A stretch of 64,000 bases of DNA from Oceaniglobus ichthyenteri (GTDB taxonomy: Bacteria; Pseudomonadota; Alphaproteobacteria; Rhodobacterales; Rhodobacteraceae): assembly GCF_003057885.1 (NCBI RefSeq), contig NZ_QAGK01000003.1, positions 248,001 to 312,000 on the forward strand. The letters are read 5' to 3'. The position numbers and the translations under genes are program-made. Under the pieces are notes generated by a model. It did no database searches, was not told where the DNA came from, and saw only the letters and a program-made list of their open reading frames with translations. Shown here piece by piece: positions 1 to 64,000 of this stretch (its first letter is position 1; each line of letters opens with the position of its first letter).

Positions 1-20
1 ACAACCGCCTGAACGGTCAT
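1..20 (-). CDS. 5' end of a possible gene cut by the left edge
   Basis: An ATG on the minus strand overlaps the TGA stop of the YaiI-like gene in an ATGA arrangement, which is the usual coupling in this genome. Only six full codons (MTVQAV) are visible before the window ends, so no function can be given. The only support is the 4-base overlap. Confidence 0.3.
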
Positions 21-469
21 GCCACATCCTTTGCACTGGCGCGCACCGCGCGGTCCAACCCATCCAGAAACCGTGACCGGTCGGCCTTTGTGAACGGTTT
101 CCCGCCGCCTTGGCGAAACGGATCGGCGGCGCGTAGATCGGTCATCAGATCGCGGGTGGCGAGGGTTTGGCCGATGTTCTTTTCGGTCAGCGGCTCACCA
201 TCGTGTTTGATCACCCGCGCGCCGTTTTCAATGGCGCGCGCCGCCAGCGGGATATCGGCCGTGACCACCACATCGCCCTTGGTGGCACGGTCGGCGATCC
301 ACATATCGGCGACATCGGGGCCATCATCCACGATCACCAGTTCCACATTGGGGTTGCGCGACGGGCGGATGCCGCCGTTGCACACCAGAAACATCTTGGT
401 GTTCAGGCGCGTCGCCACGGTTTCCGCCTCGGTTTTGACCGGGCAGGCATCGGCATCGATATAAATCAT
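17..469 (-). CDS. yaiI: YaiI/YqxD family protein (DUF188)
   Basis: A 150-residue cytoplasmic protein that begins [12 protein letters not shown], the N-terminal signature of the YaiI/YqxD (DUF188) family. Acidic residues in IDADACP and [12 protein letters not shown] recall PIN-like nucleases, and family members are usually predicted to be nucleic-acid-processing enzymes, but the biochemical role is not established. Length is normal for the family. Its ATG lies inside the last codons of the upstream S-formylglutathione hydrolase gene (4-base overlap), so the two are translationally coupled. No functional link to formaldehyde metabolism is known to me. Confidence 0.9.
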
Positions 470-1290
470 GCCAGCGCCGCAGCGTGAAACGCGATATGCT
501 CATCAATGAATGTCGAGATGAAGAAATAACTGTGGTCATATCCCGGCTGCATCCGGAATACGCCGGGCTGACGCCGCGCGGCCATGGCATTTGCCAATGT
601 TTCGGGGCGCAGTTCTTCCATGAACTGATCATCCGTGCCCACATCGATCAACATCGGCCCCTCAAACCCGGTTTGCAGCATGAGCAGGCTGGCATCATGA
701 GCCTGCCAGGTGGATTCATCATTGCCCAGATAGGCGGCCATCTGTTTGCGGCCCCAATCGCTGTGGGTGGGGTTGCAGATCGGCGAAAATGCCGAAACGC
801 TGGAAAACCGACCGGCCAGGCCCATCGCCAAGGTCAGTGCGCCATGCCCGCCCATGGAATGGCCGGTGATCGCCTGGCGGTCAAAATCCAACGGCTGATC
901 GGCCAGGGCGGCGGGCAGATCATCCGCCACATAATCCCACATCTGGTAATGGTGTGCCCAGGGGTCTTGGGTGGCATTTACATAAAACCCTGCGCCCTGG
1001 CCCAGATCGTAAGCCTCATCATCGGCCACGCCCGCGCCGCGCGGCGATGTGTCGGGAAACACCAAGGCCAGACCATGGCGCGCCGCGTGCGCCTGTGCGC
1101 CCGCCTTGACCATGGCGTTTTCATGGGTGCAGGTCAGCCCCGACAGAAACCAAAGCACCGGCACCTTGCCGTGTTTTGCCTGTGGCGGCAGAAACAGGCC
1201 AAAGGTCATTTCGCCCCCCGTGGCGGCGCTGTCATGGGCATAAACCCCTTGGGTTCCGCCGAAACATGTATTTTCTGATATGGTTTTCAT
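466..1290 (-). CDS. fghA: S-formylglutathione hydrolase
   Basis: Hydrolyses S-formylglutathione to glutathione and formate, the second step of glutathione-dependent formaldehyde oxidation, in the cytoplasm. The 274-residue esterase D/alpha-beta hydrolase has the nucleophile elbow GHSMGGHG (Ser145), acid residues in GTDDQF (Asp220/221) and catalytic His253 in YDHSYFF. The conserved FLSGLTC segment near residue 50 is also present. The start has an AGAGG ribosome site 8 bases upstream. The formate it makes is the substrate of the formate dehydrogenase encoded at 17-24 kb. The formaldehyde-oxidising GSH dehydrogenase is not in this window. Confidence 0.96.
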
Positions 1291-1317
1291 GGTTTGACCT
1301 CTTTCGTTGCCCTATGG

Positions 1318-2274
1318 CTATCCCGTGGCAAGGGCGCTGGCAACACCGCCGCCGGTGATCCAGGCGATCACCAACGAAACGCTCAGCACCGACAGGGCAG
1401 TTGAAATCAGGATTGAGGCCGACACCCGCTGTGGCGCAACCCCGTAATGTTGGGCGATGATATACACATTTCCCGCCACCGGCAGCGATGCCGCGGCAAT
1501 CATCACCCCGGCGGCATAGGGATCAACCGGAATGACATACAACACGGCCACGGCCACCGCCAAAGGGTGCAGCGCCAGTTTGCAGGTCGACAGCCAAATC
1601 GCCACGCTGACCCGTTCGGCCGATTTTGACGCCAGCGATGCGCCGATGGCGAACAGGGCGCCGGGCGTGGCCGCGCCGCCCAATATCGCCAGAAATTCGT
1701 TCATCGGTGCCGGGATCGGCCATTCCAGTGCGGCCCAGCCAAACCCAAGAGCGATGGACATGATCATCGGATTGCGCATCAGGCCCAAACCCACAGTGCG
1801 CACTACTCCAAAGGCCAACCGCCCGTCGCGCCCGCCCGTGATCAGGATCACCACCAGCGATCCAAACACGATCAGATCGACGGCGATAATCAACATCACC
1901 GGGCCGATCGCCCCGTCGCCCAGAAGGAGAACCAACATCGGCACGCCTAAAAACCCGACATTGCCAATCACCGCGCATTGCGCCTCAATTGCGGCCTGTT
2001 CCACCCCGACCCCCCGGATCACCGCCACAACCGTGGCCAACAGATATACCGCCAGCGACGCGCCGAAATAGGCCAGGATCAGATCACCGTCCAAAACCTC
2101 CCAGAATGACAGGTTGGCGGCGAACCGGAACAGCATTGCCGACAGGGCAAAGTAGAACACGAACTTGGTCAGATATCCTGTCGCCTCGGCGGTGAAAAAC
2201 CGGGTGCGCCCGGCAAGATAGCCAAGGGCGATCAAGGCAAAGAAAGGCAGGGTTTTCATGAAAATCTCAACCAT
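1318..2274 (-). CDS. AEC family transporter (auxin efflux carrier type permease)
   Basis: A 318-residue integral membrane protein with about ten hydrophobic segments in the two-times-five arrangement of the AEC (auxin efflux carrier/MleP) family. The N terminus FMKTLPFFALIALGYLAGR is typical, followed by a conserved Asn/Pro-containing segment near GNVGFLGVPM. Family members move organic acids or small anions out of or across the inner membrane; the substrate cannot be read from the sequence. Another possible start is the ATG five codons in (MKTLPF). It lies just upstream of fghA on the same strand with a 27-base gap, so co-transcription is possible. Confidence 0.88.
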   Translation of the reverse strand: MVEIFMKTLPFFALIALGYLAGRTRFFTAEATGYLTKFVFYFALSAMLFRFAANLSFWEVLDGDLILAYFGASLAVYLLATVVAVIRGVGVEQAAIEAQCAVIGNVGFLGVPMLVLLLGDGAIGPVMLIIAVDLIVFGSLVVILITGGRDGRLAFGVVRTVGLGLMRNPMIMSIALGFGWAALEWPIPAPMNEFLAILGGAATPGALFAIGASLASKSAERVSVAIWLSTCKLALHPLAVAVAVLYVIPVDPYAAGVMIAAASLPVAGNVYIIAQHYGVAPQRVSASILISTALSVLSVSLVIAWITGGGVASALATG

Positions 2275-2317
2275 GTCAAATGGCTAGACCGTCACCGATG
2301 AGAACACAATGCGCCCT

Positions 2318-2341
2318 GGTTTTTTCTTGCTGAAAATATCC
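2318..2341 (+). repeat. Intergenic repeat element, copy A
   Basis: Contains the core TTTTTTCTTGCTGAAAATAT preceded by GG and followed by CC. The same core with one base changed occurs at 37904-37927, and a shorter relative at 11233-11255. Copy A lies between the divergent AEC transporter and TetR genes, so it is not simply a terminator here. Confidence 0.55.
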
Positions 2342-2463
2342 GCGCCGCAGGCATCCTGCCCTTGCCACATGCGCAACGCGTGATAACTCATGCCCCAGTA
2401 GGGAACAGGCGCTTGCCCCGATTGAACCAAGCGGTTTACACTTGTCCAAAGCCGGGGGTGGCC

Positions 2464-3081
2464 ATGAACATGTTGGATCAGACGATCAAAAAAGGCCGCA
2501 AATTCGATCAGGTTCTGACCGGCGCGCGCGCGGTATTTCTGGCCGATGGGTTTGAGGGCGCCAGCGTCGATGAGATTGCCAAGGTGGCGGGCGTGTCGAA
2601 GGCCACGTTATACAGTTATTTTCCCGATAAACGGGTGCTGTTTTCCGAAGTGGCCAAGGCCGAATGCCGCCGCCAGGCCGATACCGCCATTGCCCAGATC
2701 GACATGGCCGGCCGCCCCGAAACCGTATTGTTTGCGGCGGGTTCACATCTGATCCGGTTTTTCCTGTCGGATTTCGGGCAACGGGTGTTTCGCATCTGCG
2801 TGGCTGAAACCGAACGGTTCCCCGAACTGGGCCGTCAGTTTTACGAAAGCGGCCCGGCGGTGGTGGAGGCGGCGCTGGTTGGTTATTTCGATCTGGCGAT
2901 GGCGCGGGGGGAACTAAAGATTCAGGATCAACCGCTGGCCGCGCATCAATTCAGCGAGTTGTGCAAGGCCGAGCTGTTTCCAAAGCTGGTGTTTGGGGTG
3001 CAAACCAGTTTCAGTGGTGCCGAGGTCGACCGCGTGATCGGTGGCGCGGTCGACATGTTCATGGCCCGCTACGGCGCTTAA
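2464..3081 (+). CDS. TetR/AcrR family transcriptional regulator
   Basis: A 205-residue repressor-type regulator. The N-terminal helix-turn-helix is clear (DEIAKVAGVSKATLYSYFPDK, roughly residues 37-57), followed by an all-helical ligand-binding domain that ends with a TetR_C-type helix (VDRVIGGAVDMFMARYG). I start at MNMLDQTIKKG rather than at an ATG 34 codons upstream, because the upstream extension is Pro/Arg-rich and unlike the family. It is divergent from the AEC transporter and may control it, but no operator is obvious. The stop codon overlaps the stop of the convergent NYN gene through a shared TTAA. Confidence 0.9.
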   Translation: MNMLDQTIKKGRKFDQVLTGARAVFLADGFEGASVDEIAKVAGVSKATLYSYFPDKRVLFSEVAKAECRRQADTAIAQIDMAGRPETVLFAAGSHLIRFFLSDFGQRVFRICVAETERFPELGRQFYESGPAVVEAALVGYFDLAMARGELKIQDQPLAAHQFSELCKAELFPKLVFGVQTSFSGAEVDRVIGGAVDMFMARYGA

Positions 3082-3800
3082 TCAATCCGGCGCAGGTGGA
3101 ACTGACTGCCGATTTTCTTGGTTTCGAACCGCTTCAGCTCTTGCACCAGATCGCTCAGCTTGCGCTTGCCATAGGTGCGGGTGTCGAAATCGGGGTTGTC
3201 GGCCATGATATATTGGCCAAGCGGGCCAAGGGCATACCATTCATCATCCTGATCGATCTTGTCCATCGCCTTGATGATCAGGGGCACGGCGTTGATCGGG
3301 GGTTGTTTGCCACCGGTGGCGGGGGCTGTCTCGCCCTTTTGGGTGGGGGCCGGTGGTTCATCGATGATATTTTCGATCAGAATGAACCGGTTGCACACAT
3401 TGCGCAGGGATTCCGGTGCCTTGCCTTCGCCAATGCCGATCACCACCAGACCCTGTTCGCGGATGCGGTTGGCCAAGGCGGTAAAATCGCTGTCGGAACT
3501 GACGATGACAAACCCATCGAACCGCCCTGTGTGCAAAATATCCATGGCATCGATCACCAGCCCGATATCGCTGGCGTTCTTGCCTTTGGTGTTTGCGGTT
3601 TCCTGATGCGCGACAAGGCCAAGCGCGCGCACGGTGCCGCTCCAATTGGCCAACTGGCCCGAGGACCAATCGCCGTACACCCGGCGCAGGGCCGGTTCGC
3701 CGATGGTGGTGATTTCTTTTAGGATCGCACCGGCATATTTCGCAGGAATATTATCGGCATCGATCAAGACGGCATAAAGGGGACGGTCATTGTGTTTCAT
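3078..3800 (-). CDS. NYN domain ribonuclease-like protein with C-terminal LOTUS/OST-HTH domain
   Basis: Residues 1-145 form an NYN (LabA/DUF88, PIN-like) domain. The metal-binding acidic residues are in VLIDADNIPA, DIGLVIDAMD and VSSDSDF, in the order expected for a Mg-dependent RNase fold. Residues about 170-240 (from PLIIKAMDKIDQ to QFHLRRID) look like an OST-HTH/LOTUS domain, a fold that binds RNA. The likely role is RNA degradation or processing in the cytoplasm; substrate unknown. A Pro/Thr-rich linker separates the domains. It is convergent with the TetR gene and has no operon partner. Confidence 0.88.
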   Translation of the reverse strand: MKHNDRPLYAVLIDADNIPAKYAGAILKEITTIGEPALRRVYGDWSSGQLANWSGTVRALGLVAHQETANTKGKNASDIGLVIDAMDILHTGRFDGFVIVSSDSDFTALANRIREQGLVVIGIGEGKAPESLRNVCNRFILIENIIDEPPAPTQKGETAPATGGKQPPINAVPLIIKAMDKIDQDDEWYALGPLGQYIMADNPDFDTRTYGKRKLSDLVQELKRFETKKIGSQFHLRRID

Positions 3801-3838
3801 GACCGTCCCATATCATACTGAAATAACTTTGGAAGAAT

Positions 3839-4189
3839 TCAATAGCACCAAAGCGGCCCGCAAATCGGCATTCGGCGCGACGTTTCTGTTTCGGCGTCCG
3901 TAATCACGTCAGTCAGTGACGGATCGCCCGCCGCCAACTCCTTTGCCAAGGCAAAGGCATCTTCGCGACTGGTCAGCGCATCGCCCGGCGCTGCCGCCGC
4001 ACCGCCAAGAGTGGCCCGCAGCCGGATGCCGGCGAGAACCAGAACCGGCTCACCCCGCGCCTGGCCCAGGGCAATAAGGTGTTCTGACATTGCGATTTCG
4101 TCCAGCACCGCAGGCGATGCAGTTTCCTGCGCCTGAATCGGCAGGGCAAAAGAGGTGGCAATGGCAAGGGCGGCAAGCAGTGTTTTCAT
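3839..4189 (-). CDS. Small secreted protein of unknown function
   Basis: A 116-residue protein from the preferred start MKTLLAALAIATSFALPIQAQE, a clean Sec signal peptide with AxA cleavage near residue 20. The mature part is helical and Ala-rich, with a central segment (SEHLIALGQARGEPVLVLAGIRL) that resembles periplasmic helical-hairpin proteins. The C terminus carries two Cys in ICGPLWC that could form a disulphide. I do not recognise the family. Longer upstream starts would put a basic leader before the signal peptide and are unlikely. Confidence 0.65.
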   Translation of the reverse strand: MKTLLAALAIATSFALPIQAQETASPAVLDEIAMSEHLIALGQARGEPVLVLAGIRLRATLGGAAAAPGDALTSREDAFALAKELAAGDPSLTDVITDAETETSRRMPICGPLWCY

Positions 4190-4266
4190 ATCTGGCATCC
4201 GTTTGAAGGTAAGCAATACAATAACGCTAGATCGGCATTTTCGGCCGCGCAACGGTTTCGTATCGG

Positions 4267-4283
4267 ATGACAGAGTTTGTCAT
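4267..4283. repeat. Perfect inverted repeat ATGACA-N5-TGTCAT
   Basis: Two 6-base arms separated by GAGTT lie in the gap between the NlpC/P60 stop codon and the start of the small secreted protein. There is no U-rich tract beside it, so it is more likely an operator or a weak hairpin than an intrinsic terminator. Confidence 0.4.
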
Positions 4284-4297
4284 TCGGTCGCCGGTGA

Positions 4298-5140
4298 TCA
4301 GGGAAACAGGCGGCGGCGCATGGTGACAGGGCCATCGCCGCCCGCCTCGATCCGGGCAATTGCATCGGCAATCGGTTCGCGCCGGGTGATCATGCCAAAG
4401 GCGGTGGCGTGAATCATGGTGTCCGCGTCTTCGGCAAGGGCAACATGCCCGGCCCAGAATATCACATCGTTGCGCTGACAGGGCTGATTGTCACCCAAGG
4501 GCACGCCCAACGTGCGCGCCTGTTGATCGCTGTCGCCCATACAGGCAATTCCGGCGGCCAGACACGCCGCCTGCACCAGCCCCGAACAATCAAGACCATC
4601 GCCGGTATTCCCGGCCCAAAGATAGGGCGTGCCCAAAAACAGGGCCGCGGTTTCGGCAGGGTCGGGCAGGGGGGCCGACACCGGGCGCAGATGATCGCGG
4701 TGCACGATCCCGGTGCCACCGTGCCAATTCACCGCGTGCCAATCCGACCTGTCGTCGCTCACGCTGACGCGGGCGTTGAACGGCAGGCGCATCAGCGGTG
4801 CGGCCTTCATTCCCGCCTGCGGGTAAATATGGGTTTGGCGCACACGCACGGCATGGGTGGGCGGGATGACCGGGCCAAGGGCGGCCTCATCGAGATACCC
4901 GCAATATCCATCCTTTCGGGATTGAACAAAGGCAACGCCGCCGCGCCGTTCATAGACATCGACGATATCGCCAAACAAAAGCTGTCGGTCGCGGGGGCCA
5001 TCGGGCCGGGCCAAAAGAAAGACGGCAAATGTGATAACTTGCGCCGGTTGCGGGGTGACAAAGCGGTCGGCCTTTACCTCACCCTCGAGATGAGCAGCGG
5101 CGACGCGGCCATTGGCGGGGGTCTGGCGGCGGTCTGTCAC
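4298..5140 (-). CDS. NlpC/P60 family peptidoglycan hydrolase with SH3 regions
   Basis: A 280-residue predicted gamma-D-glutamyl-diaminopimelate endopeptidase acting on cell-wall peptides. Residues about 45-150 hold two bacterial SH3-like modules. The C-terminal NlpC/P60 domain has the nucleophile Cys185 in GLDCSGLVQ, a His in AGHVAL (about 232) and a third polar His in MIHA (about 244). No signal peptide is visible, so export or a recycling role is uncertain; this architecture resembles the cytoplasmic YkfC-type recycling enzymes. The start is GTG overlapping the stop of the M17 aminopeptidase by four bases, which fits a joint role in breaking down wall peptides. Confidence 0.9.
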   Translation of the reverse strand: MTDRRQTPANGRVAAAHLEGEVKADRFVTPQPAQVITFAVFLLARPDGPRDRQLLFGDIVDVYERRGGVAFVQSRKDGYCGYLDEAALGPVIPPTHAVRVRQTHIYPQAGMKAAPLMRLPFNARVSVSDDRSDWHAVNWHGGTGIVHRDHLRPVSAPLPDPAETAALFLGTPYLWAGNTGDGLDCSGLVQAACLAAGIACMGDSDQQARTLGVPLGDNQPCQRNDVIFWAGHVALAEDADTMIHATAFGMITRREPIADAIARIEAGGDGPVTMRRRLFP

Positions 5141-6519
5141 AGGTTCAACATTCCCGGAAGCGCCTGAAGAATGGCGCGTGCGCCCATGCCAACGCCGCCT
5201 TTGGGGCGGGCGGGGGCGGGCGTGGGATTCCAGCCGTAGATATCAAAATGGGCATAGGGCGCAGACCCGGCAAAGCGGCGCAAGAACAGCGCGGCGGTGA
5301 TCGATCCGGCAAATCCGCCCGATGGCGCATTGTCCAGATCGGCAATGCCCGGTTCGATCATTGTTTCATAAGGATCCCAGAACGGCATCCGCCACAACGG
5401 ATCGCGCACCTGTGTCCCGGCATGAAACAGCGCATCGGCGATACCGTCATCGTCACAGTAATAGGGCGCCAGATCCGGCCCCACGGCCACCCGCGCGGCC
5501 CCGGTCAGGGTGGCCATCGAGATCGTCAGATCGCTGGGGGTTTCTGCGGCCAGCGCCAGAGCGTCGGCCAGAACCAGCCGGCCCTCGGCATCGGTGTTGT
5601 TGATTTCAACGGTCAGGCCATTGCGCGCGGTCAGGATATCGCCGGGGCGAAAGCTGTTTGCCGCCACGGCGTTTTCCACCGCCGGGATCAGCACGCGCAG
5701 ACGCAGTGGCAGGTTTTGTGCCATGATCATATGCGCCAGACCCAGAACCGTTGCCGCGCCGCCCATATCCTTTTTCATCAGCGCCATTGAGGCACCGGGT
5801 TTCAGGTTCAGCCCGCCGGTGTCAAAACACACGCCCTTGCCCACCAGGGTCAAGGTGGGGCCGGCATCGCCCCAGATCATATCAATCAGGCGGGGGGCGT
5901 CGGCGGCGGCGCGGCCCACGGCGTGGATCATCGGAAAATTATCGGTCAACAGGGCGTCACCGGTGGTGACGGACACCGCCGCGCCATGGGCGGCGGCCAG
6001 ATCGCGTGCGGCCTGCTCCAGCGCGGCTGGCCCCATATCGCTGGCCGGTGTGTTGATCAGATCGCGGGTCAGAGCCTCGCCCTTGGCGATGGTTTCCAGC
6101 CGGGCCGCATCAACCCCGTCGGGCGCGCGCAACATTGCCTTGGGCGGCGCGGATTTGGCATAGCGTTCAAACCGATACCCCGCCAACAGCCATCCCAGCG
6201 CCGCCTCATCCAAGGCCGGGCCGGTCATGTCTGTGTGCAATTCCCAGGTGCCCTCGGGCAGGTTGGCGCGCGCGGCGGCCACGGTGAACCGCCGCCGCCG
6301 GGCGTCGTTCGCGCCGCCAAGACCAACAATCGCGCCCACGGGCGCACCATCGGGCCCCGGCAGCACCAAAACCGTATCCGCCGCGCCGGTAAAGCCGTTG
6401 GCGCGCACCCACGCGCGATGGGCCGGCTCCGCGCGGTCAAGCCACCGATCCAGCCCTTGGGTGTCAACCACATGCAAGGGCAGGGCGGTTTCATCGGCGG
6501 GGGCAAAACGAAGGGGCAT
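5137..6519 (-). CDS. Leucyl aminopeptidase family protein (M17)
   Basis: A 460-residue cytoplasmic metallo-aminopeptidase that removes N-terminal residues from peptides. The M17 signature NTDAEGRL is intact, and the metal/active-site segment GKGVCFDTGGLNLKP with the following MKKDMGGAA is present. The N-terminal domain is shorter and more divergent than in PepA, typical of the PepB-like roseobacter branch. I start at MPLRFAPADE rather than 20 codons upstream, where the sequence is not protein-like. Coupled to the NlpC/P60 gene, it may degrade peptides released from murein or general cytoplasmic peptides. Confidence 0.92.
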   Translation of the reverse strand: MPLRFAPADETALPLHVVDTQGLDRWLDRAEPAHRAWVRANGFTGAADTVLVLPGPDGAPVGAIVGLGGANDARRRRFTVAAARANLPEGTWELHTDMTGPALDEAALGWLLAGYRFERYAKSAPPKAMLRAPDGVDAARLETIAKGEALTRDLINTPASDMGPAALEQAARDLAAAHGAAVSVTTGDALLTDNFPMIHAVGRAAADAPRLIDMIWGDAGPTLTLVGKGVCFDTGGLNLKPGASMALMKKDMGGAATVLGLAHMIMAQNLPLRLRVLIPAVENAVAANSFRPGDILTARNGLTVEINNTDAEGRLVLADALALAAETPSDLTISMATLTGAARVAVGPDLAPYYCDDDGIADALFHAGTQVRDPLWRMPFWDPYETMIEPGIADLDNAPSGGFAGSITAALFLRRFAGSAPYAHFDIYGWNPTPAPARPKGGVGMGARAILQALPGMLNL

Positions 6520-6590
6520 GGGGGGTGGCCTTTCCAGAAAACACTTCCGCCACACTAACCCTGTTTTGCCCGCCGACAAGACCCCATCGG

Positions 6591-6980
6591 TTACACGATC
6601 TGATCCTGCAAATCCCAGATTTCAGACAGGGCATCATTGCCCAACCGCACCAACCGGGCCAGATTAGCCGACAGCGCCACACCATCACTGCCCTTGGCCA
6701 ATGTGGCTACGGTAAAGGCGACGCGCGCCATCCGCTCCAACCCGATGCGCCCGGCAATTTCGCCTATGGCGATGCCTTCGGTTTTGATATCGTCAAACCG
6801 GTCCTGGCGATACGCCCCCGCGATCCGTGACAGGCCCAGGGCCACGTCTTCCAACGCTTCGGCGACGTTGTTGTCGGCCTGATTTGCGCTGTTGGTATCG
6901 CGCAACAGCGCCAGACATGCCGGATCAATCGACACCGGTTCGATTGGCCGCAACATTGCGACCTTGTGTTGAGTGTTCAT
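6591..6980 (-). CDS. Hypothetical helical protein
   Basis: A 129-residue soluble protein starting MNTQHKVAML, with a good GGTGGAAG ribosome site six to seven bases upstream. It is almost all predicted helix, with no signal peptide, membrane segment or Cys cluster. The pattern of acidic and hydrophobic residues (NNVAEALEDVALGLSRIAGAY) is reminiscent of histidine-phosphotransfer or four-helix-bundle proteins, but no phosphorylatable His motif stands out. I do not recognise the family. Confidence 0.65.
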   Translation of the reverse strand: MNTQHKVAMLRPIEPVSIDPACLALLRDTNSANQADNNVAEALEDVALGLSRIAGAYRQDRFDDIKTEGIAIGEIAGRIGLERMARVAFTVATLAKGSDGVALSANLARLVRLGNDALSEIWDLQDQIV

Positions 6981-7124
6981 ATTCTTCCACCTCTCTTGCC
7001 CCACAGGCATCATTTCAGAAATGGCTCAACAATTCGTTGCCGCGTGAGGGCAGAAATCGCTCGAATTCCCCGAAAATTGGCACTACACGGGGGCACAACA
7101 GGCCGTTGAGAAAAAGGATCTTGG

Positions 7125-7772
7125 ATGGAATTCGCCCAACCGCTTCCCGCCTATTTGGTACAGCGTTATCATGGCTGGAAGGCGACGACATATACCGAGA
7201 ACAAAGTGTGGTATCGCCATTTGGCCAGCGAGGGGCAGCATCCCCGCGCCATGGTGATTTCATGTTGCGACAGCCGTGTGCACGTTACCTCTATTTTCGG
7301 GGCCGAGCAGGGCGAGTTTTTCATTCATCGCAATATCGCCAATCTGGTGCCGCCCTTTACCGACGACGGCGATCACCACGGCACATCGGCGGCGGTGGAA
7401 TATGCGGTCACCGCGTTGAAGGTGCCCCATATCATCGTGCTGGGCCATTCCAACTGTGGCGGTGTGAAAGGGTGTTACGACATGTGTTCCGGCACCGCGC
7501 CCGAGCTGGAAAAAAAGACCAGCTTTATTGGCCGCTGGATGGATATTTTGCGGCCCGGTTACCTGGCGCTGAAGCAAACCGAAGATGTTGCGCGCCAGAT
7601 CGAGCTGGAACATGCGGCGGTGCGAATTTCGCTGGATAATCTGATGTCATTCCCCTTTGTCGCCGATGCCGTGCGCGAAGAGCGTCTGACCCTGCATGGA
7701 TTATGGACAGATATCGGCGAAGGCGGCCTGTGGGGATTTGACGGCAAAGCCAAAGCGTTTGAACCGCTTTGA
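7125..7772 (+). CDS. Beta-class carbonic anhydrase
   Basis: Interconverts CO2 and bicarbonate in the cytoplasm using zinc. The 215-residue protein has the zinc ligands in the expected order: Cys47 in CCDSR (with the Asp49/Arg51 dyad), His108 and Cys111 in GHSNCGG. The FFIHRNIANLVPP segment is also typical. Length is normal. It stands alone, with a hairpin after the stop codon. A link to CO2 released by formate dehydrogenase is plausible physiology, not shown by the sequence. Confidence 0.96.
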   Translation: MEFAQPLPAYLVQRYHGWKATTYTENKVWYRHLASEGQHPRAMVISCCDSRVHVTSIFGAEQGEFFIHRNIANLVPPFTDDGDHHGTSAAVEYAVTALKVPHIIVLGHSNCGGVKGCYDMCSGTAPELEKKTSFIGRWMDILRPGYLALKQTEDVARQIELEHAAVRISLDNLMSFPFVADAVREERLTLHGLWTDIGEGGLWGFDGKAKAFEPL

Positions 7773-7782
7773 TTGCGTAGGG

Positions 7783-7803
7783 CAGGCGGCATCTGGCCGC
7801 CTG
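7783..7803 (+). terminator. Hairpin after the carbonic anhydrase gene
   Basis: CAGGCGGC and GCCGCCTG pair perfectly around the loop ATCTG in the gap between two convergent genes. No U-tract follows, so termination is plausible but not certain. Confidence 0.5.
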
Positions 7804-7822
7804 TCGTGGCGCGCCGGTTGGT

Positions 7823-8014
7823 TCAAATGGATGCCAGCAGCGCCTCGCGCGGGGGCGACATGCGGATGCGCAAATCGGTCAGTTGCGCGGCCACCGAATG
7901 TTGTGGCACGGTGCGCGGGCGCCCATCCCAAAACAGGTTGATCTGCGGCATCCGCGTTTCCAAAAGCGCGGTCTTGCGGTTCTGGCGGGCCTTTTCAACA
8001 AGTTCCTGATACAT
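7823..8014 (-). CDS. Small hypothetical protein (63 residues)
   Basis: From MYQELVEKARQNR, preceded by a CGGAG ribosome site. A longer in-frame start 23 codons upstream would run into the stop region of the next small gene and has no ribosome site. The protein is soluble, basic in its N-terminal half, and has the motif LETRMPQINLFWDGRPR. Family not recognised. It sits 25 bases downstream of another tiny gene on the same strand, and the pair probably forms an operon. Confidence 0.5.
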   Translation of the reverse strand: MYQELVEKARQNRKTALLETRMPQINLFWDGRPRTVPQHSVAAQLTDLRIRMSPPREALLASI

Positions 8015-8039
8015 CTGAAACTCCGTTCTTACTTCGAAA

Positions 8040-8216
8040 TTATGGCGTGGTGCGGTTGGTGTGATATCCCAATTCGGCTGCAAACAGCCGGGTGATTTCT
8101 GCGCGGCTCAGGCGTTCTGGTGCGCGCGGGCAATGTGATTGGCGTTCCAACGTGACCGGGATTGGCCAGGCATTGTTCCAAAATCGGCCGAGTATTCGTG
8201 TCAGGTGTTTCATCAT
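8040..8216 (-). CDS. Small basic hypothetical protein (58 residues)
   Basis: Read directly from the minus strand: ATG ATG AAA CAC CTG ACA with a GGAG ribosome site five to six bases before the first ATG, and a TAA stop. It encodes a basic protein beginning MMKHLTRILGRFWNNAW and ending with RLSRAEITRLFAAELGYHTN. The last part looks like an amphipathic helix pair. Codon usage matches real genes nearby, and it lies 25 bases upstream of the 63-residue gene in the same direction. Function unknown. Confidence 0.55.
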   Translation of the reverse strand: MMKHLTRILGRFWNNAWPIPVTLERQSHCPRAPERLSRAEITRLFAAELGYHTNRTTP

Positions 8217-8682
8217 CCACTCCGATCATCACCCCCCACGCCCGCATATGGCGCGCTGTGGGGGGCTGAGATTCAAGGTTGTTCCGCTTGATTTGCCGGC
8301 CCGATCAACGGTGGCGGGAGCATCGTTTCGAATGCCCCGATCTGTGAACGGTGCCCCAGTTCCCTGGTCGGCATCGTTCGGTGCGGCGGTCAGGATCGCG
8401 TTGTCGTATGTCAGGCACCCCTGCACTGTCATACCGTCGATCTGCCTTGCCGCGCCTCTCCCCTCTCCCGAACCAAACTGTCCGAGGTCATGACCCGGTT
8501 TAACACGCACATTGTTGCCGGACCTTTACGGAACCAATTTCAATCCGCCGCGCTCTGTTAACCTTTGACGTACAGAACTGATTTTGTTGGATAAAAAACA
8601 GGTTTAGTGGTGGAATTTTCTGTATCTCCGCGCCCTTTTCACGGATTGTTCCCGGATTTCACCCCATGGTAAGCTTTCTGTC

Positions 8683-8698
8683 TGGTAAAGATTTACCA
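8683..8698. repeat. Palindrome TGGTAAAGATTTACCA
   Basis: A 7-base perfect inverted repeat around GA, in AT-rich DNA about 210 bases before the next gene. Part of the arm (ATGGTAA) recurs about 17 bases upstream. It looks like a regulator binding site; no regulator is assigned. Confidence 0.35.
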
Positions 8699-8741
8699 AT
8701 TTGCCCCGTATTCCCCGGTTTTATCAACGGTTCGTCAACCT

Positions 8742-8756
8742 TGATCATACGGATCA
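8742..8756. repeat. Inverted repeat TGATC-N5-GATCA
   Basis: Five-base perfect arms separated by ATACG. The spacing does not match the FNR consensus (TTGAT-N4-ATCAA), so I do not call it an FNR box. It may be an operator for the gene pair that starts at 8909. Confidence 0.3.
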
Positions 8757-8908
8757 GGCAACCGGTGCCGCGAATCGGCGGGCCATCTTGGGCGCGGCCC
8801 GCGATGCACGATCCTTGCCGACCGCAGATGATTTGGAAAAGCCTCTGGCATTTCCGGGGCAGAGGACGCTAAAATCACACCACAGCTTTTTAATTCCGGA
8901 TCACTCCA

Positions 8909-9604
8909 ATGGCCGCGCCGCACCTTCCCAAACAAGCCTCTGATTTGCGCCTGCCGCTGCGCGATTTGATGCGCGGCGCGCGGCGCACCCTGTCCTTGCC
9001 CGAGGCCGCGTTGAAACCCGCGCTGGGCATATTGCCCGGGCCTGTGGGCGATATATTGCACCGGATGTCAGGGTTGCTGCCCGATTTTGAATCCGCCGGG
9101 CAACCCGCGTCGCGCGCTGACATCGATTTGGTGTGCCAGGGGTTGGCAGGGGTCAAGGGGCGCAATATTTCGCGGGCGTTTGCCAGGGTATTGGCCCATG
9201 GGATGGAGCGCGTTTTGGATCAGAGCGGCGATACGACCCTGTTGATCAGTGAAACCTTGGCCGCAATTGCCTTTGGCGCTTTGCGCTTTGATCAGGGGGC
9301 GGGCGATGATGTGGCCGATGCCGCGGCCCAGCTTTGGCTGGCACTGGATGCGGGCCATGTGATCGGCGTGGTGCCGGGCACGCCCATCGCCATCAATGCG
9401 GCCGATTCGGCGCGTATTCACAGTGCCTTGCACGCTTTGGTGCTGTGGCTGCTGACCGAACGCCCCGACGACCCAAGCCAGGAGGATGACATCCTCGCCC
9501 TGTGCGCCGCCTTTGCCAGCGTGACCGAAGCAGAGCGATCCGCCGCTTTGGCGACGCCCGAAACCTTGGCGCAGATGGTGCGCCAACACGCCGTCATGAT
9601 CTGA
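8909..9604 (+). CDS. Hypothetical protein
   Basis: A 231-residue soluble protein beginning MAAPHLPKQASDLRLPLRDL. No signal peptide or membrane segment is obvious. The second half is helical with many Ala/Leu and acidic residues (DDVADAAAQLWLALDAG; PDDPSQEDDILALCAAFASV). I do not recognise a domain. Its TGA overlaps the ATG of the next gene by one base (TGATG), so the two products are made together and probably act together. Confidence 0.65.
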   Translation: MAAPHLPKQASDLRLPLRDLMRGARRTLSLPEAALKPALGILPGPVGDILHRMSGLLPDFESAGQPASRADIDLVCQGLAGVKGRNISRAFARVLAHGMERVLDQSGDTTLLISETLAAIAFGALRFDQGAGDDVADAAAQLWLALDAGHVIGVVPGTPIAINAADSARIHSALHALVLWLLTERPDDPSQEDDILALCAAFASVTEAERSAALATPETLAQMVRQHAVMI

Positions 9605-10230
9605 TGACGCCCGAACCTTCGCCCCTGGATCACGGTCAGCCGATCCGCAAATCCATTCGTCGCCTGCGCTGGTTCGTGCAGGGCTTTCGCGCGCAGATGG
9701 AACAGATGGAACAGGAAACCGGCCTGCGGTTTGCCTTGGATGCGGGTAAATTGTCGGCGGCGTTTCTGGATTGGTTGCGCGCGTTCGAAACCCACCGGCC
9801 CGATGATCCTGCAGATCGCCGCGCCTATACCGGCTTTGCGGCCGGCCTGATGCTGCGCACCCTGCTTGACCATGGGCCGGCCCGGTTGGTCGAACCCGGC
9901 AGGGCGACGCCAAGCGATGTGCCGGAACATTTCTGGCCCGAAGGGTTCTTGTATGTGTCGTTCTGCCTGAATGTGCGCGCGGCCGTGCTGGCGCAGGATT
10001 TTCACGAAAAACAACGCATCGTGCCAGAACTGACCGATTTGCGTACCTGGTGGTCGTTCAAGGAAAACACCGCCGAAGACGTCACACAGGCCATCGGATT
10101 TCTCGATCTGTTCGCGGGCGAAACCCCCGATTGGGAAATGCCCGGCCTGTTTCGCAGCAAAGCCGCCCAGAACCGCGCCCTGACCGATGCCAAATCCATG
10201 GTCGCCTTGGGCGGCACCAAACCTGAATAG
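9604..10230 (+). CDS. Hypothetical protein, coupled to the preceding gene
   Basis: A 208-residue soluble protein. I start at MTPEPSPLDHGQPIRK, whose ATG overlaps the upstream stop codon, instead of an earlier in-frame codon inside the upstream gene. Residues 20-45 form a charged helix (RLRWFVQGFRAQMEQMEQETG), and the body contains FWPEGFLYVSFCLNVRAAVLAQDF. Family not recognised; the pattern of conserved-looking Trp and charged residues suggests a globular domain. The eight-base gap to the DenD-like gene suggests a three-gene operon. Confidence 0.65.
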   Translation: MTPEPSPLDHGQPIRKSIRRLRWFVQGFRAQMEQMEQETGLRFALDAGKLSAAFLDWLRAFETHRPDDPADRRAYTGFAAGLMLRTLLDHGPARLVEPGRATPSDVPEHFWPEGFLYVSFCLNVRAAVLAQDFHEKQRIVPELTDLRTWWSFKENTAEDVTQAIGFLDLFAGETPDWEMPGLFRSKAAQNRALTDAKSMVALGGTKPE

Positions 10231-10238
10231 GAAACCCT

Positions 10239-11225
10239 ATGCATATCATGATAATCGGGGCCGCCGGAATGATCGGCCGCAAACTGACCGAACGGCTGGT
10301 GGCCGATGGCACTTTGGGCGGAAAGCCGATCACCGCCTTCAGCCTGATCGATGTGATCGAACCCGCCGCACCCGCCGGGTTTGGCGGCACCTGCGTCTGT
10401 CAGGCCGCCGACCTGTCGGCGCCTGACGTGGCCGCCGCGCTGGCCACGGCCCGCCCGGATGTCATCTTTCACCTCGCTGCCATTGTCTCGGGCGAGGCCG
10501 AGGCCGATTTCGACAAAGGCTATCGGATCAACCTTGATGGCACCCGCTATCTGTTTGATGCGATCCGCGCCGAGGGGCAAACCGAACCCTATTGCCCCAG
10601 GGTGGTATTCACCTCCTCCATCGCAATCTTCGGCGCGCCCTTTCCCGATCAGATCAGCGATACTTATTACCACACGCCGCAAACCAGCTATGGCACCCAA
10701 AAGGCGATCTGCGAATTGCTTTTGGCCGATTATTCCCGGCGCGGCATCTTTGATGGGATCGGCATCCGCCTGCCCACCATCTGCGTGCGTCCCGGTGCAC
10801 CCAACAAGGCGGCGTCGGGGTTCTTTTCCAATATCTTGCGCGAACCCCTGATCGGCCAACCGGCTGTTCTGCCGGTTCCCGATACCACGCGCCATTGGCT
10901 CGCCAGCCCCCGCGCCGCCGTCGGGTTCCTGATTCACGCGGCAGTGTTGGATACTGCCCCCTTGGGCCAGCGGCGCAACCTGTCCATGCCCGGCCTCAGC
11001 ACAACAGTGGCCGAACAGATCGAGGCCCTGCGCCGCGCTGCCGGTGACAAGGCTGTCGCGCTGATCAAAATCGAACCCGATGAAACCATCGCAAAAATTG
11101 TCGCAGGCTGGCCCGAAAACTTCGATCCGCAACTCGCCATTTCGCTGGGCTTCACCGCTGACCCGTCTTTCGATGCCATCATTCAGGCGCATATCGATGA
11201 CGAACTGGGCGGCACCCTGCCGTGA
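10239..11225 (+). CDS. denD: D-erythronate dehydrogenase-like NAD-dependent epimerase/dehydratase family protein
   Basis: A 328-residue extended short-chain dehydrogenase. The NAD-binding glycine motif GAAGMIG lies at residues 7-13, the Ser of the active site in VVFTSSIAIFG, and the Tyr-x3-Lys pair in SYGTQK. Overall pattern, including the ADLS segment after the first fold unit and the RLPTICVRPG segment, matches DenD, which oxidises D-erythronate at C2 to 2-oxo-tetronate in four-carbon acid sugar catabolism. The usual OtnK kinase and OtnC/OtnI partners are not next to it, so the substrate assignment is tentative. Confidence 0.8.
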   Translation: MHIMIIGAAGMIGRKLTERLVADGTLGGKPITAFSLIDVIEPAAPAGFGGTCVCQAADLSAPDVAAALATARPDVIFHLAAIVSGEAEADFDKGYRINLDGTRYLFDAIRAEGQTEPYCPRVVFTSSIAIFGAPFPDQISDTYYHTPQTSYGTQKAICELLLADYSRRGIFDGIGIRLPTICVRPGAPNKAASGFFSNILREPLIGQPAVLPVPDTTRHWLASPRAAVGFLIHAAVLDTAPLGQRRNLSMPGLSTTVAEQIEALRRAAGDKAVALIKIEPDETIAKIVAGWPENFDPQLAISLGFTADPSFDAIIQAHIDDELGGTLP

Positions 11226-11232
11226 TCATTTC

Positions 11233-11281
11233 TGTTTTCTAAATATCCCGGGGGGGGCCGCAGGCCGGGGGCAGCGCCCCC
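11233..11281. repeat. Intergenic repeat element, copy C, with GC-rich hairpins
   Basis: TTTTCTAAATATCCCGGGGG resembles the 3' part of the elements at 2318 and 37904. It is followed by the hairpin GGGGGC-AGC-GCCCCC (11267-11281). It lies between the convergent DenD-like and NicO genes and may act as a bidirectional terminator, though there is no U-tract. Confidence 0.45.
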
Positions 11282-11290
11282 AACCCCCGC

Positions 11291-12181
11291 TCAAAACATC
11301 TGGATCGCGACCCAGATAATCACCACACCTGCCGCCATCTCAACGGCAGGCAATACCAATTGCGCGACCGGTCCCGCCGTCAGCGAAATCAGCGCCCCGC
11401 GCCGCAGGCCGGTGGCAGCCAACGCCACGCCTATGGTGATTGTCGCGGTGCCCAGACCCATGGCAAATGCTCCGGCCACCCCGGCCAGACCCACACCCAT
11501 TTGCCAGGTCAAAAGCAACAAAAACAGCGCCCCAGTACAGGGCCGTATGGCAATGGCACCGATTAAAACCAAGGCATCGCGCCAGCTTTGCACACCTTCG
11601 GCCTGTTCCAGGGTGGGGCCATGGGCGTGGCCGCAACTGGCACAGGTGCCATCCGTGCCCGGCACCGGCGCATGGCTCTGCGTGCGCCGCACCACCCACA
11701 ATTTGCGCCCACCGCGCCAGAACAACCACCCCCCGATCAGCCCGATGGCGACAAAGCTGGCGGGGGCCAGATAGTTTTCGGCGACGCCGGTCATGTCGGT
11801 CCGGCCCAGGCTCAACACTGACAATCCGCCATAAACCAGAATGACCGCTGTTCCGGCCTGTGCCATGGATGACGCAAGGGCAATTCCCGCCAGCCGCGCC
11901 ATGGCCACGGTGCGCCCCAACCCATAGCCGCCAATCAAAACCTTGCCATGGCCCGGCCCGGCAGCGTGAAAGAACCCATAGGCAAAACAAACACCCATCA
12001 GCGCGGCAAACGCGCCCGGTTCGCCCGCCCGCAAGGCCCGCAGACCCCGCGCCATCGCGGTTTGAAACGCGCGTTGTCCCTCTGCCGCCCAACTGGCCAG
12101 CGCGCCGGGCGCACCGGCCCACCACCCGATCACGCCCAACGCGATCAGGCCGAGGGTCAGAAATCCAATCACCCGGCGCAT
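11291..12181 (-). CDS. NicO/RcnA family nickel/cobalt transporter
   Basis: A 296-residue inner-membrane protein with six or more hydrophobic segments. The family motif is visible in [18 protein letters not shown] (about residues 65-82), where the His residues bind Ni or Co, and a cytoplasmic loop contains [10 protein letters not shown], another likely metal site. The family includes exporters (RcnA) and uptake systems, so direction is not decided. I use ATG (MRRVIGF); a GTG two codons earlier is possible. It follows znuA on the same strand with a gap of about 100 bases, so it might be read through from the Zur-controlled znuA promoter and could handle zinc. Confidence 0.82.
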
Positions 12182-12284
12182 GAACACCGATCCGTGCGCG
12201 CGCTTTTGTTATCGGCAAAAGAAACGGGACGCGGGAAAAGCACTGCCCCTTTCAGGACAGCGCGATAAGGCGTTACTTTATCCC

Positions 12285-13193
12285 TCATAAACAATCTGCC
12301 ATCGCTTGTGCCATTGCGCCCAGCAGGGTGGGATAAAATGCCTGCCCCGTGGGTATTGTCGTGCCCAACGGATCCAATAGGCCGGTGCGCGCGGCGCTGC
12401 CATCAAACACGGTGGCCACCACCCCGGCGTTGAATTGCGGTTCGGCAAATACGCATGTGGCGCCGGTGCGCGCGACAATGGCGCGAATATCGGCAATGCG
12501 CGCCGGGCTGGGGTCAGACGCATCGCTCAGCGATATCGCGCCGGCCGGTGTCAGGCCGAATGCCGTTTCAAAATACTGATAGGCATCGTGAAACACGACA
12601 TAGGGCGTATCGGCAAACGGTGCCAGTTGTGCCGTGATGTCGTGCACCACGGTGTCGATCTCGGCCTGTCCGGTGGCGGCGTTGGCGCGGTAGGTGGCGG
12701 CATTGTCCGGGTCAGCCTGTGCGAGGGCGTCACCAATAATCCCCAGCCACGCCTGGCCATTGCCGGGCGAAAGCCAGGCGTGTGGATCATGGGCGTGATC
12801 GTCATGATCGTGGCCATGATCGTGGTCGTGATCCGCATCCATCAGGTTTGTTCCCTCACGGCGCTCCAATACCTCGGTTTCGGGTCTATCCAGCAATGTG
12901 ATGTGGCGTGCGGACCCGGCCAGGGTGGCCATCGGCTTGGCCAATCCGGGCGACAGGTCGGGGCCGATCCAAACCACCAGCTCGGCCTGTTCCAGCGCCG
13001 AGGCATTGCTGGGGCGCAGAGCGTAATCATGGGGCGATGCGCCCGGTGCGATCAACAGATCGGGTGTGCCGACCCCTTGCATCACACGGGCGACCAATCC
13101 GTGAACCGGGGCGATATCGGTTACCACACGGGGTGGTTCGGCCCAGACGGGGGTGGTGAAAACGGTCAGGGCACAGAGCAGGGGCTTGAACAT
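12285..13193 (-). CDS. znuA: Zinc ABC transporter, periplasmic zinc-binding protein
   Basis: Captures Zn2+ in the periplasm and delivers it to ZnuB. The 302-residue protein has a signal peptide (MFKPLLCALTVFTTPVWA), the first ligand His in APVHGLV, the GASPHDY motif, and a His/Asp-rich loop between residues about 119 and 138 (DHDHDHGHDHDDHAHDPHAW) characteristic of zinc-specific A-I cluster proteins. Later His and Asp ligands are in VFHDAYQYF and the C-terminal FAEPQF region. It is divergent from zur-znuCB, with a Zur-box-like palindrome in the 85-base gap. Confidence 0.96.
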   Translation of the reverse strand: MFKPLLCALTVFTTPVWAEPPRVVTDIAPVHGLVARVMQGVGTPDLLIAPGASPHDYALRPSNASALEQAELVVWIGPDLSPGLAKPMATLAGSARHITLLDRPETEVLERREGTNLMDADHDHDHGHDHDDHAHDPHAWLSPGNGQAWLGIIGDALAQADPDNAATYRANAATGQAEIDTVVHDITAQLAPFADTPYVVFHDAYQYFETAFGLTPAGAISLSDASDPSPARIADIRAIVARTGATCVFAEPQFNAGVVATVFDGSAARTGLLDPLGTTIPTGQAFYPTLLGAMAQAMADCL

Positions 13194-13204
13194 TACGTCT
13201 ATCC

Positions 13205-13221
13205 ATGTAACTTTATAACAT
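13205..13221. promoter_or_regulatory. Weak second Zur-like inverted repeat
   Basis: ATGTAACTTTATAACAT has matching ATGT/ACAT ends and lies 12 bases before the znuA ATG. It is less symmetrical than the site at 13231 and may be an auxiliary site that controls znuA. Confidence 0.35.
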
Positions 13222-13230
13222 AACCTTCGT

Positions 13231-13251
13231 AAGTGATATACTATAACACTT
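13231..13251. promoter_or_regulatory. Zur-box-like palindrome between znuA and zur
   Basis: The pattern is AAGTG-A-TATA-C-TATA-A-CACTT: a 21-base inverted repeat with only one mismatched pair apart from the centre. It sits between two divergent zinc-uptake units, 28 bases before the zur ATG and 38 before the znuA ATG. Zur boxes in alphaproteobacteria are AT-rich 7-1-7-type palindromes of this kind, so shared autoregulation is the natural reading. Confidence 0.75.
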
Positions 13252-13278
13252 CAAGTTCTTTTTTTGGAAAGTCGCCCG

Positions 13279-13758
13279 ATGACCGTACCTGCCTTTCAAC
13301 GTCACGATCATGCGGCCTGTATCGACAGCGCCGTGGCCGCCGCCGCCGCCGCCTGTGCGGCGCGGGGGTTGCAATTTACCGAAATCCGCCGTCGGGTGCT
13401 GGAAATTCTGCTGGCAGAACACCGGGCCTTGGGCGCCTATGACATCTTGGAACAGTTGCGCGCCGAGGGGCGCGGCGCACAGCCGCCCGTGGCCTATCGT
13501 GCACTGGATTTTCTGGTCAAACACGGGTTCGCCCACCGGATCGAACGATTGAACGCCTTTGCCGCCTGCGCGCATCCGGGGGTGGATCATGCGCCTGCTT
13601 TTTTGATTTGTCGATCCTGCAGCGCGGTGGCTGAGGCCGAGGCGGGGCCGGAACGGGCCTTGGGGGCCGTGGCCGCGGCGCAGGGCTTCACCATTGAACA
13701 AACCGTGGTCGAGGCCGAGGGCCTGTGCCCCAATTGCACGCCCGAGGCACAGGCATGA
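13279..13758 (+). CDS. zur: Zinc uptake regulator (Fur family)
   Basis: A 159-residue zinc-responsive repressor. The N-terminal winged helix runs to about residue 85 (TEIRRRVLEILLAEHRALGAYDIL), and the C-terminal dimerisation domain has the structural zinc Cys pairs CRSC (about 113-116) and CPNC near the end. The His in HPGVDHAPAF supplies further sensing ligands. I start at the ATG with a GGAAAG ribosome site seven bases upstream rather than the earlier TTG. An Ala-rich N-terminal helix is unusual but not disruptive. It is the first gene of zur-znuC-znuB, so it autoregulates zinc uptake. Confidence 0.94.
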   Translation: MTVPAFQRHDHAACIDSAVAAAAAACAARGLQFTEIRRRVLEILLAEHRALGAYDILEQLRAEGRGAQPPVAYRALDFLVKHGFAHRIERLNAFAACAHPGVDHAPAFLICRSCSAVAEAEAGPERALGAVAAAQGFTIEQTVVEAEGLCPNCTPEAQA

Positions 13759-14492
13759 GCCTGTTGTCGCTGGAAAACGTGGCGGTGCGCCTTGGCGGGG
13801 CCGATGTGTTGCGCGATGTGACGTTGAATTTTGACCGGGGTGAGATTGTTACCATTGTCGGGCCAAACGGCAGCGGCAAATCCACCTTGCTGCGCACGAT
13901 GATCGGCGCCGTCGCCCCATCAGCGGGGCGGGTGGTGCGCATGGCGGGGCTGCGCATCGGATATGTGCCCCAAAGCCTGCATATTGATCCGACCCTGCCG
14001 ATGACGGTGGCGCGGTTCTTATCCCTGCCCGTGCGGCGCGGTGCGGCCGAGGTTGCGGCGGCGCTGGCGCAGGCCGGGGTTGCAACCCTGGGCACGCGAC
14101 AGATGGCGCGCCTGTCGGGGGGGCAGTTTCAGCGCGTTCTGTTGGCCCGGGCGCTGTTGGAAAAACCCGATTTGCTGTTGCTTGACGAAGCAACGCGCGG
14201 TCTGGATCAACCCGGATCGGCGGCGTTTTACCATCAGGTGGAAGAATTGCGCCAGACCTTGGGCTGTGGGATCGTCATGGTCAGCCATGAACTGCACGTT
14301 GTGATGGCGGCGTCGGACAGGGTGATTTGCCTGAATGGTCACATCTGCTGCGAAGGCAAACCCGATGTGGTGGCCAGTGCGCCGGAATACCGCGCCCTGT
14401 TTGGCACCGGAACCGGCGGCGCGCTGGCGCTGTATCGCCACGAACACACCCATTCCCACGATTGCGATCACAGCCAAGAGGCGGCATCATGA
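13755..14492 (+). CDS. znuC: Zinc ABC transporter, ATP-binding protein
   Basis: Powers zinc import through ZnuB. Of the 245 residues, Walker A is GPNGSGKST at 36-44, the ABC signature LSGGQ precedes LLDEATRGLD (Walker B), and the H-loop is in MVSHELH. The ATG overlaps the zur stop codon (ATGA). The C-terminal tail RHEHTHSHDCDHSQEA is rich in His and Cys, which suggests that the cytoplasmic ATPase can itself bind zinc; this tail occurs in some ZnuC proteins. The tail ends at the 4-base overlap with znuB. Confidence 0.95.
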   Translation: MSLLSLENVAVRLGGADVLRDVTLNFDRGEIVTIVGPNGSGKSTLLRTMIGAVAPSAGRVVRMAGLRIGYVPQSLHIDPTLPMTVARFLSLPVRRGAAEVAAALAQAGVATLGTRQMARLSGGQFQRVLLARALLEKPDLLLLDEATRGLDQPGSAAFYHQVEELRQTLGCGIVMVSHELHVVMAASDRVICLNGHICCEGKPDVVASAPEYRALFGTGTGGALALYRHEHTHSHDCDHSQEAAS

Positions 14493-15286
14493 TATTGGAC
14501 AGTTTTTTGATCCGTGCGGCATTGGCGGGGGTGGGCGTGGCGCTGGCTGCGGCACCGCTGGGCTGTTTCGTCGTGTGGCGAAGGATGGCGTATTTCGGCG
14601 ATGCCACGGCCCATGCGGCGATACTTGGCGTTGCGCTGTCGCTGGCCTTTTCCATGTCGGTGTTTGTGGGCGCATTGGTGGTGGCACTGGCCATGGCAGG
14701 GCTTGTATCGTCCCTGTCAAACCGGGGTTATGCGATGGATACGCTGTTGGGCGTGCTGGCCCACTCGGCGCTGGCCTTTGGATTGGTTGCGGCGTCGTTT
14801 CTGACCGGGGTGCGGTTGGATCTGATGGCTTATCTGTTTGGTGATATCCTGGCCGTGTCGCGCACCGATGTGATGGTGATCTGGGGCGGCGCGGCGCTGG
14901 TTCTGGCGCTGCTGTCGTGGCGGTGGTCGGCGCTTCTTACTGCGACACTGAACACCGATCTGGCCTATGCCAGCGGTATTGATCCGCGGCGCGAACAACT
15001 GGTGCTGACCGTGGCGCTGGCCGTGGTTGTGGCCGTGGCGATAAAGGTGGTTGGTGCGCTGTTGATTGGGGCAATGTTGGTGGTGCCCGCTGCCGCCGCC
15101 CGGCCTCTGGCGCGCACGCCCGAATCCATGGCGATCATCGCGGCAGTGATCGGTGCCGCCTCGGCCCTGGGGGGATTGGCGGCGGCGTTTCGGTTCGACA
15201 CGCCCACCGGCCCCACCATCGTATGTGTGGCTGCGGTGTGTTTTGCCGTTACGGCAGTATTTGGCGGAGTGCGCCGCGCGGCTTGA
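14489..15286 (+). CDS. znuB: Zinc ABC transporter, permease
   Basis: The inner-membrane channel of the ZnuABC importer: 265 residues with seven to eight hydrophobic segments of the ABC-3 family, including the conserved WRRMAYFGDATAHAAILG segment near the N terminus and the GALLIGAMLVVPAAAARPLA segment. I use MILDSFLIR, whose ATG overlaps the znuC stop codon; longer in-frame versions would lie inside znuC. The stop codon is within the -35 region of the gntK promoter. Confidence 0.95.
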   Translation: MILDSFLIRAALAGVGVALAAAPLGCFVVWRRMAYFGDATAHAAILGVALSLAFSMSVFVGALVVALAMAGLVSSLSNRGYAMDTLLGVLAHSALAFGLVAASFLTGVRLDLMAYLFGDILAVSRTDVMVIWGGAALVLALLSWRWSALLTATLNTDLAYASGIDPRREQLVLTVALAVVVAVAIKVVGALLIGAMLVVPAAAARPLARTPESMAIIAAVIGAASALGGLAAAFRFDTPTGPTIVCVAAVCFAVTAVFGGVRRAA

Positions 15287-15311
15287 CAGGCAGTGTTACC
15301 GATAACATAAC
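15283..15311 (+). promoter_or_regulatory. gntK promoter (TTGACA-17-CATAAC)
   Basis: A perfect -35 box overlaps the znuB stop codon. Seventeen bases on is CATAAC, which matches the -10 consensus at four positions. Transcription would start near 15318, leaving a short leader before the gntK ATG. The GntR-type operator lies within the spacer and -10 box. Confidence 0.65.
15293..15308. promoter_or_regulatory. GntR-type (LacI family) operator
   Basis: GTGTTACCGATAACAT is nearly identical to the E. coli GntR operator pattern ATGTTA-(N4)-TAACAT. It overlaps the gntK spacer and -10 box, so bound repressor would block RNA polymerase. The cognate regulator is probably the LacI-family protein two genes downstream. 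Confidence 0.72.
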
Positions 15312-15335
15312 CAGATGACAACCAAGGGGGATCGC

Positions 15336-15836
15336 ATGGACCGATATGTTGTCATGGGGGTGTCGGGCTGCGGCAAAAGCGTGATTGGCGCGCTTTTGGC
15401 CGAACGGATGGGGGCCACGTATATTGATGGCGATGATCTGCACCCTGCTTCGAACGTGGCGAAAATGGCTGCGGGTACGGCCCTGACCGATGAGGACCGC
15501 GCGCCGTGGCTGGACCAGGTTGGCGCAACCCTTGGCGCGGCGCAGGGCGTTGCGATTATCGGCTGTTCGGCGCTGAAACGCATTTACCGCGACCGGATTC
15601 GCGCGGCGGCGGGGCAGGATGTGATGTTCCTGCATCTGTCGGGTGACAAAACGCTGATTGCGGGGCGAATGGGCGCACGCACCGGGCATTTTATGCCCAC
15701 ATCCCTGCTCGACAGTCAGTTTGAGGCGTTGGAGCCGCCCACATCCGATGAAACCGCGCTGAGCGTTGATATCGGCCCTGATCCGGCTGTGATCGTGAGC
15801 AATATTTTGGCGCAGCTTGGCCCAAAGGATCGGTGA
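15336..15836 (+). CDS. gntK: Gluconokinase
   Basis: Phosphorylates D-gluconate to 6-phosphogluconate with ATP, feeding the Entner-Doudoroff or pentose phosphate route. The 166-residue protein has the P-loop GVSGCGKS at residues 8-15 and the GntK-type DGDDLHP substrate motif (about 33-39), followed by the lid segment LTDEDRAPWL. I start at MDRYVVMG, which has an AAGGGGG ribosome site five bases upstream; the ATG seven codons earlier lacks one. No gluconate transporter, edd or eda is adjacent. Confidence 0.95.
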   Translation: MDRYVVMGVSGCGKSVIGALLAERMGATYIDGDDLHPASNVAKMAAGTALTDEDRAPWLDQVGATLGAAQGVAIIGCSALKRIYRDRIRAAAGQDVMFLHLSGDKTLIAGRMGARTGHFMPTSLLDSQFEALEPPTSDETALSVDIGPDPAVIVSNILAQLGPKDR

Positions 15837-15906
15837 TTGGGGCGCGGCGCGTTGCAATCGCGGTTATGGAATGGGCATGTTGCACCATTTGGAATAAGGG
15901 GCCGAA

Positions 15907-16923
15907 ATGCCAAAATCGCCCACCATGAAGGACGTGGCCCGCGCGGCAGGGGTTTCGGTGATGACAGTCAGCCGTGCATTCAAGGCCGAAAGTTCGGTTA
16001 ACCCCGAAACCCGCCAGCGCATTCACAGCGTCGCCGAAGACATGGGATATGTGTTTGATGCGATGGCTGCAAACCTGCGGGCGCAGAAATCAGATTTTAT
16101 CGCAGTGACGATCCCGGCCCTGAACAACGGGAATTTTGCCGATACGGTTGACGCCTTGTCGCGCCGGATGGGCGCAGAGGGCCTTCAGGTGTTGTTAGGA
16201 TATGATCATTACGATGTTACCGAAGAAGAGCGGCTGATCGAACAATTGCTGCGCCGTCGCCCCGAAGCGATTGTCGTCACCGGCGGCACCCACACGCCCC
16301 GCGCGCGGCGGCTGCTGGCGGGGGCGGGGATTGCAGTGATTGAAACCTGGGATCTGCCTGTTGATCCGGTTGGTCACGTGGTGGGGTTTTCGAACGCGGC
16401 CTGCGCCGATGCGATGGTCGATCATCTGGTCGGGCAGGGGTTTCGCCGCATCGCATTTATTGGCGGGGACCGCAACGAAGACACCCGCGGCGCCGAGCGC
16501 AAGCGCGGGTTCCTGCGCGCCATGGCGCAGCGTGGGCTGCCGGCGGATCGGATGGTTGGCGCGGGGCCACCGCCGATTTCCATGCGCGAGGGCGCAGATG
16601 CCATGGCGCGGCTTTTGAGCGATTATCCCGATACGGACGCGGTGATGTGCGTGTCTGACCAATCTGCATTCGGAGCCATGACCGAATGCGCGCGGCGTGG
16701 CGTTCGCGTGCCGCAGGATATCGCCATTGCCGGATTTGGTGCCTATGACATCGCGTCGCTGTCGGTGCCCACGCTGACCACGATTGATCCGTTTCCCGCC
16801 CTGATCGGCACCCGCACGGCAGACCTGATTCTGGCATTGCGCGATGGCACCGCGCCCGCGGGCAGGCAGACGATCAAAATCAGCCCGGTCTTGCGATTGG
16901 GCGGATCGACCGCGCGAGATTAA
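15907..16923 (+). CDS. gntR: LacI family transcriptional regulator, GntR-like
   Basis: A 338-residue repressor. The N-terminal helix-turn-helix and hinge (MKDVARAAGVSVMTVSRAFK, residues 7-26) are followed by a periplasmic-binding-protein-like sensor domain. The segment ETWDLPVDPVGHVVGFSN strongly recalls GntR proteins that bind gluconate or 6-phosphogluconate. An AAGGGG ribosome site precedes the ATG. It follows gntK by 70 bases and almost certainly recognises the operator at 15293. Its stop overlaps by 4 bases the stop of a tiny gene on the opposite strand. Confidence 0.9.
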   Translation: MPKSPTMKDVARAAGVSVMTVSRAFKAESSVNPETRQRIHSVAEDMGYVFDAMAANLRAQKSDFIAVTIPALNNGNFADTVDALSRRMGAEGLQVLLGYDHYDVTEEERLIEQLLRRRPEAIVVTGGTHTPRARRLLAGAGIAVIETWDLPVDPVGHVVGFSNAACADAMVDHLVGQGFRRIAFIGGDRNEDTRGAERKRGFLRAMAQRGLPADRMVGAGPPPISMREGADAMARLLSDYPDTDAVMCVSDQSAFGAMTECARRGVRVPQDIAIAGFGAYDIASLSVPTLTTIDPFPALIGTRTADLILALRDGTAPAGRQTIKISPVLRLGGSTARD

Positions 16924-17051
16924 TCCAGACGCACGCTTTTCCCAACGGTTGTGCGTTCCTGGGTGGAAAATCCGGCATAGGTGCGCAATCCGAAATTCGC
17001 GCTTACCGCAATCACGACAATGGCGACGAAGGCCAAGATCATTACCTTCAT
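16920..17051 (-). CDS. 43-residue single-span membrane protein coupled to fdhC
   Basis: Read directly from the minus strand: ATG AAG GTA ATG ATC TTG to a TAA. Its ATG overlaps the TGA of fdhC by four bases (ATGA), the strongest form of coupling in this genome. The product starts MKVMILAFVAIVVIAVSANF, one hydrophobic helix, followed by a 20-residue polar tail ending TTVGKSVRLD. By analogy with other tiny subunits of membrane respiratory enzymes, it may stabilise the cytochrome b subunit or attach the dehydrogenase; that is inference. Not recognised as a named family. Confidence 0.7.
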   Translation of the reverse strand: MKVMILAFVAIVVIAVSANFGLRTYAGFSTQERTTVGKSVRLD

Positions 17052-18226
17052 GTTTTCGCCCCCTTGTTTTCGCGCGCTTTCACTTCATCCACCCAAATGC
17101 TGTGGTGTTCGCGGGCCCATTGCTCTTCGACATCGCCCGACCCCATGGCGGCATAGGCCCCCTCCATTCCGACAGAGCCGATATAGATATGGGCCAGCAC
17201 AATGGTGGCCAGAACAATGCTGACGATTGAATGCCACAACTGGGCATATTGCATTTCTTCATGGGGCGTCAGTGCCGTGTTCAGGGGCGCCTGATTGAAC
17301 CATCCGGGAATGCCCCAGGCATTTATGGTTTCAAATGTCGCCGCAAACATCGGCATTTCAAACGGAAACAACAGCGAAAGCCCGGTAACGGAAATCGACG
17401 TGCCCAACAGGATCACCGACCAGAAGATCACCTTTTGACCGGCATTGAACTTTTTCGCCGGGGGATGGCCCCCCCCGAAAATGCCGCCACCTTTCAACAG
17501 CCAATTGATATCGGTCTTGTCCGGCAGGTTATGCGCGACCCAAAACACGAATATAATGACGAGGGCCAGCATGAAGGCCCAGGAAACGTTGTTGTGAATC
17601 AACTTGCAGGCAAGGGCGACGGTGGAAAACGCATCATGCCCGATCACCGGAATGATGAATTTTCGGCCAAACAGGGTGATCGTGCCCGACAGCGCCAACA
17701 AAATGAACGAACCTGCCAACAGCCAATGACCAAACCGTTCGGCGGCTTTGAAACGTTCGATCCTACGGCCGGTTTTTTCGCCTTCAATCGGAATGCGGCC
17801 CCGGATCAGGTAAAACAAAATCAGCGCAATCAGCGTGCCCAACAGGATGAAGAACCCATAAGTCATCAGCGGCCCGCGCTGTTTCAGCCACCACATGCCG
17901 CGATCCTGAATCAGAACTTCGGCGGCAGGGCCGTTGTTTTGGGTGGTGACATCGGCGGTGTTGAACCGCAGGGCGCGCCACAATTCAGGGTCTGACGCCC
18001 CGCCGCGCGTGCCAAGTTGTTCTGTAATCGGCAGCCCTGCATCAGGGTTGCCGGTATTTGCGCGTCGGGCGCTGTCGTCGACCTTTTGTTGGGCCTGACG
18101 GGCCATGATATCGGCCAGCGTGGGCGCACCGCCCGTCGATGAGCGATCAGGAATTTCCTGAGCCTGAACGAGGCCCGCCATAAGAATGATGCTGAGCGTA
18201 CAAAGTACGGTTCGAAGAATATTCAT
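17048..18226 (-). CDS. fdhC: Formate dehydrogenase, cytochrome b556 (gamma) subunit
   Basis: Carries electrons from the Fe-S subunit to the quinone pool in the inner membrane. The 392-residue protein has a signal peptide (ILRTVLCTLSIILMAGLVQA) and a periplasmic region of about 100 residues, then four or more membrane spans with His ligands for two hemes (RFGHWLLAG; KLIHNNVSWAF; the C-terminal LWHSIVSIVLATIVLAHIY). The long N-terminal periplasmic region is usual in the alphaproteobacterial FDH gamma family. I start at MNILRTV with an AGAGGAAAAG ribosome site. It is separated from fdhAB by a lipoprotein gene and terminator. Confidence 0.93.
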   Translation of the reverse strand: MNILRTVLCTLSIILMAGLVQAQEIPDRSSTGGAPTLADIMARQAQQKVDDSARRANTGNPDAGLPITEQLGTRGGASDPELWRALRFNTADVTTQNNGPAAEVLIQDRGMWWLKQRGPLMTYGFFILLGTLIALILFYLIRGRIPIEGEKTGRRIERFKAAERFGHWLLAGSFILLALSGTITLFGRKFIIPVIGHDAFSTVALACKLIHNNVSWAFMLALVIIFVFWVAHNLPDKTDINWLLKGGGIFGGGHPPAKKFNAGQKVIFWSVILLGTSISVTGLSLLFPFEMPMFAATFETINAWGIPGWFNQAPLNTALTPHEEMQYAQLWHSIVSIVLATIVLAHIYIGSVGMEGAYAAMGSGDVEEQWAREHHSIWVDEVKARENKGAKT

Positions 18227-18357
18227 CGGCGGCTTTTCCTCTACCTGGGCGTGCCTCAGATTAGCCCAACGGGACAAAAGTGGGAAGGCTCTGAACACAG
18301 TTCACTACCGTTTGATCCGATAGGTCTGGCGTCGGCCCCGTGCCGGGCTATGCCCAC

Positions 18358-18386
18358 GAAAAAGGGCACCCAAATCGGGTGCCCTT
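18358..18386 (-). terminator. Rho-independent terminator after the lipoprotein gene
   Basis: On the minus strand, AAGGGCACCC-GATTT-GGGTGCCCTT is followed directly by five T in the DNA. It is a strong intrinsic terminator lying between the lipoprotein gene and fdhC. Confidence 0.85.
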
Positions 18387-18403
18387 GATCGGTGTCAGGT
18401 TGA

Positions 18404-18661
18404 TCAGCAGGGGGCGGTATAACGCGACCCGTCACTGCGCTGGTACACGCACTGGCCCGGCTGGTTGGCCCGGCCGATATAGTTACCCGCCGCAGCACCG
18501 GCAGCCCCGCCGATAAGCGCGCCAACAACTTTGTCATTCCCGCCCGATACAGCGGCCCCCGTGGCGGCCCCCAAAGCGGCCCCTGTCAGGGTCGATTGAC
18601 CGGGTGTATCGCAGGCAGCGACCAGACCGACGAGGGGAAGAACGAAAAACAGGCGTCTCAT
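18404..18661 (-). CDS. Glycine-zipper lipoprotein
   Basis: An 85-residue lipoprotein: the signal MRRLFFVLPLVGLVAAC has a lipobox ending in Cys17. The mature part is Ala/Gly-rich with repeated small-x3-small spacing (GAALGAATGAAVSGG; GALIGGAAGAAAGNYIG), a glycine-zipper membrane helix pair. The C terminus has a Cys pair (QCVYQRSDGSRYTAPC) that may form a disulphide. Such proteins sit at the outer membrane of Proteobacteria; function unknown. It interrupts the fdh gene order and carries its own terminator. Confidence 0.85.
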   Translation of the reverse strand: MRRLFFVLPLVGLVAACDTPGQSTLTGAALGAATGAAVSGGNDKVVGALIGGAAGAAAGNYIGRANQPGQCVYQRSDGSRYTAPC

Positions 18662-18783
18662 AAGACTACTCCGATATGTGGAACTCGTACACCAAGACCG
18701 CAGGTCAGGGAAAGTTCCCGTTAAAAGTGAAAAGTATCCCCAGACATTTTCGCCCCGGGATACGGGTGTCAGAACATCAGGGC

Positions 18784-19377
18784 TTAACCGCCCTTTTGAT
18801 CATAGGCGGTGCCCCAGCCCCAGGCGCCCGATCCAAATCCGCGCGCCACAACGCGTTCGCGGTAAATGTTGGCAACATCGTTGCCATCACCGGCCAACAG
18901 GGCCTTGGTGGCGCACATTTCCGCACAAAGCGGCAGTTTACCCTCGGCGATCCGGTTCCGACCGTATTTCTGGAACTCGGCCGCCGAATGGTTTTCTTCC
19001 GGGCCACCGGCGCAGAAGGTGCATTTGTCCATCTTGCCGCGCGATCCGAAATTCCCCGCCTGTGGAAACTGCGGCGCACCAAAGGGGCAGGCGTAAAAGC
19101 AGTACCCACAGCCAATGCACAGATCTTTCGAGTGCAGGACCACGCCATCATCGGTCTGATAAAAGCAATCCACCGGGCACACCGCCATGCAGGGCGCGTC
19201 GGAACAATGCATACAGGCCACGGAAATCGACCGTTCGCCCGGTTTGCCATCATTGATGGTGATCACCTTGCGGCGGTTGATGCCCCACGGCACCTCGTGT
19301 TCGTTCTTACAGGCCGTGACGCAGGCGTTGCATTCAATGCAGCGTTCGGCGTCGACCAGAAACTTTGCTCTTGCCAT
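18784..19377 (-). CDS. fdhB: Formate dehydrogenase, iron-sulfur (beta) subunit
   Basis: Passes electrons from FdhA to the membrane subunit through four [4Fe-4S] clusters. The 197-residue protein has clear cluster motifs in CIECNACVTACKNEH, CMHCSDAPCMAVCP, CIGCGYCFYACPFGAP and CTFC plus CAEMC. Unlike E. coli FdnH it has no C-terminal membrane anchor, which is typical for the FDH3 type. It has no signal peptide of its own and would be co-exported with FdhA's Tat signal. It is twelve bases downstream of fdhA, so co-transcribed. Confidence 0.95.
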   Translation of the reverse strand: MARAKFLVDAERCIECNACVTACKNEHEVPWGINRRKVITINDGKPGERSISVACMHCSDAPCMAVCPVDCFYQTDDGVVLHSKDLCIGCGYCFYACPFGAPQFPQAGNFGSRGKMDKCTFCAGGPEENHSAAEFQKYGRNRIAEGKLPLCAEMCATKALLAGDGNDVANIYRERVVARGFGSGAWGWGTAYDQKGG

Positions 19378-19389
19378 CTCGTTCTCTCC

Positions 19390-22380
19390 TTACGCTGTCC
19401 AGATTTTGCAGAGGGTCGCTTTGGTCTCTTGCATCTGGGTTACGCTGTCATAGCCATAGGTTTGGGCGGTGTTGGTGGATTCACCCAACACATAGGGATC
19501 GGCGCCTTTGGGGTATCTGTCGCGCAGATCAACGCCTTCCATGTGACCACCAAAGTGGAACGGCATGAAGGCCACGCCGCTGGCGACACGTTCGGTCACC
19601 ATTGCCATCACTTTCACCTTGCCGCCTTCAGGGCCTTCGACCCAAACCTGTTCGCCATCCCGCACGCCCAGATTATTGGCATCGCGAATGTTGATTTCCA
19701 CGAACATATCCTGCTGCAATTCGGCCAGCCACGGGTTTGAACGGGTTTCATCACCGCCACCCTCGTATTCAACCAAACGCCCTGAAGTCAGGATGATGGG
19801 ATATTCTTTCGAAAAGTCGTTTTCCTGAATTGACGCATACATGGTGGGCAGACGCCAGAACTGTTTATCCTCATAGGTTGGATAATCGGCCACCAGATCG
19901 CGGCGGTTGGTATAGAGCGGTTCGCGGTGCATCGGGATCGGATCAGGGAACGTCCACACGACGGCGCGGGCCTTGGCGTTGCCATAGGGTGCACAGCCGT
20001 GTTTTATTGCCACCCGTTGGATCCCGCCCGACAGGTCGGTTTTCCAGTTCACACCACCGGATTTCGCCTGATAATCCGACGGAATTTCGCCTTGTTGGCT
20101 GGTTTCGCCGACTTCCTGTTCTGGGCCGGGGCCGGGATCACCATCGGGGAAGCCGGCCACACGGTTGATCGCCGCCAGTTCCTCATCGGTCAGGTCGCCG
20201 TCCCATCCCAGATCGCGCAGCATCTGCATGGTAAATTCGGGATATCCATCCTGAATTTCCGAACCCACCGGATACACGCCTTCGGCCAACAGATTGTCGC
20301 CGTTACGCTCGACACCAAACCGGGCGCGGAACCCCATGCCGCCTTCGGCCACGGGCACCGAAAGATCGTACAGGTTGGGTGAACCGGGGTGGTTCATTTC
20401 GGCGGTGCCCCAGCTGGGCCATGGCAGGCCGTAATAATCGCCATCGGCCGGGCCGCCCACGGCGCGCAGCGTGGTCTTGTCGAACGTGTGCTGGTTGGCC
20501 ATGTGCATCTTCATCCGCTCGGGCGATTGGCCGGTATAACCGATCGTCCACATGCCGCGGTTGAATTCGCGGGTGATGTCTTCGACATTCGGTTCATCCC
20601 CGTCCATGCCGATATTGCGGAACATCTTGTCGTGAAAGCCGAACTTTTTCGAGAACATCGAAATGATCTCATGATCGGTTTTCGATTCAAACAATGGCTC
20701 GACCACCCGGTCACGCCACTGCAATGACCGGTTCGAGGCGGTGACCGACCCGCGTGTTTCATACTGGGTCGTGGCGGGCAGCAGGTAACAGCCATCCTGG
20801 CGGTCCTGCATCACGGCCGACACGGTTGGGAACGGATCGATCACGACCATCAGGTCGAGTTTTTCCATCGCCGTGATCATTTCTTTCTGGCGGGTCTGCG
20901 AGTTGGGGGCGTGGCCCCACAGAACCATGGCGCGGGTATTGTCGGGCTGATTGATATTCTCTTTCGCCTCAAGCACACCATCGATCCAGCGCGAAACCGT
21001 GATCCCCGGTTCGCCCATCATCTGGCGGTCTTCGCCGTCTGCGCCAGCGCCTTGCATGACTGAAAAACGCCCTTTCAGCCAATCCAGGTCTTCCTCCCAG
21101 ACCCGCGCCCAATGGGCCCAGGATCCGTCGGACAACCCGTAATATCCGGGCAAGGTATCGGCCAGAACGCCCAGATCGGTGGCGCCTTGTACGTTGTCGT
21201 GCCCCCGAAAGATGTTGGTGCCCCCCCCGGACCGACCCATGTTGCCAAGGGCAAGTTGCAAGATGCAATAAGCGCGGGTGTTGTTGTTACCGTTGCTGTG
21301 CTGGGTGCCACCCATGCACCAGATCACTGTGCCGGGCCGGTTGTTGACCAGGGTGCGCGCGACACGGGCCAGTTGTTTGCCCGGTGTGCCGGTGACACGC
21401 TCAACCTCTTCGGGGTTCCATTTGGCGACTTCGGTCTTGATCTGGTCCATACCCCACACGCGGGTGCGGATGAATTCCTTGTCTTCCCAACCGTTGTCGA
21501 AAATGTGCCACAGGATGCCCCAAACCAATGCCACGTCGGTGCCGGGGCGGAACCGGACATATTCATCGGCATGGGCCGCTGTACGGGTGAACCGCGGATC
21601 GCATACGATCAGGGGGGCGTTGTTCTGTTCCTTGGCCTTGAGAAGGTGCAACAGCGACACGGGATGTGCCTCGGCGGGGTTGCCGCCGATCACAAAGATC
21701 GCCTTGGAATTGTGGATGTCATTATAGCTGTTGGTCATGGCGCCGTAGCCCCATGTGTTGGCCACACCCGCCACCGTGGTCGAATGGCAGATCCGCGCCT
21801 GGTGGTCGATGTTGTTGGTGCCCCAATAGGCGGCAAACTTGCGCAACAGATAGGCCTGTTCGTTGCTGTGCTTGGCCGAGCCCAGCCAGTACACCGAATC
21901 GGGGCCGGATTCATCGCGGATTGCGGCCATCTTGTCGCCGATTTCGTTGATCGCCTGATCCCACGAAATCCGCTCCCATTCGCCGCCGACTTTTTTCATC
22001 GGGTATTTCAGGCGGCGTTCGCCATGGGCATGTTCACGCACCGATGCGCCCTTGGCACAATGGGCGCCCAGGTTGAATGGGCTGTCCCAGCCGGGTTCCT
22101 GGCCGATCCAGACGCCGTTGGCGACTTCGGCAATGACGGTACAGCCGACCGAACAATGGGTGCAGACGGATTTGATGATTTCAACATTGCCGGTCATTGC
22201 CTGTTGTGCCGTGGCGCGGGTCACCGACCCGCCGGTGGCCGAAATCGCCGCCAAGCCGCCAATCGCCAGCCCGGACCCGCGCAAGAATGCGCGCCGGTCT
22301 ACCGACGTGTTGGCCACCTGGGCGGCAATACCACCGCGCGCGGTGCGCCGGGACGTGCTGTTTGTCTTTTTGCGTAACAT
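19390..22380 (-). CDS. fdhA: Formate dehydrogenase, molybdenum/tungsten catalytic (alpha) subunit, Cys type
   Basis: Oxidises formate to CO2 in the periplasm. The 996-residue protein begins with a long basic leader and the Tat motif DRRAFLRG (residues 28-35). The proximal [4Fe-4S] cluster ligands are Cys73, Cys76, Cys80 and Cys108. The metal ligand is Cys198 in ARICHSTT, where E. coli FdnG has selenocysteine; no TGA codon is present. The molybdopterin-binding domains follow, and the C-terminal dinucleotide-binding domain (ILTSGRLVEYEGGGDETRSN) is intact. FdhD, needed for sulfuration, is not in the window. Confidence 0.97.
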   Translation of the reverse strand: MLRKKTNSTSRRTARGGIAAQVANTSVDRRAFLRGSGLAIGGLAAISATGGSVTRATAQQAMTGNVEIIKSVCTHCSVGCTVIAEVANGVWIGQEPGWDSPFNLGAHCAKGASVREHAHGERRLKYPMKKVGGEWERISWDQAINEIGDKMAAIRDESGPDSVYWLGSAKHSNEQAYLLRKFAAYWGTNNIDHQARICHSTTVAGVANTWGYGAMTNSYNDIHNSKAIFVIGGNPAEAHPVSLLHLLKAKEQNNAPLIVCDPRFTRTAAHADEYVRFRPGTDVALVWGILWHIFDNGWEDKEFIRTRVWGMDQIKTEVAKWNPEEVERVTGTPGKQLARVARTLVNNRPGTVIWCMGGTQHSNGNNNTRAYCILQLALGNMGRSGGGTNIFRGHDNVQGATDLGVLADTLPGYYGLSDGSWAHWARVWEEDLDWLKGRFSVMQGAGADGEDRQMMGEPGITVSRWIDGVLEAKENINQPDNTRAMVLWGHAPNSQTRQKEMITAMEKLDLMVVIDPFPTVSAVMQDRQDGCYLLPATTQYETRGSVTASNRSLQWRDRVVEPLFESKTDHEIISMFSKKFGFHDKMFRNIGMDGDEPNVEDITREFNRGMWTIGYTGQSPERMKMHMANQHTFDKTTLRAVGGPADGDYYGLPWPSWGTAEMNHPGSPNLYDLSVPVAEGGMGFRARFGVERNGDNLLAEGVYPVGSEIQDGYPEFTMQMLRDLGWDGDLTDEELAAINRVAGFPDGDPGPGPEQEVGETSQQGEIPSDYQAKSGGVNWKTDLSGGIQRVAIKHGCAPYGNAKARAVVWTFPDPIPMHREPLYTNRRDLVADYPTYEDKQFWRLPTMYASIQENDFSKEYPIILTSGRLVEYEGGGDETRSNPWLAELQQDMFVEINIRDANNLGVRDGEQVWVEGPEGGKVKVMAMVTERVASGVAFMPFHFGGHMEGVDLRDRYPKGADPYVLGESTNTAQTYGYDSVTQMQETKATLCKIWTA

Positions 22381-22431
22381 GTCTTTCTCCCTTCCCTCGC
22401 TCCCTTTCGGGGCTGGGTATTGGTGGTGTTC

Positions 22432-22620
22432 TTAAAACCGGGCGCTGGCCAGATAGGCACGGGTGTGGGCGGTATCCTGCATGGTTTGACTGTCCAGGTT
22501 CACCTCGGCGCTGGCCTTGGTCGGGGTCAGGGTTGCGGCGACCACGGCGGCGGGGGCGGCAGTGCCGGCCAGTTTCAGAAAATCGCGGCGGCTTGCGCCT
22601 TTTTCGGTGTCTTTGGTCAT
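22432..22620 (-). CDS. 62-residue Tat-signal protein of the formate dehydrogenase region
   Basis: Begins MTKDTEKGASRRDFLKLAGT, a canonical twin-arginine signal (SRRDFLK), then a hydrophobic Ala/Val stretch and an Ala-x-Ala site near residue 37. Only about 24 residues remain after cleavage. It belongs to the small family annotated as formate dehydrogenase region Tat target. Its place between the TorD-like chaperone and fdhA suggests a subunit or assembly factor of the enzyme. I use the MTKDTEKG start; upstream in-frame codons overlap the torD end and are not protein-like. Confidence 0.88.
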   Translation of the reverse strand: MTKDTEKGASRRDFLKLAGTAAPAAVVAATLTPTKASAEVNLDSQTMQDTAHTRAYLASARF

Positions 22621-22681
22621 TGGGATGTCTCCCTTTCTGATGTGGTGGGCATCCCCACCGGTGATTGCCCCGAACGGGGGA

Positions 22682-23284
22682 TTAGACGGCGAGGCGAAAC
22701 GCCTCACGCTCGATCTCAAGAAATGCGCGGCCCACATCGCCCACAGAGGCATACAGGACCGAATTCTTCGCACCTGTCAGATCGGTAAAGAAATGCGGTG
22801 CCCAGGGTGCGATATGGGCGCCGAAAAACGTTTTCTGCTGACTCAGATCGGCAGGTCGGCCAAACCGGCCCACGATCATCCCGCCCATCATCTCCATCAG
22901 CGATGCGGCGTTGTCTTCGGGTTCAAACACATTGGCGGCGCGGGTGATGCCAAGTTGGCTCATGTCCGTGCGCAGCCGGGCCAACGGTTTTTCGTTCAGG
23001 AACCCAGTCAGATAATAACTGGCATAAGGGAGCAGTTCGCCACGCCCCAACCCGATGAACAGCGCGTTGAATTCGCTGCGCACGGCCTTTGGTTTGCTGA
23101 CGCGCGCCACATTGGCCAGCCCCGCAATGGCACGGCCCAGTTCAGTATCATCGCCGGTCAATCCCGCGCATTGATCCAACAGCAGTTGATCGGGCGGCCC
23201 CGCCAAAAGCAGGCCGATAAAATTATAGAGATCCGCGCGCAGGCGGTCTTCGGCGCTGATGTCGATGGTTGGGGCGGTGTTCAT
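22682..23284 (-). CDS. TorD/DmsD family Tat proofreading chaperone
   Basis: A 200-residue all-helical cytoplasmic chaperone of the TorD/NarJ superfamily, which binds the Tat signal of a molybdoenzyme until the cofactor is inserted. The RADLYNFIGLLLAGPPDQ start, the LLPYASYYLTGFL motif (a variant of the family's Y-x-S-x-Y) and the late ENVFEPEDNAASLMEMM-like segment support the assignment. Target inferred from position: FdhA, and possibly the 62-residue Tat protein just downstream. Four-base overlap with DUF3306. Confidence 0.9.
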   Translation of the reverse strand: MNTAPTIDISAEDRLRADLYNFIGLLLAGPPDQLLLDQCAGLTGDDTELGRAIAGLANVARVSKPKAVRSEFNALFIGLGRGELLPYASYYLTGFLNEKPLARLRTDMSQLGITRAANVFEPEDNAASLMEMMGGMIVGRFGRPADLSQQKTFFGAHIAPWAPHFFTDLTGAKNSVLYASVGDVGRAFLEIEREAFRLAV

Positions 23285-23871
23285 ACGCTGGCCTCTTGAT
23301 CAAAACGAAACCGCATGCGGCGCGGGGCGGGTGCGGGTTCTGGCGCCGTTTCGGCAGTGGCAACCGGCATATCGGCGGGCGCTTCGGTTTCGGCCTCGGG
23401 TGCAGGTTCGACTGCGTCATCCTCGGCAATGTGCTCTGACGGGTCTTCCTCAGGATTGCACGCTTCTGCCTTGCGCGCCAGCGCTTCGATATGGGCCAAC
23501 ATGCCTTTGCCCACCTGATAGGTTGTGGCAATCACGCCATTTCCGGTTGAACCGGTCAGGTAATCATCATCGTAATCGTTCAACCCGTCAACACAGGCCA
23601 ATACCGGATTGCTGCGCCATAATTTGCGCAGGGCGCGGTTGCGCAGCCGCAGTGGCACGCCTTTGGCCATGAACGCGGCAAAATCATCGCCCATTTTCAA
23701 CGTATCGGGATCGGGCAGGTTCAGACGCGCCAGCACTGCCTCATCGGGTTCGGCCTCTGACGCGGCGTCAATCTGGGCCTGATGTTCGGCTTCGGCGATC
23801 CGCGCCTCTTCGGCCTGTTCCGCGCGTACGGCGGCGCGGCGGCGATCCCAGTATGAAAGGTGGTTTGTCAT
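23281..23871 (-). CDS. DUF3306 family protein
   Basis: A 196-residue soluble protein. The first half (SYWDRRRAAVRAEQ, then FAAFMAKGVPLRLRNRALRKLWRSNPV) is the conserved DUF3306 part; LRNRALRKLWRSNPVLACVDGLNDYDDDY is its most recognisable stretch. The second half is an acidic, Glu/Ala/Pro-rich disordered tail that ends in a basic patch (RRMRFRFDQ). DUF3306 genes regularly adjoin formate dehydrogenase genes, but no biochemical role is established to my knowledge. Overlaps both neighbours by four bases. Confidence 0.88.
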   Translation of the reverse strand: MTNHLSYWDRRRAAVRAEQAEEARIAEAEHQAQIDAASEAEPDEAVLARLNLPDPDTLKMGDDFAAFMAKGVPLRLRNRALRKLWRSNPVLACVDGLNDYDDDYLTGSTGNGVIATTYQVGKGMLAHIEALARKAEACNPEEDPSEHIAEDDAVEPAPEAETEAPADMPVATAETAPEPAPAPRRMRFRFDQEASV

Positions 23872-24425
23872 GACCGCACCTTGTGGCCGGGCGCGCGGTA
23901 AACATCAGAGGGTTGCGCAATGCGCGCATCGCCCACGCCGTCTTCCACCTGATCAACGCGGGTATTGCGCCGCTTGCGTTTGACAAAGGGTTCTTCGCGG
24001 TGATGTTCGTCAATGAACTCCTGAATCCAGGCGGCCATTCCGGCGGGCATCGCCACGCGTTCCACCACTTCTTCGCCCGAATCGCAGTAATCCTGCCCCT
24101 CATAGGGGGACACGGTCACAACCTGTGGCTCAAGCGGGAATTCACCCTCGCTGGGGCGAAGAACCACATAAACCGATGGCTGTTCGGCCTGCAATTCGTG
24201 AACATAAGCCTCGGTATCCGATGGATACAGGGTCAGCGGCAGTGTGGCCGCATGATAGAGGGAAACCGTGTCGGAGTGCGCCAGCACTTTCCATTTCGCA
24301 GGCCCGGCACCGGGCAACACATCGGATGCCGACCAGGCCCATTTGGCCCATCGCGTCACCCCAGGTGTCCGTTTCAGAACCACACCCAAGGGCACAGTCC
24401 TTGATTTGCTGAACAGAAAGGCCAA
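23868..24425 (-). CDS. DUF3305 family protein
   Basis: A 185-residue soluble protein, first in the fdh run. The family core is PLGVVLKRTPGVTRWAKWAW plus the LYHAATLPLTLYPSDTEAY segment. The start is TTG with an AGAGGA ribosome site, and a GTG nine codons later (VPLGVV) is the other possibility. The C-terminal third is basic. DUF3305 and DUF3306 occur together beside formate dehydrogenases; they may help install the cofactor or cluster, which is inference. The 208-base gap to the divergent ferredoxin gene must hold the promoter for the whole fdh run. Confidence 0.87.
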   Translation of the reverse strand: MAFLFSKSRTVPLGVVLKRTPGVTRWAKWAWSASDVLPGAGPAKWKVLAHSDTVSLYHAATLPLTLYPSDTEAYVHELQAEQPSVYVVLRPSEGEFPLEPQVVTVSPYEGQDYCDSGEEVVERVAMPAGMAAWIQEFIDEHHREEPFVKRKRRNTRVDQVEDGVGDARIAQPSDVYRAPGHKVRS

Positions 24426-24633
24426 GTTGTTCCTCTTGCGTTTGCGGTGTATCTATTGTGCAATAATTTCCTGCAGTTAAAAAGCAAAATTTTGTTCACT
24501 GTTGCATACATCGGGATTGACACAGTGAAACCGAGGGCCGCATCCATGGGCCGCGTTTTGGGTTTACCTTAGCCCGCTTTCCTGACCAAATGGGCGCCGA
24601 AAAGCGGGGGAATGCCCGCAAAAGGGGATCGAC

Positions 24634-26586
24634 ATGACCAACACCGTTCTGATCTGCAGCTGCCTTGGCAGTCAAACCGTTGCGGGTGATACGATCGAAG
24701 GCGCAACCGGGCAGCGCTGTTCGCGGCTGCATTCTGCCCTGTGCACGGATCAGATAGATATCGTGGCGCAGGCACTGCAGGCGGGGCCGGTGACGATTGC
24801 CTGTGGTCAGGAGGTGGCGCGTTTCGAAGAGTTGGCCGAAGAGCTGGGGGTTGAACCGCCGCTTTGTGTCGATCTGCGGGATCGAGCAGGGTGGTCGGAG
24901 CAGGGCGATGAGGCGGGGCCGAAAATGGCCGCACTTCTGGCCGAAGCCGCGGTTGCGGTGGCACCTGCGCGCACGATGGATGTGGAATCCGAAGGCACCT
25001 GTCTGATTCTCGGCGCCGCCGATGTGGCGCTGGCGGCAGCGCGGGATCTGGCCGATATTCTGGCGGTGACTGTGTTGCTCGACACCGCCGATGAGGTTGA
25101 ACATACCACCGCGTTTGATGTGGTGGTGGGGCGTCTGGCGCGGGCCAGCGGCACGTTGGGTCAATTTTCCCTGCGCATCGACGGGTTGCAACAGGTTGTG
25201 CCCGGCGGGCGCGGCGCGCCTGTGCTGACACCACCCCGTGATGGCGCGCAGTCCGAATGCGATATTATTCTGGATCTGCGCGGAACAACGCCGCTGTTTC
25301 CCGCGCCGCAAAAGCGCGATGGATATCTGCGCGCCGATCCGGGCCGCCCGGCGGCGGTTGGGGCCGCCGTTCTGGCCGCATCGCAGATGGTGGGAACGTT
25401 TGAAAAACCGCTTTATATCCGGCTGGAGCCGACATTATGCGCCCATTCGCGGGCCGAACAGGTGGCCTGTACCAACTGTCTGGATATTTGCCCGACCGGT
25501 GCATTCATGCCCGATGGCGACCATGTGGCGATTGATCCGATGATCTGTGCGGGCTGTGGGGCCTGTTCGGCGCTGTGCCCATCGGGGGCGATCACCTATG
25601 ACGCGCCCAGTGTTGAGTCGGTGTTTCGCCGGCTGACCACATTGGCCGATACCTATCGCAAGGCCGGCGGTGGTGTGCCCCGCCTGTTGGTGCATGATGC
25701 GCCCCACGGGGCCGAGATGATCGCCCTTGTCGCGCGCTATGGCCGCGGATTGCCGGCCGATGTGATCCCGCTTGAGGTGGCCGCCCTTGAGGGGTTCGGC
25801 CACGCCGAAACCCTGGCCGCCCTGATGGTGGGCTTTGCCAGTGTCGATATCCTGCTGACGCCGAAAACCGACCGTACTGCGCTTGAACGCGAGGCGGCGC
25901 TGACCGGGGCGATTGCGCCGGGTGCGGTGACATTGATTGATATGGTTGATCCTGATGCCCTGTCCGATCACCTGTATGGTGGCGCGGCGCGCGCACCGGT
26001 CATCCAGACCGCACTGCCCATGGGCAGCCGCCGTCAGGTGGCGCGTCTGGCGGCGCGGGCGCTGAATCCCGATGGCGCGATGTTGGATTTGCCTGTGGGC
26101 GCCCCTTACGGCGCGGTTGTCGTCGATACCGACGCCTGCACCCTGTGCCTGTCGTGTGTGTCATTGTGCCCATCGGGTGCGCTGGGCGACAATGACGATC
26201 TGCCGCAATTGCGGTTTCAGGAAGATGCCTGTTTGCAATGCGGGCTGTGCGCCAACATCTGCCCCGAAAACGCGATCACGCTTGAACCCCGGTTCAACCT
26301 GACCGAAACCGTCCTGCGCCAGGTGGTTCTGCACGAGGAAGAACCGTTCGCCTGTATCGAATGCGGCAGCCTGTTCGGGGTGAAATCCACCGTCGAGAAG
26401 ATCACCGAGAAACTGGCCGGGAAACACGCGATGTTCGCCAATCCCGCCGCTGCGCGGATGATCCAGATGTGCGACAACTGCCGCGTGCAATCACAGTACC
26501 ACAGTCAGAACAACCCGATGGCCGGAGCAGAGCGCCCCCGCGTGCGCACCACCGACGATTATTTGTCAAAGCGCAAGGACCACTAG
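24634..26586 (+). CDS. Large multi-cluster 4Fe-4S ferredoxin-type protein
   Basis: A 650-residue soluble protein with no signal peptide. A first ferredoxin pair lies at Cys279-286 and Cys305-315 (CAGCGACSALCP), and a second full pair at Cys502-512 and Cys533-543. Extra Cys pairs occur at 574/577 (CIECG) and 613/616 (CDNC), and an N-terminal CSC at 8-10. The regions between (residues 15-270 and 330-490) look globular and are not recognised. It would hold at least four [4Fe-4S] clusters and may carry electrons or clusters in the cytoplasm. Divergent from the fdh run and first gene of a five-gene unit. Confidence 0.85.
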   Translation: MTNTVLICSCLGSQTVAGDTIEGATGQRCSRLHSALCTDQIDIVAQALQAGPVTIACGQEVARFEELAEELGVEPPLCVDLRDRAGWSEQGDEAGPKMAALLAEAAVAVAPARTMDVESEGTCLILGAADVALAAARDLADILAVTVLLDTADEVEHTTAFDVVVGRLARASGTLGQFSLRIDGLQQVVPGGRGAPVLTPPRDGAQSECDIILDLRGTTPLFPAPQKRDGYLRADPGRPAAVGAAVLAASQMVGTFEKPLYIRLEPTLCAHSRAEQVACTNCLDICPTGAFMPDGDHVAIDPMICAGCGACSALCPSGAITYDAPSVESVFRRLTTLADTYRKAGGGVPRLLVHDAPHGAEMIALVARYGRGLPADVIPLEVAALEGFGHAETLAALMVGFASVDILLTPKTDRTALEREAALTGAIAPGAVTLIDMVDPDALSDHLYGGAARAPVIQTALPMGSRRQVARLAARALNPDGAMLDLPVGAPYGAVVVDTDACTLCLSCVSLCPSGALGDNDDLPQLRFQEDACLQCGLCANICPENAITLEPRFNLTETVLRQVVLHEEEPFACIECGSLFGVKSTVEKITEKLAGKHAMFANPAAARMIQMCDNCRVQSQYHSQNNPMAGAERPRVRTTDDYLSKRKDH

Positions 26587-26659
26587 CGCCCGGCGCGGTC
26601 CCTTGACTGTACCGCGATAAGGGCCAACATCATTTCAAAGCAATCAAAGGAGCGACCCC

Positions 26660-26851
26660 ATGAGCGAAGATTTCAACATGTCGATGCGCAAGTTTCTGAA
26701 ACAGGTCGGCGTGACCTCGCAACAGCAGATCGAAGAAGCCATGCGCGAAAAGGGTGCAAGCGGCAAAACCTATGAGGCCAAGATGGTTCTGACCATTGAT
26801 GGCCTTGAATTGGAACACACCGTCACGGGCACGATTTCGGGGCAAAGCTGA
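26660..26851 (+). CDS. DUF6494 family small protein
   Basis: A 63-residue soluble protein with the family start MSEDFNMSMRKFLKQVGVT, then EEAMREKGASGKTYEAKMVLTIDGLE, preceded by a strong AAAGGAG ribosome site. The N-terminal half is helical, the C-terminal half looks like a short beta sheet, and no Cys are present. DUF6494 is a family of unknown function. It lies one base from the Mrp-type ATPase start, so the two are probably made in fixed ratio and may interact. Confidence 0.85.
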   Translation: MSEDFNMSMRKFLKQVGVTSQQQIEEAMREKGASGKTYEAKMVLTIDGLELEHTVTGTISGQS

Positions 26852-26852
26852 G

Positions 26853-27917
26853 GTGGCGCTGACCCGTGATGATGTTCTTGCGGCGCTGAAAACAATCACC
26901 GATCCCTTGGCCGGGTCCAGCATTGTTGACGCCGGTATTGTCAAAGCGTTGACCGTGCAGGATGGCGCGGTGCGGTTCGTATTGGAAATCGCACCCAGTC
27001 AGGCAAATGCATATCAGGCGGTGAAAGACGCCGCCGAGGCGCGGGTGAAAGCATTGGATGGGGTGGGCACGGTTTCGGTCGTGCTGACCGCTCACTCCAC
27101 CCCATCCGCCCCGCCGGATCTGCAAATGCGCAAATCCGAACCCAAGGGTCCGCAGAAAATTCCCGGTGTTGATCGGATACTGGCAATCGCCAGCGGCAAG
27201 GGCGGCGTCGGAAAATCCACCGTCGCGTCGAACCTGGCCTGTGCGCTGGCGGCTGAAGGGCGGCGTGTGGGCATGTTGGATGCCGATGTCTATGGCCCCA
27301 GCCAACCGCGTATGTTGGGCGTGTCGGGGCGGCCCGCATCGCCCGATGGCAAAACCATTCTGCCCCTGCGTAATTACGGCGTCACGATGATGAGCATCGG
27401 GTTGATGACCAACGAAGATCAGGCGGTCGTCTGGCGTGGCCCGATGTTGATGGGCGCGTTGCAACAGATGATGATGCAGGTGCAATGGGGCGCGCTGGAT
27501 GTGTTGATCGTCGATCTGCCGCCGGGCACCGGCGATGTGCAGATGACCCTGGCGCAAAAGGCCGACGTAACCGGCGCACTGATCGTCAGCACGCCCCAGG
27601 ATGTGGCATTGCTCGATGCGCGCAAGGGCATTGATATGTTTAACCAACTGAACGTGCCGATTGTGGGCATGATCGAAAACATGTCGACCCATATCTGCAC
27701 CAATTGCGGCCACGAAGAACATGTGTTCGGCCATGGCGGCGTGGCCAGCGAGGCGGCAAAACTGGGCGTGCCTTTGCTGGCGGAAATTCCGCTGCATCTG
27801 TCGATCCGACAGGCCAGCGATGGCGGCGCGCCGATTGTGGTGTCGGCCCCCGACAGCGCGCAGGCCCAGGTATTTCGCAGCGTCGCGCGCGATCTGATCG
27901 CAAAGGGTCAGGCGTAA
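26853..27917 (+). CDS. apbC: Mrp/NBP35 (ApbC) family iron-sulfur cluster carrier ATPase
   Basis: A cytoplasmic P-loop ATPase that carries and transfers Fe-S clusters. Of 354 residues, the first 90 form a MIP18/DUF59 domain, and the deviant Walker A SGKGGVGKST is at about 110-119. The bridging-cluster Cys pair is in HICTNCGHEEHVFG (about 282-285). I start at GTG (VALTRDD) directly after the DUF6494 stop; an earlier ATG lies inside that gene in another frame and gives no family-like sequence. Being next to formate dehydrogenase accessory genes suggests a dedicated role in FDH or ferredoxin cluster loading. Confidence 0.92.
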   Translation: MALTRDDVLAALKTITDPLAGSSIVDAGIVKALTVQDGAVRFVLEIAPSQANAYQAVKDAAEARVKALDGVGTVSVVLTAHSTPSAPPDLQMRKSEPKGPQKIPGVDRILAIASGKGGVGKSTVASNLACALAAEGRRVGMLDADVYGPSQPRMLGVSGRPASPDGKTILPLRNYGVTMMSIGLMTNEDQAVVWRGPMLMGALQQMMMQVQWGALDVLIVDLPPGTGDVQMTLAQKADVTGALIVSTPQDVALLDARKGIDMFNQLNVPIVGMIENMSTHICTNCGHEEHVFGHGGVASEAAKLGVPLLAEIPLHLSIRQASDGGAPIVVSAPDSAQAQVFRSVARDLIAKGQA

Positions 27918-28613
27918 ATGGATCTGCCGCCGCTGTTTTCGCCGCTTGCCAGTGCCGGGGCCGATCCGTTTGCCGTGGCGGTGGCCGAGGCGCGGGCGGG
28001 GTGTGACGCCGGGCTGGTGGTTTATGATTTTGACCACGAAAGGCTGCGCGCGGCGATTGTATTCGCCCCCGAAGTAACGCTGTCACAGGCGGTGATCATG
28101 CTGCCCCTGTGCGGGATCGGGTTTCAGAACGCCCTTGGCGCGCTGGGCCCGCCCGAAGTGGCGGTGCATCTGGGTTGGGATGGGACGCTGCGGGTGAACG
28201 GCGCGGTGTGCGGCACCTTGTCGATGGCCGCGGCGCCCCGTGATCCTGGGGCCGAGCCTGATTGGTTGGTGATTTCACTTGATCTGGCCCTGTGGGCGCC
28301 AATGGGCGACACGGGTCTTACCCCCGACACCACGACCCTGGCCGCAGAAGGCTGTGGCGATGTCGAACCGGGCGTATTGTTGCCCGCCTGGCTGCGCCAT
28401 ACCCTGGTGTGGCTGACCACATGGGAGGATGAGGGCAACGCGCCGCTGCACCGCGAATGGATCGGGCTGGCCCATGGAATTGGCACCGATACGGTGATAT
28501 TGGGGCAGGCGGGGCATTTTACCGGGGTCGATGCCGATTTTGGCCTGCTGTTGAAAACCCAAGGCGGCACACGGCTGTTGCCGCTGAGTGATGTGATAAG
28601 GGATGTGCCATGA
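27918..28613 (+). CDS. Biotin/lipoate protein ligase-fold protein with DUF4444 domain
   Basis: A 231-residue soluble protein. Residues about 1-180 follow the biotin/lipoate ligase fold, and the C-terminal 45 residues (from LHREWIGLAHGIG to LLPLSDVI) are the DUF4444 domain. The ATP/biotin loop GRGRxGR of real ligases is absent, and the segment equivalent to the catalytic Lys motif reads NGAVCGTL, with Ala at the Lys place, so ligase activity is doubtful. It starts immediately after the Mrp stop and overlaps DUF6505 by four bases. Probably a binding or scaffold protein of the FDH accessory group; inference. Confidence 0.82.
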   Translation: MDLPPLFSPLASAGADPFAVAVAEARAGCDAGLVVYDFDHERLRAAIVFAPEVTLSQAVIMLPLCGIGFQNALGALGPPEVAVHLGWDGTLRVNGAVCGTLSMAAAPRDPGAEPDWLVISLDLALWAPMGDTGLTPDTTTLAAEGCGDVEPGVLLPAWLRHTLVWLTTWEDEGNAPLHREWIGLAHGIGTDTVILGQAGHFTGVDADFGLLLKTQGGTRLLPLSDVIRDVP

Positions 28614-29104
28614 AACTGGCCCGCGCGATCCATTTCGACGAAAGTGATACGCGGGTGTTTCACAGCCCCGCGCGCACCGGTGAGTGGTGCATTTCCGGTG
28701 GGTTTGAATTTTCGAACTGGTCCGAGGCGGATTTGACCGGCAAGGCAAAACAGGCATTTTCAAACGGTTGGATGGGCTGTGAAACCTTTGGGCGGGTCAG
28801 TTTCGTGGCGGTGACACAGGTTGAACCGGGCGAGGTTGAGGCATTGACCCAAGCCCTGGCACAGCATTTCGTGGATATTTACGGCGCGCCATCGCTTGAG
28901 GCCGCCCGTGGTGTGGCCGAGGGCGAAATCGCCCACATGGCCGAATTATGCGAAGATGCCACGCCAAACACCCTGTTGACGGTTGCGCGCGAACTGACCG
29001 AAGCGGGGGTGCGCGAAGGATACCGCATGATCGAGCCGCAAGACGCCGGATTGGAACAATTTGCCATTCACGGCTCTCTTGATGATGAGCCCCACAGCCA
29101 TTGA
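28610..29104 (+). CDS. DUF6505 family protein
   Basis: A 164-residue soluble protein, last gene of the five-gene unit. It starts MKLARAIHFDESDTRVFHSPA, a pattern I associate with DUF6505. The middle reads GEWCISGGFEFSNWSEADLTGK and NGWMGCETFGRVSFVAV, and the second half is helical. Two Cys and a C-terminal HSH could bind a metal. Function unknown. Translational coupling to the DUF4444 protein (ATGA overlap) implies a joint function. Confidence 0.82.
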   Translation: MKLARAIHFDESDTRVFHSPARTGEWCISGGFEFSNWSEADLTGKAKQAFSNGWMGCETFGRVSFVAVTQVEPGEVEALTQALAQHFVDIYGAPSLEAARGVAEGEIAHMAELCEDATPNTLLTVARELTEAGVREGYRMIEPQDAGLEQFAIHGSLDDEPHSH

Positions 29105-29209
29105 CGAAATGGACCCGATCGCCATTTGCAAAATTGACCGGCTGGTTTTGCCGCGCTAGGCTGTGAAAAGACATTTATCGCACAATAACATCCGTCGCGG
29201 GGGGCGCTT

Positions 29210-29512
29210 ATGACATTTAATTCGCAACTGAAATTGGGCCTGGGGCTGTTGATGCTGGCCGGGTTGCCCGCAACCGCCAGTGCGCAGGATGCCGCGCTTT
29301 ACGCTTATCCGACGGAAAATTTCTGTCCGGCAGGATTGCAGCCGATCACGATTTCCGGCGTCATCTGTTGCGGTGTGCCAACCCGCGCGCAAAGCTATGC
29401 ACAGATGATGCAGCATCCGGTTCAGCGCAAAGTCCAAAAGGTACGCCGGGTGCAGCGTGAATATATCCCGACGCAAAAGGGCATTCCGACCGGCAAAGGG
29501 TTGGGAGACTGA
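29210..29512 (+). CDS. Small secreted hypothetical protein
   Basis: A 100-residue protein with a Sec signal peptide (LKLGLGLLMLAGLPATASAQD, cleavage near residue 26). The short mature part has three Cys (ENFCPAGLQP; GVICCGVP) followed by a very basic tail (VQRKVQKVRRVQREY). Similar small proteins occur in other Rhodobacterales, but I do not know a function. The Cys and basic residues suggest an envelope protein that binds an acidic partner or metal. A strong terminator follows the stop codon. Confidence 0.7.
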   Translation: MTFNSQLKLGLGLLMLAGLPATASAQDAALYAYPTENFCPAGLQPITISGVICCGVPTRAQSYAQMMQHPVQRKVQKVRRVQREYIPTQKGIPTGKGLGD

Positions 29513-29550
29513 AAAAAACCTGCCCACTCAGACTGACGTGGGCAGGTTTT
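29511..29550. terminator. Bidirectional intrinsic terminator
   Basis: AACCTGCCCAC and GTGGGCAGGTT pair around a 10-base loop. On the plus side the stem is followed by TT after AGGTT, and on the minus side by a run of seven T in the DNA. It serves the convergent small secreted protein gene and, more strongly, thrS. Confidence 0.88.
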
Positions 29551-29565
29551 CGGGCCTGAAATGGC

Positions 29566-31512
29566 TTAGCGCTGATCCGGCGCTTTTGCTTCTTCTGCCA
29601 GATCTTTCAAAACATCGTCCAAGGCCACGGTGCGCGTCTGTTTTTCGCCCAGACGACGCATGGAGACGGTGTTGTCCTCAACCTCCCGCGCGCCGATGGC
29701 CAGGATCACCGGCACCTTGCCCATGGAATGTTCGCGCACCTTATAGTTGATCTTTTCATTGCGAATGTCGGCCTCGGCCCGCACGCCCACGGCGCGCAGT
29801 TTTTCCACCACCTCTTGGGTATAGCCATCGACATCAGAGATGATCGAGGCAACAACCACCTGACGCGGCGCCAGCCAGAAGGGCAGGCGTCCGGCGAAGT
29901 TTTCGATCAGGATGCCGATGAACCGTTCAAACGATCCAAGGATCGCGCGGTGCAACATGAACGGGCGGTGTTTGGCGGAATCCGCCCCGATATAAGTGGC
30001 GTCGAGCCGTTCAGGCAGGTTGGGATCGACCTGAAACGTGCCGCATTGCCATTCGCGGCCAATCGCATCGGTCAGTTTGAAATCGAGCTTGGGGCCGTAA
30101 AACGCGCCTTCGCCGGGATCGATTTCATAGGGCGTGCCGGTGGCCTTGATCGCGTTTTCCAACGCTGCTTCGACATAATCCCACGATTCCTCGCTGCCGA
30201 CCCGTTTTTCAGGGCGGGTGGACAATTTGATGTCGAACTTTTCAAACCCCAGATCTTTGTAGACCGACGCCAATAGGGTGATGAATTTCGCGGTTTCTGC
30301 CTCGATCTGGTCTTCGGTACAGAAGATATGCGCGTCATCCTGGGTGAATCCGCGCACCCGCATCAACCCATGCAGTGCGCCCGAAGGTTCATAGCGGTTG
30401 CAGGCGCCAAATTCGGCCATGCGCAGGGGCAGATCGCGGTATGATTTCAAACCCTGATTGAACACCTGCACATGGCAGGGGCAGTTCATCGGTTTCAGGG
30501 CATTCACCGCCTTGGCGGCGGCGTGCTCTTCCTCGACCTCGACGATGAACATGTGTTCCTGATAATTGTCCCAGTGGCCCGAGGCGACCCACAATTTGCG
30601 GTCCACCACCTGTGGTGTGTTCACCTCGACATAGCCATCGGCATATTGGCGGCGGCGCATGTAATCTTGCAACTGGGTATAGATGCGCCAGCCATCGGGG
30701 TGCCAAAACACACGGCCTGGCGCCTCTTCCTGAAAGTGAAACAGGCCCATTTCGCGGCCCAGTTTACGGTGATCGCGCAGCGCCGCCTCTTCCAGCATCG
30801 TCAGATGCGCCTTGAGGTCTTTGCGGTTCTTGAACGCCACGCCATAGATGCGTTGCAGCATCGGGCGCGACGAATCGCCCAGCCAATAGGCCCCGGCGAC
30901 ATTCATCAACTTGAACCCATCGGCGGGCAGTTGGCCGGTGTGCTGTAAATGCGGGCCACGGCACAGATCCTGCCAGTCGCCGTGCCAATACATGCGCAGG
31001 GGTTCATCGCCCGGGATGCGTTCGATCAGCTCAACCTTGAACGGTTCGTTGCGGTCCTGATAATGTTGAATGGCGCTTTCGCGATCCCAGATTTCGGTGC
31101 GCACGGGATCGCGGGCGTTGATGATGTCTTTCATCTTGGCCTCGATCACCTCCAGATCTTCTGGGGTGAACGGCTCGGCACGGTCAAAATCATAGAACCA
31201 GCCGTAATCGCGCACCGGGCCGATGGTGACTTTGACATCGGGCCAGATTTCCTGAACCGCGCGGGCCATCACATGGGCCAGATCGTGACGGATCAGTTCA
31301 AGCGCAGGCGCGTTATCGGCCATGGTGTTGATCGCGATGGCCCCATCTGTGTCGATCGGCCAGGCCAGATCGATATGCGCGCCGTCCAACGTTGCCGAAA
31401 TGGCCTTTTTCGCCAGCGACGGGGCGATGGATTGCGCCACCTCGGCGGCGGTAATGCCGGCATCATAGCTGCGCTGATTGCCATCGGGAAATGTGAGGGA
31501 GATTTGAGCCAT
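29566..31512 (-). CDS. thrS: Threonyl-tRNA synthetase
   Basis: Charges tRNA-Thr in the cytoplasm and edits mischarged serine. The 648-residue class II enzyme has an N-terminal TGS domain ([17 protein letters not shown]), an editing domain, the zinc-binding MNCPCHV segment, motif 2 around [21 protein letters not shown], and a C-terminal anticodon-binding domain ([26 protein letters not shown]). Length is standard. A GAGGAT ribosome site precedes the ATG. Confidence 0.98.
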
Positions 31513-31574
31513 CTGGCCGATCCTCGTCTGTTTGGCGCCTACGAAACGCCCGGTTGCGGGTAAAATGTGGGGGG

Positions 31575-31603
31575 GTCATGACCAATGCGGCGTCCGGTGT
31601 CAA
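31575..31603 (-). promoter_or_regulatory. Candidate thrS promoter (TTGACA-17-CATGAC)
   Basis: A perfect -35 box on the minus strand with a 17-base gap to CATGAC, a weak -10. It would start transcription about 60 bases before the thrS ATG. No T-box or threonine-rich leader peptide is seen. Confidence 0.4.
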
Positions 31604-31673
31604 CACATGCGCGCCAAGATTGGTTGCATCGCGCCCGCTGCGGGCTAGGGTGGCGCGACAACGGAGGGCAGAC

Positions 31674-32423
31674 ATGACCGAGTTTTTCGACACACCCCAA
31701 GGGCGGCGCATTGCCTATCATCACAGCACCGGCGCGGAGCCGGGCGTGGTGTTTTTGGGCGGCTTCAAATCCGACATGCAAGGCACCAAGGCTGTGCATC
31801 TTGAAGCATGGGCCAAGGCGCGGGGCCGGGCATTTTTGCGGTTTGATTATTCGGGCCATGGCGAGTCATCGGGGGCCTTTAGCGACGGCTGTATCGGCGA
31901 TTGGGCAGAAGATGCCATGGCGGCGATTTCCGGGCTAACCGAGGGGCCGCAAGTTTTGGTCGGATCGTCCATGGGCGGTTGGATTTCGTGTCTGGTGGCG
32001 CGGGCGATGCCCGAACGGGTCGCCGGGTTTGTGGGCATCGCGGCGGCCCCGGATTTCACCGAAGACAGCATGTGGGCCGGATTTGACGATGGCCAAAAGG
32101 CGGCCCTGAATGAGGCGGGGCAGGTGGCCTTGCCCTCGGACTATGGCGACCCTTATATCATCACCCGCCGGTTGATCGAAGATGGCCGTAACCAATTGGT
32201 TTTGCGCGATCCTTTGTCGATTTCCGGGCCTGTGCGCCTGCTTCAGGGTACGGCGGATGCGGATGTGAAACTGTCGGTCGCGCTGCGGCTTTTGGACCAT
32301 ATCCGGGGGGGTGATGTGCGGCTGACTTTGGTTAAAGGTGCCGATCATCGGTTTTCGACGCCGGAATGTTTGCGCCTGATTGAAGGCGCCGTCGAAGAGG
32401 TTTTGGCGGCGTGCCAACGATAG
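31674..32423 (+). CDS. Alpha/beta hydrolase
   Basis: A 249-residue serine hydrolase of unknown substrate. The nucleophile elbow is GSSMGGW with Ser99, the oxyanion region is VFLGGFKSDM, and the acid and His are in GTADADVK and KGADHRF. The FDYSGHGESSG segment is typical of the family near peptidase S9/BAAT-like hydrolases. I start at MTEFFDTPQG, which has a GGAGGG ribosome site; the in-frame ATG 40 codons earlier would overlap the thrS promoter. It is the first of two hydrolases before the polyhydroxybutyrate genes. Confidence 0.88.
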   Translation: MTEFFDTPQGRRIAYHHSTGAEPGVVFLGGFKSDMQGTKAVHLEAWAKARGRAFLRFDYSGHGESSGAFSDGCIGDWAEDAMAAISGLTEGPQVLVGSSMGGWISCLVARAMPERVAGFVGIAAAPDFTEDSMWAGFDDGQKAALNEAGQVALPSDYGDPYIITRRLIEDGRNQLVLRDPLSISGPVRLLQGTADADVKLSVALRLLDHIRGGDVRLTLVKGADHRFSTPECLRLIEGAVEEVLAACQR

Positions 32424-32596
32424 AGCACCGGATCAGTCTGATCCCATCGGGCATGGGCGATCTGAATATGGTGGCCGCATTCTGGCAAGCGCCAAGTCGG
32501 GTGCGGGTGGACCGCGCGGATCAAAGCGAAAGTTTGCCACCCCTTTCGGGTCGCGCCTTGTGGGTCGCCGGGCACAACCTTAGGGTGGCGCGATGA
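32411..32596 (+). CDS. Possible small protein between two hydrolase genes
   Basis: A GTG-initiated frame that overlaps the end of the first hydrolase by 13 bases and ends 34 bases before the second. It would encode 61 residues beginning MPTIEHRISLIPSGMGDLNM. Codon use is only moderately gene-like and no ribosome site is clear. It might be a real coupled small protein or just spacer. Confidence 0.3.
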   Translation: MPTIEHRISLIPSGMGDLNMVAAFWQAPSRVRVDRADQSESLPPLSGRALWVAGHNLRVAR

Positions 32597-32630
32597 GTAT
32601 TTATGTTGGCCTGTCAGTGGAGTGTGCGGT

Positions 32631-33353
32631 GTGAACGAACCTTTGGTGTTGTTGCCCAGCTTCATGGCGGACGCGCGGATCTGGGGCGCCCAGATTGAGA
32701 CATTTTCCCAGACCCATGCCATTCATCTGGCCCATGTCGGGTATGAAGGATCGGTCGAGGATATGGCTGAAATGGCGCTGGTCGGGGCGCCGGAAACGTT
32801 TTCTTTGGCCGGTCACGGATTGGGCGCGATGGTCGCGATCGAGATGCTGCGCCGCGCCCCGGAACGGGTCAGGCGAATCGCGCTGATGTCGACGAATTGT
32901 CTGTCGGAAACGCCCCCCGCTGCGGCGGAACGCGATTTGCGCATTGCCCGTGCCAAGGCCGGACGGCTGGCCGAAGTCATGGAGGCCGAGGTGCCGCCAA
33001 GCTGTTTCGCACCGGGCGAATACCACGATATGGTGGTGGGATTCATGGGGCAGATGGCGCTGGATCAGGGGGTGCCGGCGTATTTGCGGCAAGCCATGGC
33101 GTTGCAGCGGCGGCCCGATCAGCAAAGAACCCTGCGCCAGGTGCGGGTGCCCACGCTGATCCTGTGTGGGGAACATGACACGCTGTATCTGCCGCGCCGC
33201 CACGAATTCATGGCGGGTTTGGTGCCCCGGGCCGAACTGGTAATATTGCCGGGGGCCGGGCACGCGCCGATGGTTGAACGCCCGCGCGCCACGAATGAGG
33301 CTTTGCGCCGGTGGATGGCGGGCGAACGGCAACTGCGGGTTTCAGACAGCTGA
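32631..33353 (+). CDS. Alpha/beta hydrolase family protein lacking the nucleophile serine
   Basis: A 240-residue alpha/beta hydrolase-fold protein. The elbow that should read G-x-S-x-G is GHGLG (residues 61-65), with Gly63 (codon GGA) in place of Ser. The acid (GEHDTLYLP) and His (GAGHAPMVERP) are kept. The start is a GTG with a TGGAG ribosome site eight bases upstream; a GTG three codons earlier is less well placed. Other features match haloalkane dehalogenase/esterase-like enzymes. It may be a pseudoenzyme, or use another mechanism. Confidence 0.82.
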   Translation: MNEPLVLLPSFMADARIWGAQIETFSQTHAIHLAHVGYEGSVEDMAEMALVGAPETFSLAGHGLGAMVAIEMLRRAPERVRRIALMSTNCLSETPPAAAERDLRIARAKAGRLAEVMEAEVPPSCFAPGEYHDMVVGFMGQMALDQGVPAYLRQAMALQRRPDQQRTLRQVRVPTLILCGEHDTLYLPRRHEFMAGLVPRAELVILPGAGHAPMVERPRATNEALRRWMAGERQLRVSDS

Positions 33354-33398
33354 GTTTGACCGGACAGAGGGGCGATGCCCCACGCCATGCCCCCCACC

Positions 33399-33414
33399 CC
33401 CGGCTTGCGCCGGG
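33399..33414. terminator. GC-rich hairpin between convergent genes
   Basis: CCCGGC-TTGC-GCCGGG, flanked by further GC-rich inverted repeats (GGGGCGATGCCCC nearby), lies between the second hydrolase and phaZ. There is no U-tract, so termination would need help from Rho or a second factor. Confidence 0.35.
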
Positions 33415-33453
33415 TGCGGGGCCCGTGGGTGCCTGTGGCCATCTGCGGTGATT

Positions 33454-34749
33454 TTATTCTGCCGCAGTCGCTTTTGGTGGGGTTTTGGTTTGCACCTGCT
33501 GTGTCGGTGTCACGGCTGAGCGGCTGTTGCGATCAATGAAGTCCAGCACGAGGGGGCGGATATTGTTACGCCAGCTTTTGCCAGCGAAGATGCCATAGTG
33601 GCCCGCGCCCGGTTCGACATGGGATGCCTTTTTGCTGTCGGAGAGGCCGGTCAGCAGATCAAGCGCCGCCAGACATTGACCGGGGGCGGAAATATCATCA
33701 TTTTCACCTTCGACGATTTTCACGGCAACATCGGTGATTTTCCCGATGTCCACCTTGTGACCGGCGACGGTGAAATCATTACGGGCGATGTCACGGTTCT
33801 TGAACACCTGTTCAACGGTGGAAAGGTAGAATTCGGCGGTCATATCCATCACTGCCAGGTATTCATCATAGAACTTGTTGTGTTTGTCGTGATCGCCCGC
33901 TTCGCCTTGGGCGACCTTCATGATCTGATTCGAAAATGCCTTGGAGTGGGTTTCAAGGTTCATCGAAACAAAGGATGACAGCTGCAACAGGCCCGGATAT
34001 ACCATGCGCCCGGCGCCGGCATATTTGAAACCAACCCGTTGAATCGCCGCTTCTTCCAGTTGGCCCATGGTGATGCGGCGGCCAAAATCGGTGACATCGG
34101 TGGCGGCGGCGTCCGGGTCGATCGGGCCACCAATCAGGGTCAGTGATGCGGGCTGTGCGCCGGGGTCCTGTTCGGCCAGTAGCGCCGTTGCCGCAAGGGC
34201 CAGGGGCGCGGGTTGGCACACCGCGATGACATGGGTGTCAGGGCCGAGATGGCGCATGAAATCAGCCAGATAGAGGGTGTAATCCTCAATATCGAATTTG
34301 CCCTTGGACACCGGGATATCGCGGGCATTGTGCCAATCCGTGATCCAGACATCGGCATCGGGCAACAGCGAATTCACGGTTGAACGCAACAGCGTGGCAT
34401 AATGCCCCGACATGGGTGCAACCAACAAAATGCGCCGGGTGCGTGCAGGGCGCCCCGATACATCAAATCGGATCAGATCGCCAAACGGGCGCGACAGCTC
34501 GGTTTCGACGTTCACGACCATATCACGGCCATCAAGGTTAAGAATACTGCCGATGCCCCAATCGGGTTTGGCCACCATGCGTGCAAAGCTGCGTTCGGTG
34601 ACATCACCCCAAGCGGCCATCATCTGAAACATGGGATTGGGAACCAGGCCAACGGCCGGGTAGGATCCGATGGCCGACGCGGTTGCGCCCAGCCATTGAT
34701 TGGTGTTGCGGATGGTCTCCAATAGATCATAGGTCGCCATGTATCGCAT
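33454..34749 (-). CDS. phaZ: Intracellular polyhydroxybutyrate depolymerase
   Basis: Mobilises stored poly-3-hydroxybutyrate from granules. The 431-residue protein belongs to the PhaZ type with a Cys nucleophile: VCQPAP (Cys178) is the active-site elbow, and the Asp and His are in ENDDISAPG and EPGAGHYGIFAG. The N terminus MATYDLLETIRNTNQWLG is typical. A GGAG ribosome site stands four bases before the first ATG; a second ATG three codons in is possible. Divergent from phaC, so synthesis and breakdown share one intergenic region and probably PhaR control. Confidence 0.95.
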   Translation of the reverse strand: MRYMATYDLLETIRNTNQWLGATASAIGSYPAVGLVPNPMFQMMAAWGDVTERSFARMVAKPDWGIGSILNLDGRDMVVNVETELSRPFGDLIRFDVSGRPARTRRILLVAPMSGHYATLLRSTVNSLLPDADVWITDWHNARDIPVSKGKFDIEDYTLYLADFMRHLGPDTHVIAVCQPAPLALAATALLAEQDPGAQPASLTLIGGPIDPDAAATDVTDFGRRITMGQLEEAAIQRVGFKYAGAGRMVYPGLLQLSSFVSMNLETHSKAFSNQIMKVAQGEAGDHDKHNKFYDEYLAVMDMTAEFYLSTVEQVFKNRDIARNDFTVAGHKVDIGKITDVAVKIVEGENDDISAPGQCLAALDLLTGLSDSKKASHVEPGAGHYGIFAGKSWRNNIRPLVLDFIDRNSRSAVTPTQQVQTKTPPKATAAE

Positions 34750-34836
34750 ATTGCTCCTTACTCAGGGGGGTGCCCCGATAGAATCACACTTTGAACCCAT
34801 CTGACAGAATCGTTATGATGGGGGGCGCGGTTCTTA

Positions 34837-34851
34837 TGCTGCTGTGCAGCA
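34837..34851. promoter_or_regulatory. PhaR box before phaC
   Basis: TGCTGC-TGT-GCAGCA is a perfect inverted repeat matching the CTGC-N3/4-GCAG sites described for the PhaR repressor of Paracoccus. It lies 22 bases before the phaC ATG in the phaZ-phaC intergenic region. Confidence 0.75.
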
Positions 34852-34872
34852 ATTTAGGGTGGAAATATTAAT

Positions 34873-36675
34873 ATGACAACAAAAGATTCAAAAGACGCTA
34901 CGGACAATGCGCCGTCTGCATTGCTTGAGGCGAATCTGGCCAAGGTTGAAGAACTGTCGTCCCGGCTGATTGCGGCACTGTCGAACAAACGCACGGTGCC
35001 CAGTAATTTGCAAGGGCCAAGCCAGGATCTGTTTCAAAAGGCGGCTGCCGCATATGTGGCTGAAATGATGTCAAATCCGTCAAAGATGATGGAGCAGCAG
35101 GTCGGATTCTGGGCCAAGTCAATGAAACATTACATGGAAGCCCAGCAAACCCTGGCGAGCGGAAAATTATCTGCCCCCGCCGATCCGGGCCCCAAAGACC
35201 GGCGTTTTTCCAACCCGATGTGGGACACGCACCCCTATTTCAACTATCTCAAACAGCAATATCTGTTTTCCTCCGAAGCGATGAGCAATGCCGTGACATC
35301 GTTGGAAGGGTTGGACGCTGCCGACCGGAAACGTGTGACATATTTCACCCAACAGATCATGGATATGTTCAGCCCGACCAATTTTCTGGGCACAAACCCC
35401 GAAGCCCTGGCGCGCGCTGTCGAGACCGAGGGCCAGTCCCTGGTCGATGGATTGGAAAATCTGGTCCGCGATATCGAGGCGAATGAAGGCGAGTTGATCG
35501 TTTCACTGGCCGATAAAGAGGCGTTCAAGGTGGGTGAAAACATCGGCACGACCGAAGGATCGGTGGTGTTTCGAAACAAGATGTTCGAGCTGATCCAATA
35601 CGCGCCAAAAACCGAAAAGGTGCGCAAAATCCCGCTGTTGATTTTTCCGCCCTGGATCAACAAATTCTATATCCTTGATTTGAAACCGAAAAACAGCCTG
35701 ATCAATTGGATTGTCGAACAGGGATACACCCTGTTTGTGGTCAGTTGGGTGAATCCTGACGCCAGCTATGCGGGCATCGGGCTGGGCGACTATATCGAAG
35801 ACGGCTATTTGACCGCGATTGAAGAGGTCAAGGCGATCACCCAGCAAGAGCAGATCAATGTGATCGGGTATTGCATTGCCGGCACCACCTTGGCGCTGAC
35901 ACTGTCCTTGCTGAAACAGCGCGGCGATACATCGATCAAATCTGCCACGTTTTTTACCACGCTCACGGATTTCGCGGATCAGGGCGAAGTGGGCGTGTTT
36001 CTGAACGATGATTTTATCGATGGGTTAGAGCAGGAGGTCGGTCGCAAGGGGATACTTGAATCGTTTTATATGGCGCGCACGTTCAGTTATCTGCGGGCCA
36101 ATGATCTGATTTATCAGCCGGCAATCCGCAGTTATATGATGGGCGAGGCGCCGCCAGCGTTCGATCTGTTGTATTGGAACGGCGATGGCACCAATCTTCC
36201 GGACTGCATGGCGATGGAATATTTGCGCGGGCTGTGCCAGGAAAACAAGTTCGCCGATGGCGGATTTGATTTGCTCGATACGACGCTGCACCTGCAAGAT
36301 GTTCAGGTGCCCGTCTGCGCCATTGCCTGTGAAACCGATCACATTGCCGCTTGGGGCAGCAGTTATGTTGGAATCCAGCAAATGGGCAGCCGGTCAAAAA
36401 CGTTCATCCTGTCGGAATCCGGCCATATCGCAGGGATCGTGAATCCGCCCAGCAAGAAGAAGTATGGCCATTATACCAACTCCGCTTGGCCAAAAGACCC
36501 CGAATCCTGGAAGAATGATGCAGAATTTACCGCCGGATCGTGGTGGCCCACGTGGGAAACATGGCTGCGCAAACGTTCCGGCGCGCAGGTGCAAGCCCGG
36601 GTTCCGGGCGAGGGGGGGCGCGAAATTCTGGCCGCCGCACCAGGCACTTACGTCATCGCAAAGCCGGATGTGTGA
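34873..36675 (+). CDS. phaC: Class I polyhydroxyalkanoate synthase
   Basis: Polymerises 3-hydroxybutyryl-CoA into polyhydroxybutyrate on the granule surface. The 600-residue protein has the lipase-box-like GYCIAG with the catalytic Cys334, a conserved Trp-rich WINKFYILDLKPKNSL segment, and the C-terminal catalytic Asp/His in CETDHIAAW and SESGHIAG. Length fits class I enzymes, which act without PhaE. The GGTGGAA ribosome site is good. The PhaR box just upstream suggests repression when no polymer is present. Confidence 0.97.
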   Translation: MTTKDSKDATDNAPSALLEANLAKVEELSSRLIAALSNKRTVPSNLQGPSQDLFQKAAAAYVAEMMSNPSKMMEQQVGFWAKSMKHYMEAQQTLASGKLSAPADPGPKDRRFSNPMWDTHPYFNYLKQQYLFSSEAMSNAVTSLEGLDAADRKRVTYFTQQIMDMFSPTNFLGTNPEALARAVETEGQSLVDGLENLVRDIEANEGELIVSLADKEAFKVGENIGTTEGSVVFRNKMFELIQYAPKTEKVRKIPLLIFPPWINKFYILDLKPKNSLINWIVEQGYTLFVVSWVNPDASYAGIGLGDYIEDGYLTAIEEVKAITQQEQINVIGYCIAGTTLALTLSLLKQRGDTSIKSATFFTTLTDFADQGEVGVFLNDDFIDGLEQEVGRKGILESFYMARTFSYLRANDLIYQPAIRSYMMGEAPPAFDLLYWNGDGTNLPDCMAMEYLRGLCQENKFADGGFDLLDTTLHLQDVQVPVCAIACETDHIAAWGSSYVGIQQMGSRSKTFILSESGHIAGIVNPPSKKKYGHYTNSAWPKDPESWKNDAEFTAGSWWPTWETWLRKRSGAQVQARVPGEGGREILAAAPGTYVIAKPDV

Positions 36676-36697
36676 TTTACCAGCCTGAAAAAATATG

Positions 36698-36708
36698 CTG
36701 CAGTGCAG
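36698..36708. promoter_or_regulatory. PhaR box 1 before phaP
   Basis: CTGC-AGT-GCAG, inside TGCTGCAGTGCAGAA, lies between phaC and phaP about 86 bases before the phaP ATG. Confidence 0.7.
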
Positions 36709-36721
36709 AAAAAGCTTGAAA

Positions 36722-36736
36722 TGCCGCACTGCAGCA
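36722..36736. promoter_or_regulatory. PhaR box 2 before phaP
   Basis: TGCCGCACTGCAGCA is the inverse of TGCTGCAGTGCGGCA, one base off the palindromic consensus. It lies 24-28 bases from box 1, so two PhaR dimers could bind next to each other on the phaP promoter. Confidence 0.65.
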
Positions 36737-36793
36737 TGTACATAGGGTTCAGGAATTCACAAGCGGCCTTGCCGCAGATACGGAGAACTGAAC

Positions 36794-37240
36794 ATGGCTA
36801 CGAAAGCACAAGATTACACAAAATCCATGCAAGACATGATGGGCGCATTCCCAATGGACATGTCCGCCTTTCAGGATGGCTTCAAAACTTACGCCGCTTA
36901 CGGCGAAAAGATGAGCAAAGTCGCATTGGAAGCTGCTGAAAAGTCGGCCGAAATCTCGACAGCCTGGACCAAAGGCACCATCGCCAAATTGGGCGACGTG
37001 ACCAAAACCAAATCCGAGCCCAACGACTATTCCAAGTCGATGAGCGATTTCGCTTCGGCCCAGGCCGAAATGTCCAGCGAAGCTGTTGCCGCATTCGCCG
37101 AAGTTGCGAAAAAAGCGCAGATGGAAACTGTTGAGCTGATGTTGGCCGCCGGCAAGAACGCCAGCGAAGACATGACAGCCGCCGCCCAAAAAGCTGGCGA
37201 AGACATGACCAACGCCGCGAAAAAAGCGACAAACAAGTAA
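36794..37240 (+). CDS. phaP: Phasin
   Basis: Coats polyhydroxybutyrate granules and controls their number and size. The 148-residue protein is amphipathic helix throughout, Lys/Ala/Glu-rich with no Cys (for example TKAQDYTKSMQDMMGAFPMD, then EAAEKSAEISTAW and a repeated KKA/AEDM pattern at the C terminus), as expected for phasins. It lies downstream of phaC, behind a double PhaR site, so PhaR would relieve repression when polymer appears. A terminator follows. Confidence 0.92.
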   Translation: MATKAQDYTKSMQDMMGAFPMDMSAFQDGFKTYAAYGEKMSKVALEAAEKSAEISTAWTKGTIAKLGDVTKTKSEPNDYSKSMSDFASAQAEMSSEAVAAFAEVAKKAQMETVELMLAAGKNASEDMTAAAQKAGEDMTNAAKKATNK

Positions 37241-37279
37241 AAGATCTGACATCGGCACCCTCCCTGCCGGTCATGATCT

Positions 37280-37310
37280 AAGGGCGAGCCTTGTGCTCGC
37301 CCTTTCTTTT
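37280..37310 (+). terminator. Rho-independent terminator after phaP
   Basis: AAGGGCGAGC-CTTGT-GCTCGCCCTT is followed by TCTTTT. It ends the phaC-phaP transcript three bases before the phaR control repeats begin. Confidence 0.85.
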
Positions 37311-37312
37311 TG

Positions 37313-37346
37313 TGCTGCACTGCCATATTCTGGTGCTGCACCGCCA
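37313..37346 (+). promoter_or_regulatory. Tandem PhaR-type half-sites before phaR
   Basis: TGCTGCACTGCCA and TGCTGCACCGCCA begin 21 bases apart (37313 and 37334), about two helical turns. They differ at one base. They sit 5-40 bases upstream of the ribosome site, so PhaR is likely to repress its own gene by binding a direct repeat rather than the palindrome used at phaC and phaP. Confidence 0.6.
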
Positions 37347-37361
37347 AAATGGGAGGCTTCT

Positions 37362-37892
37362 TTGGCCGATAGTTCCACGACACTTTTGATCAAACGTTAC
37401 GCCAGCCGTCGCCTCTATAACACCGAAACCAGTGATTATGTGACGTTGGAAGACATCGCCGGTTTCATCCGCGCCGGGCGCGATGTTCAGATCGTCGATC
37501 TGAAATCGGGTGATGACCTGACCCGCCAATACATGTTGCAAATCATTGCCGAGCACGAATCCAAAGGCGAATCCGTGCTGCCGCTTGGCGTTCTCACCGA
37601 TCTGGTGCGCAGCTATACGACCCAGGCGCAATCGGTGGTGCCACAATTCCTGGCGATGAGTTTTGACATGCTGCGCGATGGCCAGTCCAAAGCCATGGAA
37701 AGCCTGTCAAACCCCATGTCGGCCATGCCCGGATACGACGCGATGCGCGCCCAGCAACAGGCATTTCTCAAGGCGGTAACGGGCGGGCTGATCGACAAAC
37801 CCGCCCCGCAAAATGACAGCAAACAAGAGCTGAGCGATATTCGCGCCCAACTTGCCGATCTTCAGGAAAAGCTCAGCAAGATCGAAAAATAG
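37362..37892 (+). CDS. phaR: Polyhydroxyalkanoate synthesis repressor
   Basis: Binds DNA and polymer and represses phaP, phaC and itself. The 176-residue protein starts in my reading at a TTG, five bases after GGGAGG, giving MADSSTTLLIKRYASRRLYN; RYASRRLYNTETSDYVTL is the PHB_acc_N DNA-binding signature. Residues 45-110 form the PHB accumulation regulatory domain, and a C-terminal heptad-like helix (ELSDIRAQLADLQEKLSKIE) may make oligomers. An earlier start would add 23 unrelated residues overlapping the control repeats. A TTG start suggests deliberately low expression. Confidence 0.93.
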   Translation: MADSSTTLLIKRYASRRLYNTETSDYVTLEDIAGFIRAGRDVQIVDLKSGDDLTRQYMLQIIAEHESKGESVLPLGVLTDLVRSYTTQAQSVVPQFLAMSFDMLRDGQSKAMESLSNPMSAMPGYDAMRAQQQAFLKAVTGGLIDKPAPQNDSKQELSDIRAQLADLQEKLSKIEK

Positions 37893-37903
37893 CGCCGGGG
37901 CCA

Positions 37904-37927
37904 GGTTTTTTCTTGCCGAAAATATCC
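37904..37927 (+). repeat. Intergenic repeat element, copy B
   Basis: Core TTTTTTCTTGCCGAAAATAT, the same as copy A at 2318 except for one base, follows the phaR stop. It is succeeded by a hairpin-forming GGGGGGC/GCCCCCC sequence (37938-37953). Likely part of the transcript end for phaR or the convergent aminotransferase gene. Confidence 0.55.
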
Positions 37928-37957
37928 CGGGGGGTACGGGGGGCTGGCCCCCCGCCC

Positions 37958-39322
37958 TTAACCGACTTCCGCGAATACCTGTTTTAACGCAGCTTCCAAC
38001 CGCTCGAACATCTCGTCCATTTGCGGCGGCGTCATAACAAAGGCCGGGCACAACACGATGGCCTGGCCCAACGGGCGGCAGATCAGCCCGTGATCGGTGC
38101 AGGTGTTGGCGATACGTTCGCTGACCGACAATGATCCATCAAACGGTGTCTTGCTTGCCTTGTCCTTGACCGCCTCAAGCGCGCCCATCAACCCTTTGCC
38201 GCGCGCTTCGCCGATATTGCCCATCTGCGCGAGATGGGCCATGCCGGCCTCAAACTGTGGAATCAGCGATTGCGCCTGGGCCAACAATCCGTTTTCCACC
38301 AGATCAATTGCTTTCAGCGCAATGGCACAGCCAACCGGGTGGCCCGACGCGGTGAAACCGTGTGGAAATTCCTCGATCGTTTCAACGGCCGCTTGCAAGC
38401 GGTCGCTTAACTCGGGGCCCAGAATCACCGCGCCCATGGGGAAATATCCGGCGGTCAGGGCCTTTGACGATATGATCGCATCTGGCATGAAACCATAGGT
38501 CTGACAGCCCCACATTTCGCCGGTGCGGCCAAATCCGGTAATCACCTCATCGGCCACCAACGGGATGCCGTGTTTCTTCAAAATCGGCTGGATCGCCTGA
38601 AAATATCCATCGGACGGCGGAATAACGCCGCCCGCCCCCATTACCGGTTCGGCGACAAAGGCGGCGATGGTATCGGCACCTTCGCGCGCGATCACGTCTT
38701 CCAACTCCTGCGCCAGACGGGCGGTGAATTGCGCTTCGGTTTCGCCCTCGGCACCGTACCGCCAGTAATGCGGGCAGGTCAGGTGGTGAAACCCGTCCAA
38801 CGGCAGGCCAAACACCGAATTATACGGCTTGCCGGTCATGCTGGCCGATACAACCGTCACCCCGTGATAGCCGTTGATCCGGGTCAGGATTTTCTTGCGC
38901 TGCGGCGCGCCTTCGGCAATGCCCAGAAACCACAGCATTTTCACCATGGTATCGTTCGCCTCGGACCCCGAGTTGGTGTAAAACACCTTGCCGCGCTCAA
39001 ACGGTGACACTTCGATCAGCTTTTCAGACAACATCACCGTTTGGTCGGACATGCGCCCAAAGAACGAATGATAGCCGGGAAACCGGTCATATTGTGCCTT
39101 GGCGGCGGCGGCCATTTCGGGATGGTCAAACCCGGCCACCATGTTCCACAATCCGGCATTGGCATCCAGATAGCGTCGGCCGTGTACGTCAATTACATAG
39201 GGGCCTTCGCCATGGGTCAGAACCACGGTGCCGCGTTGGGCAATGGTGGGCAGGTCGGTAAAGCCGTAAAATGAATGGGCCTCGGCCCGGGCTTCCCAGC
39301 TGTTGGGGGCATCATCGCGCAT
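37958..39322 (-). CDS. Class III pyridoxal-phosphate aminotransferase (omega-transaminase type)
   Basis: A 454-residue cytoplasmic enzyme that moves an amino group from a terminal amine or beta/omega-amino acid, probably to pyruvate. The PLP Lys is in SSKALTAGY (Lys287), Asp258 contacts the PLP nitrogen (VADEVITGFGRTG), and GYHG plus YTNSGSEAND are the substrate and phosphate regions. The aromatic-rich YHSFFG and the FPHGFTASGHPVG segments match the omega-transaminase/taurine-pyruvate group. The substrate cannot be decided; no amine-uptake gene is adjacent. Confidence 0.92.
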   Translation of the reverse strand: MRDDAPNSWEARAEAHSFYGFTDLPTIAQRGTVVLTHGEGPYVIDVHGRRYLDANAGLWNMVAGFDHPEMAAAAKAQYDRFPGYHSFFGRMSDQTVMLSEKLIEVSPFERGKVFYTNSGSEANDTMVKMLWFLGIAEGAPQRKKILTRINGYHGVTVVSASMTGKPYNSVFGLPLDGFHHLTCPHYWRYGAEGETEAQFTARLAQELEDVIAREGADTIAAFVAEPVMGAGGVIPPSDGYFQAIQPILKKHGIPLVADEVITGFGRTGEMWGCQTYGFMPDAIISSKALTAGYFPMGAVILGPELSDRLQAAVETIEEFPHGFTASGHPVGCAIALKAIDLVENGLLAQAQSLIPQFEAGMAHLAQMGNIGEARGKGLMGALEAVKDKASKTPFDGSLSVSERIANTCTDHGLICRPLGQAIVLCPAFVMTPPQMDEMFERLEAALKQVFAEVG

Positions 39323-39620
39323 GGCGAAACTCCTTTTGAGATTGCGCCGACGCTACGCCTGTGCGCGCGCAGGATCAATCGGGGTTGGCGCGGGGTGGCC
39401 AAATTTCTTCTGCGGTGGCGGGGATTGCACCATCACATTCGGTCACGTCCCCGTGTGCGGTGGTCGGGCGCGGACGCTTGACCAAACGTGCCGGAATGCC
39501 TAGATCAGGGGAAGATCCGCGCGCGATGGCGTCGCGCGCCATGGTCTTCACCCTGCCATCCTGGACGCCCGGATTTTCACCGCCCTTCGGTGGGCGGTTA
39601 TGATTTGTTGAGGTTTCATC
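39323..39620. other. 298-base intergenic region, no clear gene
   Basis: Between the aminotransferase and the divergent DMT transporter. One minus-strand open frame (39375-39629) lacks a ribosome site and any family resemblance. I see no strong promoter or repeat. Confidence 0.5.
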
Positions 39621-40574
39621 ATGTCTCACACTCCGAGCTTGCCCTTTGCCCAGCCGATTCCAGCGATAAAGCCGAGCGCCGGAATGATCTATATGATCGC
39701 CGCGATGATGCTTTTGCCGGTGGGCGATACCTTTGCCAAACTGCTCAGCGAAACGTTGAATCCGCTGGGTGTGACCCTGTGGCGGGTTCTGGCGCAGGCG
39801 GCATTTCTGGTTCCGGTCAGCGTGATCTTGCGGCGGCGTTTGCAGGGGGCGATGCTTTCGCCCATCGTGGCGCTGTCGGGCGGGCTGTTGGTGATATCCC
39901 TAACCAGTCTGATCGCGGCATTTTCGGTGATGCCGATTGCCACCGCCATCGCGATTTTCTTTGTTGAACCTCTGATCCTGACTGTTTTGGCCGGGCTGTT
40001 GCTGGGCGAAAAGGCCGGGCCACGGCGTTTGATTGCGGTGGGGGTGGGGTTGATCGGGGCGCTGATCGTGATCCGCCCGGGATTTTCCAGCCATGGCTGG
40101 GCGACGGTGCTGCCGTTGATTTCGGCCACGGCCTATGCGTTGAACATGATCGTGTTGAAAACAGCCACGCGCACCCGGTCGGGCCTGACGGTGCAATGTG
40201 GCACCACGATCTATGCGGCGTTTGCGCTGGTGATCCTGTCGGGCACCTTGGGTTTGAACGGGTTTTCCGGGTTTACGCCGGCTGTGGGCGATACGGCCAC
40301 GTGGCTGTTGGTTCTGTGTGCCGGGGCCGTGGCCGCGACCAGTTTCGTTTTCATCGCCGAAGCTTACCGCGCCGCTGATGCCACCGCCCTTGCGCCGTTT
40401 CAGTACCTTGAGATCATCATGGCCACCGCTCTGGGGTTCCTGGTTTTCGGAGATTTCCCGGACGCTTTGACGTGGCTGGGTGTGGCGATCATTCTGGGAT
40501 CGGGCATTTACATCTTTCACCGCGAGGGGCAGTCCGACACCGGCGCGCCGCGGCGCAAACGAGGCGGGCGTTAG
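39621..40574 (+). CDS. DMT superfamily transporter (EamA)
   Basis: A 317-residue inner-membrane protein with ten hydrophobic segments arranged as two EamA halves (first PVGDTFAKLLSETLNPLGVTLWR, second SATAYALNMIVLKTATR). Family members export metabolites or amino acids. The start has a GAGG site. The C terminus ends in a basic tail (GAPRRKRGGR), so the end lies in the cytoplasm. Substrate unknown; no partner gene. Confidence 0.9.
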   Translation: MSHTPSLPFAQPIPAIKPSAGMIYMIAAMMLLPVGDTFAKLLSETLNPLGVTLWRVLAQAAFLVPVSVILRRRLQGAMLSPIVALSGGLLVISLTSLIAAFSVMPIATAIAIFFVEPLILTVLAGLLLGEKAGPRRLIAVGVGLIGALIVIRPGFSSHGWATVLPLISATAYALNMIVLKTATRTRSGLTVQCGTTIYAAFALVILSGTLGLNGFSGFTPAVGDTATWLLVLCAGAVAATSFVFIAEAYRAADATALAPFQYLEIIMATALGFLVFGDFPDALTWLGVAIILGSGIYIFHREGQSDTGAPRRKRGGR

Positions 40575-40688
40575 GCCCCGGGAAAACCCGGTTTCAGGGC
40601 GGTGCGTTTACTGTTTTGACCCCCCCACAGCCTGTTGTTAAGGTGCGCAGGAACACGCGCGCCGATCGGGCGGGCCTTATGGGAAAAT

Positions 40689-42200
40689 ATGATGGCAAAG
40701 TTTGCGGGCCTGGGCAAAGCGAGCGCGGCGATAGCGGCCACTGCTGCGTTGGGTATTGCGGGATATGTCGTGTTTAAACCCGTCAATCTGGCCGTGCCGG
40801 ATGCCCCGATGTCGGCGCTTGATCCGGCCCCTGAAATCCCCGGATCGGGGGCTTCGGCGGTACCGCCCCGCACTGGCGGCGATGCCCCGCAAATGGCGGC
40901 GCGCCCTGTCGCCCTTGCCCCTGCGCCCCCTGAGGGGGGCGCGCCCCGTATCACTTTGCCCACGCAGGAACCCGAAATCGCATTGATGCCGGATATGGCC
41001 CCGGTGCGCCCCACTTTTGATGTGGTGCGGATCGAACCCGACGGCAGCGCGCTGATTGCCGGGCGTGCGGCGCGCGATGCCTTGGTTACTGTCTTGTTGG
41101 ACGGGGCCAGAATTGCGGTTGAGCAAGCGGATTCAAAGGGCGGCTTTGTGGCGCTTGTGTCCATCGCGCCGGCGGCTGCGCCGCGGGTTTTGTCGTTGAG
41201 CGCAAAACTTGGCACGGTTGAAACCGCGTCGGATCAAACGGTGATCGTCGCCCCCGCGATGCAAGAGATGTTGGCATTGGCCACAGCCCCGGCCGGGGCG
41301 CCAGAACCGCCCGCCGGGCCGCGCCCGCCCGCCCGGGTAAACGCACCACCGCCAAGCCGCCCACAGCAGGACAGCCCGCCAGATTCCGCGCCCGAATTGG
41401 CCGAAACCGCGCCACGATTGGCGTCTGTCGACGCGCCCGAACCCGGGCCAACGCCAACAGCCCGCATTCCCGATCCGGCACCGGCGCCGGTGCAGAGCGG
41501 GGAATTGCCAACGCCCGGCGCAGGCCCCGCGCCAGATACCACAACCGCTGTACCCGGCGGTGTGCGTGCGGGGCGCGCGCCCATCGCGCCACCCCAAGCC
41601 GTGATGAGCGATCCGATCACCGGGCCAAACGCCGACATCGGCCCGATGCTGACCGCCCAACCGGCCCAGGCCCCGCGCCTTATCGTGGCTGATCAGCTGG
41701 GTCTGCGGGTGATACAGGATCCGGGCGATGCGCCACAGGCGATGGATAACGTATCGATTGATACCATTACCTATGATCCATCGGGCGCGGTCATTTTGGG
41801 CGGGCGTGGTGCGGCGGCGGCCTATGTGCGGGTGTATCTGGATAATGATCCTATCCGCACCACCCAGATCAACGAAGACGGCCAGTGGCGCGCGCAATTG
41901 CCGCAGATCGACACCCGGGTTTACACCCTGCGCGTCGATGAGATTGAGGCCGACGGCGCCGTGATATCGCGCACCGAAACGCCGTTTCAACCCGAAGCGC
42001 CCGAAACCGCGATGGCCGCCGCACACACCGACACGCCGGTGCAGGTTGTCACGGTGCAACCGGGTTTTACCCTGTGGCGGATCGCCCGTGAAAATTATGG
42101 CGAAGGGCAATTATATGTGCGGGTATTTGAGGCGAATACTGACAAGATCCGCGATCCCGATCTGATTTATCCCGGGCAAATTTTCACCGTGCCGGAATAA
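40689..42200 (+). CDS. LysM domain protein with a Pro/Ala-rich linker
   Basis: A 503-residue envelope protein. An N-terminal membrane segment (ASAAIAATAALGIAGYVVF) acts as a signal anchor. Two Ig-like beta-domains flank a low-complexity Pro/Ala-rich linker (residues about 195-295): one at about 110-190 (VRIEPDGSALIAGRAARDA) and one at about 350-425 (VSIDTITYDPSGAVILGGRGAAA). The C-terminal 50 residues are a LysM domain (GFTLWRIARENYGEGQLYVRVFEAN...LIYPGQIFTVP) that binds peptidoglycan. Probably a periplasmic scaffold; catalytic residues are not visible. I use the first of two adjacent ATG codons. Confidence 0.85.
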   Translation: MMAKFAGLGKASAAIAATAALGIAGYVVFKPVNLAVPDAPMSALDPAPEIPGSGASAVPPRTGGDAPQMAARPVALAPAPPEGGAPRITLPTQEPEIALMPDMAPVRPTFDVVRIEPDGSALIAGRAARDALVTVLLDGARIAVEQADSKGGFVALVSIAPAAAPRVLSLSAKLGTVETASDQTVIVAPAMQEMLALATAPAGAPEPPAGPRPPARVNAPPPSRPQQDSPPDSAPELAETAPRLASVDAPEPGPTPTARIPDPAPAPVQSGELPTPGAGPAPDTTTAVPGGVRAGRAPIAPPQAVMSDPITGPNADIGPMLTAQPAQAPRLIVADQLGLRVIQDPGDAPQAMDNVSIDTITYDPSGAVILGGRGAAAAYVRVYLDNDPIRTTQINEDGQWRAQLPQIDTRVYTLRVDEIEADGAVISRTETPFQPEAPETAMAAAHTDTPVQVVTVQPGFTLWRIARENYGEGQLYVRVFEANTDKIRDPDLIYPGQIFTVPE

Positions 42201-42273
42201 ACTCACCGCCTCTGGCCAATGGTGGCCGCGCGGCCTAGATTGCGCCGGTTCCAAACATTTGCGCCGAGGCCCC

Positions 42274-44076
42274 ATGAGCACATCGCCCGATCCCGAAACC
42301 AGTGGTATCAATGTGATCCGCCGCGTTATCCCGTATCTCTGGCCAGAAGGGCAGGGGTGGGTGAAACGGCGGGTGATCTTTTCGTTGATCGTTCTGGTTC
42401 TTTCAAAACTCATCGCCGTCGGCACGCCGTTTTTCTACAAGGCGGCGGTTGACGCGTTGTCGGGCGATGGCACCGATGCGGCCTGGATGCTGGGCATGGG
42501 GGCGGTGGGGTTGACCGTGGCCTATGGCGTGGCACGCCTGCTGAGCGTCGGGTTTCAGCAGTTGCGCGATGTGATTTTTGCCGCGGTCGGGCAACGCGCC
42601 CTGCGGCAATTGGCGTTGGAAACGTTCAACCACATTCACCGCCTTTCCATGCGCTATCACATCACCCGCAAGACCGGCGGGTTGAGCCGGATCATCGAGC
42701 GCGGCGTGAAGGGCGTGGAATTCCTGTTGCGATTCTTGCTGTTCTCCATCGGGCCGCTGGTGTTGGAACTGTTGATGATCGCGGTGGTTTTGGCCTGGGT
42801 GTTTGACATCTGGTATCTGGTGGTCGTGTTTGTGACGATCGCGCTTTACACTTGGTTCACCTTTGCGGTCACGGAATGGCGGGTGAAAGTCCGCCGGATC
42901 ATGAATGCCCAGGACACAGATGCCAACCAAAAGGCGATTGACAGCCTTTTGAATTTTGAAACGGTAAAATATTTCGGCGCCGAAACCCGCGAAGCAGAGC
43001 GTTACGACAGCGCCATGGAAAAATACGTGGCCGCGGCGCTGACCACGTCCTATTCGCTGGCATTCCTGAACTTTGGCCAATCGGTTTTGATCACCGGTGG
43101 TTTGGTGGCGGTCATGGTGATGGCGGCCATGGGGGTGTCCAGTGGTGCGTTGACCGTTGGCGATTTTGTCATGGTCAATGCCTATATGATTCAGATCACC
43201 TTGCCGCTTAATTTCCTGGGTTCGGTTTATCGCGAAATTCGCCAGGCTCTGGTGGATATGGGCGAAATGTTCGGCCTTCTGGAACAGCCCGCCGAGGTTC
43301 AGGACAAGCCCAACGCCCCTGCGCTGAACGTCAGCGGCGGCGCGGTTTCGTTAAAGGACGTGACATTCGGCTATGACGAGGCGCGCCCGATCCTCAAGGG
43401 GATATCGCTTGACGTGCCGGCGGGGCAGACGGTGGCGATTGTCGGCTCGTCGGGGTCGGGCAAATCAACCATCGGGCGGCTGTTGTTCCGTTTTTACGAT
43501 GTGAACGCCGGCAGTCTGACGATTGATGGCCAGGACGTGCGCGATGTGACGCAGGACAGCCTGCATGCACAAATCGGCGTGGTGCCGCAGGATACCGTGC
43601 TGTTCAACGACACGATCCGCTATAACATTGCCTATGGTCGCCCCGAGGCCAGCTTTTCCGAGGTTGAAGACGCGGCAAAGGCGGCGAAGATCCACGATTT
43701 CATTCTCAGCCTGCCCGATGGGTATGACACCACAGTGGGTGAGCGTGGCCTGAAACTTTCTGGTGGTGAGAAACAGCGGGTGGGCATTGCGCGCACGCTG
43801 CTGAAGGATCCGCCGATCCTGTTGCTGGACGAAGCCACCAGCGCCCTGGACAGTGAAACCGAACAGGATATTCAACACGAATTGAAAGGGTTGGGCCGGG
43901 GCCGCACCGTATTGGTTATCGCACACCGTTTGTCGACGATTGCCGATGCCGATCAGATTGTGGTGTTGGAAAACGGGATCATCGTGGAACGTGGCACCCA
44001 TGACGCGCTGCTGGCGGCGCAAGGGCGCTATGCCTCGTTGTGGTATCGTCAGGAAACCGAAGAAGACGCCGCCTGA
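42274..44076 (+). CDS. Atm1-type ABC exporter (half transporter)
   Basis: A 600-residue homodimeric exporter: an N-terminal six-helix permease domain, then an ATPase domain with Walker A GSSGSGKST, signature LSGGEKQR and Walker B ILLLDEATSALD. The N-terminal INVIRRVIPYLWPEGQGWVKRRV and the WRVKVRRIMNAQDTDANQKAIDSLLNFETVKYFG segment match the Atm1/ABCB7/HMT1 group, which exports glutathione-linked sulfur or metal conjugates. Start at MSTSPDPE. It follows the LysM gene by 73 bases on the same strand, with no obvious functional link. Confidence 0.92.
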   Translation: MSTSPDPETSGINVIRRVIPYLWPEGQGWVKRRVIFSLIVLVLSKLIAVGTPFFYKAAVDALSGDGTDAAWMLGMGAVGLTVAYGVARLLSVGFQQLRDVIFAAVGQRALRQLALETFNHIHRLSMRYHITRKTGGLSRIIERGVKGVEFLLRFLLFSIGPLVLELLMIAVVLAWVFDIWYLVVVFVTIALYTWFTFAVTEWRVKVRRIMNAQDTDANQKAIDSLLNFETVKYFGAETREAERYDSAMEKYVAAALTTSYSLAFLNFGQSVLITGGLVAVMVMAAMGVSSGALTVGDFVMVNAYMIQITLPLNFLGSVYREIRQALVDMGEMFGLLEQPAEVQDKPNAPALNVSGGAVSLKDVTFGYDEARPILKGISLDVPAGQTVAIVGSSGSGKSTIGRLLFRFYDVNAGSLTIDGQDVRDVTQDSLHAQIGVVPQDTVLFNDTIRYNIAYGRPEASFSEVEDAAKAAKIHDFILSLPDGYDTTVGERGLKLSGGEKQRVGIARTLLKDPPILLLDEATSALDSETEQDIQHELKGLGRGRTVLVIAHRLSTIADADQIVVLENGIIVERGTHDALLAAQGRYASLWYRQETEEDAA

Positions 44077-44084
44077 CGAGCCAT

Positions 44085-44112
44085 GCAGGGGGCGGCGATT
44101 ACTGCCCCCTGC
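44085..44112. terminator. Hairpin between convergent Atm1 and RND genes
   Basis: GCAGGGGGC and GCCCCCTGC pair around a 10-base loop between two convergent stops. There is no U-tract on either side, so its terminator role is plausible only. Confidence 0.5.
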
Positions 44113-44132
44113 AAACGATCCGGTTGCGCGAC

Positions 44133-47100
44133 CTATTCCGCCGCGCGCAGAGCCGGGGTTGGGATGTCGTGCACCGGCGCAGGTGCGTCGGTTTCCCAGA
44201 TGATTTCGGGCGCGCGGATTTTGCGGGCGGCGCGATTGTTTGACAGATCGCGCGCCGACTGCCCCCGCCGCCGCGCCAAAGCGCCCAGACCGCGCACCGA
44301 GCGATACGCGCCCTCGGAAATCCAGACCCGCAAGGCCAACATCGACGGAGTGAACACCAACGTCAGCATCGTGGCAATGCCAAGGCCAAACACCACCGCC
44401 GTGGCCAGTTGTTTCCACCACAGCGCGGTTGGGCTGTCGATCGAATAGCCGCCGCCGATGAAATCCAGCGACAGTCCAAACATCATCGGGGCAAGCCCGG
44501 CCATGGTGGTGATCGTTGTCAATAAAACCGGGCGAATCCGGTCTTCTGCGGTGCGCACGATTGCCTCGATCCGGGGCATATACCGGCTGTATTCCTGATA
44601 GGTATCGATCAGCACGATGTTGTTGTTCACCACGATCCCGGCAAGCGCGACAATGCCGGTGCCGGTCATGATGATCGAAAACGGCTGGTTCATCACCAAC
44701 ATGCCAATCAGACAGCCGGCGGTTGACAGAACCACCGCCAACAATACCAGAACCGAATTATAGATGCTGTTGAACTGCGCCAGCAGGATGATGAACATCA
44801 GGCACAGTGCGCCCGCAAATGCCTTCATCAGGAATGCACCGGATTCGGCTTGATCCTCCTGTTCGCCGGTCCATTCCCAATCAACCGAGGCGGGCAGGGG
44901 CGTTTCGGTTTCCAGCCATTTGGTCAGGGTTTCAATACGTTCGTTTGCATTCATCGCCACGTCGCGGCTGGCACCGCCATCATCGGTGACGGTTTTGGTC
45001 AGGCCGGGTGCAACATCGGCCTTTACGTCAAAAAACCTCTGCTGGCCGATCCGGTCGATCTGGCCCAGTTTTGCCACGGGTTTGCGGGTGATGAAATTGG
45101 ACAGCGGAATCAACCCATCGGCGGTGCGCACCTTCAGGTTGTCCAGGGTTGACAGAACCCGGTCCTTTTGTGGCAGACGCACGCGAATTTCGATTTCTTC
45201 GTCTGATGTGGGCACGCGCATCGTATCAAGCAATATCCCCCGCGTCACCAATTGCACCATGCCGCCCACGGTCACCACATCGGCGCCGTACCGCCCGGCC
45301 TGTTCCACATCGACATCAATCTGCCAGTCGATCCCGGGCAGGGGGCGGCTGTCTTCGATATCGGTCAGCCCTTCGGTTGTTTCAAATTTCGCCCGGGCCA
45401 GGGCGGTGGCGGTTTGCAGCTCTTCCCAGTTGTTGCCGCTCAGGCGCAGATGCACCGGTTTGCCCGATGCCGGACCCATGGCAAGGTTCAGCACCTCGGT
45501 CTGGATGCCCGGAACGGTGGCGAGCCGTTTTTGCAGATCGGCAATGACGGCGTCACCGTCCAATTGATCCAAGGTTACGTCGCCGGGGTGGGTGCGGGCG
45601 TATTCTGGCCGGTCTTCCCATGGGATCAGCTCGATCTGAATCTGACCGATGGCATCCAGCGGTGTCGCCGCCCCGCCATTGTTCGAACTCAGCCCGCCTT
45701 CGCCCGCAAAGGCAAAGGCGTTGTCGATCCCTTTGGTTTCAAGTGTGATCGCCTCGACCTGGCGCAGCAATTCGTCTTTTTCGGGAAGAGACAGATTGCC
45801 GCGTGCCTTGACATAGACGATCGCCTGTTCCGGTTCGGATTCAACAAAGAACTCAACGCCGTTGTTGTTGGCGGCGAAATAACCAAAGGTGGAGATCACG
45901 AAAAAGATCACTGCGCCAATCGTCAGCACAGGCATCACCGGATTGCCTGTGATGAATTTGATCGCGTGGCCAAACAGCGTGCGTTTGCGCCCCGACGCCA
46001 CGCGTTTGGGCGCGCGGCGAAATTTGACCGAATCCAGCAGAATACCCGTAATCATTGCACCAGCCACAAACAGCAGCGGCCCAACTGCTTTCATCAGCGC
46101 GCCGGGCAGGGTGGCCGATTCCCACGGCATCACAGCGAGATTTGGAAACAGATAGGTGGGGTTAAGCGTCTGCATCGCGCCGCTAAACACCAACAGCCCC
46201 GCAGGCACCAACAAGGCGGCGCGCACCACCCATGGCAACAGACCGCGCAGGATGGTCGACGCGCCATCAAACTGGCGCGATATCCGGCCCGCAACGCCAC
46301 CCAGCACCGGCAGATAAATCAGCGCCACCACCAAAGAGGCAGACAGCACAAAAATCAACGTCACCGGCAGCATGCCCATGAATTCCCCCGCCACACCGGG
46401 CCAGAACAGCATCGGCAGGAACGCGCAAAGGGTGGTGGCGGTCGAGCTGACGATGGGCCAGAACATCCGCTTGGCCGCTTCGGTAAAGGCCGCCATCGGG
46501 CCTGCGCCCTCATCAATCCGGCGGTCGGCATATTCAACCACCACAATGGCGCCATCCACCAACATGCCCACGGCCAGGATCAGGCCAAACATGACGATGT
46601 TGGAAATTGTGATGCCCATGGCGCCCAAAAGCACAAAGCACAGCAAAAACGATGTGGGAATCGCAAATCCGACCAACAGGGCCGAGCGGATTCCCAACGC
46701 GGCCAAAACCACGATCATCACCAGGGCAACGGCCGTTAGAACCGACCCTTCCAATTGCGATACCATCGATTCAACCTGACGTGATTGATCATTGCTGGTG
46801 CCCACAGTGATCGCTTCGCGCAGATCGCTGGGCCATTCGGCGCTGACTTTTGCCACCTCTTCCTTGACCAGGGCCGAGGTGTCGATCAGGTTGAACCCCT
46901 TGCGTTTCACCACCTGAAGCGCGACGGTTTTCTGGCCGTTGAACCGCGCTGTGCCGGTGCGGTCTTCAAATGTCAGGCGAATGTCGGCCAGATCGCCCAG
47001 TGTCACCACACGATCACCGTTCACCTTGACCGGCAGATTGTAGATGTCTTGCTGTTTCTCGAATGACGACGGGATTTTCACCGAAAACGCGCCGTTTTCG

Positions 47101-47759
47101 GTTTCAACTTCGCCCGCTGCGATCAGTTGATTGTTGTTCTGAACAACCGAAATCAACTCATTCGCGGTGACGTTATATGCCTCAAGCCGCAAAGGATCGA
47201 TGATCACCTCAAGCATTTCATCGCGATGCCCGGCCAATCCGGCCTCAAGCACGGGTTCCAGAGATTCCAGCCGATCCTGCAAATCGGTCGCCACGCGCAA
47301 CAGCGTGCGTTCGGGCAAGGCCCCGGTGAGATTGACAATGATGATCGGAAATTCGGAAAAGTTGATTTCATTGATCGAATATTTATCGGCCCCGGTCGGG
47401 AACCGTGCCTCGACCGTATTCATCCGGTCGCGCACATCGGCCAGAATCTGGGATTTGTTCCAGCCGAATTCAAACTCCAACGCCACCCCGGCATAATTTT
47501 CGGCCGCGGTGCCGGTGATTTTTTTCAAACCATCCAGATCCGACAATTCGGTTTCCATCGGTTTGACCAACAGTTTTTCGCTGTCCTCGGCGGAAATGCC
47601 GGGAAATTGCACCGACACGAACAGCGCCGGAATTTCGATGTCGGGCTCGCCCTCTTTGGGCAGTTGGCTATAGGCCAGACCACCCGCAACGAGCGACAAA
47701 ACGATAAACGCCAGGACCATCCGCGCGCGGGCGGCGGCCCAATCGATCATACCGGTCAT
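44133..47759 (-). CDS. RND family efflux pump, inner-membrane component
   Basis: Exports drugs, metals or lipophilic compounds using the proton gradient. At 1208 residues it is about 150-170 longer than usual HAE1 pumps. It has the N-terminal periplasm-leading helix, two large periplasmic loops, and the central GMLVDGAIVVVEYADRRI helix with Asp residues. The extra length is mainly between TM6 and TM7: hydrophobic spans occur near residues 507-525 and 556-577 before the expected TM7 at about 606-628. I start at MTGMIDWAAARARM, where the ATG overlaps the adaptor stop by four bases. Confidence 0.93.
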   Translation of the reverse strand: MTGMIDWAAARARMVLAFIVLSLVAGGLAYSQLPKEGEPDIEIPALFVSVQFPGISAEDSEKLLVKPMETELSDLDGLKKITGTAAENYAGVALEFEFGWNKSQILADVRDRMNTVEARFPTGADKYSINEINFSEFPIIIVNLTGALPERTLLRVATDLQDRLESLEPVLEAGLAGHRDEMLEVIIDPLRLEAYNVTANELISVVQNNNQLIAAGEVETENGAFSVKIPSSFEKQQDIYNLPVKVNGDRVVTLGDLADIRLTFEDRTGTARFNGQKTVALQVVKRKGFNLIDTSALVKEEVAKVSAEWPSDLREAITVGTSNDQSRQVESMVSQLEGSVLTAVALVMIVVLAALGIRSALLVGFAIPTSFLLCFVLLGAMGITISNIVMFGLILAVGMLVDGAIVVVEYADRRIDEGAGPMAAFTEAAKRMFWPIVSSTATTLCAFLPMLFWPGVAGEFMGMLPVTLIFVLSASLVVALIYLPVLGGVAGRISRQFDGASTILRGLLPWVVRAALLVPAGLLVFSGAMQTLNPTYLFPNLAVMPWESATLPGALMKAVGPLLFVAGAMITGILLDSVKFRRAPKRVASGRKRTLFGHAIKFITGNPVMPVLTIGAVIFFVISTFGYFAANNNGVEFFVESEPEQAIVYVKARGNLSLPEKDELLRQVEAITLETKGIDNAFAFAGEGGLSSNNGGAATPLDAIGQIQIELIPWEDRPEYARTHPGDVTLDQLDGDAVIADLQKRLATVPGIQTEVLNLAMGPASGKPVHLRLSGNNWEELQTATALARAKFETTEGLTDIEDSRPLPGIDWQIDVDVEQAGRYGADVVTVGGMVQLVTRGILLDTMRVPTSDEEIEIRVRLPQKDRVLSTLDNLKVRTADGLIPLSNFITRKPVAKLGQIDRIGQQRFFDVKADVAPGLTKTVTDDGGASRDVAMNANERIETLTKWLETETPLPASVDWEWTGEQEDQAESGAFLMKAFAGALCLMFIILLAQFNSIYNSVLVLLAVVLSTAGCLIGMLVMNQPFSIIMTGTGIVALAGIVVNNNIVLIDTYQEYSRYMPRIEAIVRTAEDRIRPVLLTTITTMAGLAPMMFGLSLDFIGGGYSIDSPTALWWKQLATAVVFGLGIATMLTLVFTPSMLALRVWISEGAYRSVRGLGALARRRGQSARDLSNNRAARKIRAPEIIWETDAPAPVHDIPTPALRAAE

Positions 47760-48991
47760 TGGCCCACCTCGGCCTGATTGGCACGATATGTGGGTTTGAT
47801 CGCCACACCGTCGGTCACATATTCCTGACCCACCACAATTGCGGCAACCGTATCGGGCAGGCCGGCCACCCAAACCCCATCAACCGTGTCGCGCAACACG
47901 CTGACAGGCACGAATTTGGCGGTGTCGCCGATATCGACAATGCGCAGGCCCAGATCACCATTATCGTTCAGTGTCAGGGCCGAGGGCGGCATCAGATGCG
48001 CCATGCGCCCATCGGATTGAATGATGATCTCAACGGTTTGTCCGTCGCGAATGGTCAGGTCGGGGTTGGGCACTTCAACCTCGGTGCGAAATGTGCGGGT
48101 ATTGGAATCAGCGCTGCGCGACAGGAACGTGACACGCCCCACCACATCAATTCCCGACGCCAGCCGCGCCCCGGCCATCGCGCCAACGCGCACCTTGGCG
48201 ACTTCGGTTTCGGGCACAAAGCCAACCAATTTGATCGGGTCCAGTTGGATGACCGTGGCGCAAAGCGCGCCGGGTTGCATCAGGGTGCCCAATTCGGCGG
48301 TATCGGTTTCCAACAGCCCCTCGAACGGTGCAAAGATGCTGAGGCGCTCGATCTCTTTTCGCGCGGCGGCCACTGCGGCTTCGGCGCTCTGCACCCCGGC
48401 GCTGGCTGATTCCAGGCCAGATTTTGCCGCCTGCACCGCGGCCCGGGCCGATTCGACCGCGGCGGCGGTTTGCGCCACCCGGGTTTGCGAGGCAAAGCCG
48501 CCCTCACTCAGTTTGCGCGCGGCGTTGTCGTTGATCATCGCCTCTTGCAGGCGCGATTCCGCTTCGGCCACGCGCGATTGCGCCTCGGGGCCGCGGGCGC
48601 GCGCCTCGCTCAGGCGGGCCTCGGTTTCGGTCAGTTGCGCCTCGCGGGTGCCGGGATCAAGTTGGCACAGCAACTGGCCTTCGGTCACGAACGCGCCTTT
48701 GCGCAAGGGGGCCGAGGTGATGCGCCCATTGGTTTCGGCGCTGACCGTGACCTGCCGCGCGGCTTCGGTGCGGCCCCGCAATAAAACGGCACTGTCAATT
48801 TTTTGCGCGGTTGAGCGTAACGCCACAACAGAAACGGCGCGGGCGCCTTCATCGGGGGCGTCCCCGGCTGTGGCGGTGTCTACGGCAATAGCTTCGTTTT
48901 GGGCAAATGCCAAAAGCGCGGGACGTTCGAAAACCAATAAATACAGCGCACCCGCAACCAGCAGTGCAGTGAGGATCGAGAAAAAACGCAT
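47756..48991 (-). CDS. RND efflux pump periplasmic adaptor (membrane fusion protein)
   Basis: A 411-residue adaptor that links the RND pump to an outer-membrane channel. It has an N-terminal signal anchor (FFSILTALLVAGALYLLVF), a lipoyl/barrel-sandwich half (ETNGRITSAPLRKGAFVTEGQLLCQLDP), a long coiled-coil hairpin rich in Ala/Glu/Arg (residues about 110-200), then the second half and beta-barrel (FAPFEGLLETDTAELGTLM). The coiled-coil is longer than average, which fits a pump that contacts a tall channel. Starts at the ATG preceded by a TTG. Confidence 0.92.
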   Translation of the reverse strand: MRFFSILTALLVAGALYLLVFERPALLAFAQNEAIAVDTATAGDAPDEGARAVSVVALRSTAQKIDSAVLLRGRTEAARQVTVSAETNGRITSAPLRKGAFVTEGQLLCQLDPGTREAQLTETEARLSEARARGPEAQSRVAEAESRLQEAMINDNAARKLSEGGFASQTRVAQTAAAVESARAAVQAAKSGLESASAGVQSAEAAVAAARKEIERLSIFAPFEGLLETDTAELGTLMQPGALCATVIQLDPIKLVGFVPETEVAKVRVGAMAGARLASGIDVVGRVTFLSRSADSNTRTFRTEVEVPNPDLTIRDGQTVEIIIQSDGRMAHLMPPSALTLNDNGDLGLRIVDIGDTAKFVPVSVLRDTVDGVWVAGLPDTVAAIVVGQEYVTDGVAIKPTYRANQAEVGQ

Positions 48992-49127
48992 CAAGGCCTC
49001 GTTCAGATCATAACAATTTAAAGTATGGTGGGGGGCGTTTATGCCGTTGGGTGTGTTATCTAAAGGGGTGTACGCTAAACTAATCGGTTCAGATTAATGT
49101 TTTCTGCATCCGTGCACAACGTTTAAC

Positions 49128-49200
49128 GCCCCGCTGCTTTGGGGCCTTGGCAATGATGCCCCCGTCGCGGTAAGACACCCGCGACCGAAAACGGGGGATC
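49128..49200 (+). promoter_or_regulatory. Structured leader that may hide the yfgM ribosome site
   Basis: A small hairpin (GCCCC/GGGGC at 49128-49145) is followed by a large one: CCCCC (49159-49163) pairs with GGGGG (49193-49197), and inside it GTCGCGG pairs with CCGCGAC. The GGGGGAT that would serve as the ribosome site for the GTG at 49205 lies in the outer stem. This could lower or regulate translation of the gene. Confidence 0.5.
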
Positions 49201-49204
49201 CTGC

Positions 49205-49858
49205 GTGAGCAACACTGACAGTTTCGTTGAAGAGGTAACCGAAGAGGTGCGCCGTGACCGCCTGTTCGGGCTGATGCGGCGCTATGGCTGGATCGCGATT
49301 ACCCTTGTGGTTCTGCTGGTTGGCGGGGCCGCCTATAACGAATGGCAAAAGGCCCGCACCCAGGCCGCGGCACAGGCGTTTGGCGATGGTATCCTTGCCG
49401 CGCTTGAGAAAAACGATCCTGCGCAGCGCCGTGCCGCCCTGGCCGATGTGGCCACGGCCACGCCACGTCAGCAGGCGCTTGTGTCGATGTTCATGGCGCA
49501 AGAGGCCGAACAGGACAGCAGCGATGTAACCACATCCCTCGCCGCGCTGGCGGATGAGGCGGATTTGCCGCAGATATACCGGGAATTGGCGCTGTTGAAA
49601 TTCGTGATGCGCGCCGACAGTGGGTTGACCCCGGATGACAAGATTTCACGCCTGACCCCGCTGACCATTCCCGGCGCGCCCTATCGCCTGTTGGCGCTGG
49701 AGCAAATCGCGCTGGCCGAGGTGGAAAAAGGCGAATCCGATGCCGCATTGACCCGGCTTCAGGGGATACTGGCCGAAGATCAGGTCAGCCAAGGCTTGCG
49801 CCGCCGCGTTTCTCAGTTGATTATCGCACTTGGTGGGACGCTGGACGACGCGGCCTGA
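49205..49858 (+). CDS. yfgM: YfgM-like ancillary protein of the Sec translocon
   Basis: A 217-residue inner-membrane protein with one N-terminal span (YGWIAITLVVLLVGGAAYNEW, residues 28-48) and a periplasmic tetratricopeptide-like helical domain. The start VTEEVRRDRLFGLMRRYGW is typical of the YfgM/DUF2133 family, which in E. coli binds SecYEG and the periplasmic chaperone PpiD. The start codon is GTG. It precedes bamB and der, the same order as in E. coli. Confidence 0.85.
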   Translation: MSNTDSFVEEVTEEVRRDRLFGLMRRYGWIAITLVVLLVGGAAYNEWQKARTQAAAQAFGDGILAALEKNDPAQRRAALADVATATPRQQALVSMFMAQEAEQDSSDVTTSLAALADEADLPQIYRELALLKFVMRADSGLTPDDKISRLTPLTIPGAPYRLLALEQIALAEVEKGESDAALTRLQGILAEDQVSQGLRRRVSQLIIALGGTLDDAA

Positions 49859-49938
49859 ACGACGGCCCGCACAAGGGCCGCAGCACATTACGGCGCAGGG
49901 GCATTTCCCCGCCGCGCACGAGGGCAGGAGAGGCACAG

Positions 49939-51255
49939 ATGGGACTGAGCAAACCGATGCTGGCGGCACTGGGCGCGCTAGGGTTTTTGGCGGCCTGTGG
50001 TGATCCTGAATTGATTCTCACGGGCGAACGTCTTGATCCCCGCGCCGATCTCAGTGGCGATGCCATGGTCGATGCGCCCGCACCGTCAACGGCGATCACC
50101 CTGCCCGCACAGGTGGTCAACGCCAGTTGGACCCATACCGCAGGCAGCCCGAGCCACACCATTCAACATCCCGCCCTTGGCAGCACCCTGAACCGGGCCT
50201 GGAGCGTGAATATCGGCGAAGGCAATTCGCGCCGTCACCGCATTACCGCCGCCCCGGTCGTGGCCGACAATCGCGTGTTCACGGTGGACAGCCGCTCGAC
50301 CGTATCCGCCCACACGACATCTGGCGCGCTGCTGTGGTCGGTCGATCTGACCCGGGCGGGTGAAAACACTGACGATGCGTCCGGCGCGGGCCTTGCGATA
50401 CAGGGTAACCGTTTGTTGGTTACCACGGGCTTTGGCGATTTGGTGGCGTTGAACGCTGCCACCGGCGCGCGCGACTGGATTCAGGAGCTGGATGCCGCGC
50501 CGGCAGGGGCGCCAACCGTGGTGGGTGATCTGGCCTATGTGGTCACGCGCGACGCCATCGCCTGGGCCATCGATATCAACACCGGCCGAATCGCATGGAC
50601 ATTGCCCGGCACACCCAGCGCTTCTGGTGTTGTCGGAGGGGCCGCGCCTGCGGTGACCGACCGTCTGGCGATCCTGCCGTTTGCCAATGGCGAACTGGTG
50701 GCGGCGCTGCGCGGTGGCGGCACCGGTGTCTGGAACAGTTTCGTGGCCGGTCAGCGCAAGGGTCAGGTATATGCACGGGTGTCAGACATCACCGGCGATC
50801 CGGTGGTCAGCGGCGACCGCGTTTACGCAGGCAGCCCGTCAGGGCGCACGGTTGCCGTGGATCTGACCACGGGTGACACCCTGTGGTCGGCGACCGAGGG
50901 CGCCATGGGCCCGGTCATTGTTGCCGGTGGTGCCGTGTTTGCGGTGTCGGACAAGGCCGAACTGGTGCGTCTGGATGCAGAAACCGGCACCCGGGTCTGG
51001 GGCACCGAGCTGCCGTTTTTTGTCAAAGCCGCAGCGCGCAGTCGCAAGGCAATCGTGGGCAATTATGGGCCGGTGTTGGCCGGTGGCCAGCTTTGGGTCG
51101 GGTCGGGTGACGGGCTGTTGCGCGCGTTCAATCCCGAAACCGGGGCGGAAACCGGGCGGGTCGCGCTGCCCGATGGGGCGGCGAGCGCCCCGATCGTGGC
51201 CGGTCGTACTTTATACATTGTTTCTCAGGACGGGATGCTTCACGCTTTCCGTTGA
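49939..51255 (+). CDS. bamB: Outer-membrane assembly lipoprotein BamB-like, PQQ-type beta-propeller
   Basis: A 438-residue outer-membrane lipoprotein: the signal ends LGFLAAC, with lipobox Cys20. The rest consists of about eight PQQ-like beta-propeller blades with repeated A-x-GxxxW and LDAxTG-type strands (LYWSVDLTRAGE region, then LDAETGTRVWG, FNPETGAETGR). It is a component of the Bam complex that inserts beta-barrel proteins. Length and position between yfgM and der match BamB. Confidence 0.9.
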   Translation: MGLSKPMLAALGALGFLAACGDPELILTGERLDPRADLSGDAMVDAPAPSTAITLPAQVVNASWTHTAGSPSHTIQHPALGSTLNRAWSVNIGEGNSRRHRITAAPVVADNRVFTVDSRSTVSAHTTSGALLWSVDLTRAGENTDDASGAGLAIQGNRLLVTTGFGDLVALNAATGARDWIQELDAAPAGAPTVVGDLAYVVTRDAIAWAIDINTGRIAWTLPGTPSASGVVGGAAPAVTDRLAILPFANGELVAALRGGGTGVWNSFVAGQRKGQVYARVSDITGDPVVSGDRVYAGSPSGRTVAVDLTTGDTLWSATEGAMGPVIVAGGAVFAVSDKAELVRLDAETGTRVWGTELPFFVKAAARSRKAIVGNYGPVLAGGQLWVGSGDGLLRAFNPETGAETGRVALPDGAASAPIVAGRTLYIVSQDGMLHAFR

Positions 51256-51303
51256 CTGCGTTAGGGTGTAGACGGCGTTCTTCCTTTCCGCCGTGAGGGC
51301 ATT

Positions 51304-52782
51304 ATGAATTTTACCCTGGCCATCGTTGGCCGCCCGAATGTGGGCAAATCCACGCTGTTCAACCGTCTGGTCGGCAAACGGCTGGCTTTGGTCGATGATC
51401 AACCCGGCGTCACCCGTGATCTGCGCGAAGGGGCCGCACGTCTGGGCGATCTGCGCTTTACCGTGATTGATTCGGCCGGCCTGGAAGAGGCAAGCGATGA
51501 TTCGCTTCAGGGCCGGATGCGGCGGTTGACCGAACGTGCCGTTGAGATGGCCGATGTCTGTCTGTTTGTCGTCGATGCGCGCACCGGCATTTTGCCGGCG
51601 GATGAGGTTTTTGCCGACATTCTGCGCAAAAAGAATTCGCACGTGATTTTGGCCGCAAACAAGGCCGAAGGCCGCGCCGCCGATGGTGGTGTGATCGAGG
51701 CATATTCCCTGGGCCTGGGCGAGCCGATCCGCATGTCTGCCGAACATGGCGAAGGCTTGAACGATCTGTACGAACAACTGCGCCCCCTGGCCGATCAATT
51801 TGCCCGGCGCGCCGCCGAAACCGCCGATGAAGCGCCGGAAATTGATGTGGATGTTGATGACGACGCGCCGCGCATCCCCACGAAAGCACGCCCCTTACAG
51901 GTGGCAGTGGTGGGGCGGCCCAATGCCGGTAAATCCACGCTGATCAATCAGTTTCTGGGCGAAGAGCGTCTTTTGACCGGCCCCGAAGCGGGCATCACCC
52001 GTGATGCAATTTCGGTCAATATGGATTGGCCGGGGGCCGATGGTGTGCCTGTGCCGGTGCGCCTGTTTGACACAGCCGGGATGCGCAAAAAGGCCAAGGT
52101 GCAGGAAAAGCTTGAAAAGCTGTCGGTGTCTGACGGTCTGCGCGCGGTAAAATTTGCCGAAGTCGTGGTGGTATTGCTGGATGTTGCGGTGCCGTTCGAA
52201 CAGCAGGATCTGCGCATTGCCGATCTGGCCGAGCGGGAAGGCCGCGCCGTTGTTGTGGCCGTGAACAAATGGGATATCGAAGACGATAAGAACAACAAGA
52301 TCAAGATGTTGCGCGAATCGTTCGAACGTTTGCTGCCGCAGTTGAAAGGCGCGCCATTGGTTACGGTGTCGGCCAAGACCGGCAAGGGGTTGGATCGTCT
52401 TCAGGCCGCCGTGATCAAAGCCCATGAAATTTGGAACCGCCGCGTCACCACGGCACAGTTGAACCGCTGGCTTACCGGCATGGTCGAGGCGCATCCGCCC
52501 CCCGCGCCCGGTGGGCGGCGGATCAAGCTGCGGTATATGACACAGGCCAAAACCCGGCCCCCCGGATTTGTGGTGATGTGTTCCTATCCCGATAAAATGC
52601 CCGCTAGTTACGAGCGGTATCTGGTCAATGGTTTGCGTCTGGATTTCGATATGCCGGGCACGCCGATCCGGCTGTGGTTTCGCGGGCAGGGCGAGGACAA
52701 CCCCTATAAGAACCGCACGAAGAGCACGCCATCACGCCTGCGCAAGCATCTTGGCAAAGGGCGCGCCGACGATAAAGGATAG
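51304..52782 (+). CDS. der: Ribosome-associated GTPase Der
   Basis: A double-GTPase protein that matures the 50S ribosomal subunit. The first domain has GRPNVGKST (residues 9-17) with its NKxE in ANKAEG; the second has GRPNAGKST at about 204-212 with VNKWDIED. A linker rich in acidic residues ([10 protein letters not shown]) separates them, and the C-terminal KH-like domain ends near residue 460 ([20 protein letters not shown]). At 492 residues the protein has normal length. Confidence 0.97.
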
Positions 52783-52833
52783 TGAAAATCGAACATTTCG
52801 GGCGGGTTCAATTAAACATTTCCGCCCGAGATA

Positions 52834-53526
52834 TCACTTTTGCTGCAATCTTAGCGCGGTCAAGACAGCGATCAGCGCGCCACCACCCAATGCCAGCGCC
52901 GTCAGGGCCCAGGACTGCGCCCAATTCTGCGCCGCGACAGCGATCAGCGCCCAGACGACAGCAGCGCCATAGGCCAGGCTGGGCCGGTGGCGGATGACCA
53001 ACGCGGCCAAGGCCAGCGCGCCCAAAAGACAGACAACCGACGCCGTCGTTTCCGACATCCAGCCGTATCCGGCAAACAACAGCCCCACCGCCACGAAACT
53101 GGCCGCGGTCAGCCACCCGGCATACAGCCCGATCGGCGCCTTGGCCCATAGTGTGTCGGTGGCCGGGGCGCGATCAAACGCCGCCAATGCGGCCAGAAGC
53201 ATGATCCAGATCATCACGGTGGCGATGATCGGGCTGATCAATGCCACAGGCAGCCAGGCCGCCCCAACCGCAAGTGACAGCGCAAGCGGCAAGCGCATCG
53301 GCTCCCACGTGGTATCTTCGCGGCGTTTCCACAGGCCGAATATGGCGCTGACGATCAGCCACAGATAGATCGGCCCCCAAATCGCAAAGGCATATCCGGC
53401 CGGTTGCACCGGCGGATCGATTTGCGGAATTGGATAGCGGTCAGGATCAAAGCCGCCAAATTCGGGGTTGAGAAAGGGCGAGATGGCAAAAGCCAAAGCC
53501 GCGAGAAGCAGGATGATCGATTTCAT
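52834..53526 (-). CDS. TspO/MBR-related membrane protein
   Basis: A 230-residue inner-membrane protein with six or seven hydrophobic spans. The motif PPVQPAGYAFAIWGPIYLW (about residues 38-56) is the most conserved part of the tryptophan-rich TspO/MBR-related family. True TspO is about 160 residues with five spans, so this is a longer relative; tetrapyrrole binding is not proven. The N terminus is a hydrophobic signal-like helix. It is convergent with der and lies downstream of serS on the same strand. Confidence 0.78.
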   Translation of the reverse strand: MKSIILLLAALAFAISPFLNPEFGGFDPDRYPIPQIDPPVQPAGYAFAIWGPIYLWLIVSAIFGLWKRREDTTWEPMRLPLALSLAVGAAWLPVALISPIIATVMIWIMLLAALAAFDRAPATDTLWAKAPIGLYAGWLTAASFVAVGLLFAGYGWMSETTASVVCLLGALALAALVIRHRPSLAYGAAVVWALIAVAAQNWAQSWALTALALGGGALIAVLTALRLQQK

Positions 53527-53604
53527 TTTGTTAAACCTAGTCCCGGTCGGCGGACGGTCAATATCGTTTGGCCATCCGCCCGTTTTTCACGGATATTGGT
53601 GCGG

Positions 53605-54888
53605 TTATTCGAATACGCCCTCAGCGGTGATCCGGGTTTTGCCGCCCAGATAGGGGTGCAGGGCATCGGGCAGGGTAACAGACCCATCGGCCTTTTGCCC
53701 GTTTTCCAGCACCGCAATCAGGCAACGCCCCACCGCCACCCCGGACCCGTTCAGCGTGTGCACATATGCCGGTTTGCCATCGGTTTTGACCCGTGCATTC
53801 ATCCGCCGCGCCTGAAAATCGCCGGTGTTCGAAACTGAACTGATCTCGCGATAGGTATTCTGGCCGGGCAACCACACCTCAAGATCGTGGGTGCGTCGCG
53901 CGCCAAACCCGGTGTCGCCTTCGCACAACAGCATCACCCGATAGGGCAGGCCCAGACGCTCCAGCACATTTTGCGCGCATTCGGTCATGCGCTGATGTTC
54001 GGCCTTGCTGTGTTCTGCCGCAGTGATGCTGACCATTTCGACCTTTTCAAACTGGTGTTGGCGCAGCATGCCGGTGGTGTCCTTGCCGGCACTGCCCGCC
54101 TCAGAGCGGAAGCACAGCGAATGCGCGGTCAGCCGGATCGGCAGTTGATCGGCCTCAAGCGTGGTGTCGCGCACGGTGTTGGTCAGGGTGACCTCGGAGG
54201 TGGGAATAAGCCACCAGCCGTTTGTGGTTTGGTAACTGTCATCTGCGAACTTGGGAAGCTGGTTGGTGCCATACATCGCCTCTTCGCGCACCAGAACCGG
54301 GGTGTTGGTTTCCTCAAGCCCGTGTTCGGTGGTGTGCATGTCCAGCATGAATTGCGCCAGGGCCCGGTGCAGCCGCGCCATGGCGCCACGCAGCACCACA
54401 AACCGGCTGCCCGACAGGGTGGCGGCGGTGTTGAAATCAAGGCCCCGCGCGGCAGGCAGTTGATAATGTTCGACCGGTTGAAAATCAAAACTGGCCGGGG
54501 TGCCCCAGCTGTGGATTTTCTGGTTGTCGGTGTCATCGCGGCCCGGCGGCACGTCATCGTCCATGATATTGGGCAGCGTCAGCAGAAGATCGGCCAGCTG
54601 TTGATCCAGCGCCTTGGCCTGGGTCTCCATATCGCTGACTTCGGTTTTTTTGGCGGCAACCGTGGCGCGCAACTGTTCAAACAGTGCCTCATCGCCCGCT
54701 GCCTTGGCTTGCCCTACCTGTTTGCTGGCGGCGTTCTGTTCGGCCCTGGCGGTTTCGGCGGCGTGAATTGCGGCGCGGCGGGCATTGTCAATGTCCAATA
54801 CCTGCGCCGACACGCCCGTCAAACCCCGGCGCCCCATGGCGGCCTCAAACGTTTCGGGATGTTCGCGGATGGTGCGGATATCGTGCAT
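53605..54888 (-). CDS. serS: Seryl-tRNA synthetase
   Basis: Charges tRNA-Ser and tRNA-Sec in the cytoplasm. The 427-residue class II enzyme has an N-terminal helical tRNA-binding arm (residues 25-105, rich in Ala, Glu, Lys), motif 2 ([22 protein letters not shown]), and motif 3 near the end ([15 protein letters not shown]). Length is standard. Although SerS can also charge tRNA-Sec, the formate dehydrogenase here uses Cys, so no Sec need is implied. Confidence 0.98.
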
Positions 54889-54921
54889 GGCTAAAGTCCT
54901 GTTCCGAGTCGGTTTTGCGGG

Positions 54922-55116
54922 TTATGGCGCGGATTTGCGTGGGGTGTAACCGATTTTCCGCAGCAAACCCGCCAAATCCAACGATATCTCACAATGGGGC
55001 AGGTTGGTCATTTGTAAACCTGTGTCGGAGCGCCAAAGCCACGCGTGCCGCTCTGACGGGGTCACATGCGCGGTGAATTGCAAAAAATCCGCCGCGCCCC
55101 TTGCTTGCCAAGCCAT
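54922..55116 (-). CDS. Possible small hypothetical protein
   Basis: A 64-residue minus-strand frame starting MAWQARGAADFLQF, with codon use similar to real genes and a coherent end (LLRKIGYTPRKSAP). A weak ribosome site (GGGTGA) precedes the ATG. It lies between serS and yajC, in the opposite direction to yajC. Not recognised; it may be spurious because the region must also hold the yajC promoter. Confidence 0.35.
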   Translation of the reverse strand: MAWQARGAADFLQFTAHVTPSERHAWLWRSDTGLQMTNLPHCEISLDLAGLLRKIGYTPRKSAP

Positions 55117-55189
55117 TCACCCACAGATAGGGTGCGCGACGATGCGAATGGGGCCCTCGGGCCTTGGCTTTTTATCGAGGGACCAAACC

Positions 55190-55513
55190 ATGTTTGTAAC
55201 GCCTGCTTATGCGCAAGCGGCCGGAGGCGCCGCCAGTGCCTTTACCAGCTTTGTACCACTGATTCTGATCTTTGCGATCATGTATTTCCTGTTGATCCGC
55301 CCTCAGCAGAAAAAGCTTAAAAATCATCAAAAGATGGTCGCAGATCTGCGCCGGGGCGATCAGATTGTCACCGCTGGTGGGCTGATTGGCAAAGTGTCCA
55401 AGGTCAAGGACGATAGCGAAGTCGAGGTTGAACTGGCCGAAGGCATCAAGGTGCGCGTTGTCCGTGCGACGATCAGCCAGGTTTTGAACAAAACCGAACC
55501 TGCCGCTTCTTAA
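55190..55513 (+). CDS. yajC: Preprotein translocase subunit YajC
   Basis: A 107-residue inner-membrane protein that associates with SecDF. Its single span is FVPLILIFAIMYFLLIRPQQKK (residues about 18-39), followed by the conserved cytoplasmic beta-domain (QIVTAGGLIGKVSKVKDDSEVEVELAEGIKVRVVRATI). I use the start MFVTPAYAQAAGG with a GAGGGA ribosome site; earlier in-frame codons lie in non-coding-looking DNA. Confidence 0.95.
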   Translation: MFVTPAYAQAAGGAASAFTSFVPLILIFAIMYFLLIRPQQKKLKNHQKMVADLRRGDQIVTAGGLIGKVSKVKDDSEVEVELAEGIKVRVVRATISQVLNKTEPAAS

Positions 55514-55539
55514 TCTACTGATAACAAGGGGCGTCTTTG

Positions 55540-57201
55540 ATGCTGACGATTTCGGCCTGGAAGCGATTCCTGATTTGGGTGGTGATTGCCACAGGGCTTA
55601 TCTTTGCGCTGCCCAACGGGTTTTATACCCGGGTTGAGCGGCACAATGATGCCTTGGCCGAGATTGAGCAGTTGGGCGCCACCCCCGCCCGGCAAGAGGC
55701 GGTCGCCGCCTGGCCCAACTGGATGCCTGCGACCCTTGTGAACCTGGGGCTGGATTTGCGCGGTGGCGCGCATCTGCTGGCCGAGGTCAATGTAACCGAG
55801 GTGTATGCCGACCGGTTGGACGGTATGTGGCCCGAAGTGCGCGACGCTCTGCGCGACGCCCGTGATCAGGTCGGTACAATCCGGCGGATCGAAAGCGATC
55901 CTGACGTTCTGGCTTTGCGTATTTCACAACCTGAAAACATGGCGCGCGCCTTGGAAATCGTTCGCGCTTTGGCGCAACCCGTGGTCACGCTGACCGGTGC
56001 GGGCGCGCGTGACATCGTGGTCGCGGGCGAGAATGACGTGATCACCGTGCGCCTGACCGAACAGGAACAGGCCGCCACCGACGATCGCACCATGAAACAG
56101 TCGGTGGAAATCATCCGCCGCCGGGTCGATGAGGTGGGCACGCGGGAGCCGACCATTCAACGCCAGGGTGCCGACCGTATCCTGATTCAGGTGCCCGGCA
56201 TCGGCAGCGCGGGCGAGTTGAAAGAACTGATCGGAACCACCGCACAATTGACATTTCATCCCGTCGTTGGCCGCACCGCCGATGCCGCACAGCGCCCCGG
56301 CGCGCGGCAGGTGATTTATCCGTCGATTGATGAGCCGGGCGTGTTCTATATCATGGAACAAACTCCGGTCGTGACCGGCGAAGAATTGGTTGATGCACAG
56401 CCCAGTTTTGATCAAAATGGACGTCCGGCGGTCAGTTTCCGGTTCAACCCCAGCGGTGCGCGTAAATTCGGCGATTACACGGCCGAAAATATCGGATCAC
56501 CCTTTGCCATCGTTCTGGACGAAGAGGTAATCAGCGCGCCGGTGATTCAAAGCCATATTCCCGGCGGCAGCGGCATCATCACCGGGCAGTTCGGGGTTGA
56601 GGAATCAACGAACCTTGCGGTTTTGCTGCGTGCCGGGGCCTTGCCCGCAGGCATGACATTTCTGGAAGAACGCACCATCGGCCCCGAACTCGGCCAAGAC
56701 AGCATCAACGCCGGGCGGATCGCGTCAATCGTGGCCTTCTCTGGCGTGCTGGTCTTTATGGCGCTAAGTTATGGATTGTTCGGCATTTTTGCCAATATTG
56801 CATTGATCCTGAACGTGGGTCTGTTGTTCGGCTTGCTCAGCATGATTGGCGCGACGCTGACGTTGCCCGGCATTGCCGGCATCGTGCTGACCATCGGCAT
56901 GGCGGTGGATGCGAACGTATTGGTGTTTGAACGTATCCGCGAAGAACTGAAAACCGCCAGAGGCCCGGCGCGCGCGATTGAGTTGGGTTATGAAAAAGCG
57001 CTAAGCGCGATTGTGGATGCCAATATCACCACATTCATCATTTCGGTGATCCTGTTCACCCTTGGGTCGGGGCCGGTTCGCGGATTTTCGATTACTTTGG
57101 GGCTGGGCATCATGACATCGGTATTCACGGCCATTTTCGTCACACGATTGTTCGTCGTCATGTGGTTTGAACGCCGCCGCCCTAAAACGATTGAGGTTTA
57201 A
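55540..57201 (+). CDS. secD: Protein translocase subunit SecD
   Basis: With SecF, pulls proteins across the inner membrane using the proton gradient. The 553-residue protein has an N-terminal span (KRFLIWVVIATGLIFALPNGFY), a large periplasmic region with the P1 base (NLGLDLRGGAHLLAEV) and the P1 head (about 230-350), then five C-terminal spans including GMAVDANVLVFERIREELK. I start at ATG rather than the TTG just before it. It is 26 bases downstream of yajC and one base before secF. Confidence 0.97.
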   Translation: MLTISAWKRFLIWVVIATGLIFALPNGFYTRVERHNDALAEIEQLGATPARQEAVAAWPNWMPATLVNLGLDLRGGAHLLAEVNVTEVYADRLDGMWPEVRDALRDARDQVGTIRRIESDPDVLALRISQPENMARALEIVRALAQPVVTLTGAGARDIVVAGENDVITVRLTEQEQAATDDRTMKQSVEIIRRRVDEVGTREPTIQRQGADRILIQVPGIGSAGELKELIGTTAQLTFHPVVGRTADAAQRPGARQVIYPSIDEPGVFYIMEQTPVVTGEELVDAQPSFDQNGRPAVSFRFNPSGARKFGDYTAENIGSPFAIVLDEEVISAPVIQSHIPGGSGIITGQFGVEESTNLAVLLRAGALPAGMTFLEERTIGPELGQDSINAGRIASIVAFSGVLVFMALSYGLFGIFANIALILNVGLLFGLLSMIGATLTLPGIAGIVLTIGMAVDANVLVFERIREELKTARGPARAIELGYEKALSAIVDANITTFIISVILFTLGSGPVRGFSITLGLGIMTSVFTAIFVTRLFVVMWFERRRPKTIEV

Positions 57202-57202
57202 G

Positions 57203-58165
57203 ATGCGTCTGCGCCTGGCCCCCGACAATACGAATTTCGATTTCTTCAAACACCGCAAGCTGACCTTTGGCGGCTCTTGTGTGGCGATGGTTTTGTCTGT
57301 TGTCGTCTGGTTGATGATGGGTCTGAACTTTGGCATCGATTTCAAGGGCGGCACCACGATCCGTACCGAAAGCGTACAGGTGGTGGATGTGGGCGCCTAT
57401 CGCGCAGCCCTTGATCCTCTGGATCTGGGCGATGTCACGATAACCCAGGTGTTCGACCCAACCTTTGGCGCAGATCAGAATGTGGCGATGATCCGCATCC
57501 AATCCCAGGATGGACAGGAAAGTGTCGGCGCCGATCTGGTGGTGGCTGTCGGTGAGGCGCTGAAAACGGTTGATCCGACGATCACCTTTCCGTCGGTTGA
57601 ATCTGTTGGCCCAAAAGTATCGGGCGAATTGATCATGACCGCGCTTTTGGCAGTGGGCGTGTCGTTGGCGGCGATCCTGTTTTACATCTGGTTGCGGTTT
57701 GAGTGGCAGTTTTCGGTAGGCGCGGTTTTTGCCCTGTTTCATGATGTCATTCTGACTGTGGGGATATTTTCACTGCTGCAAATCCGGTTTGATCTGGCAA
57801 CCATTGCCGCGCTTTTGACGATCATCGGGTATTCGATCAACGACACCGTGGTGATATTTGACCGGCTGCGCGAAAACCTGATCAAATTCCGCAAGCGGGA
57901 TTTGCAGGACGTGATGAACCTGTCGGTCAATGAAACCCTCAGCCGCACATTGATGACTTCGGGCACCACCCTGTTGGCGCTGATTGCCCTTCTTATTCTG
58001 GGCGGCGATGTTATTCGGGGCTTTGTCTTTGCCATTACCTGGGGTGTTGTTGTCGGAACCTACAGCTCGGTTTTTGTGGCCAAGAATGTGGTGTTGATGT
58101 TGGGTGTCAACCGTGATGACAAGCCGGCCGACAAAGGCAACCAATTCGCCGATATCGAGGCCTGA
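57203..58165 (+). CDS. secF: Protein translocase subunit SecF
   Basis: Partner of SecD: 320 residues with six spans. The first span and motif (VVWLMMGLNFGIDFKGGTTIRTE) and the late GYSINDTVVIFDRLRENL helix are diagnostic. The start MRLRLAPDNTNFDFFKHRK lies one base after the secD stop codon; a longer in-frame version inside secD is ruled out by this arrangement. Confidence 0.97.
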   Translation: MRLRLAPDNTNFDFFKHRKLTFGGSCVAMVLSVVVWLMMGLNFGIDFKGGTTIRTESVQVVDVGAYRAALDPLDLGDVTITQVFDPTFGADQNVAMIRIQSQDGQESVGADLVVAVGEALKTVDPTITFPSVESVGPKVSGELIMTALLAVGVSLAAILFYIWLRFEWQFSVGAVFALFHDVILTVGIFSLLQIRFDLATIAALLTIIGYSINDTVVIFDRLRENLIKFRKRDLQDVMNLSVNETLSRTLMTSGTTLLALIALLILGGDVIRGFVFAITWGVVVGTYSSVFVAKNVVLMLGVNRDDKPADKGNQFADIEA

Positions 58166-58240
58166 CAGGACCAGCCAAACAGCGATCGGCATTCTGAGCA
58201 AGAAACAACCAGCGGCACGTTAAGCGGAAAGGGCGATTTC

Positions 58241-58594
58241 ATGCGATTGAACGAGATAAAATTCGACGACGCACGCCCGATTGATGGGTATGGCCCCGGT
58301 TTTTTTCGGGTGGCTGGACAGCTGTTTGAGGGTGACGTGTTTGTGTCGCCCAGCGGGGTTCAGCCGTGGGATGGTTACGGCGATGCCGCCATGCTGATCC
58401 GGGCGCGGGATGAATTGGATGTGGTTTTCATTGGCACAGGGGGCGAGGTGGCCCATGTGCCAACCGCCTTTCGCGCCGCGCTGGAAGAGGCGGGATTGGG
58501 CGTTGAAACCATGGCCAGCCCGGCCGCATGCCGCACCTATAACGTGCTGCTGAGCGAGGGGCGCCGGGTTGGCGTGGCCCTTTTTGCCGTCTGA
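58241..58594 (+). CDS. Mth938-like domain protein
   Basis: A 117-residue cytoplasmic protein of the Mth938 (DUF498) fold, homologous in part to the human mitochondrial factor NDUFAF3. Recognisable parts are [22 protein letters not shown] and [27 protein letters not shown]. It lies between secF and ccmA, the same position as the small gene preceding the helABC genes in Rhodobacter. Its TGA lies inside the start of ccmA. Specific role unknown; assembly of membrane complexes is plausible. Confidence 0.88.
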
Positions 58595-59204
58595 TCCAAT
58601 TCTGTCCCTGCGCGCGATTGCGGTGACGCGGGGCGGTGTGCCTGTCCTTTCCGACGTATCCTTTGATCTGGGCGCGGGCGAAGCGGTGATTTTGCGCGGG
58701 CCAAATGGATCGGGCAAAACGACCCTGCTGCGCACGATCGCCCGATTACAACCGCCGCTAAGCGGCGAAATCTTGGGCGAGGTCGATGACATCGCCTATG
58801 CCGCCCATGCCGACGGGATCAAGGGCGCGCTGAGTGTTGCAGAAAACCTGCGGTTCTGGGCGGATGTGTTCGGAACCGGTGCGATTGACGCGGCATTGTC
58901 TGCGTTTGATCTGCGCGGGTTGCGCGACCGCGCGGCGCAACACCTTTCGGCCGGGCAAAAGCGCCGGTTGGGTCTGGCGCGGTTACTGGTCACGGGCCGA
59001 CGGATCTGGGCATTGGACGAGCCGACCGTTTCGTTGGACGCGGCCAGTGTCGCATTGTTTGCCGATGCGTTGCAGGGGCATCTGACGGCGGGGGGCGCGG
59101 CGATAATCGCGACCCATATCGATCTGGGGTTTGATGCACGGGTGATTGATGTGTCGGCGTTTCGCGCCGTGGCGTGCGATGATTTCGACGGTGCATTCCT
59201 ATGA
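58584..59204 (+). CDS. ccmA: Heme exporter ATP-binding protein CcmA
   Basis: ATPase subunit of the CcmABCD complex that releases heme-loaded CcmE during cytochrome c maturation. The 206-residue protein has Walker [10 protein letters not shown], the signature LSAGQKRRL and Walker B WALDEPT. The start is not an ATG: TTG at 58584 gives [18 protein letters not shown], which matches family N termini; another TTG is five codons upstream. The start overlaps the end of the Mth938 gene, so translation is coupled. Like other CcmA proteins it lacks an extended C terminus. Confidence 0.93.
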
Positions 59205-59857
59205 TTCGTCTGGTGTTGCGCGATCTGGCCCTTGCGGTGCGGGCGGGGGGCGGTTTTGGCCTTGGCCTTGCGTTTTTTCTCATTGTGGTGGTGTTGGTTC
59301 CGTTTGCCTTGGGGCCGGAAACCACGCTGTTGGCGGTAATCGCACCGGGGGTTTTATGGTTGGGCGCATTATTGGCCTGCCTGCTGTCGCTCGACCGGAT
59401 TTTTGCGTTGGATTTCGAAGACGGTACATTGGATTTGCTGGCCTGTGCGCCAGTGCCGCTTGAGGGGGTTGTGGCCGCCAAGGCCGCGGCCCATTGGATC
59501 ACGACGGGCCTGCCGTTAACCTTGGCGGCCCCGATCCTGGGGGTGTTGTTGAATCTGCCGGGGCCGGGATTTTGGTGGTTGGTGATATCACTTGCGATCG
59601 GCACGCCGGCATTAAGCATGATTGGCGCATTTGGCGCGGCGCTGACGGTGGGTTTGCGGCGCGGCGGGCTTTTGCTGTCTTTATTGGTTTTGCCGCTGTA
59701 TGTGCCGACCCTGATTTTTGGTGCCGAAGTGGCGCGGCGCGGCGCGGTTGCGATGACCTTGGAGGCGCCGCTGTTGTTGCTGGCCGGAATTACCTTGGGG
59801 GTTCTGGCGCTGCTGCCCTTTGCCGCAGCCGCGGCATTGCGGATCAATTTGCGGTGA
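59201..59857 (+). CDS. ccmB: Heme exporter permease CcmB
   Basis: A 218-residue inner-membrane protein with six spans, the permease-like partner of CcmA. Conserved segments include the N-terminal [17 protein letters not shown], then [27 protein letters not shown] and the later [12 protein letters not shown]. The ATG overlaps the ccmA stop by four bases. A 133-base gap with no gene separates it from ccmC. Confidence 0.94.
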
Positions 59858-59990
59858 CAGGCATTGGGTTTGCCGCTTTATAGGCTAAATATCGGTCTTG
59901 TGGTGATTTGGGTCTTGGCCTTTGGCGGGGAAGTTGAAAGCAGAAATTTGCAGGGTTGAGTGCCCTTGGTGTGCAGAGTAGGGAAGAACC

Positions 59991-60719
59991 ATGTCATTGT
60001 GGGAATATGCCAATCCGGCCAAATTCATGGGCCTGAGCGCGCGGGTTTTGCCCGTTGTTGCAGTGCTGTCTGGTGTCTGTCTGGCGGTTGGGTTGATCTG
60101 GGGGTTCTTTCTGACGCCCGATGATTTCCGTCAGGGATCGACCGTGAAAATCATCTACCTGCATGTGCCCTCGGCAATGATGGCGATCAATGCCTGGGTG
60201 ATGATGCTGGTTGCTTCGCTGATCTGGTTGATCCGCCGACATCACGTAAGCGCCTTGGCGGCCCGGGCGGCGGCGCCAGTGGGCATGGTGATGACCCTGA
60301 TTGCCTTGGCCACAGGGGCGATTTGGGGGCAACCGATGTGGGGCACATGGTGGGCGTGGGATCCGCGGTTGACCTCGTTTCTGATCCTGTTTCTGTTTTA
60401 TCTGGGCTACATCGCCCTGTGGGAAGCGATAGAAGACCCAGACACAGCGGCAGATTTGACCAGTGTTCTGTGCCTGGTCGGGTCGGTGTTCGCGGCGCTT
60501 TCACGCTATGCGGTGAATTTCTGGAACCAAGGGTTGCACCAGGGCGCGTCGTTGTCCCTCGACAAGAAAGAGAATGTGTCCGATGTGTTCTGGTTTCCGC
60601 TGTTGGTGTGCATTGCGGGGTTTGTTTTGTTGTTTCTGGCGCTGGTGTTGATGCGCACCCGCACGGAAATCAGGTCGCGGCGGCTTCATGCGCTGCGCAT
60701 GCGGGCGCGGATGGGATGA
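59991..60719 (+). CDS. ccmC: Heme handling protein CcmC
   Basis: Transfers heme to the chaperone CcmE in the periplasm. The 242-residue protein has six spans, a WWD domain (WGQPMWGTWWAWDPRLTS) that binds heme, and flanking His ligands in KIIYLHVPSAMMA and LHQGASLSL. The family's FWFPLLVCIAGFV end is present. Its TGA overlaps the ccmD ATG. Confidence 0.96.
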   Translation: MSLWEYANPAKFMGLSARVLPVVAVLSGVCLAVGLIWGFFLTPDDFRQGSTVKIIYLHVPSAMMAINAWVMMLVASLIWLIRRHHVSALAARAAAPVGMVMTLIALATGAIWGQPMWGTWWAWDPRLTSFLILFLFYLGYIALWEAIEDPDTAADLTSVLCLVGSVFAALSRYAVNFWNQGLHQGASLSLDKKENVSDVFWFPLLVCIAGFVLLFLALVLMRTRTEIRSRRLHALRMRARMG

Positions 60720-60871
60720 TGCCGGACTTGGGGAAATATGCGGCCGAGGTTTTGACGGCCTATGGGGCGTCGGCGGTTTTGATCGTGGCGCTGGTTTGGA
60801 TGAGCTGGGCGCGCGGCGCCAAGGTGAAACGACAGTTGGCCGAGGCCGAGAAAGAGGCGCGCAATGGCTAA
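60716..60871 (+). CDS. ccmD: Heme exporter small subunit CcmD
   Basis: A 51-residue single-span protein (MMPDLGKYAAEVLTAYGASA, then VLIVALVWMSWARG) with a charged C-terminal tail (KRQLAEAEKEARN), as in the CcmD family. It adapts CcmE to CcmABC. The ATG overlaps the ccmC stop (ATGA) and the end overlaps ccmG by eight bases. The order matches that of Rhodobacter hel genes with a small unnamed frame between helC and helX. Confidence 0.9.
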   Translation: MMPDLGKYAAEVLTAYGASAVLIVALVWMSWARGAKVKRQLAEAEKEARNG

Positions 60872-61400
60872 GTTCTCTCCGCTGATGGTGGCGCCGCCCC
60901 TGATTTTTGCCGGGCTGGCGGCAATGATGTTTTTCGGCATGTATCGTGATGACCCCGACAGCCTGCCTTCGGTGTTTGAAGGCAAGGCGGCGCCGGAAAT
61001 CGCGGCCGAGCCGTTGGGCGATCTGGCAACCTTCGACCGTTCGGTTCTGAACGAGCCGGGCGTCAAGATCGTGAATTTTTTTGCCAGCTGGTGCGCGCCG
61101 TGCCGGGCCGAACACCCGGCCTTGATTGAGCTGGCGAAGACGGTGCCGGTTTATGGCGTCAATCGCGATGTGACCGAAAAAGATGCCATGGGGTTTCTTG
61201 ACGAATTGGGAAATCCCTACAAGGCGGTGACCTATGATCCGGGCGGGCGCAAAAGCCTGGATTGGGGCGTTTACGGTCTGCCCGAGACATTTGTGATCGA
61301 TGGTAAGGGCAACGTCGTGCTGCGCTTTGCCGGGCCTATCCAGCGGGTCATGGACAGCACGATTTGGCCCGCGGTGCAAAAGGCCGGTCAGCCGGAATAG
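60864..61400 (+). CDS. ccmG: Thiol:disulfide interchange protein CcmG (DsbE type)
   Basis: A periplasmic, membrane-anchored thioredoxin-like protein of 178 residues that keeps apocytochrome c thiols reduced. The anchor is the N-terminal span (LMVAPPLIFAGLAAMMFFG), the active site is WCAPC (Cys77 and Cys80), and the cis-Pro is in YGLPETFVID. The CcmG-type GVNRDV and DPGGRKSLDWGVYG segments are present. It is last in the ccm run and converges on a 38-residue gene. Confidence 0.96.
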   Translation: MAKFSPLMVAPPLIFAGLAAMMFFGMYRDDPDSLPSVFEGKAAPEIAAEPLGDLATFDRSVLNEPGVKIVNFFASWCAPCRAEHPALIELAKTVPVYGVNRDVTEKDAMGFLDELGNPYKAVTYDPGGRKSLDWGVYGLPETFVIDGKGNVVLRFAGPIQRVMDSTIWPAVQKAGQPE

Positions 61401-61504
61401 GCGAAGAACGCCATCAACCCAAGAAATAACAGTGTTTCCATCAACGGCAGCGGCATGTCTAGTCGCCGAGTTGCCGCGCGAATGCGGTTTATTTTTGTCA
61501 TCAT
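61388..61504 (-). CDS. 38-residue membrane protein
   Basis: Read directly from the minus strand: ATG ATG ACA AAA ATA AAC to a TGA that lies 13 bases inside the ccmG end. The product starts MMTKINRIRAATRRLDMPLP and continues with a hydrophobic stretch (METLLFLGLMAFFAYSG) to the C terminus: a basic amphipathic segment and a single short span. A GGGGG ribosome-like run precedes the ATG pair. Too short for most gene finders. Function unknown; the convergent position gives no context clue. Confidence 0.6.
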   Translation of the reverse strand: MMTKINRIRAATRRLDMPLPLMETLLFLGLMAFFAYSG

Positions 61505-61623
61505 CGCCCCCAAGCGTGTCACATTTACCTTAACGTGTTGTTACCGGAAGGCGAGTAAACAGAGTGTTTCTAAGTTGGGCACGCAAGAGTTTGCCGATTT
61601 TCGGCGATAGAGCGTGAAAATGA

Positions 61624-61651
61624 AAAGGGCCGCCCAATGGGGCGGCCCTTT
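61624..61651 (-). terminator. Intrinsic terminator of acnA
   Basis: AAAGGGCCGCCC and GGGCGGCCCTTT pair around a four-base loop. On the minus strand it follows the acnA stop and is succeeded by TTTTCA. Confidence 0.85.
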
Positions 61652-61672
61652 GTCGTTTGGTGCGGCGAAAAA

Positions 61673-64000
61673 TCAGCCCGCTTTGGCCAGATTGCGCAGC
61701 ACATAATGCAGCACACCACCGTTTTCGATATATTCGATCTCGACCGCTGTATCGATCCGGCTCTTCAAGGTGATTTCCTTTGTCGTGCCATCGTCATAAG
61801 TGATCGTGCAGGGCACTGTCGATTGCGGTTTGATGTCCCCCTCAAGCCCGGTGATCGACACGGTTTCCGTGCCCTTCAGGCCCAGGGATTTGCGCGTATC
61901 GCCGCCGGTAAATTCGAACGGAATAACGCCCATCCCAACCAGGTTTGACCGGTGAATCCGCTCAAACGATTCGGCGATTACGGCCTTTACGCCCAACAGT
62001 GCCGTACCTTTTGCCGCCCAGTCGCGCGACGATCCGGCGCCGTATTGTTCGCCCGCAAAGATCACCAAAGGCGTGTCGTTGTCCTGATGTGCCATGGCAG
62101 CGTCATAAATCGACATCTGTTCGCCATCCGGCCCCACGGTGTATCCGCCTTCGACACCGTCCAGCATTTCGTTTTTGATACGAATGTTGGCGAATGTGCC
62201 GCGCATCATCACCTCGTGGTTGCCCCGTCGCGATCCATAGCTGTTGAATTCACGCGGTGGCACCTGACGATCGACCAGGTATTTCCCGGCGGGCGTGGTT
62301 TCCTTGAACGACCCGGCGGGCGAGATGTGATCGGTTGTGATCATATCGCCCAGAATCGCCAGAACCTTGGCATCTTTTACGTCGCTGATCACGCCTGGGT
62401 CTTTGCTCATGCCCTGGAAATAGGGCGGGTTCTGAACATAGGTGCTTGAGGCGGGCCAATCATAGGTCTGGCTGTCGGTGGTTTCCACGCTCTGCCATTT
62501 TTCGTCGCCTTTGAAAACATCGGCGTATTTCGATTGGAACGCGTCGCGGGTCACAGTTTTTTCGACCAGTTCGGCAATTTCAGCGGTGGTTGGCCAGATG
62601 TCTTTCAGGAAGACATCATTGCCGTTCTGATCCTGGCCCAGGGGCTGTGTGGTGATGTCGATATTCATATCGCCCACCAGTGCATAAGCCACGACCAGAG
62701 GTGGTGATGCCAGATAGTTGGCGCGCACGTCGGGCGAAATCCGCCCTTCAAAGTTGCGGTTGCCCGACAGGACCGACACGCCGATCAGGTCATAATCATT
62801 GATCGCCTTGCTGATTGCAGGCTCAAGCGGGCCCGAGTTGCCGATACAAGTGGTGCAGCCGTATCCGACCAGGTTAAAGCCGATGGCATCAAGGTCATCC
62901 TGCAATTCTGCCGCCTCAAGATAGGCAGAAACCACCTGTGATCCGGGCGCGAGCGAGGTCTTGACCCACGGTTTGCGGGTCAGGCCCAAGGCGCGCGCCT
63001 TGCGGGCGACAAGACCGGCACCGATCATCACATAGGGGTTTGATGTGTTGGTGCAGGATGTGATCGAGGCGATCACGATTGATCCGTCATGCAGCTGATA
63101 GGGCGCATCGCCGTTCATCTGTGCAACGAATCCGCGCTGATGATGGCCGACATCGCCGGGAATATCCTGTGGCGCAGGCTGGCCACCTTCGCCTTCCCAG
63201 CGCACTTTTTGTTTTTCGGGCGCACGTTTGCCTTCGCGCTCGCCTTTGATGTACTCCGCAAAGCTGCTGGCGGCTTTGGTCAGGGCGATATGATCCTGCG
63301 GGCGTTTGGGGCCGGAAATCGCAGGAACGATGGTCGACATGTCGAGTTCAAGGGTGTCGGTATACACCGGTTCGTACCCCGCACCGCGCCACATGCCGTT
63401 GGCCTTGGCATAGGCTTCGACCAGGGCGATGGCGTCCTGATCGCGGCCCGTGGTGTTCAGATAGCGCAGCGTTTCGTCATCAATGGGGAAGAAACCGCAG
63501 GTTGCCCCGTATTCGGGGGCCATGTTGCCAATCGTGGCGCGGTCGGCCAGGGGAACGTTGTCCAACCCATCGCCATAGAATTCAACGAATTTACCGACGA
63601 CGCCCTTGGCGCGCAGCAGTTCGACCACCTTCAACACAAGATCGGTGGCGGTGGTGCCTTCGGGCATTGCGCCGGTCAGTTTGAACCCGATTACCTCGGG
63701 AATCAGCATCGAAATCGGCTGGCCCAGCATGGCGGCCTCGGCCTCGATCCCGCCAACGCCCCAGCCCAGAACAGCGGCGCCGTTGACCATGGTTGTGTGG
63801 CTGTCGGTGCCGACCAATGTATCGGGGTAAGCAACCTGCGCGCCGTTCTGATCGGTGTCGGTCCAGACGGTTTGCGACAGATATTCCAGGTTTACCTGAT
63901 GGCAAATGCCGGTTCCCGGCGGCACAACGCGGAAATTGTTGAACGCCGACTGGCCCCATTTCAGGAACGTGTAGCGTTCCATGTTCCGCTCATATTCGCG
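61673..64000 (-). CDS. acnA: Aconitate hydratase A (5' end beyond the window)
   Basis: Interconverts citrate and isocitrate in the TCA cycle. 775 residues are visible, and the reading frame stays open to the right edge (REYERN before MERYTFLKW), so about 120-150 N-terminal residues are missing. Cluster-binding Cys are in ITSCTNTSNP and YGCTTCIGNSGP, and GSSRDWAAKGTALLGVKAVIAESFERIHRSNLVGMG marks the AcnA swivel domain. AcnA-type length and order fit; it can also bind mRNA as an iron sensor in other bacteria, not shown here. Confidence 0.97.
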   Translation of the reverse strand, partial: REYERNMERYTFLKWGQSAFNNFRVVPPGTGICHQVNLEYLSQTVWTDTDQNGAQVAYPDTLVGTDSHTTMVNGAAVLGWGVGGIEAEAAMLGQPISMLIPEVIGFKLTGAMPEGTTATDLVLKVVELLRAKGVVGKFVEFYGDGLDNVPLADRATIGNMAPEYGATCGFFPIDDETLRYLNTTGRDQDAIALVEAYAKANGMWRGAGYEPVYTDTLELDMSTIVPAISGPKRPQDHIALTKAASSFAEYIKGEREGKRAPEKQKVRWEGEGGQPAPQDIPGDVGHHQRGFVAQMNGDAPYQLHDGSIVIASITSCTNTSNPYVMIGAGLVARKARALGLTRKPWVKTSLAPGSQVVSAYLEAAELQDDLDAIGFNLVGYGCTTCIGNSGPLEPAISKAINDYDLIGVSVLSGNRNFEGRISPDVRANYLASPPLVVAYALVGDMNIDITTQPLGQDQNGNDVFLKDIWPTTAEIAELVEKTVTRDAFQSKYADVFKGDEKWQSVETTDSQTYDWPASSTYVQNPPYFQGMSKDPGVISDVKDAKVLAILGDMITTDHISPAGSFKETTPAGKYLVDRQVPPREFNSYGSRRGNHEVMMRGTFANIRIKNEMLDGVEGGYTVGPDGEQMSIYDAAMAHQDNDTPLVIFAGEQYGAGSSRDWAAKGTALLGVKAVIAESFERIHRSNLVGMGVIPFEFTGGDTRKSLGLKGTETVSITGLEGDIKPQSTVPCTITYDDGTTKEITLKSRIDTAVEIEYIENGGVLHYVLRNLAKAG

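Follow-up and report, generated by a model that had tools for sequence, protein, structure and literature searches.

Formate dehydrogenases (FDHs) are sought for CO2 reduction, and how clusters and the molybdenum cofactor enter those that are exported is so far partially understood. The closest described loci are those of the fdhGHI operon, where a NarJ/TorD chaperone, DUF3305, DUF3306 and fer4 have been described beside fdh (PMC4464133). A second point of reference is sHdr sulfur oxidation, described as using LbpA and lipoate ligases (PMC6067878; PMC10332631). Here we analyzed a stretch of 64,000 nucleotides from Oceaniglobus ichthyenteri (the window) in which an fdh run and a divergently transcribed gene set lie back to back (Table 1). 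Our preferred reading, to which we give a probability of roughly 0.6, is that a block of four genes (DUF6494, Mrp, ligase-fold/DUF4444 and DUF6505), together with a multi-cluster ferredoxin protein and DUF3305, DUF3306 and TorD, forms a dedicated biogenesis system for FDH3-type formate dehydrogenase, with biochemical steps that we infer.

The locus and its enzyme

The genes and spacings of a preliminary description, including the 208-base divergent gap and a 73-base gap followed by tight ones, were reproduced, and the Pfam matches exceed their cut-offs. Along the plus strand the gaps are 73, 1, 0 (stop abuts start) and -4 (an ATGA overlap). The fdh run placed behind DUF3305, DUF3306 and TorD is also real, as FdhA, FdhB and FdhC were identified by position and profile matches. 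The TorD-type chaperone gene falls slightly beyond the interval given in that description.

Table 1. Features of the locus, in window coordinates.
Feature	Coordinates	Strand	Evidence
FdhC, cytochrome b gamma subunit with N-terminal extension	17048..18298	-	TIGR01583 141.3 bits, cut-off 115.85; PF01292
FdhB, FDH3-type iron-sulfur subunit	18784..19377	-	NF038355 (FDH3_beta equivalog) 345.7 bits, cut-off 240
FdhA, Mo/W-bisPGD catalytic subunit, twin-arginine motif, active-site Cys	19390..22380	-	Closest solved chain 9vap_A
Small Tat-signal protein of formate dehydrogenase regions	22432..22620, start approximate	-	TIGR02811 match
NarJ/TorD-type chaperone	22682..23284	-	PF02613 102.3 bits, cut-off 22.2
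DUF3306 protein	23281..23871	-	PF11748 79.3 bits
DUF3305 protein	23868..24425	-	PF11749 151.4 bits
Divergent promoter region, 208 bases	24426..24633	.	Space between listed ORFs
Multi-cluster ferredoxin protein, 650 aa	24634..26586	+	Fer4 families
DUF6494, 63 aa	26660..26851	+	PF20104 102 bits
Mrp/ApbC-type P-loop ATPase (Mrp/NUBPL), GTG start	26853..27917	+	PF10609 332.8 bits; NF008669
Biotin-ligase-fold protein (PF16917 + DUF4444), motif lysine lost	27918..28613	+	PF16917 234 bits; 3bfm relative
DUF6505 protein	28610..29104	+	PF20115 275.4 bits

In a search of solved structures FdhA scored 1387.5 bits against its closest chain. A Cys occupies the active-site position, where ARICHSTTVAG aligns with ARLCHAPTVAG of the FdhF chain 7qv7_S. 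FdhB exceeds the FDH3_beta cut-off and FdhA, with its active-site Cys, lies near a solved formate dehydrogenase; judged from its sequence, the enzyme is an FDH3-type, Tat-exported, membrane-bound formate dehydrogenase. Against TIGR01591 FdhA scores 483.9 bits, under the cut-off of 666.25. The TIGR02811 match of the small Tat-signal protein (30.7 bits, under the cut-off of 48.45) covers residues 52-107 of ORF 22432-22773. Because the sequence of FdhA shows a twin-arginine motif and the gamma subunit FdhC is a cytochrome b, the electrons would leave via the membrane. This points to quinone, and the ferredoxin that had been suggested as the donor of the enzyme is not indicated. No widely common motif emerged from the divergent gaps: the commonest 7-mer occurs in 26/78, and the alignment comprised the window plus 60 of these gaps.

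Occurrence with FDH3 and a movable block

We compared 195 related genomes, 106 with FDH3 (an FDH3-beta match over the cut-off; weaker matches were not counted) and 89 without. DUF6505 is present in 104/106 FDH3 genomes vs 0/89 of the others, DUF3305 in 105/106 vs 0/89, the ligase-fold protein, defined by a PF16917 match of at least 150 bits, in 105/106 vs 0/89, and DUF6494 in 85/106 vs 2/89. At any score PF16917 matches 178/195 genomes; the dropped matches, about 35-55 bits among those listed, are probably biotin ligases. DUF6494 was found without FDH3 in G117, with a weak match (25 bits) in G143. DUF6505, DUF3305 and the ligase-fold protein track FDH3 in each of the eight genera in which some genomes have FDH3 and others lack it.

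The genes are thus far from equally frequent in genomes without the enzyme, and the proposed link survived. The functional tie to FDH is supported, with a narrower partner than had been claimed: an FDH alpha of another type (TIGR01591 over the cut-off; lower matches uncounted) occurs in 192/195 genomes, and so the partner is the FDH3 type only and "any FDH" is ruled out. Since the unnamed families adjoin FDH3 and are gained and lost together with it, they very probably help to build it. Physical linkage accounts for part of the co-occurrence.

At the level of the class, 12 of 30 genomes with DUF3305 lack DUF6505 (one DUF6505 match under the cut-off, in G284, was excluded from the count). Four of these 12 have other block genes nearby and eight have none in the stretch examined, so FDH3 is possible without the block in cis; these absences count against a universal need for it. 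In G312 DUF6505 is matched at 79 bits, with one internal stop, and neither DUF3305 nor FDH3-beta exceeds the cut-off.

FdhA, TorD, DUF3306, DUF3305, the ferredoxin protein, Mrp, the ligase-fold protein and DUF6505 have identical order and strands in 78/80 named loci, a conservation that exceeds chance. The other two loci begin shortly before the neighbors of DUF6505 because the contig ends there, and DUF6494 was not detected in eight of the 80. The preliminary description had treated the five plus-strand genes as one unit. They are not a single module: the ferredoxin gene stays with DUF3305, DUF3306 and fdh, next to DUF3305 even in layouts where the other four have relocated, and these four form a separate movable block. 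The block is retained where it is unlinked from fdh, lying at a distance of about 330 kb in G052 and on separate contigs in G122, G082 and G328. Its families form one run through fdhABC in five genomes (G022, G037, G067, G125, G136) and, in G020/G023, are flanked by fdhC and the ferredoxin gene. DUF6352 joins the block in other families of the class, and three genomes of another class have the entire cluster minus DUF6494.

The ferredoxin protein has 16 invariant cysteines, enough for four [4Fe-4S] quartets, and two CxxC pairs in the alignment. Its residues 237-334 match the ferredoxin region of HdrA in the solved-structure search. By eye its N-terminus also resembles HdrA; the structure search backs only the ferredoxin region. 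These cysteines, the HdrA-like region and the adjacency of the gene to DUF3305 in 78/78 complete main-layout loci would fit a block that serves the ferredoxin protein, a cytoplasmic formate-linked electron carrier or reductase matured by Mrp, with FdhA assembled independently of the block. We consider this doubtful, as three genomes (G052, G122 and G082) carry the block without linkage to the ferredoxin gene and the electrons of the enzyme appear to exit through the membrane.

The proteins of the block

The ligase-fold protein belongs to the fold family of BirA, whose chains its profile matched from E 1e-7. In biotin protein ligases the lysine of the KWPND motif is catalytic and a GRGR-type loop serves as the nucleotide/biotin loop. 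Both are lost here: the motif lysine is missing in 138/139 sequences (G in the window), Lys reaches at most 22.3% in any alignment column, and a GRGR-type motif occurs in 1/139. A close relative, 3bfm (biotin protein ligase-like), has the same losses at the aligned W position. Given the loss of the lysine, the protein probably has a binding or scaffolding role, and with the loop missing as well it is unlikely to ligate a cofactor.

The DUF6494 structure is predicted with confidence (mean pLDDT 92.1) as a long helix and a beta hairpin, and a fold search with this model gave a best E of 0.99. DUF6505 is predicted at a mean pLDDT of 54.7; its best E was 0.049 in a fold search, with no match at or below 0.001, and 0.085 in a profile search against solved structures. 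The fold family of the ligase-fold protein, and a small neighbor with two invariant lysines in DUF6494, could suggest an enzyme that still attaches biotin, lipoate or a similar acyl group, with DUF6494 or an FDH subunit as its target, the way lipoate ligases act on LbpA in sHdr. We find this quite improbable. The lost motifs speak against an active ligase, the lysines of DUF6494 lie in a predicted helix, unlike the modified lysine of biotinyl/lipoyl domains, which sits in a hairpin turn, and none of the 21 FDH3 genomes (of 106) in which DUF6494 was not detected lacks the ligase-fold protein.

The Mrp of the window has the P-loop GKGGVGKS (deviant Walker A), a CxxC motif and an FeS_assembly_P domain, and reaches 348.2 bits against NF008669 (cut-off 348), placing it among the Mrp/ApbC iron-sulfur carriers. 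It is a paralogue distinct from the housekeeping copy (G000:C33:95253). In a tree of 54 rows, hand-picked from a larger set, 21 of 26 housekeeping-labelled rows form one clade (support 100) with no FDH-linked Mrp inside, and the FDH-linked Mrps of different layouts belong to clearly different lineages. Two copies near the FDH-linked clade sit outside fdh loci, one of them (G180) where the genome has no FDH3.

Mrp proteins serve generally as carriers of Fe-S clusters. Together with the DUF6494 of G117, this could make the block a general Fe-S or molybdoenzyme maturation set with FDH3 as one client among others. Such a role is very improbable: PF10609 matches 195/195 genomes and other FDH alphas are nearly as widespread, yet neither DUF6505 nor the ligase-fold protein occurs in any of the 89 genomes without FDH3. 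Least probable of all is that the genes have a separate task and just travel with fdh; co-occurrence is mostly between adjacent genes, so that one gain or loss would take the whole set along, but the block is kept when unlinked and in several different re-clustered arrangements, and the Mrps at fdh loci come from different lineages.

A candidate FDH3 biogenesis system

The biogenesis system that we favor starts from what is directly established, namely gene content, co-occurrence, co-movement, lost ligase motifs and Mrp paralogy. Chaperones of the TorD-like family hold apo-enzymes in the cytoplasm, and the one encoded here would keep apo-FdhA there. The second Mrp, by family an ATP-dependent [4Fe-4S] carrier, may supply FdhA/FdhB, or else the ferredoxin protein, with clusters. 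The ligase-fold protein, its catalytic motifs lost, would have a binding or scaffolding role instead of a catalytic one. Putative adaptors are DUF6505 and DUF6494, joined in other lineages by DUF6352. The completed FdhA-FdhB would then be exported. A more specific version is tentative and rather unlikely: a novel loader in which the dead biotin-ligase fold docks Mrp and DUF6494/DUF6505 (plus DUF6352) and [4Fe-4S] clusters pass into TorD-held apo-FdhA/FdhB, filling the role that FdhE plays in E. coli.

Literature searches for fitness data in roseobacters, a recent structure paper on this FDH, work on 3bfm, and Mrp/ApbC together with FDH gave nothing useful, and no paper naming DUF6494, DUF6505 or DUF6352 (in full-text searches) or DUF4444 came up. 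Testable roles are now proposed for these four families of unknown function, and the block is a candidate gene set to include when FDH3 is expressed in other hosts.

Among known systems, sHdr likewise has an Fe-S protein and a ligase-fold protein in one cluster, as described (PMC6067878; PMC10332631). The window cluster differs in having no lipoyl domain (the five plus-strand proteins gave none at E 0.001) and a ligase-fold protein without the motif lysine. The window Mrp shares the P-loop, CxxC motif and FeS_assembly_P domain of Mrp/ApbC/NBP35 carriers; unlike the housekeeping gene, it is a separate paralogue beside fdh. E. coli FdhD/FdhE, as described, resemble the proposed system in dedicated cytoplasmic maturation ahead of Tat export (PMC10609526); a scan of the cluster proteins from 17048 to 29104 matched neither. 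The chaperone belongs, by profile PF02613, to the NarJ/TorD redox enzyme maturation proteins. The fdhGHI loci are the most similar, with genes for a TorD/DmsD-type chaperone, DUF3305, DUF3306, a Tat-signal protein and 4Fe-4S proteins by fdh; the description of those loci names no Mrp or ligase-fold gene (PMC4464133), whereas the window locus has both.

Gene content and type of formate dehydrogenase

All genes named in the preliminary description were found in the window, with Pfam families matched over cut-off. They form two divergent sets separated by 208 bases, and the plus-strand gaps (73, 1, 0 and -4 bases, in order) agree with the spacing described there. Here the last four plus-strand genes, from DUF6494 to DUF6505, are called the block, and the gene order of the window the main layout; genomes are numbered G, contigs C and fetched loci in other genomes L. 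In this numbering the window corresponds to G000:C23:248001-312000.

Features of the window and of fetched loci (L); strand-ordered genes are listed in gene order
Feature	Position	Strand	Remark
DUF3305		-	PF11749
DUF3306		-	PF11748
NarJ/TorD-type chaperone		-
Small Tat-signal ORF		-	profile match below cut-off
FdhA		-
FdhB		-	NF038355 'FDH3 beta'
FdhC		-
Ferredoxin protein		+	650 aa
DUF6494		+	PF20104
Mrp	start 26853	+	GTG start; PF10609
Ligase-fold + DUF4444 protein		+	PF16917
DUF6505		+	PF20115
Small ORF past DUF6505	29210-29512		no Pfam match
Inverted repeat after small ORF	~29515-29550		aaacctgcccac/gtgggcaggttt; looks like a terminator common to thrS on the opposite strand
NicO-type nickel transporter, zinc ABC transporter (ZnuA, ATPase, membrane protein)	11291-15286
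LacI-type regulator	15907		beside the nickel/zinc genes
PHB depolymerase, PhaC polymerase	33454-36675		divergent
DUF6494 of G117	L070:9211-9396		between DsbD-type and solute-binding protein genes; FDH3-beta not over cut-off
Fer4/CCG-domain protein (G020)	L066:6187-7629		between fdhC and DUF6494; unseen in main layout
WD40-repeat protein	L064:3024-4262		beside DUF6494; also a cytochrome c domain
WD40-repeat protein	L128:11219-12568		after fdhC

FdhA has cysteine at the active-site position, and its closest solved chain is 9vap_A (1387.5 bits). Given the twin-arginine motif of FdhA (DRRAFLRGSGL, found by reading the sequence) and the cytochrome b561-type gamma subunit FdhC, the enzyme is probably exported and membrane-bound, passing electrons to quinone. 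These features do not indicate the ferredoxin donor of FDH that had been proposed.

Co-occurrence with FDH3

Among 195 genomes of the same family, 106 encode FDH3 (FDH3-beta profile NF038355, cut-off 240 bits) and 89 do not reach the cut-off. DUF6505 occurs in 104/106 FDH3 genomes versus 0/89 others; DUF3305 and the ligase-fold protein (counted only as a PF16917 match over 150 bits) each occur in 105/106 versus 0/89, and DUF6494 in 85/106 versus 2/89. The FDH3 genomes without DUF6505 are G020 and G023, G164 lacks both DUF3305 and the ligase-fold protein, and DUF6494 is found without FDH3 in G117 and, at 25 bits, G143. FDH3 status is mixed in 8 of 87 genera, and DUF6505, DUF3305 and the ligase-fold protein track it in all eight. 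Fisher values range from 4e-32 to 7e-56; with related genomes and mostly linked genes, they overstate the number of independent events. None of 14 named control genomes has DUF6505, DUF3305, DUF6494 or FDH3-beta over cut-off, while PF16917 occurs in 3 and PF10609 in 14.

The canonical FDH alpha profile (TIGR01591) is over cut-off in 192/195 family genomes, and the window FdhA does not reach that cut-off. Thus, the link to FDH put forward in the preliminary description stands for the FDH3 type and fails for formate dehydrogenase generally. We place the probability that FDH3 and the block are functionally tied at about 0.9. A second, divergent FDH3-like fdhABC (beta subunit ~320 bits) occurs in G164, G144 and G157, with no accessory genes in the fetched stretches (L068, L160, L161); the main FDH3 set is present as well in G144 and G157.

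A class-wide sample of 190 genomes, 3 of them from this family, contains 19 with DUF6505 and 30 with DUF3305 over cut-off. DUF3305 accompanies DUF6505 in 18 of the 19, and FDH3-beta in 17. In G320, where FDH3-beta is not over cut-off, the contig is cut and FdhA sits at the DUF6505 locus; G312 (DUF6505 at 79 bits, one stop inside) is the genuine exception. DUF6505 is missing from 12 of the 30 DUF3305 genomes, which speaks against a strict need; four of these (G237, G264, G300, G341) have other block genes nearby, and the remaining eight, including short contigs or incomplete genomes, have none in the fetched stretch. Three of the 15 DUF6505 genomes in a phylum sample of 200 belong to one genus of another class and carry the main layout without DUF6494 (L254-L256), most simply read as likely horizontal transfer of the cluster as a package. 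A one-peptide-pattern scan of the genome collection gave at least 587 DUF6505 relatives. Among the best 80, mostly titled as roseobacter-type genera, cluster order is identical in all 78 loci reaching far enough; DUF6494 was undetected in 8/80, the four printed examples all being Ruegeria.

A movable block and other layouts

Physical linkage does not wholly account for the co-occurrence. In G052, ~330 kb of the same contig separate the block from fdh; in G122 and G082, and in G328 from the class-level sample (where the block reads Mrp-ligase fold-DUF6505-DUF6352), the two are on different contigs. The ferredoxin gene still adjoins DUF3305 in all four; thus it goes with fdh, and the four block genes move together. 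The five genes had been described as a single unit, from which the ferredoxin gene is separable in G052, G122 and G082, and the 73-base gap marks the seam. This rule should not be taken too strictly: the ferredoxin gene was undetected in the stretch around fdh in G298, G221 and G280, and lies several kb from DUF3305 in G244 and G351.

Five genomes (G022, G037, G067, G125, G136) have a single run, ligase fold-DUF6505-DUF6352-DUF3305-DUF3306-TorD-fdhABC-Mrp, with the ferredoxin gene divergent from it and DUF6494 detected beyond it in two (G067, G136). In G020 and G023 the genes after fdhC are DUF6494, the ligase fold and DUF6352, and Mrp comes after DUF3306. DUF6352 (PF19879), not found in the window, is a further cluster member outside the main layout; in many such loci (L061-L067, L128-L155, L257-L261) it adjoins the genes for DUF6505 and the ligase-fold protein. 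The WD40-repeat proteins of L064 and L128 are possible partners of the exported enzyme. One G164 locus (L069) retains the ferredoxin gene, DUF6494, Mrp and DUF6505; its stretch is without the ligase-fold gene, DUF3305, DUF3306 and TorD, and has a transposase-type gene (DDE_3) downstream. In two FDH3 genomes of one family, DUF6505 stands by itself away from fdh; its neighbourhood includes a carbon-nitrogen hydrolase in one (L141) and a peptidyl-arginine-deiminase-family gene in the other (L154).

Candidate roles of the proteins

Mrp (PF10609) is over cut-off in all 195 family genomes. Another strong copy in the window genome (C33:95253, 331 bits) is 62% identical to the FDH-linked Mrp over the part compared. 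In a 54-row tree with SH-aLRT supports, a housekeeping clade (100) holds 21 of 26 copies so labelled and no FDH-linked Mrp; the housekeeping copy of the window genome belongs to it, as do 12 of 13 from FDH3-less genomes. Of the 18 FDH-linked Mrps in the main layout, 13 group in another clade (98), joined by two copies that lie away from fdh, one from G096 and one from G180, a genome without FDH3. The Mrps of the five single-run genomes with a divergent ferredoxin gene (100) and those from G020 and G023 (99) are placed far off, beside two further non-fdh copies. The Mrps at fdh loci are thus of different lineages, suggesting recruitment on two or more occasions, and this repeated choice is the best hint of an Fe-S role; we consider the odds that Mrp loads clusters about even.

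Besides PF16917, the ligase-fold protein matches a solved structure, 3bfm, whose deposited title is 'biotin protein ligase-like protein of unknown function', and the profile aligns with BirA chains. The lysine of the KWPND motif is catalytic in BirA; the window protein has glycine opposite it, and lysine stands there in 1 of 139 distinct sequences, with no alignment column exceeding 22.3% lysine. A GRGR-type pattern likewise occurs in 1 of 139. With both nearly absent, an active ligase is unlikely; a scaffold role is conceivable, at odds well short of even.

DUF6494 keeps the core NMSxRKFLKxVGVTSQ at >90% (91 sequences); its confident model (pLDDT 92.1) predicts one long helix plus a hairpin and gave no convincing match to solved structures. 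The DUF6505 model is poor (pLDDT 54.7). Sixteen cysteines of the ferredoxin protein, kept in 25/25 aligned rows, can by our assignment make four quartets, three of usual spacing and the first (C269/279/282/286) unusually spaced; two CxxC pairs are additional.

In the open-licence literature we found no paper on DUF6505, DUF6494, DUF4444, DUF6352, PF16917, PF19879, PF20115, PF20104, PF11749 or PF11748; the name 3BFM and its locus tag led to a single paper, on an unrelated subject. Dedicated FDH3 biogenesis in the cytoplasm, ahead of Tat export, is the best supported role of the block. Neighbourhoods of fdh with DUF3305/3306, TorD and fer4 genes were already known, as passages of PMC4464133 indicate. 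Periplasmic Mo enzymes receive cofactors before export, and in nitrate reductase NarJ orders Fe-S and Mo-cofactor insertion, according to the relevant part of PMC10609526. The Mrp ATPase beside the NarJ/TorD-type chaperone would act as a cluster carrier, a role that such a position fits.
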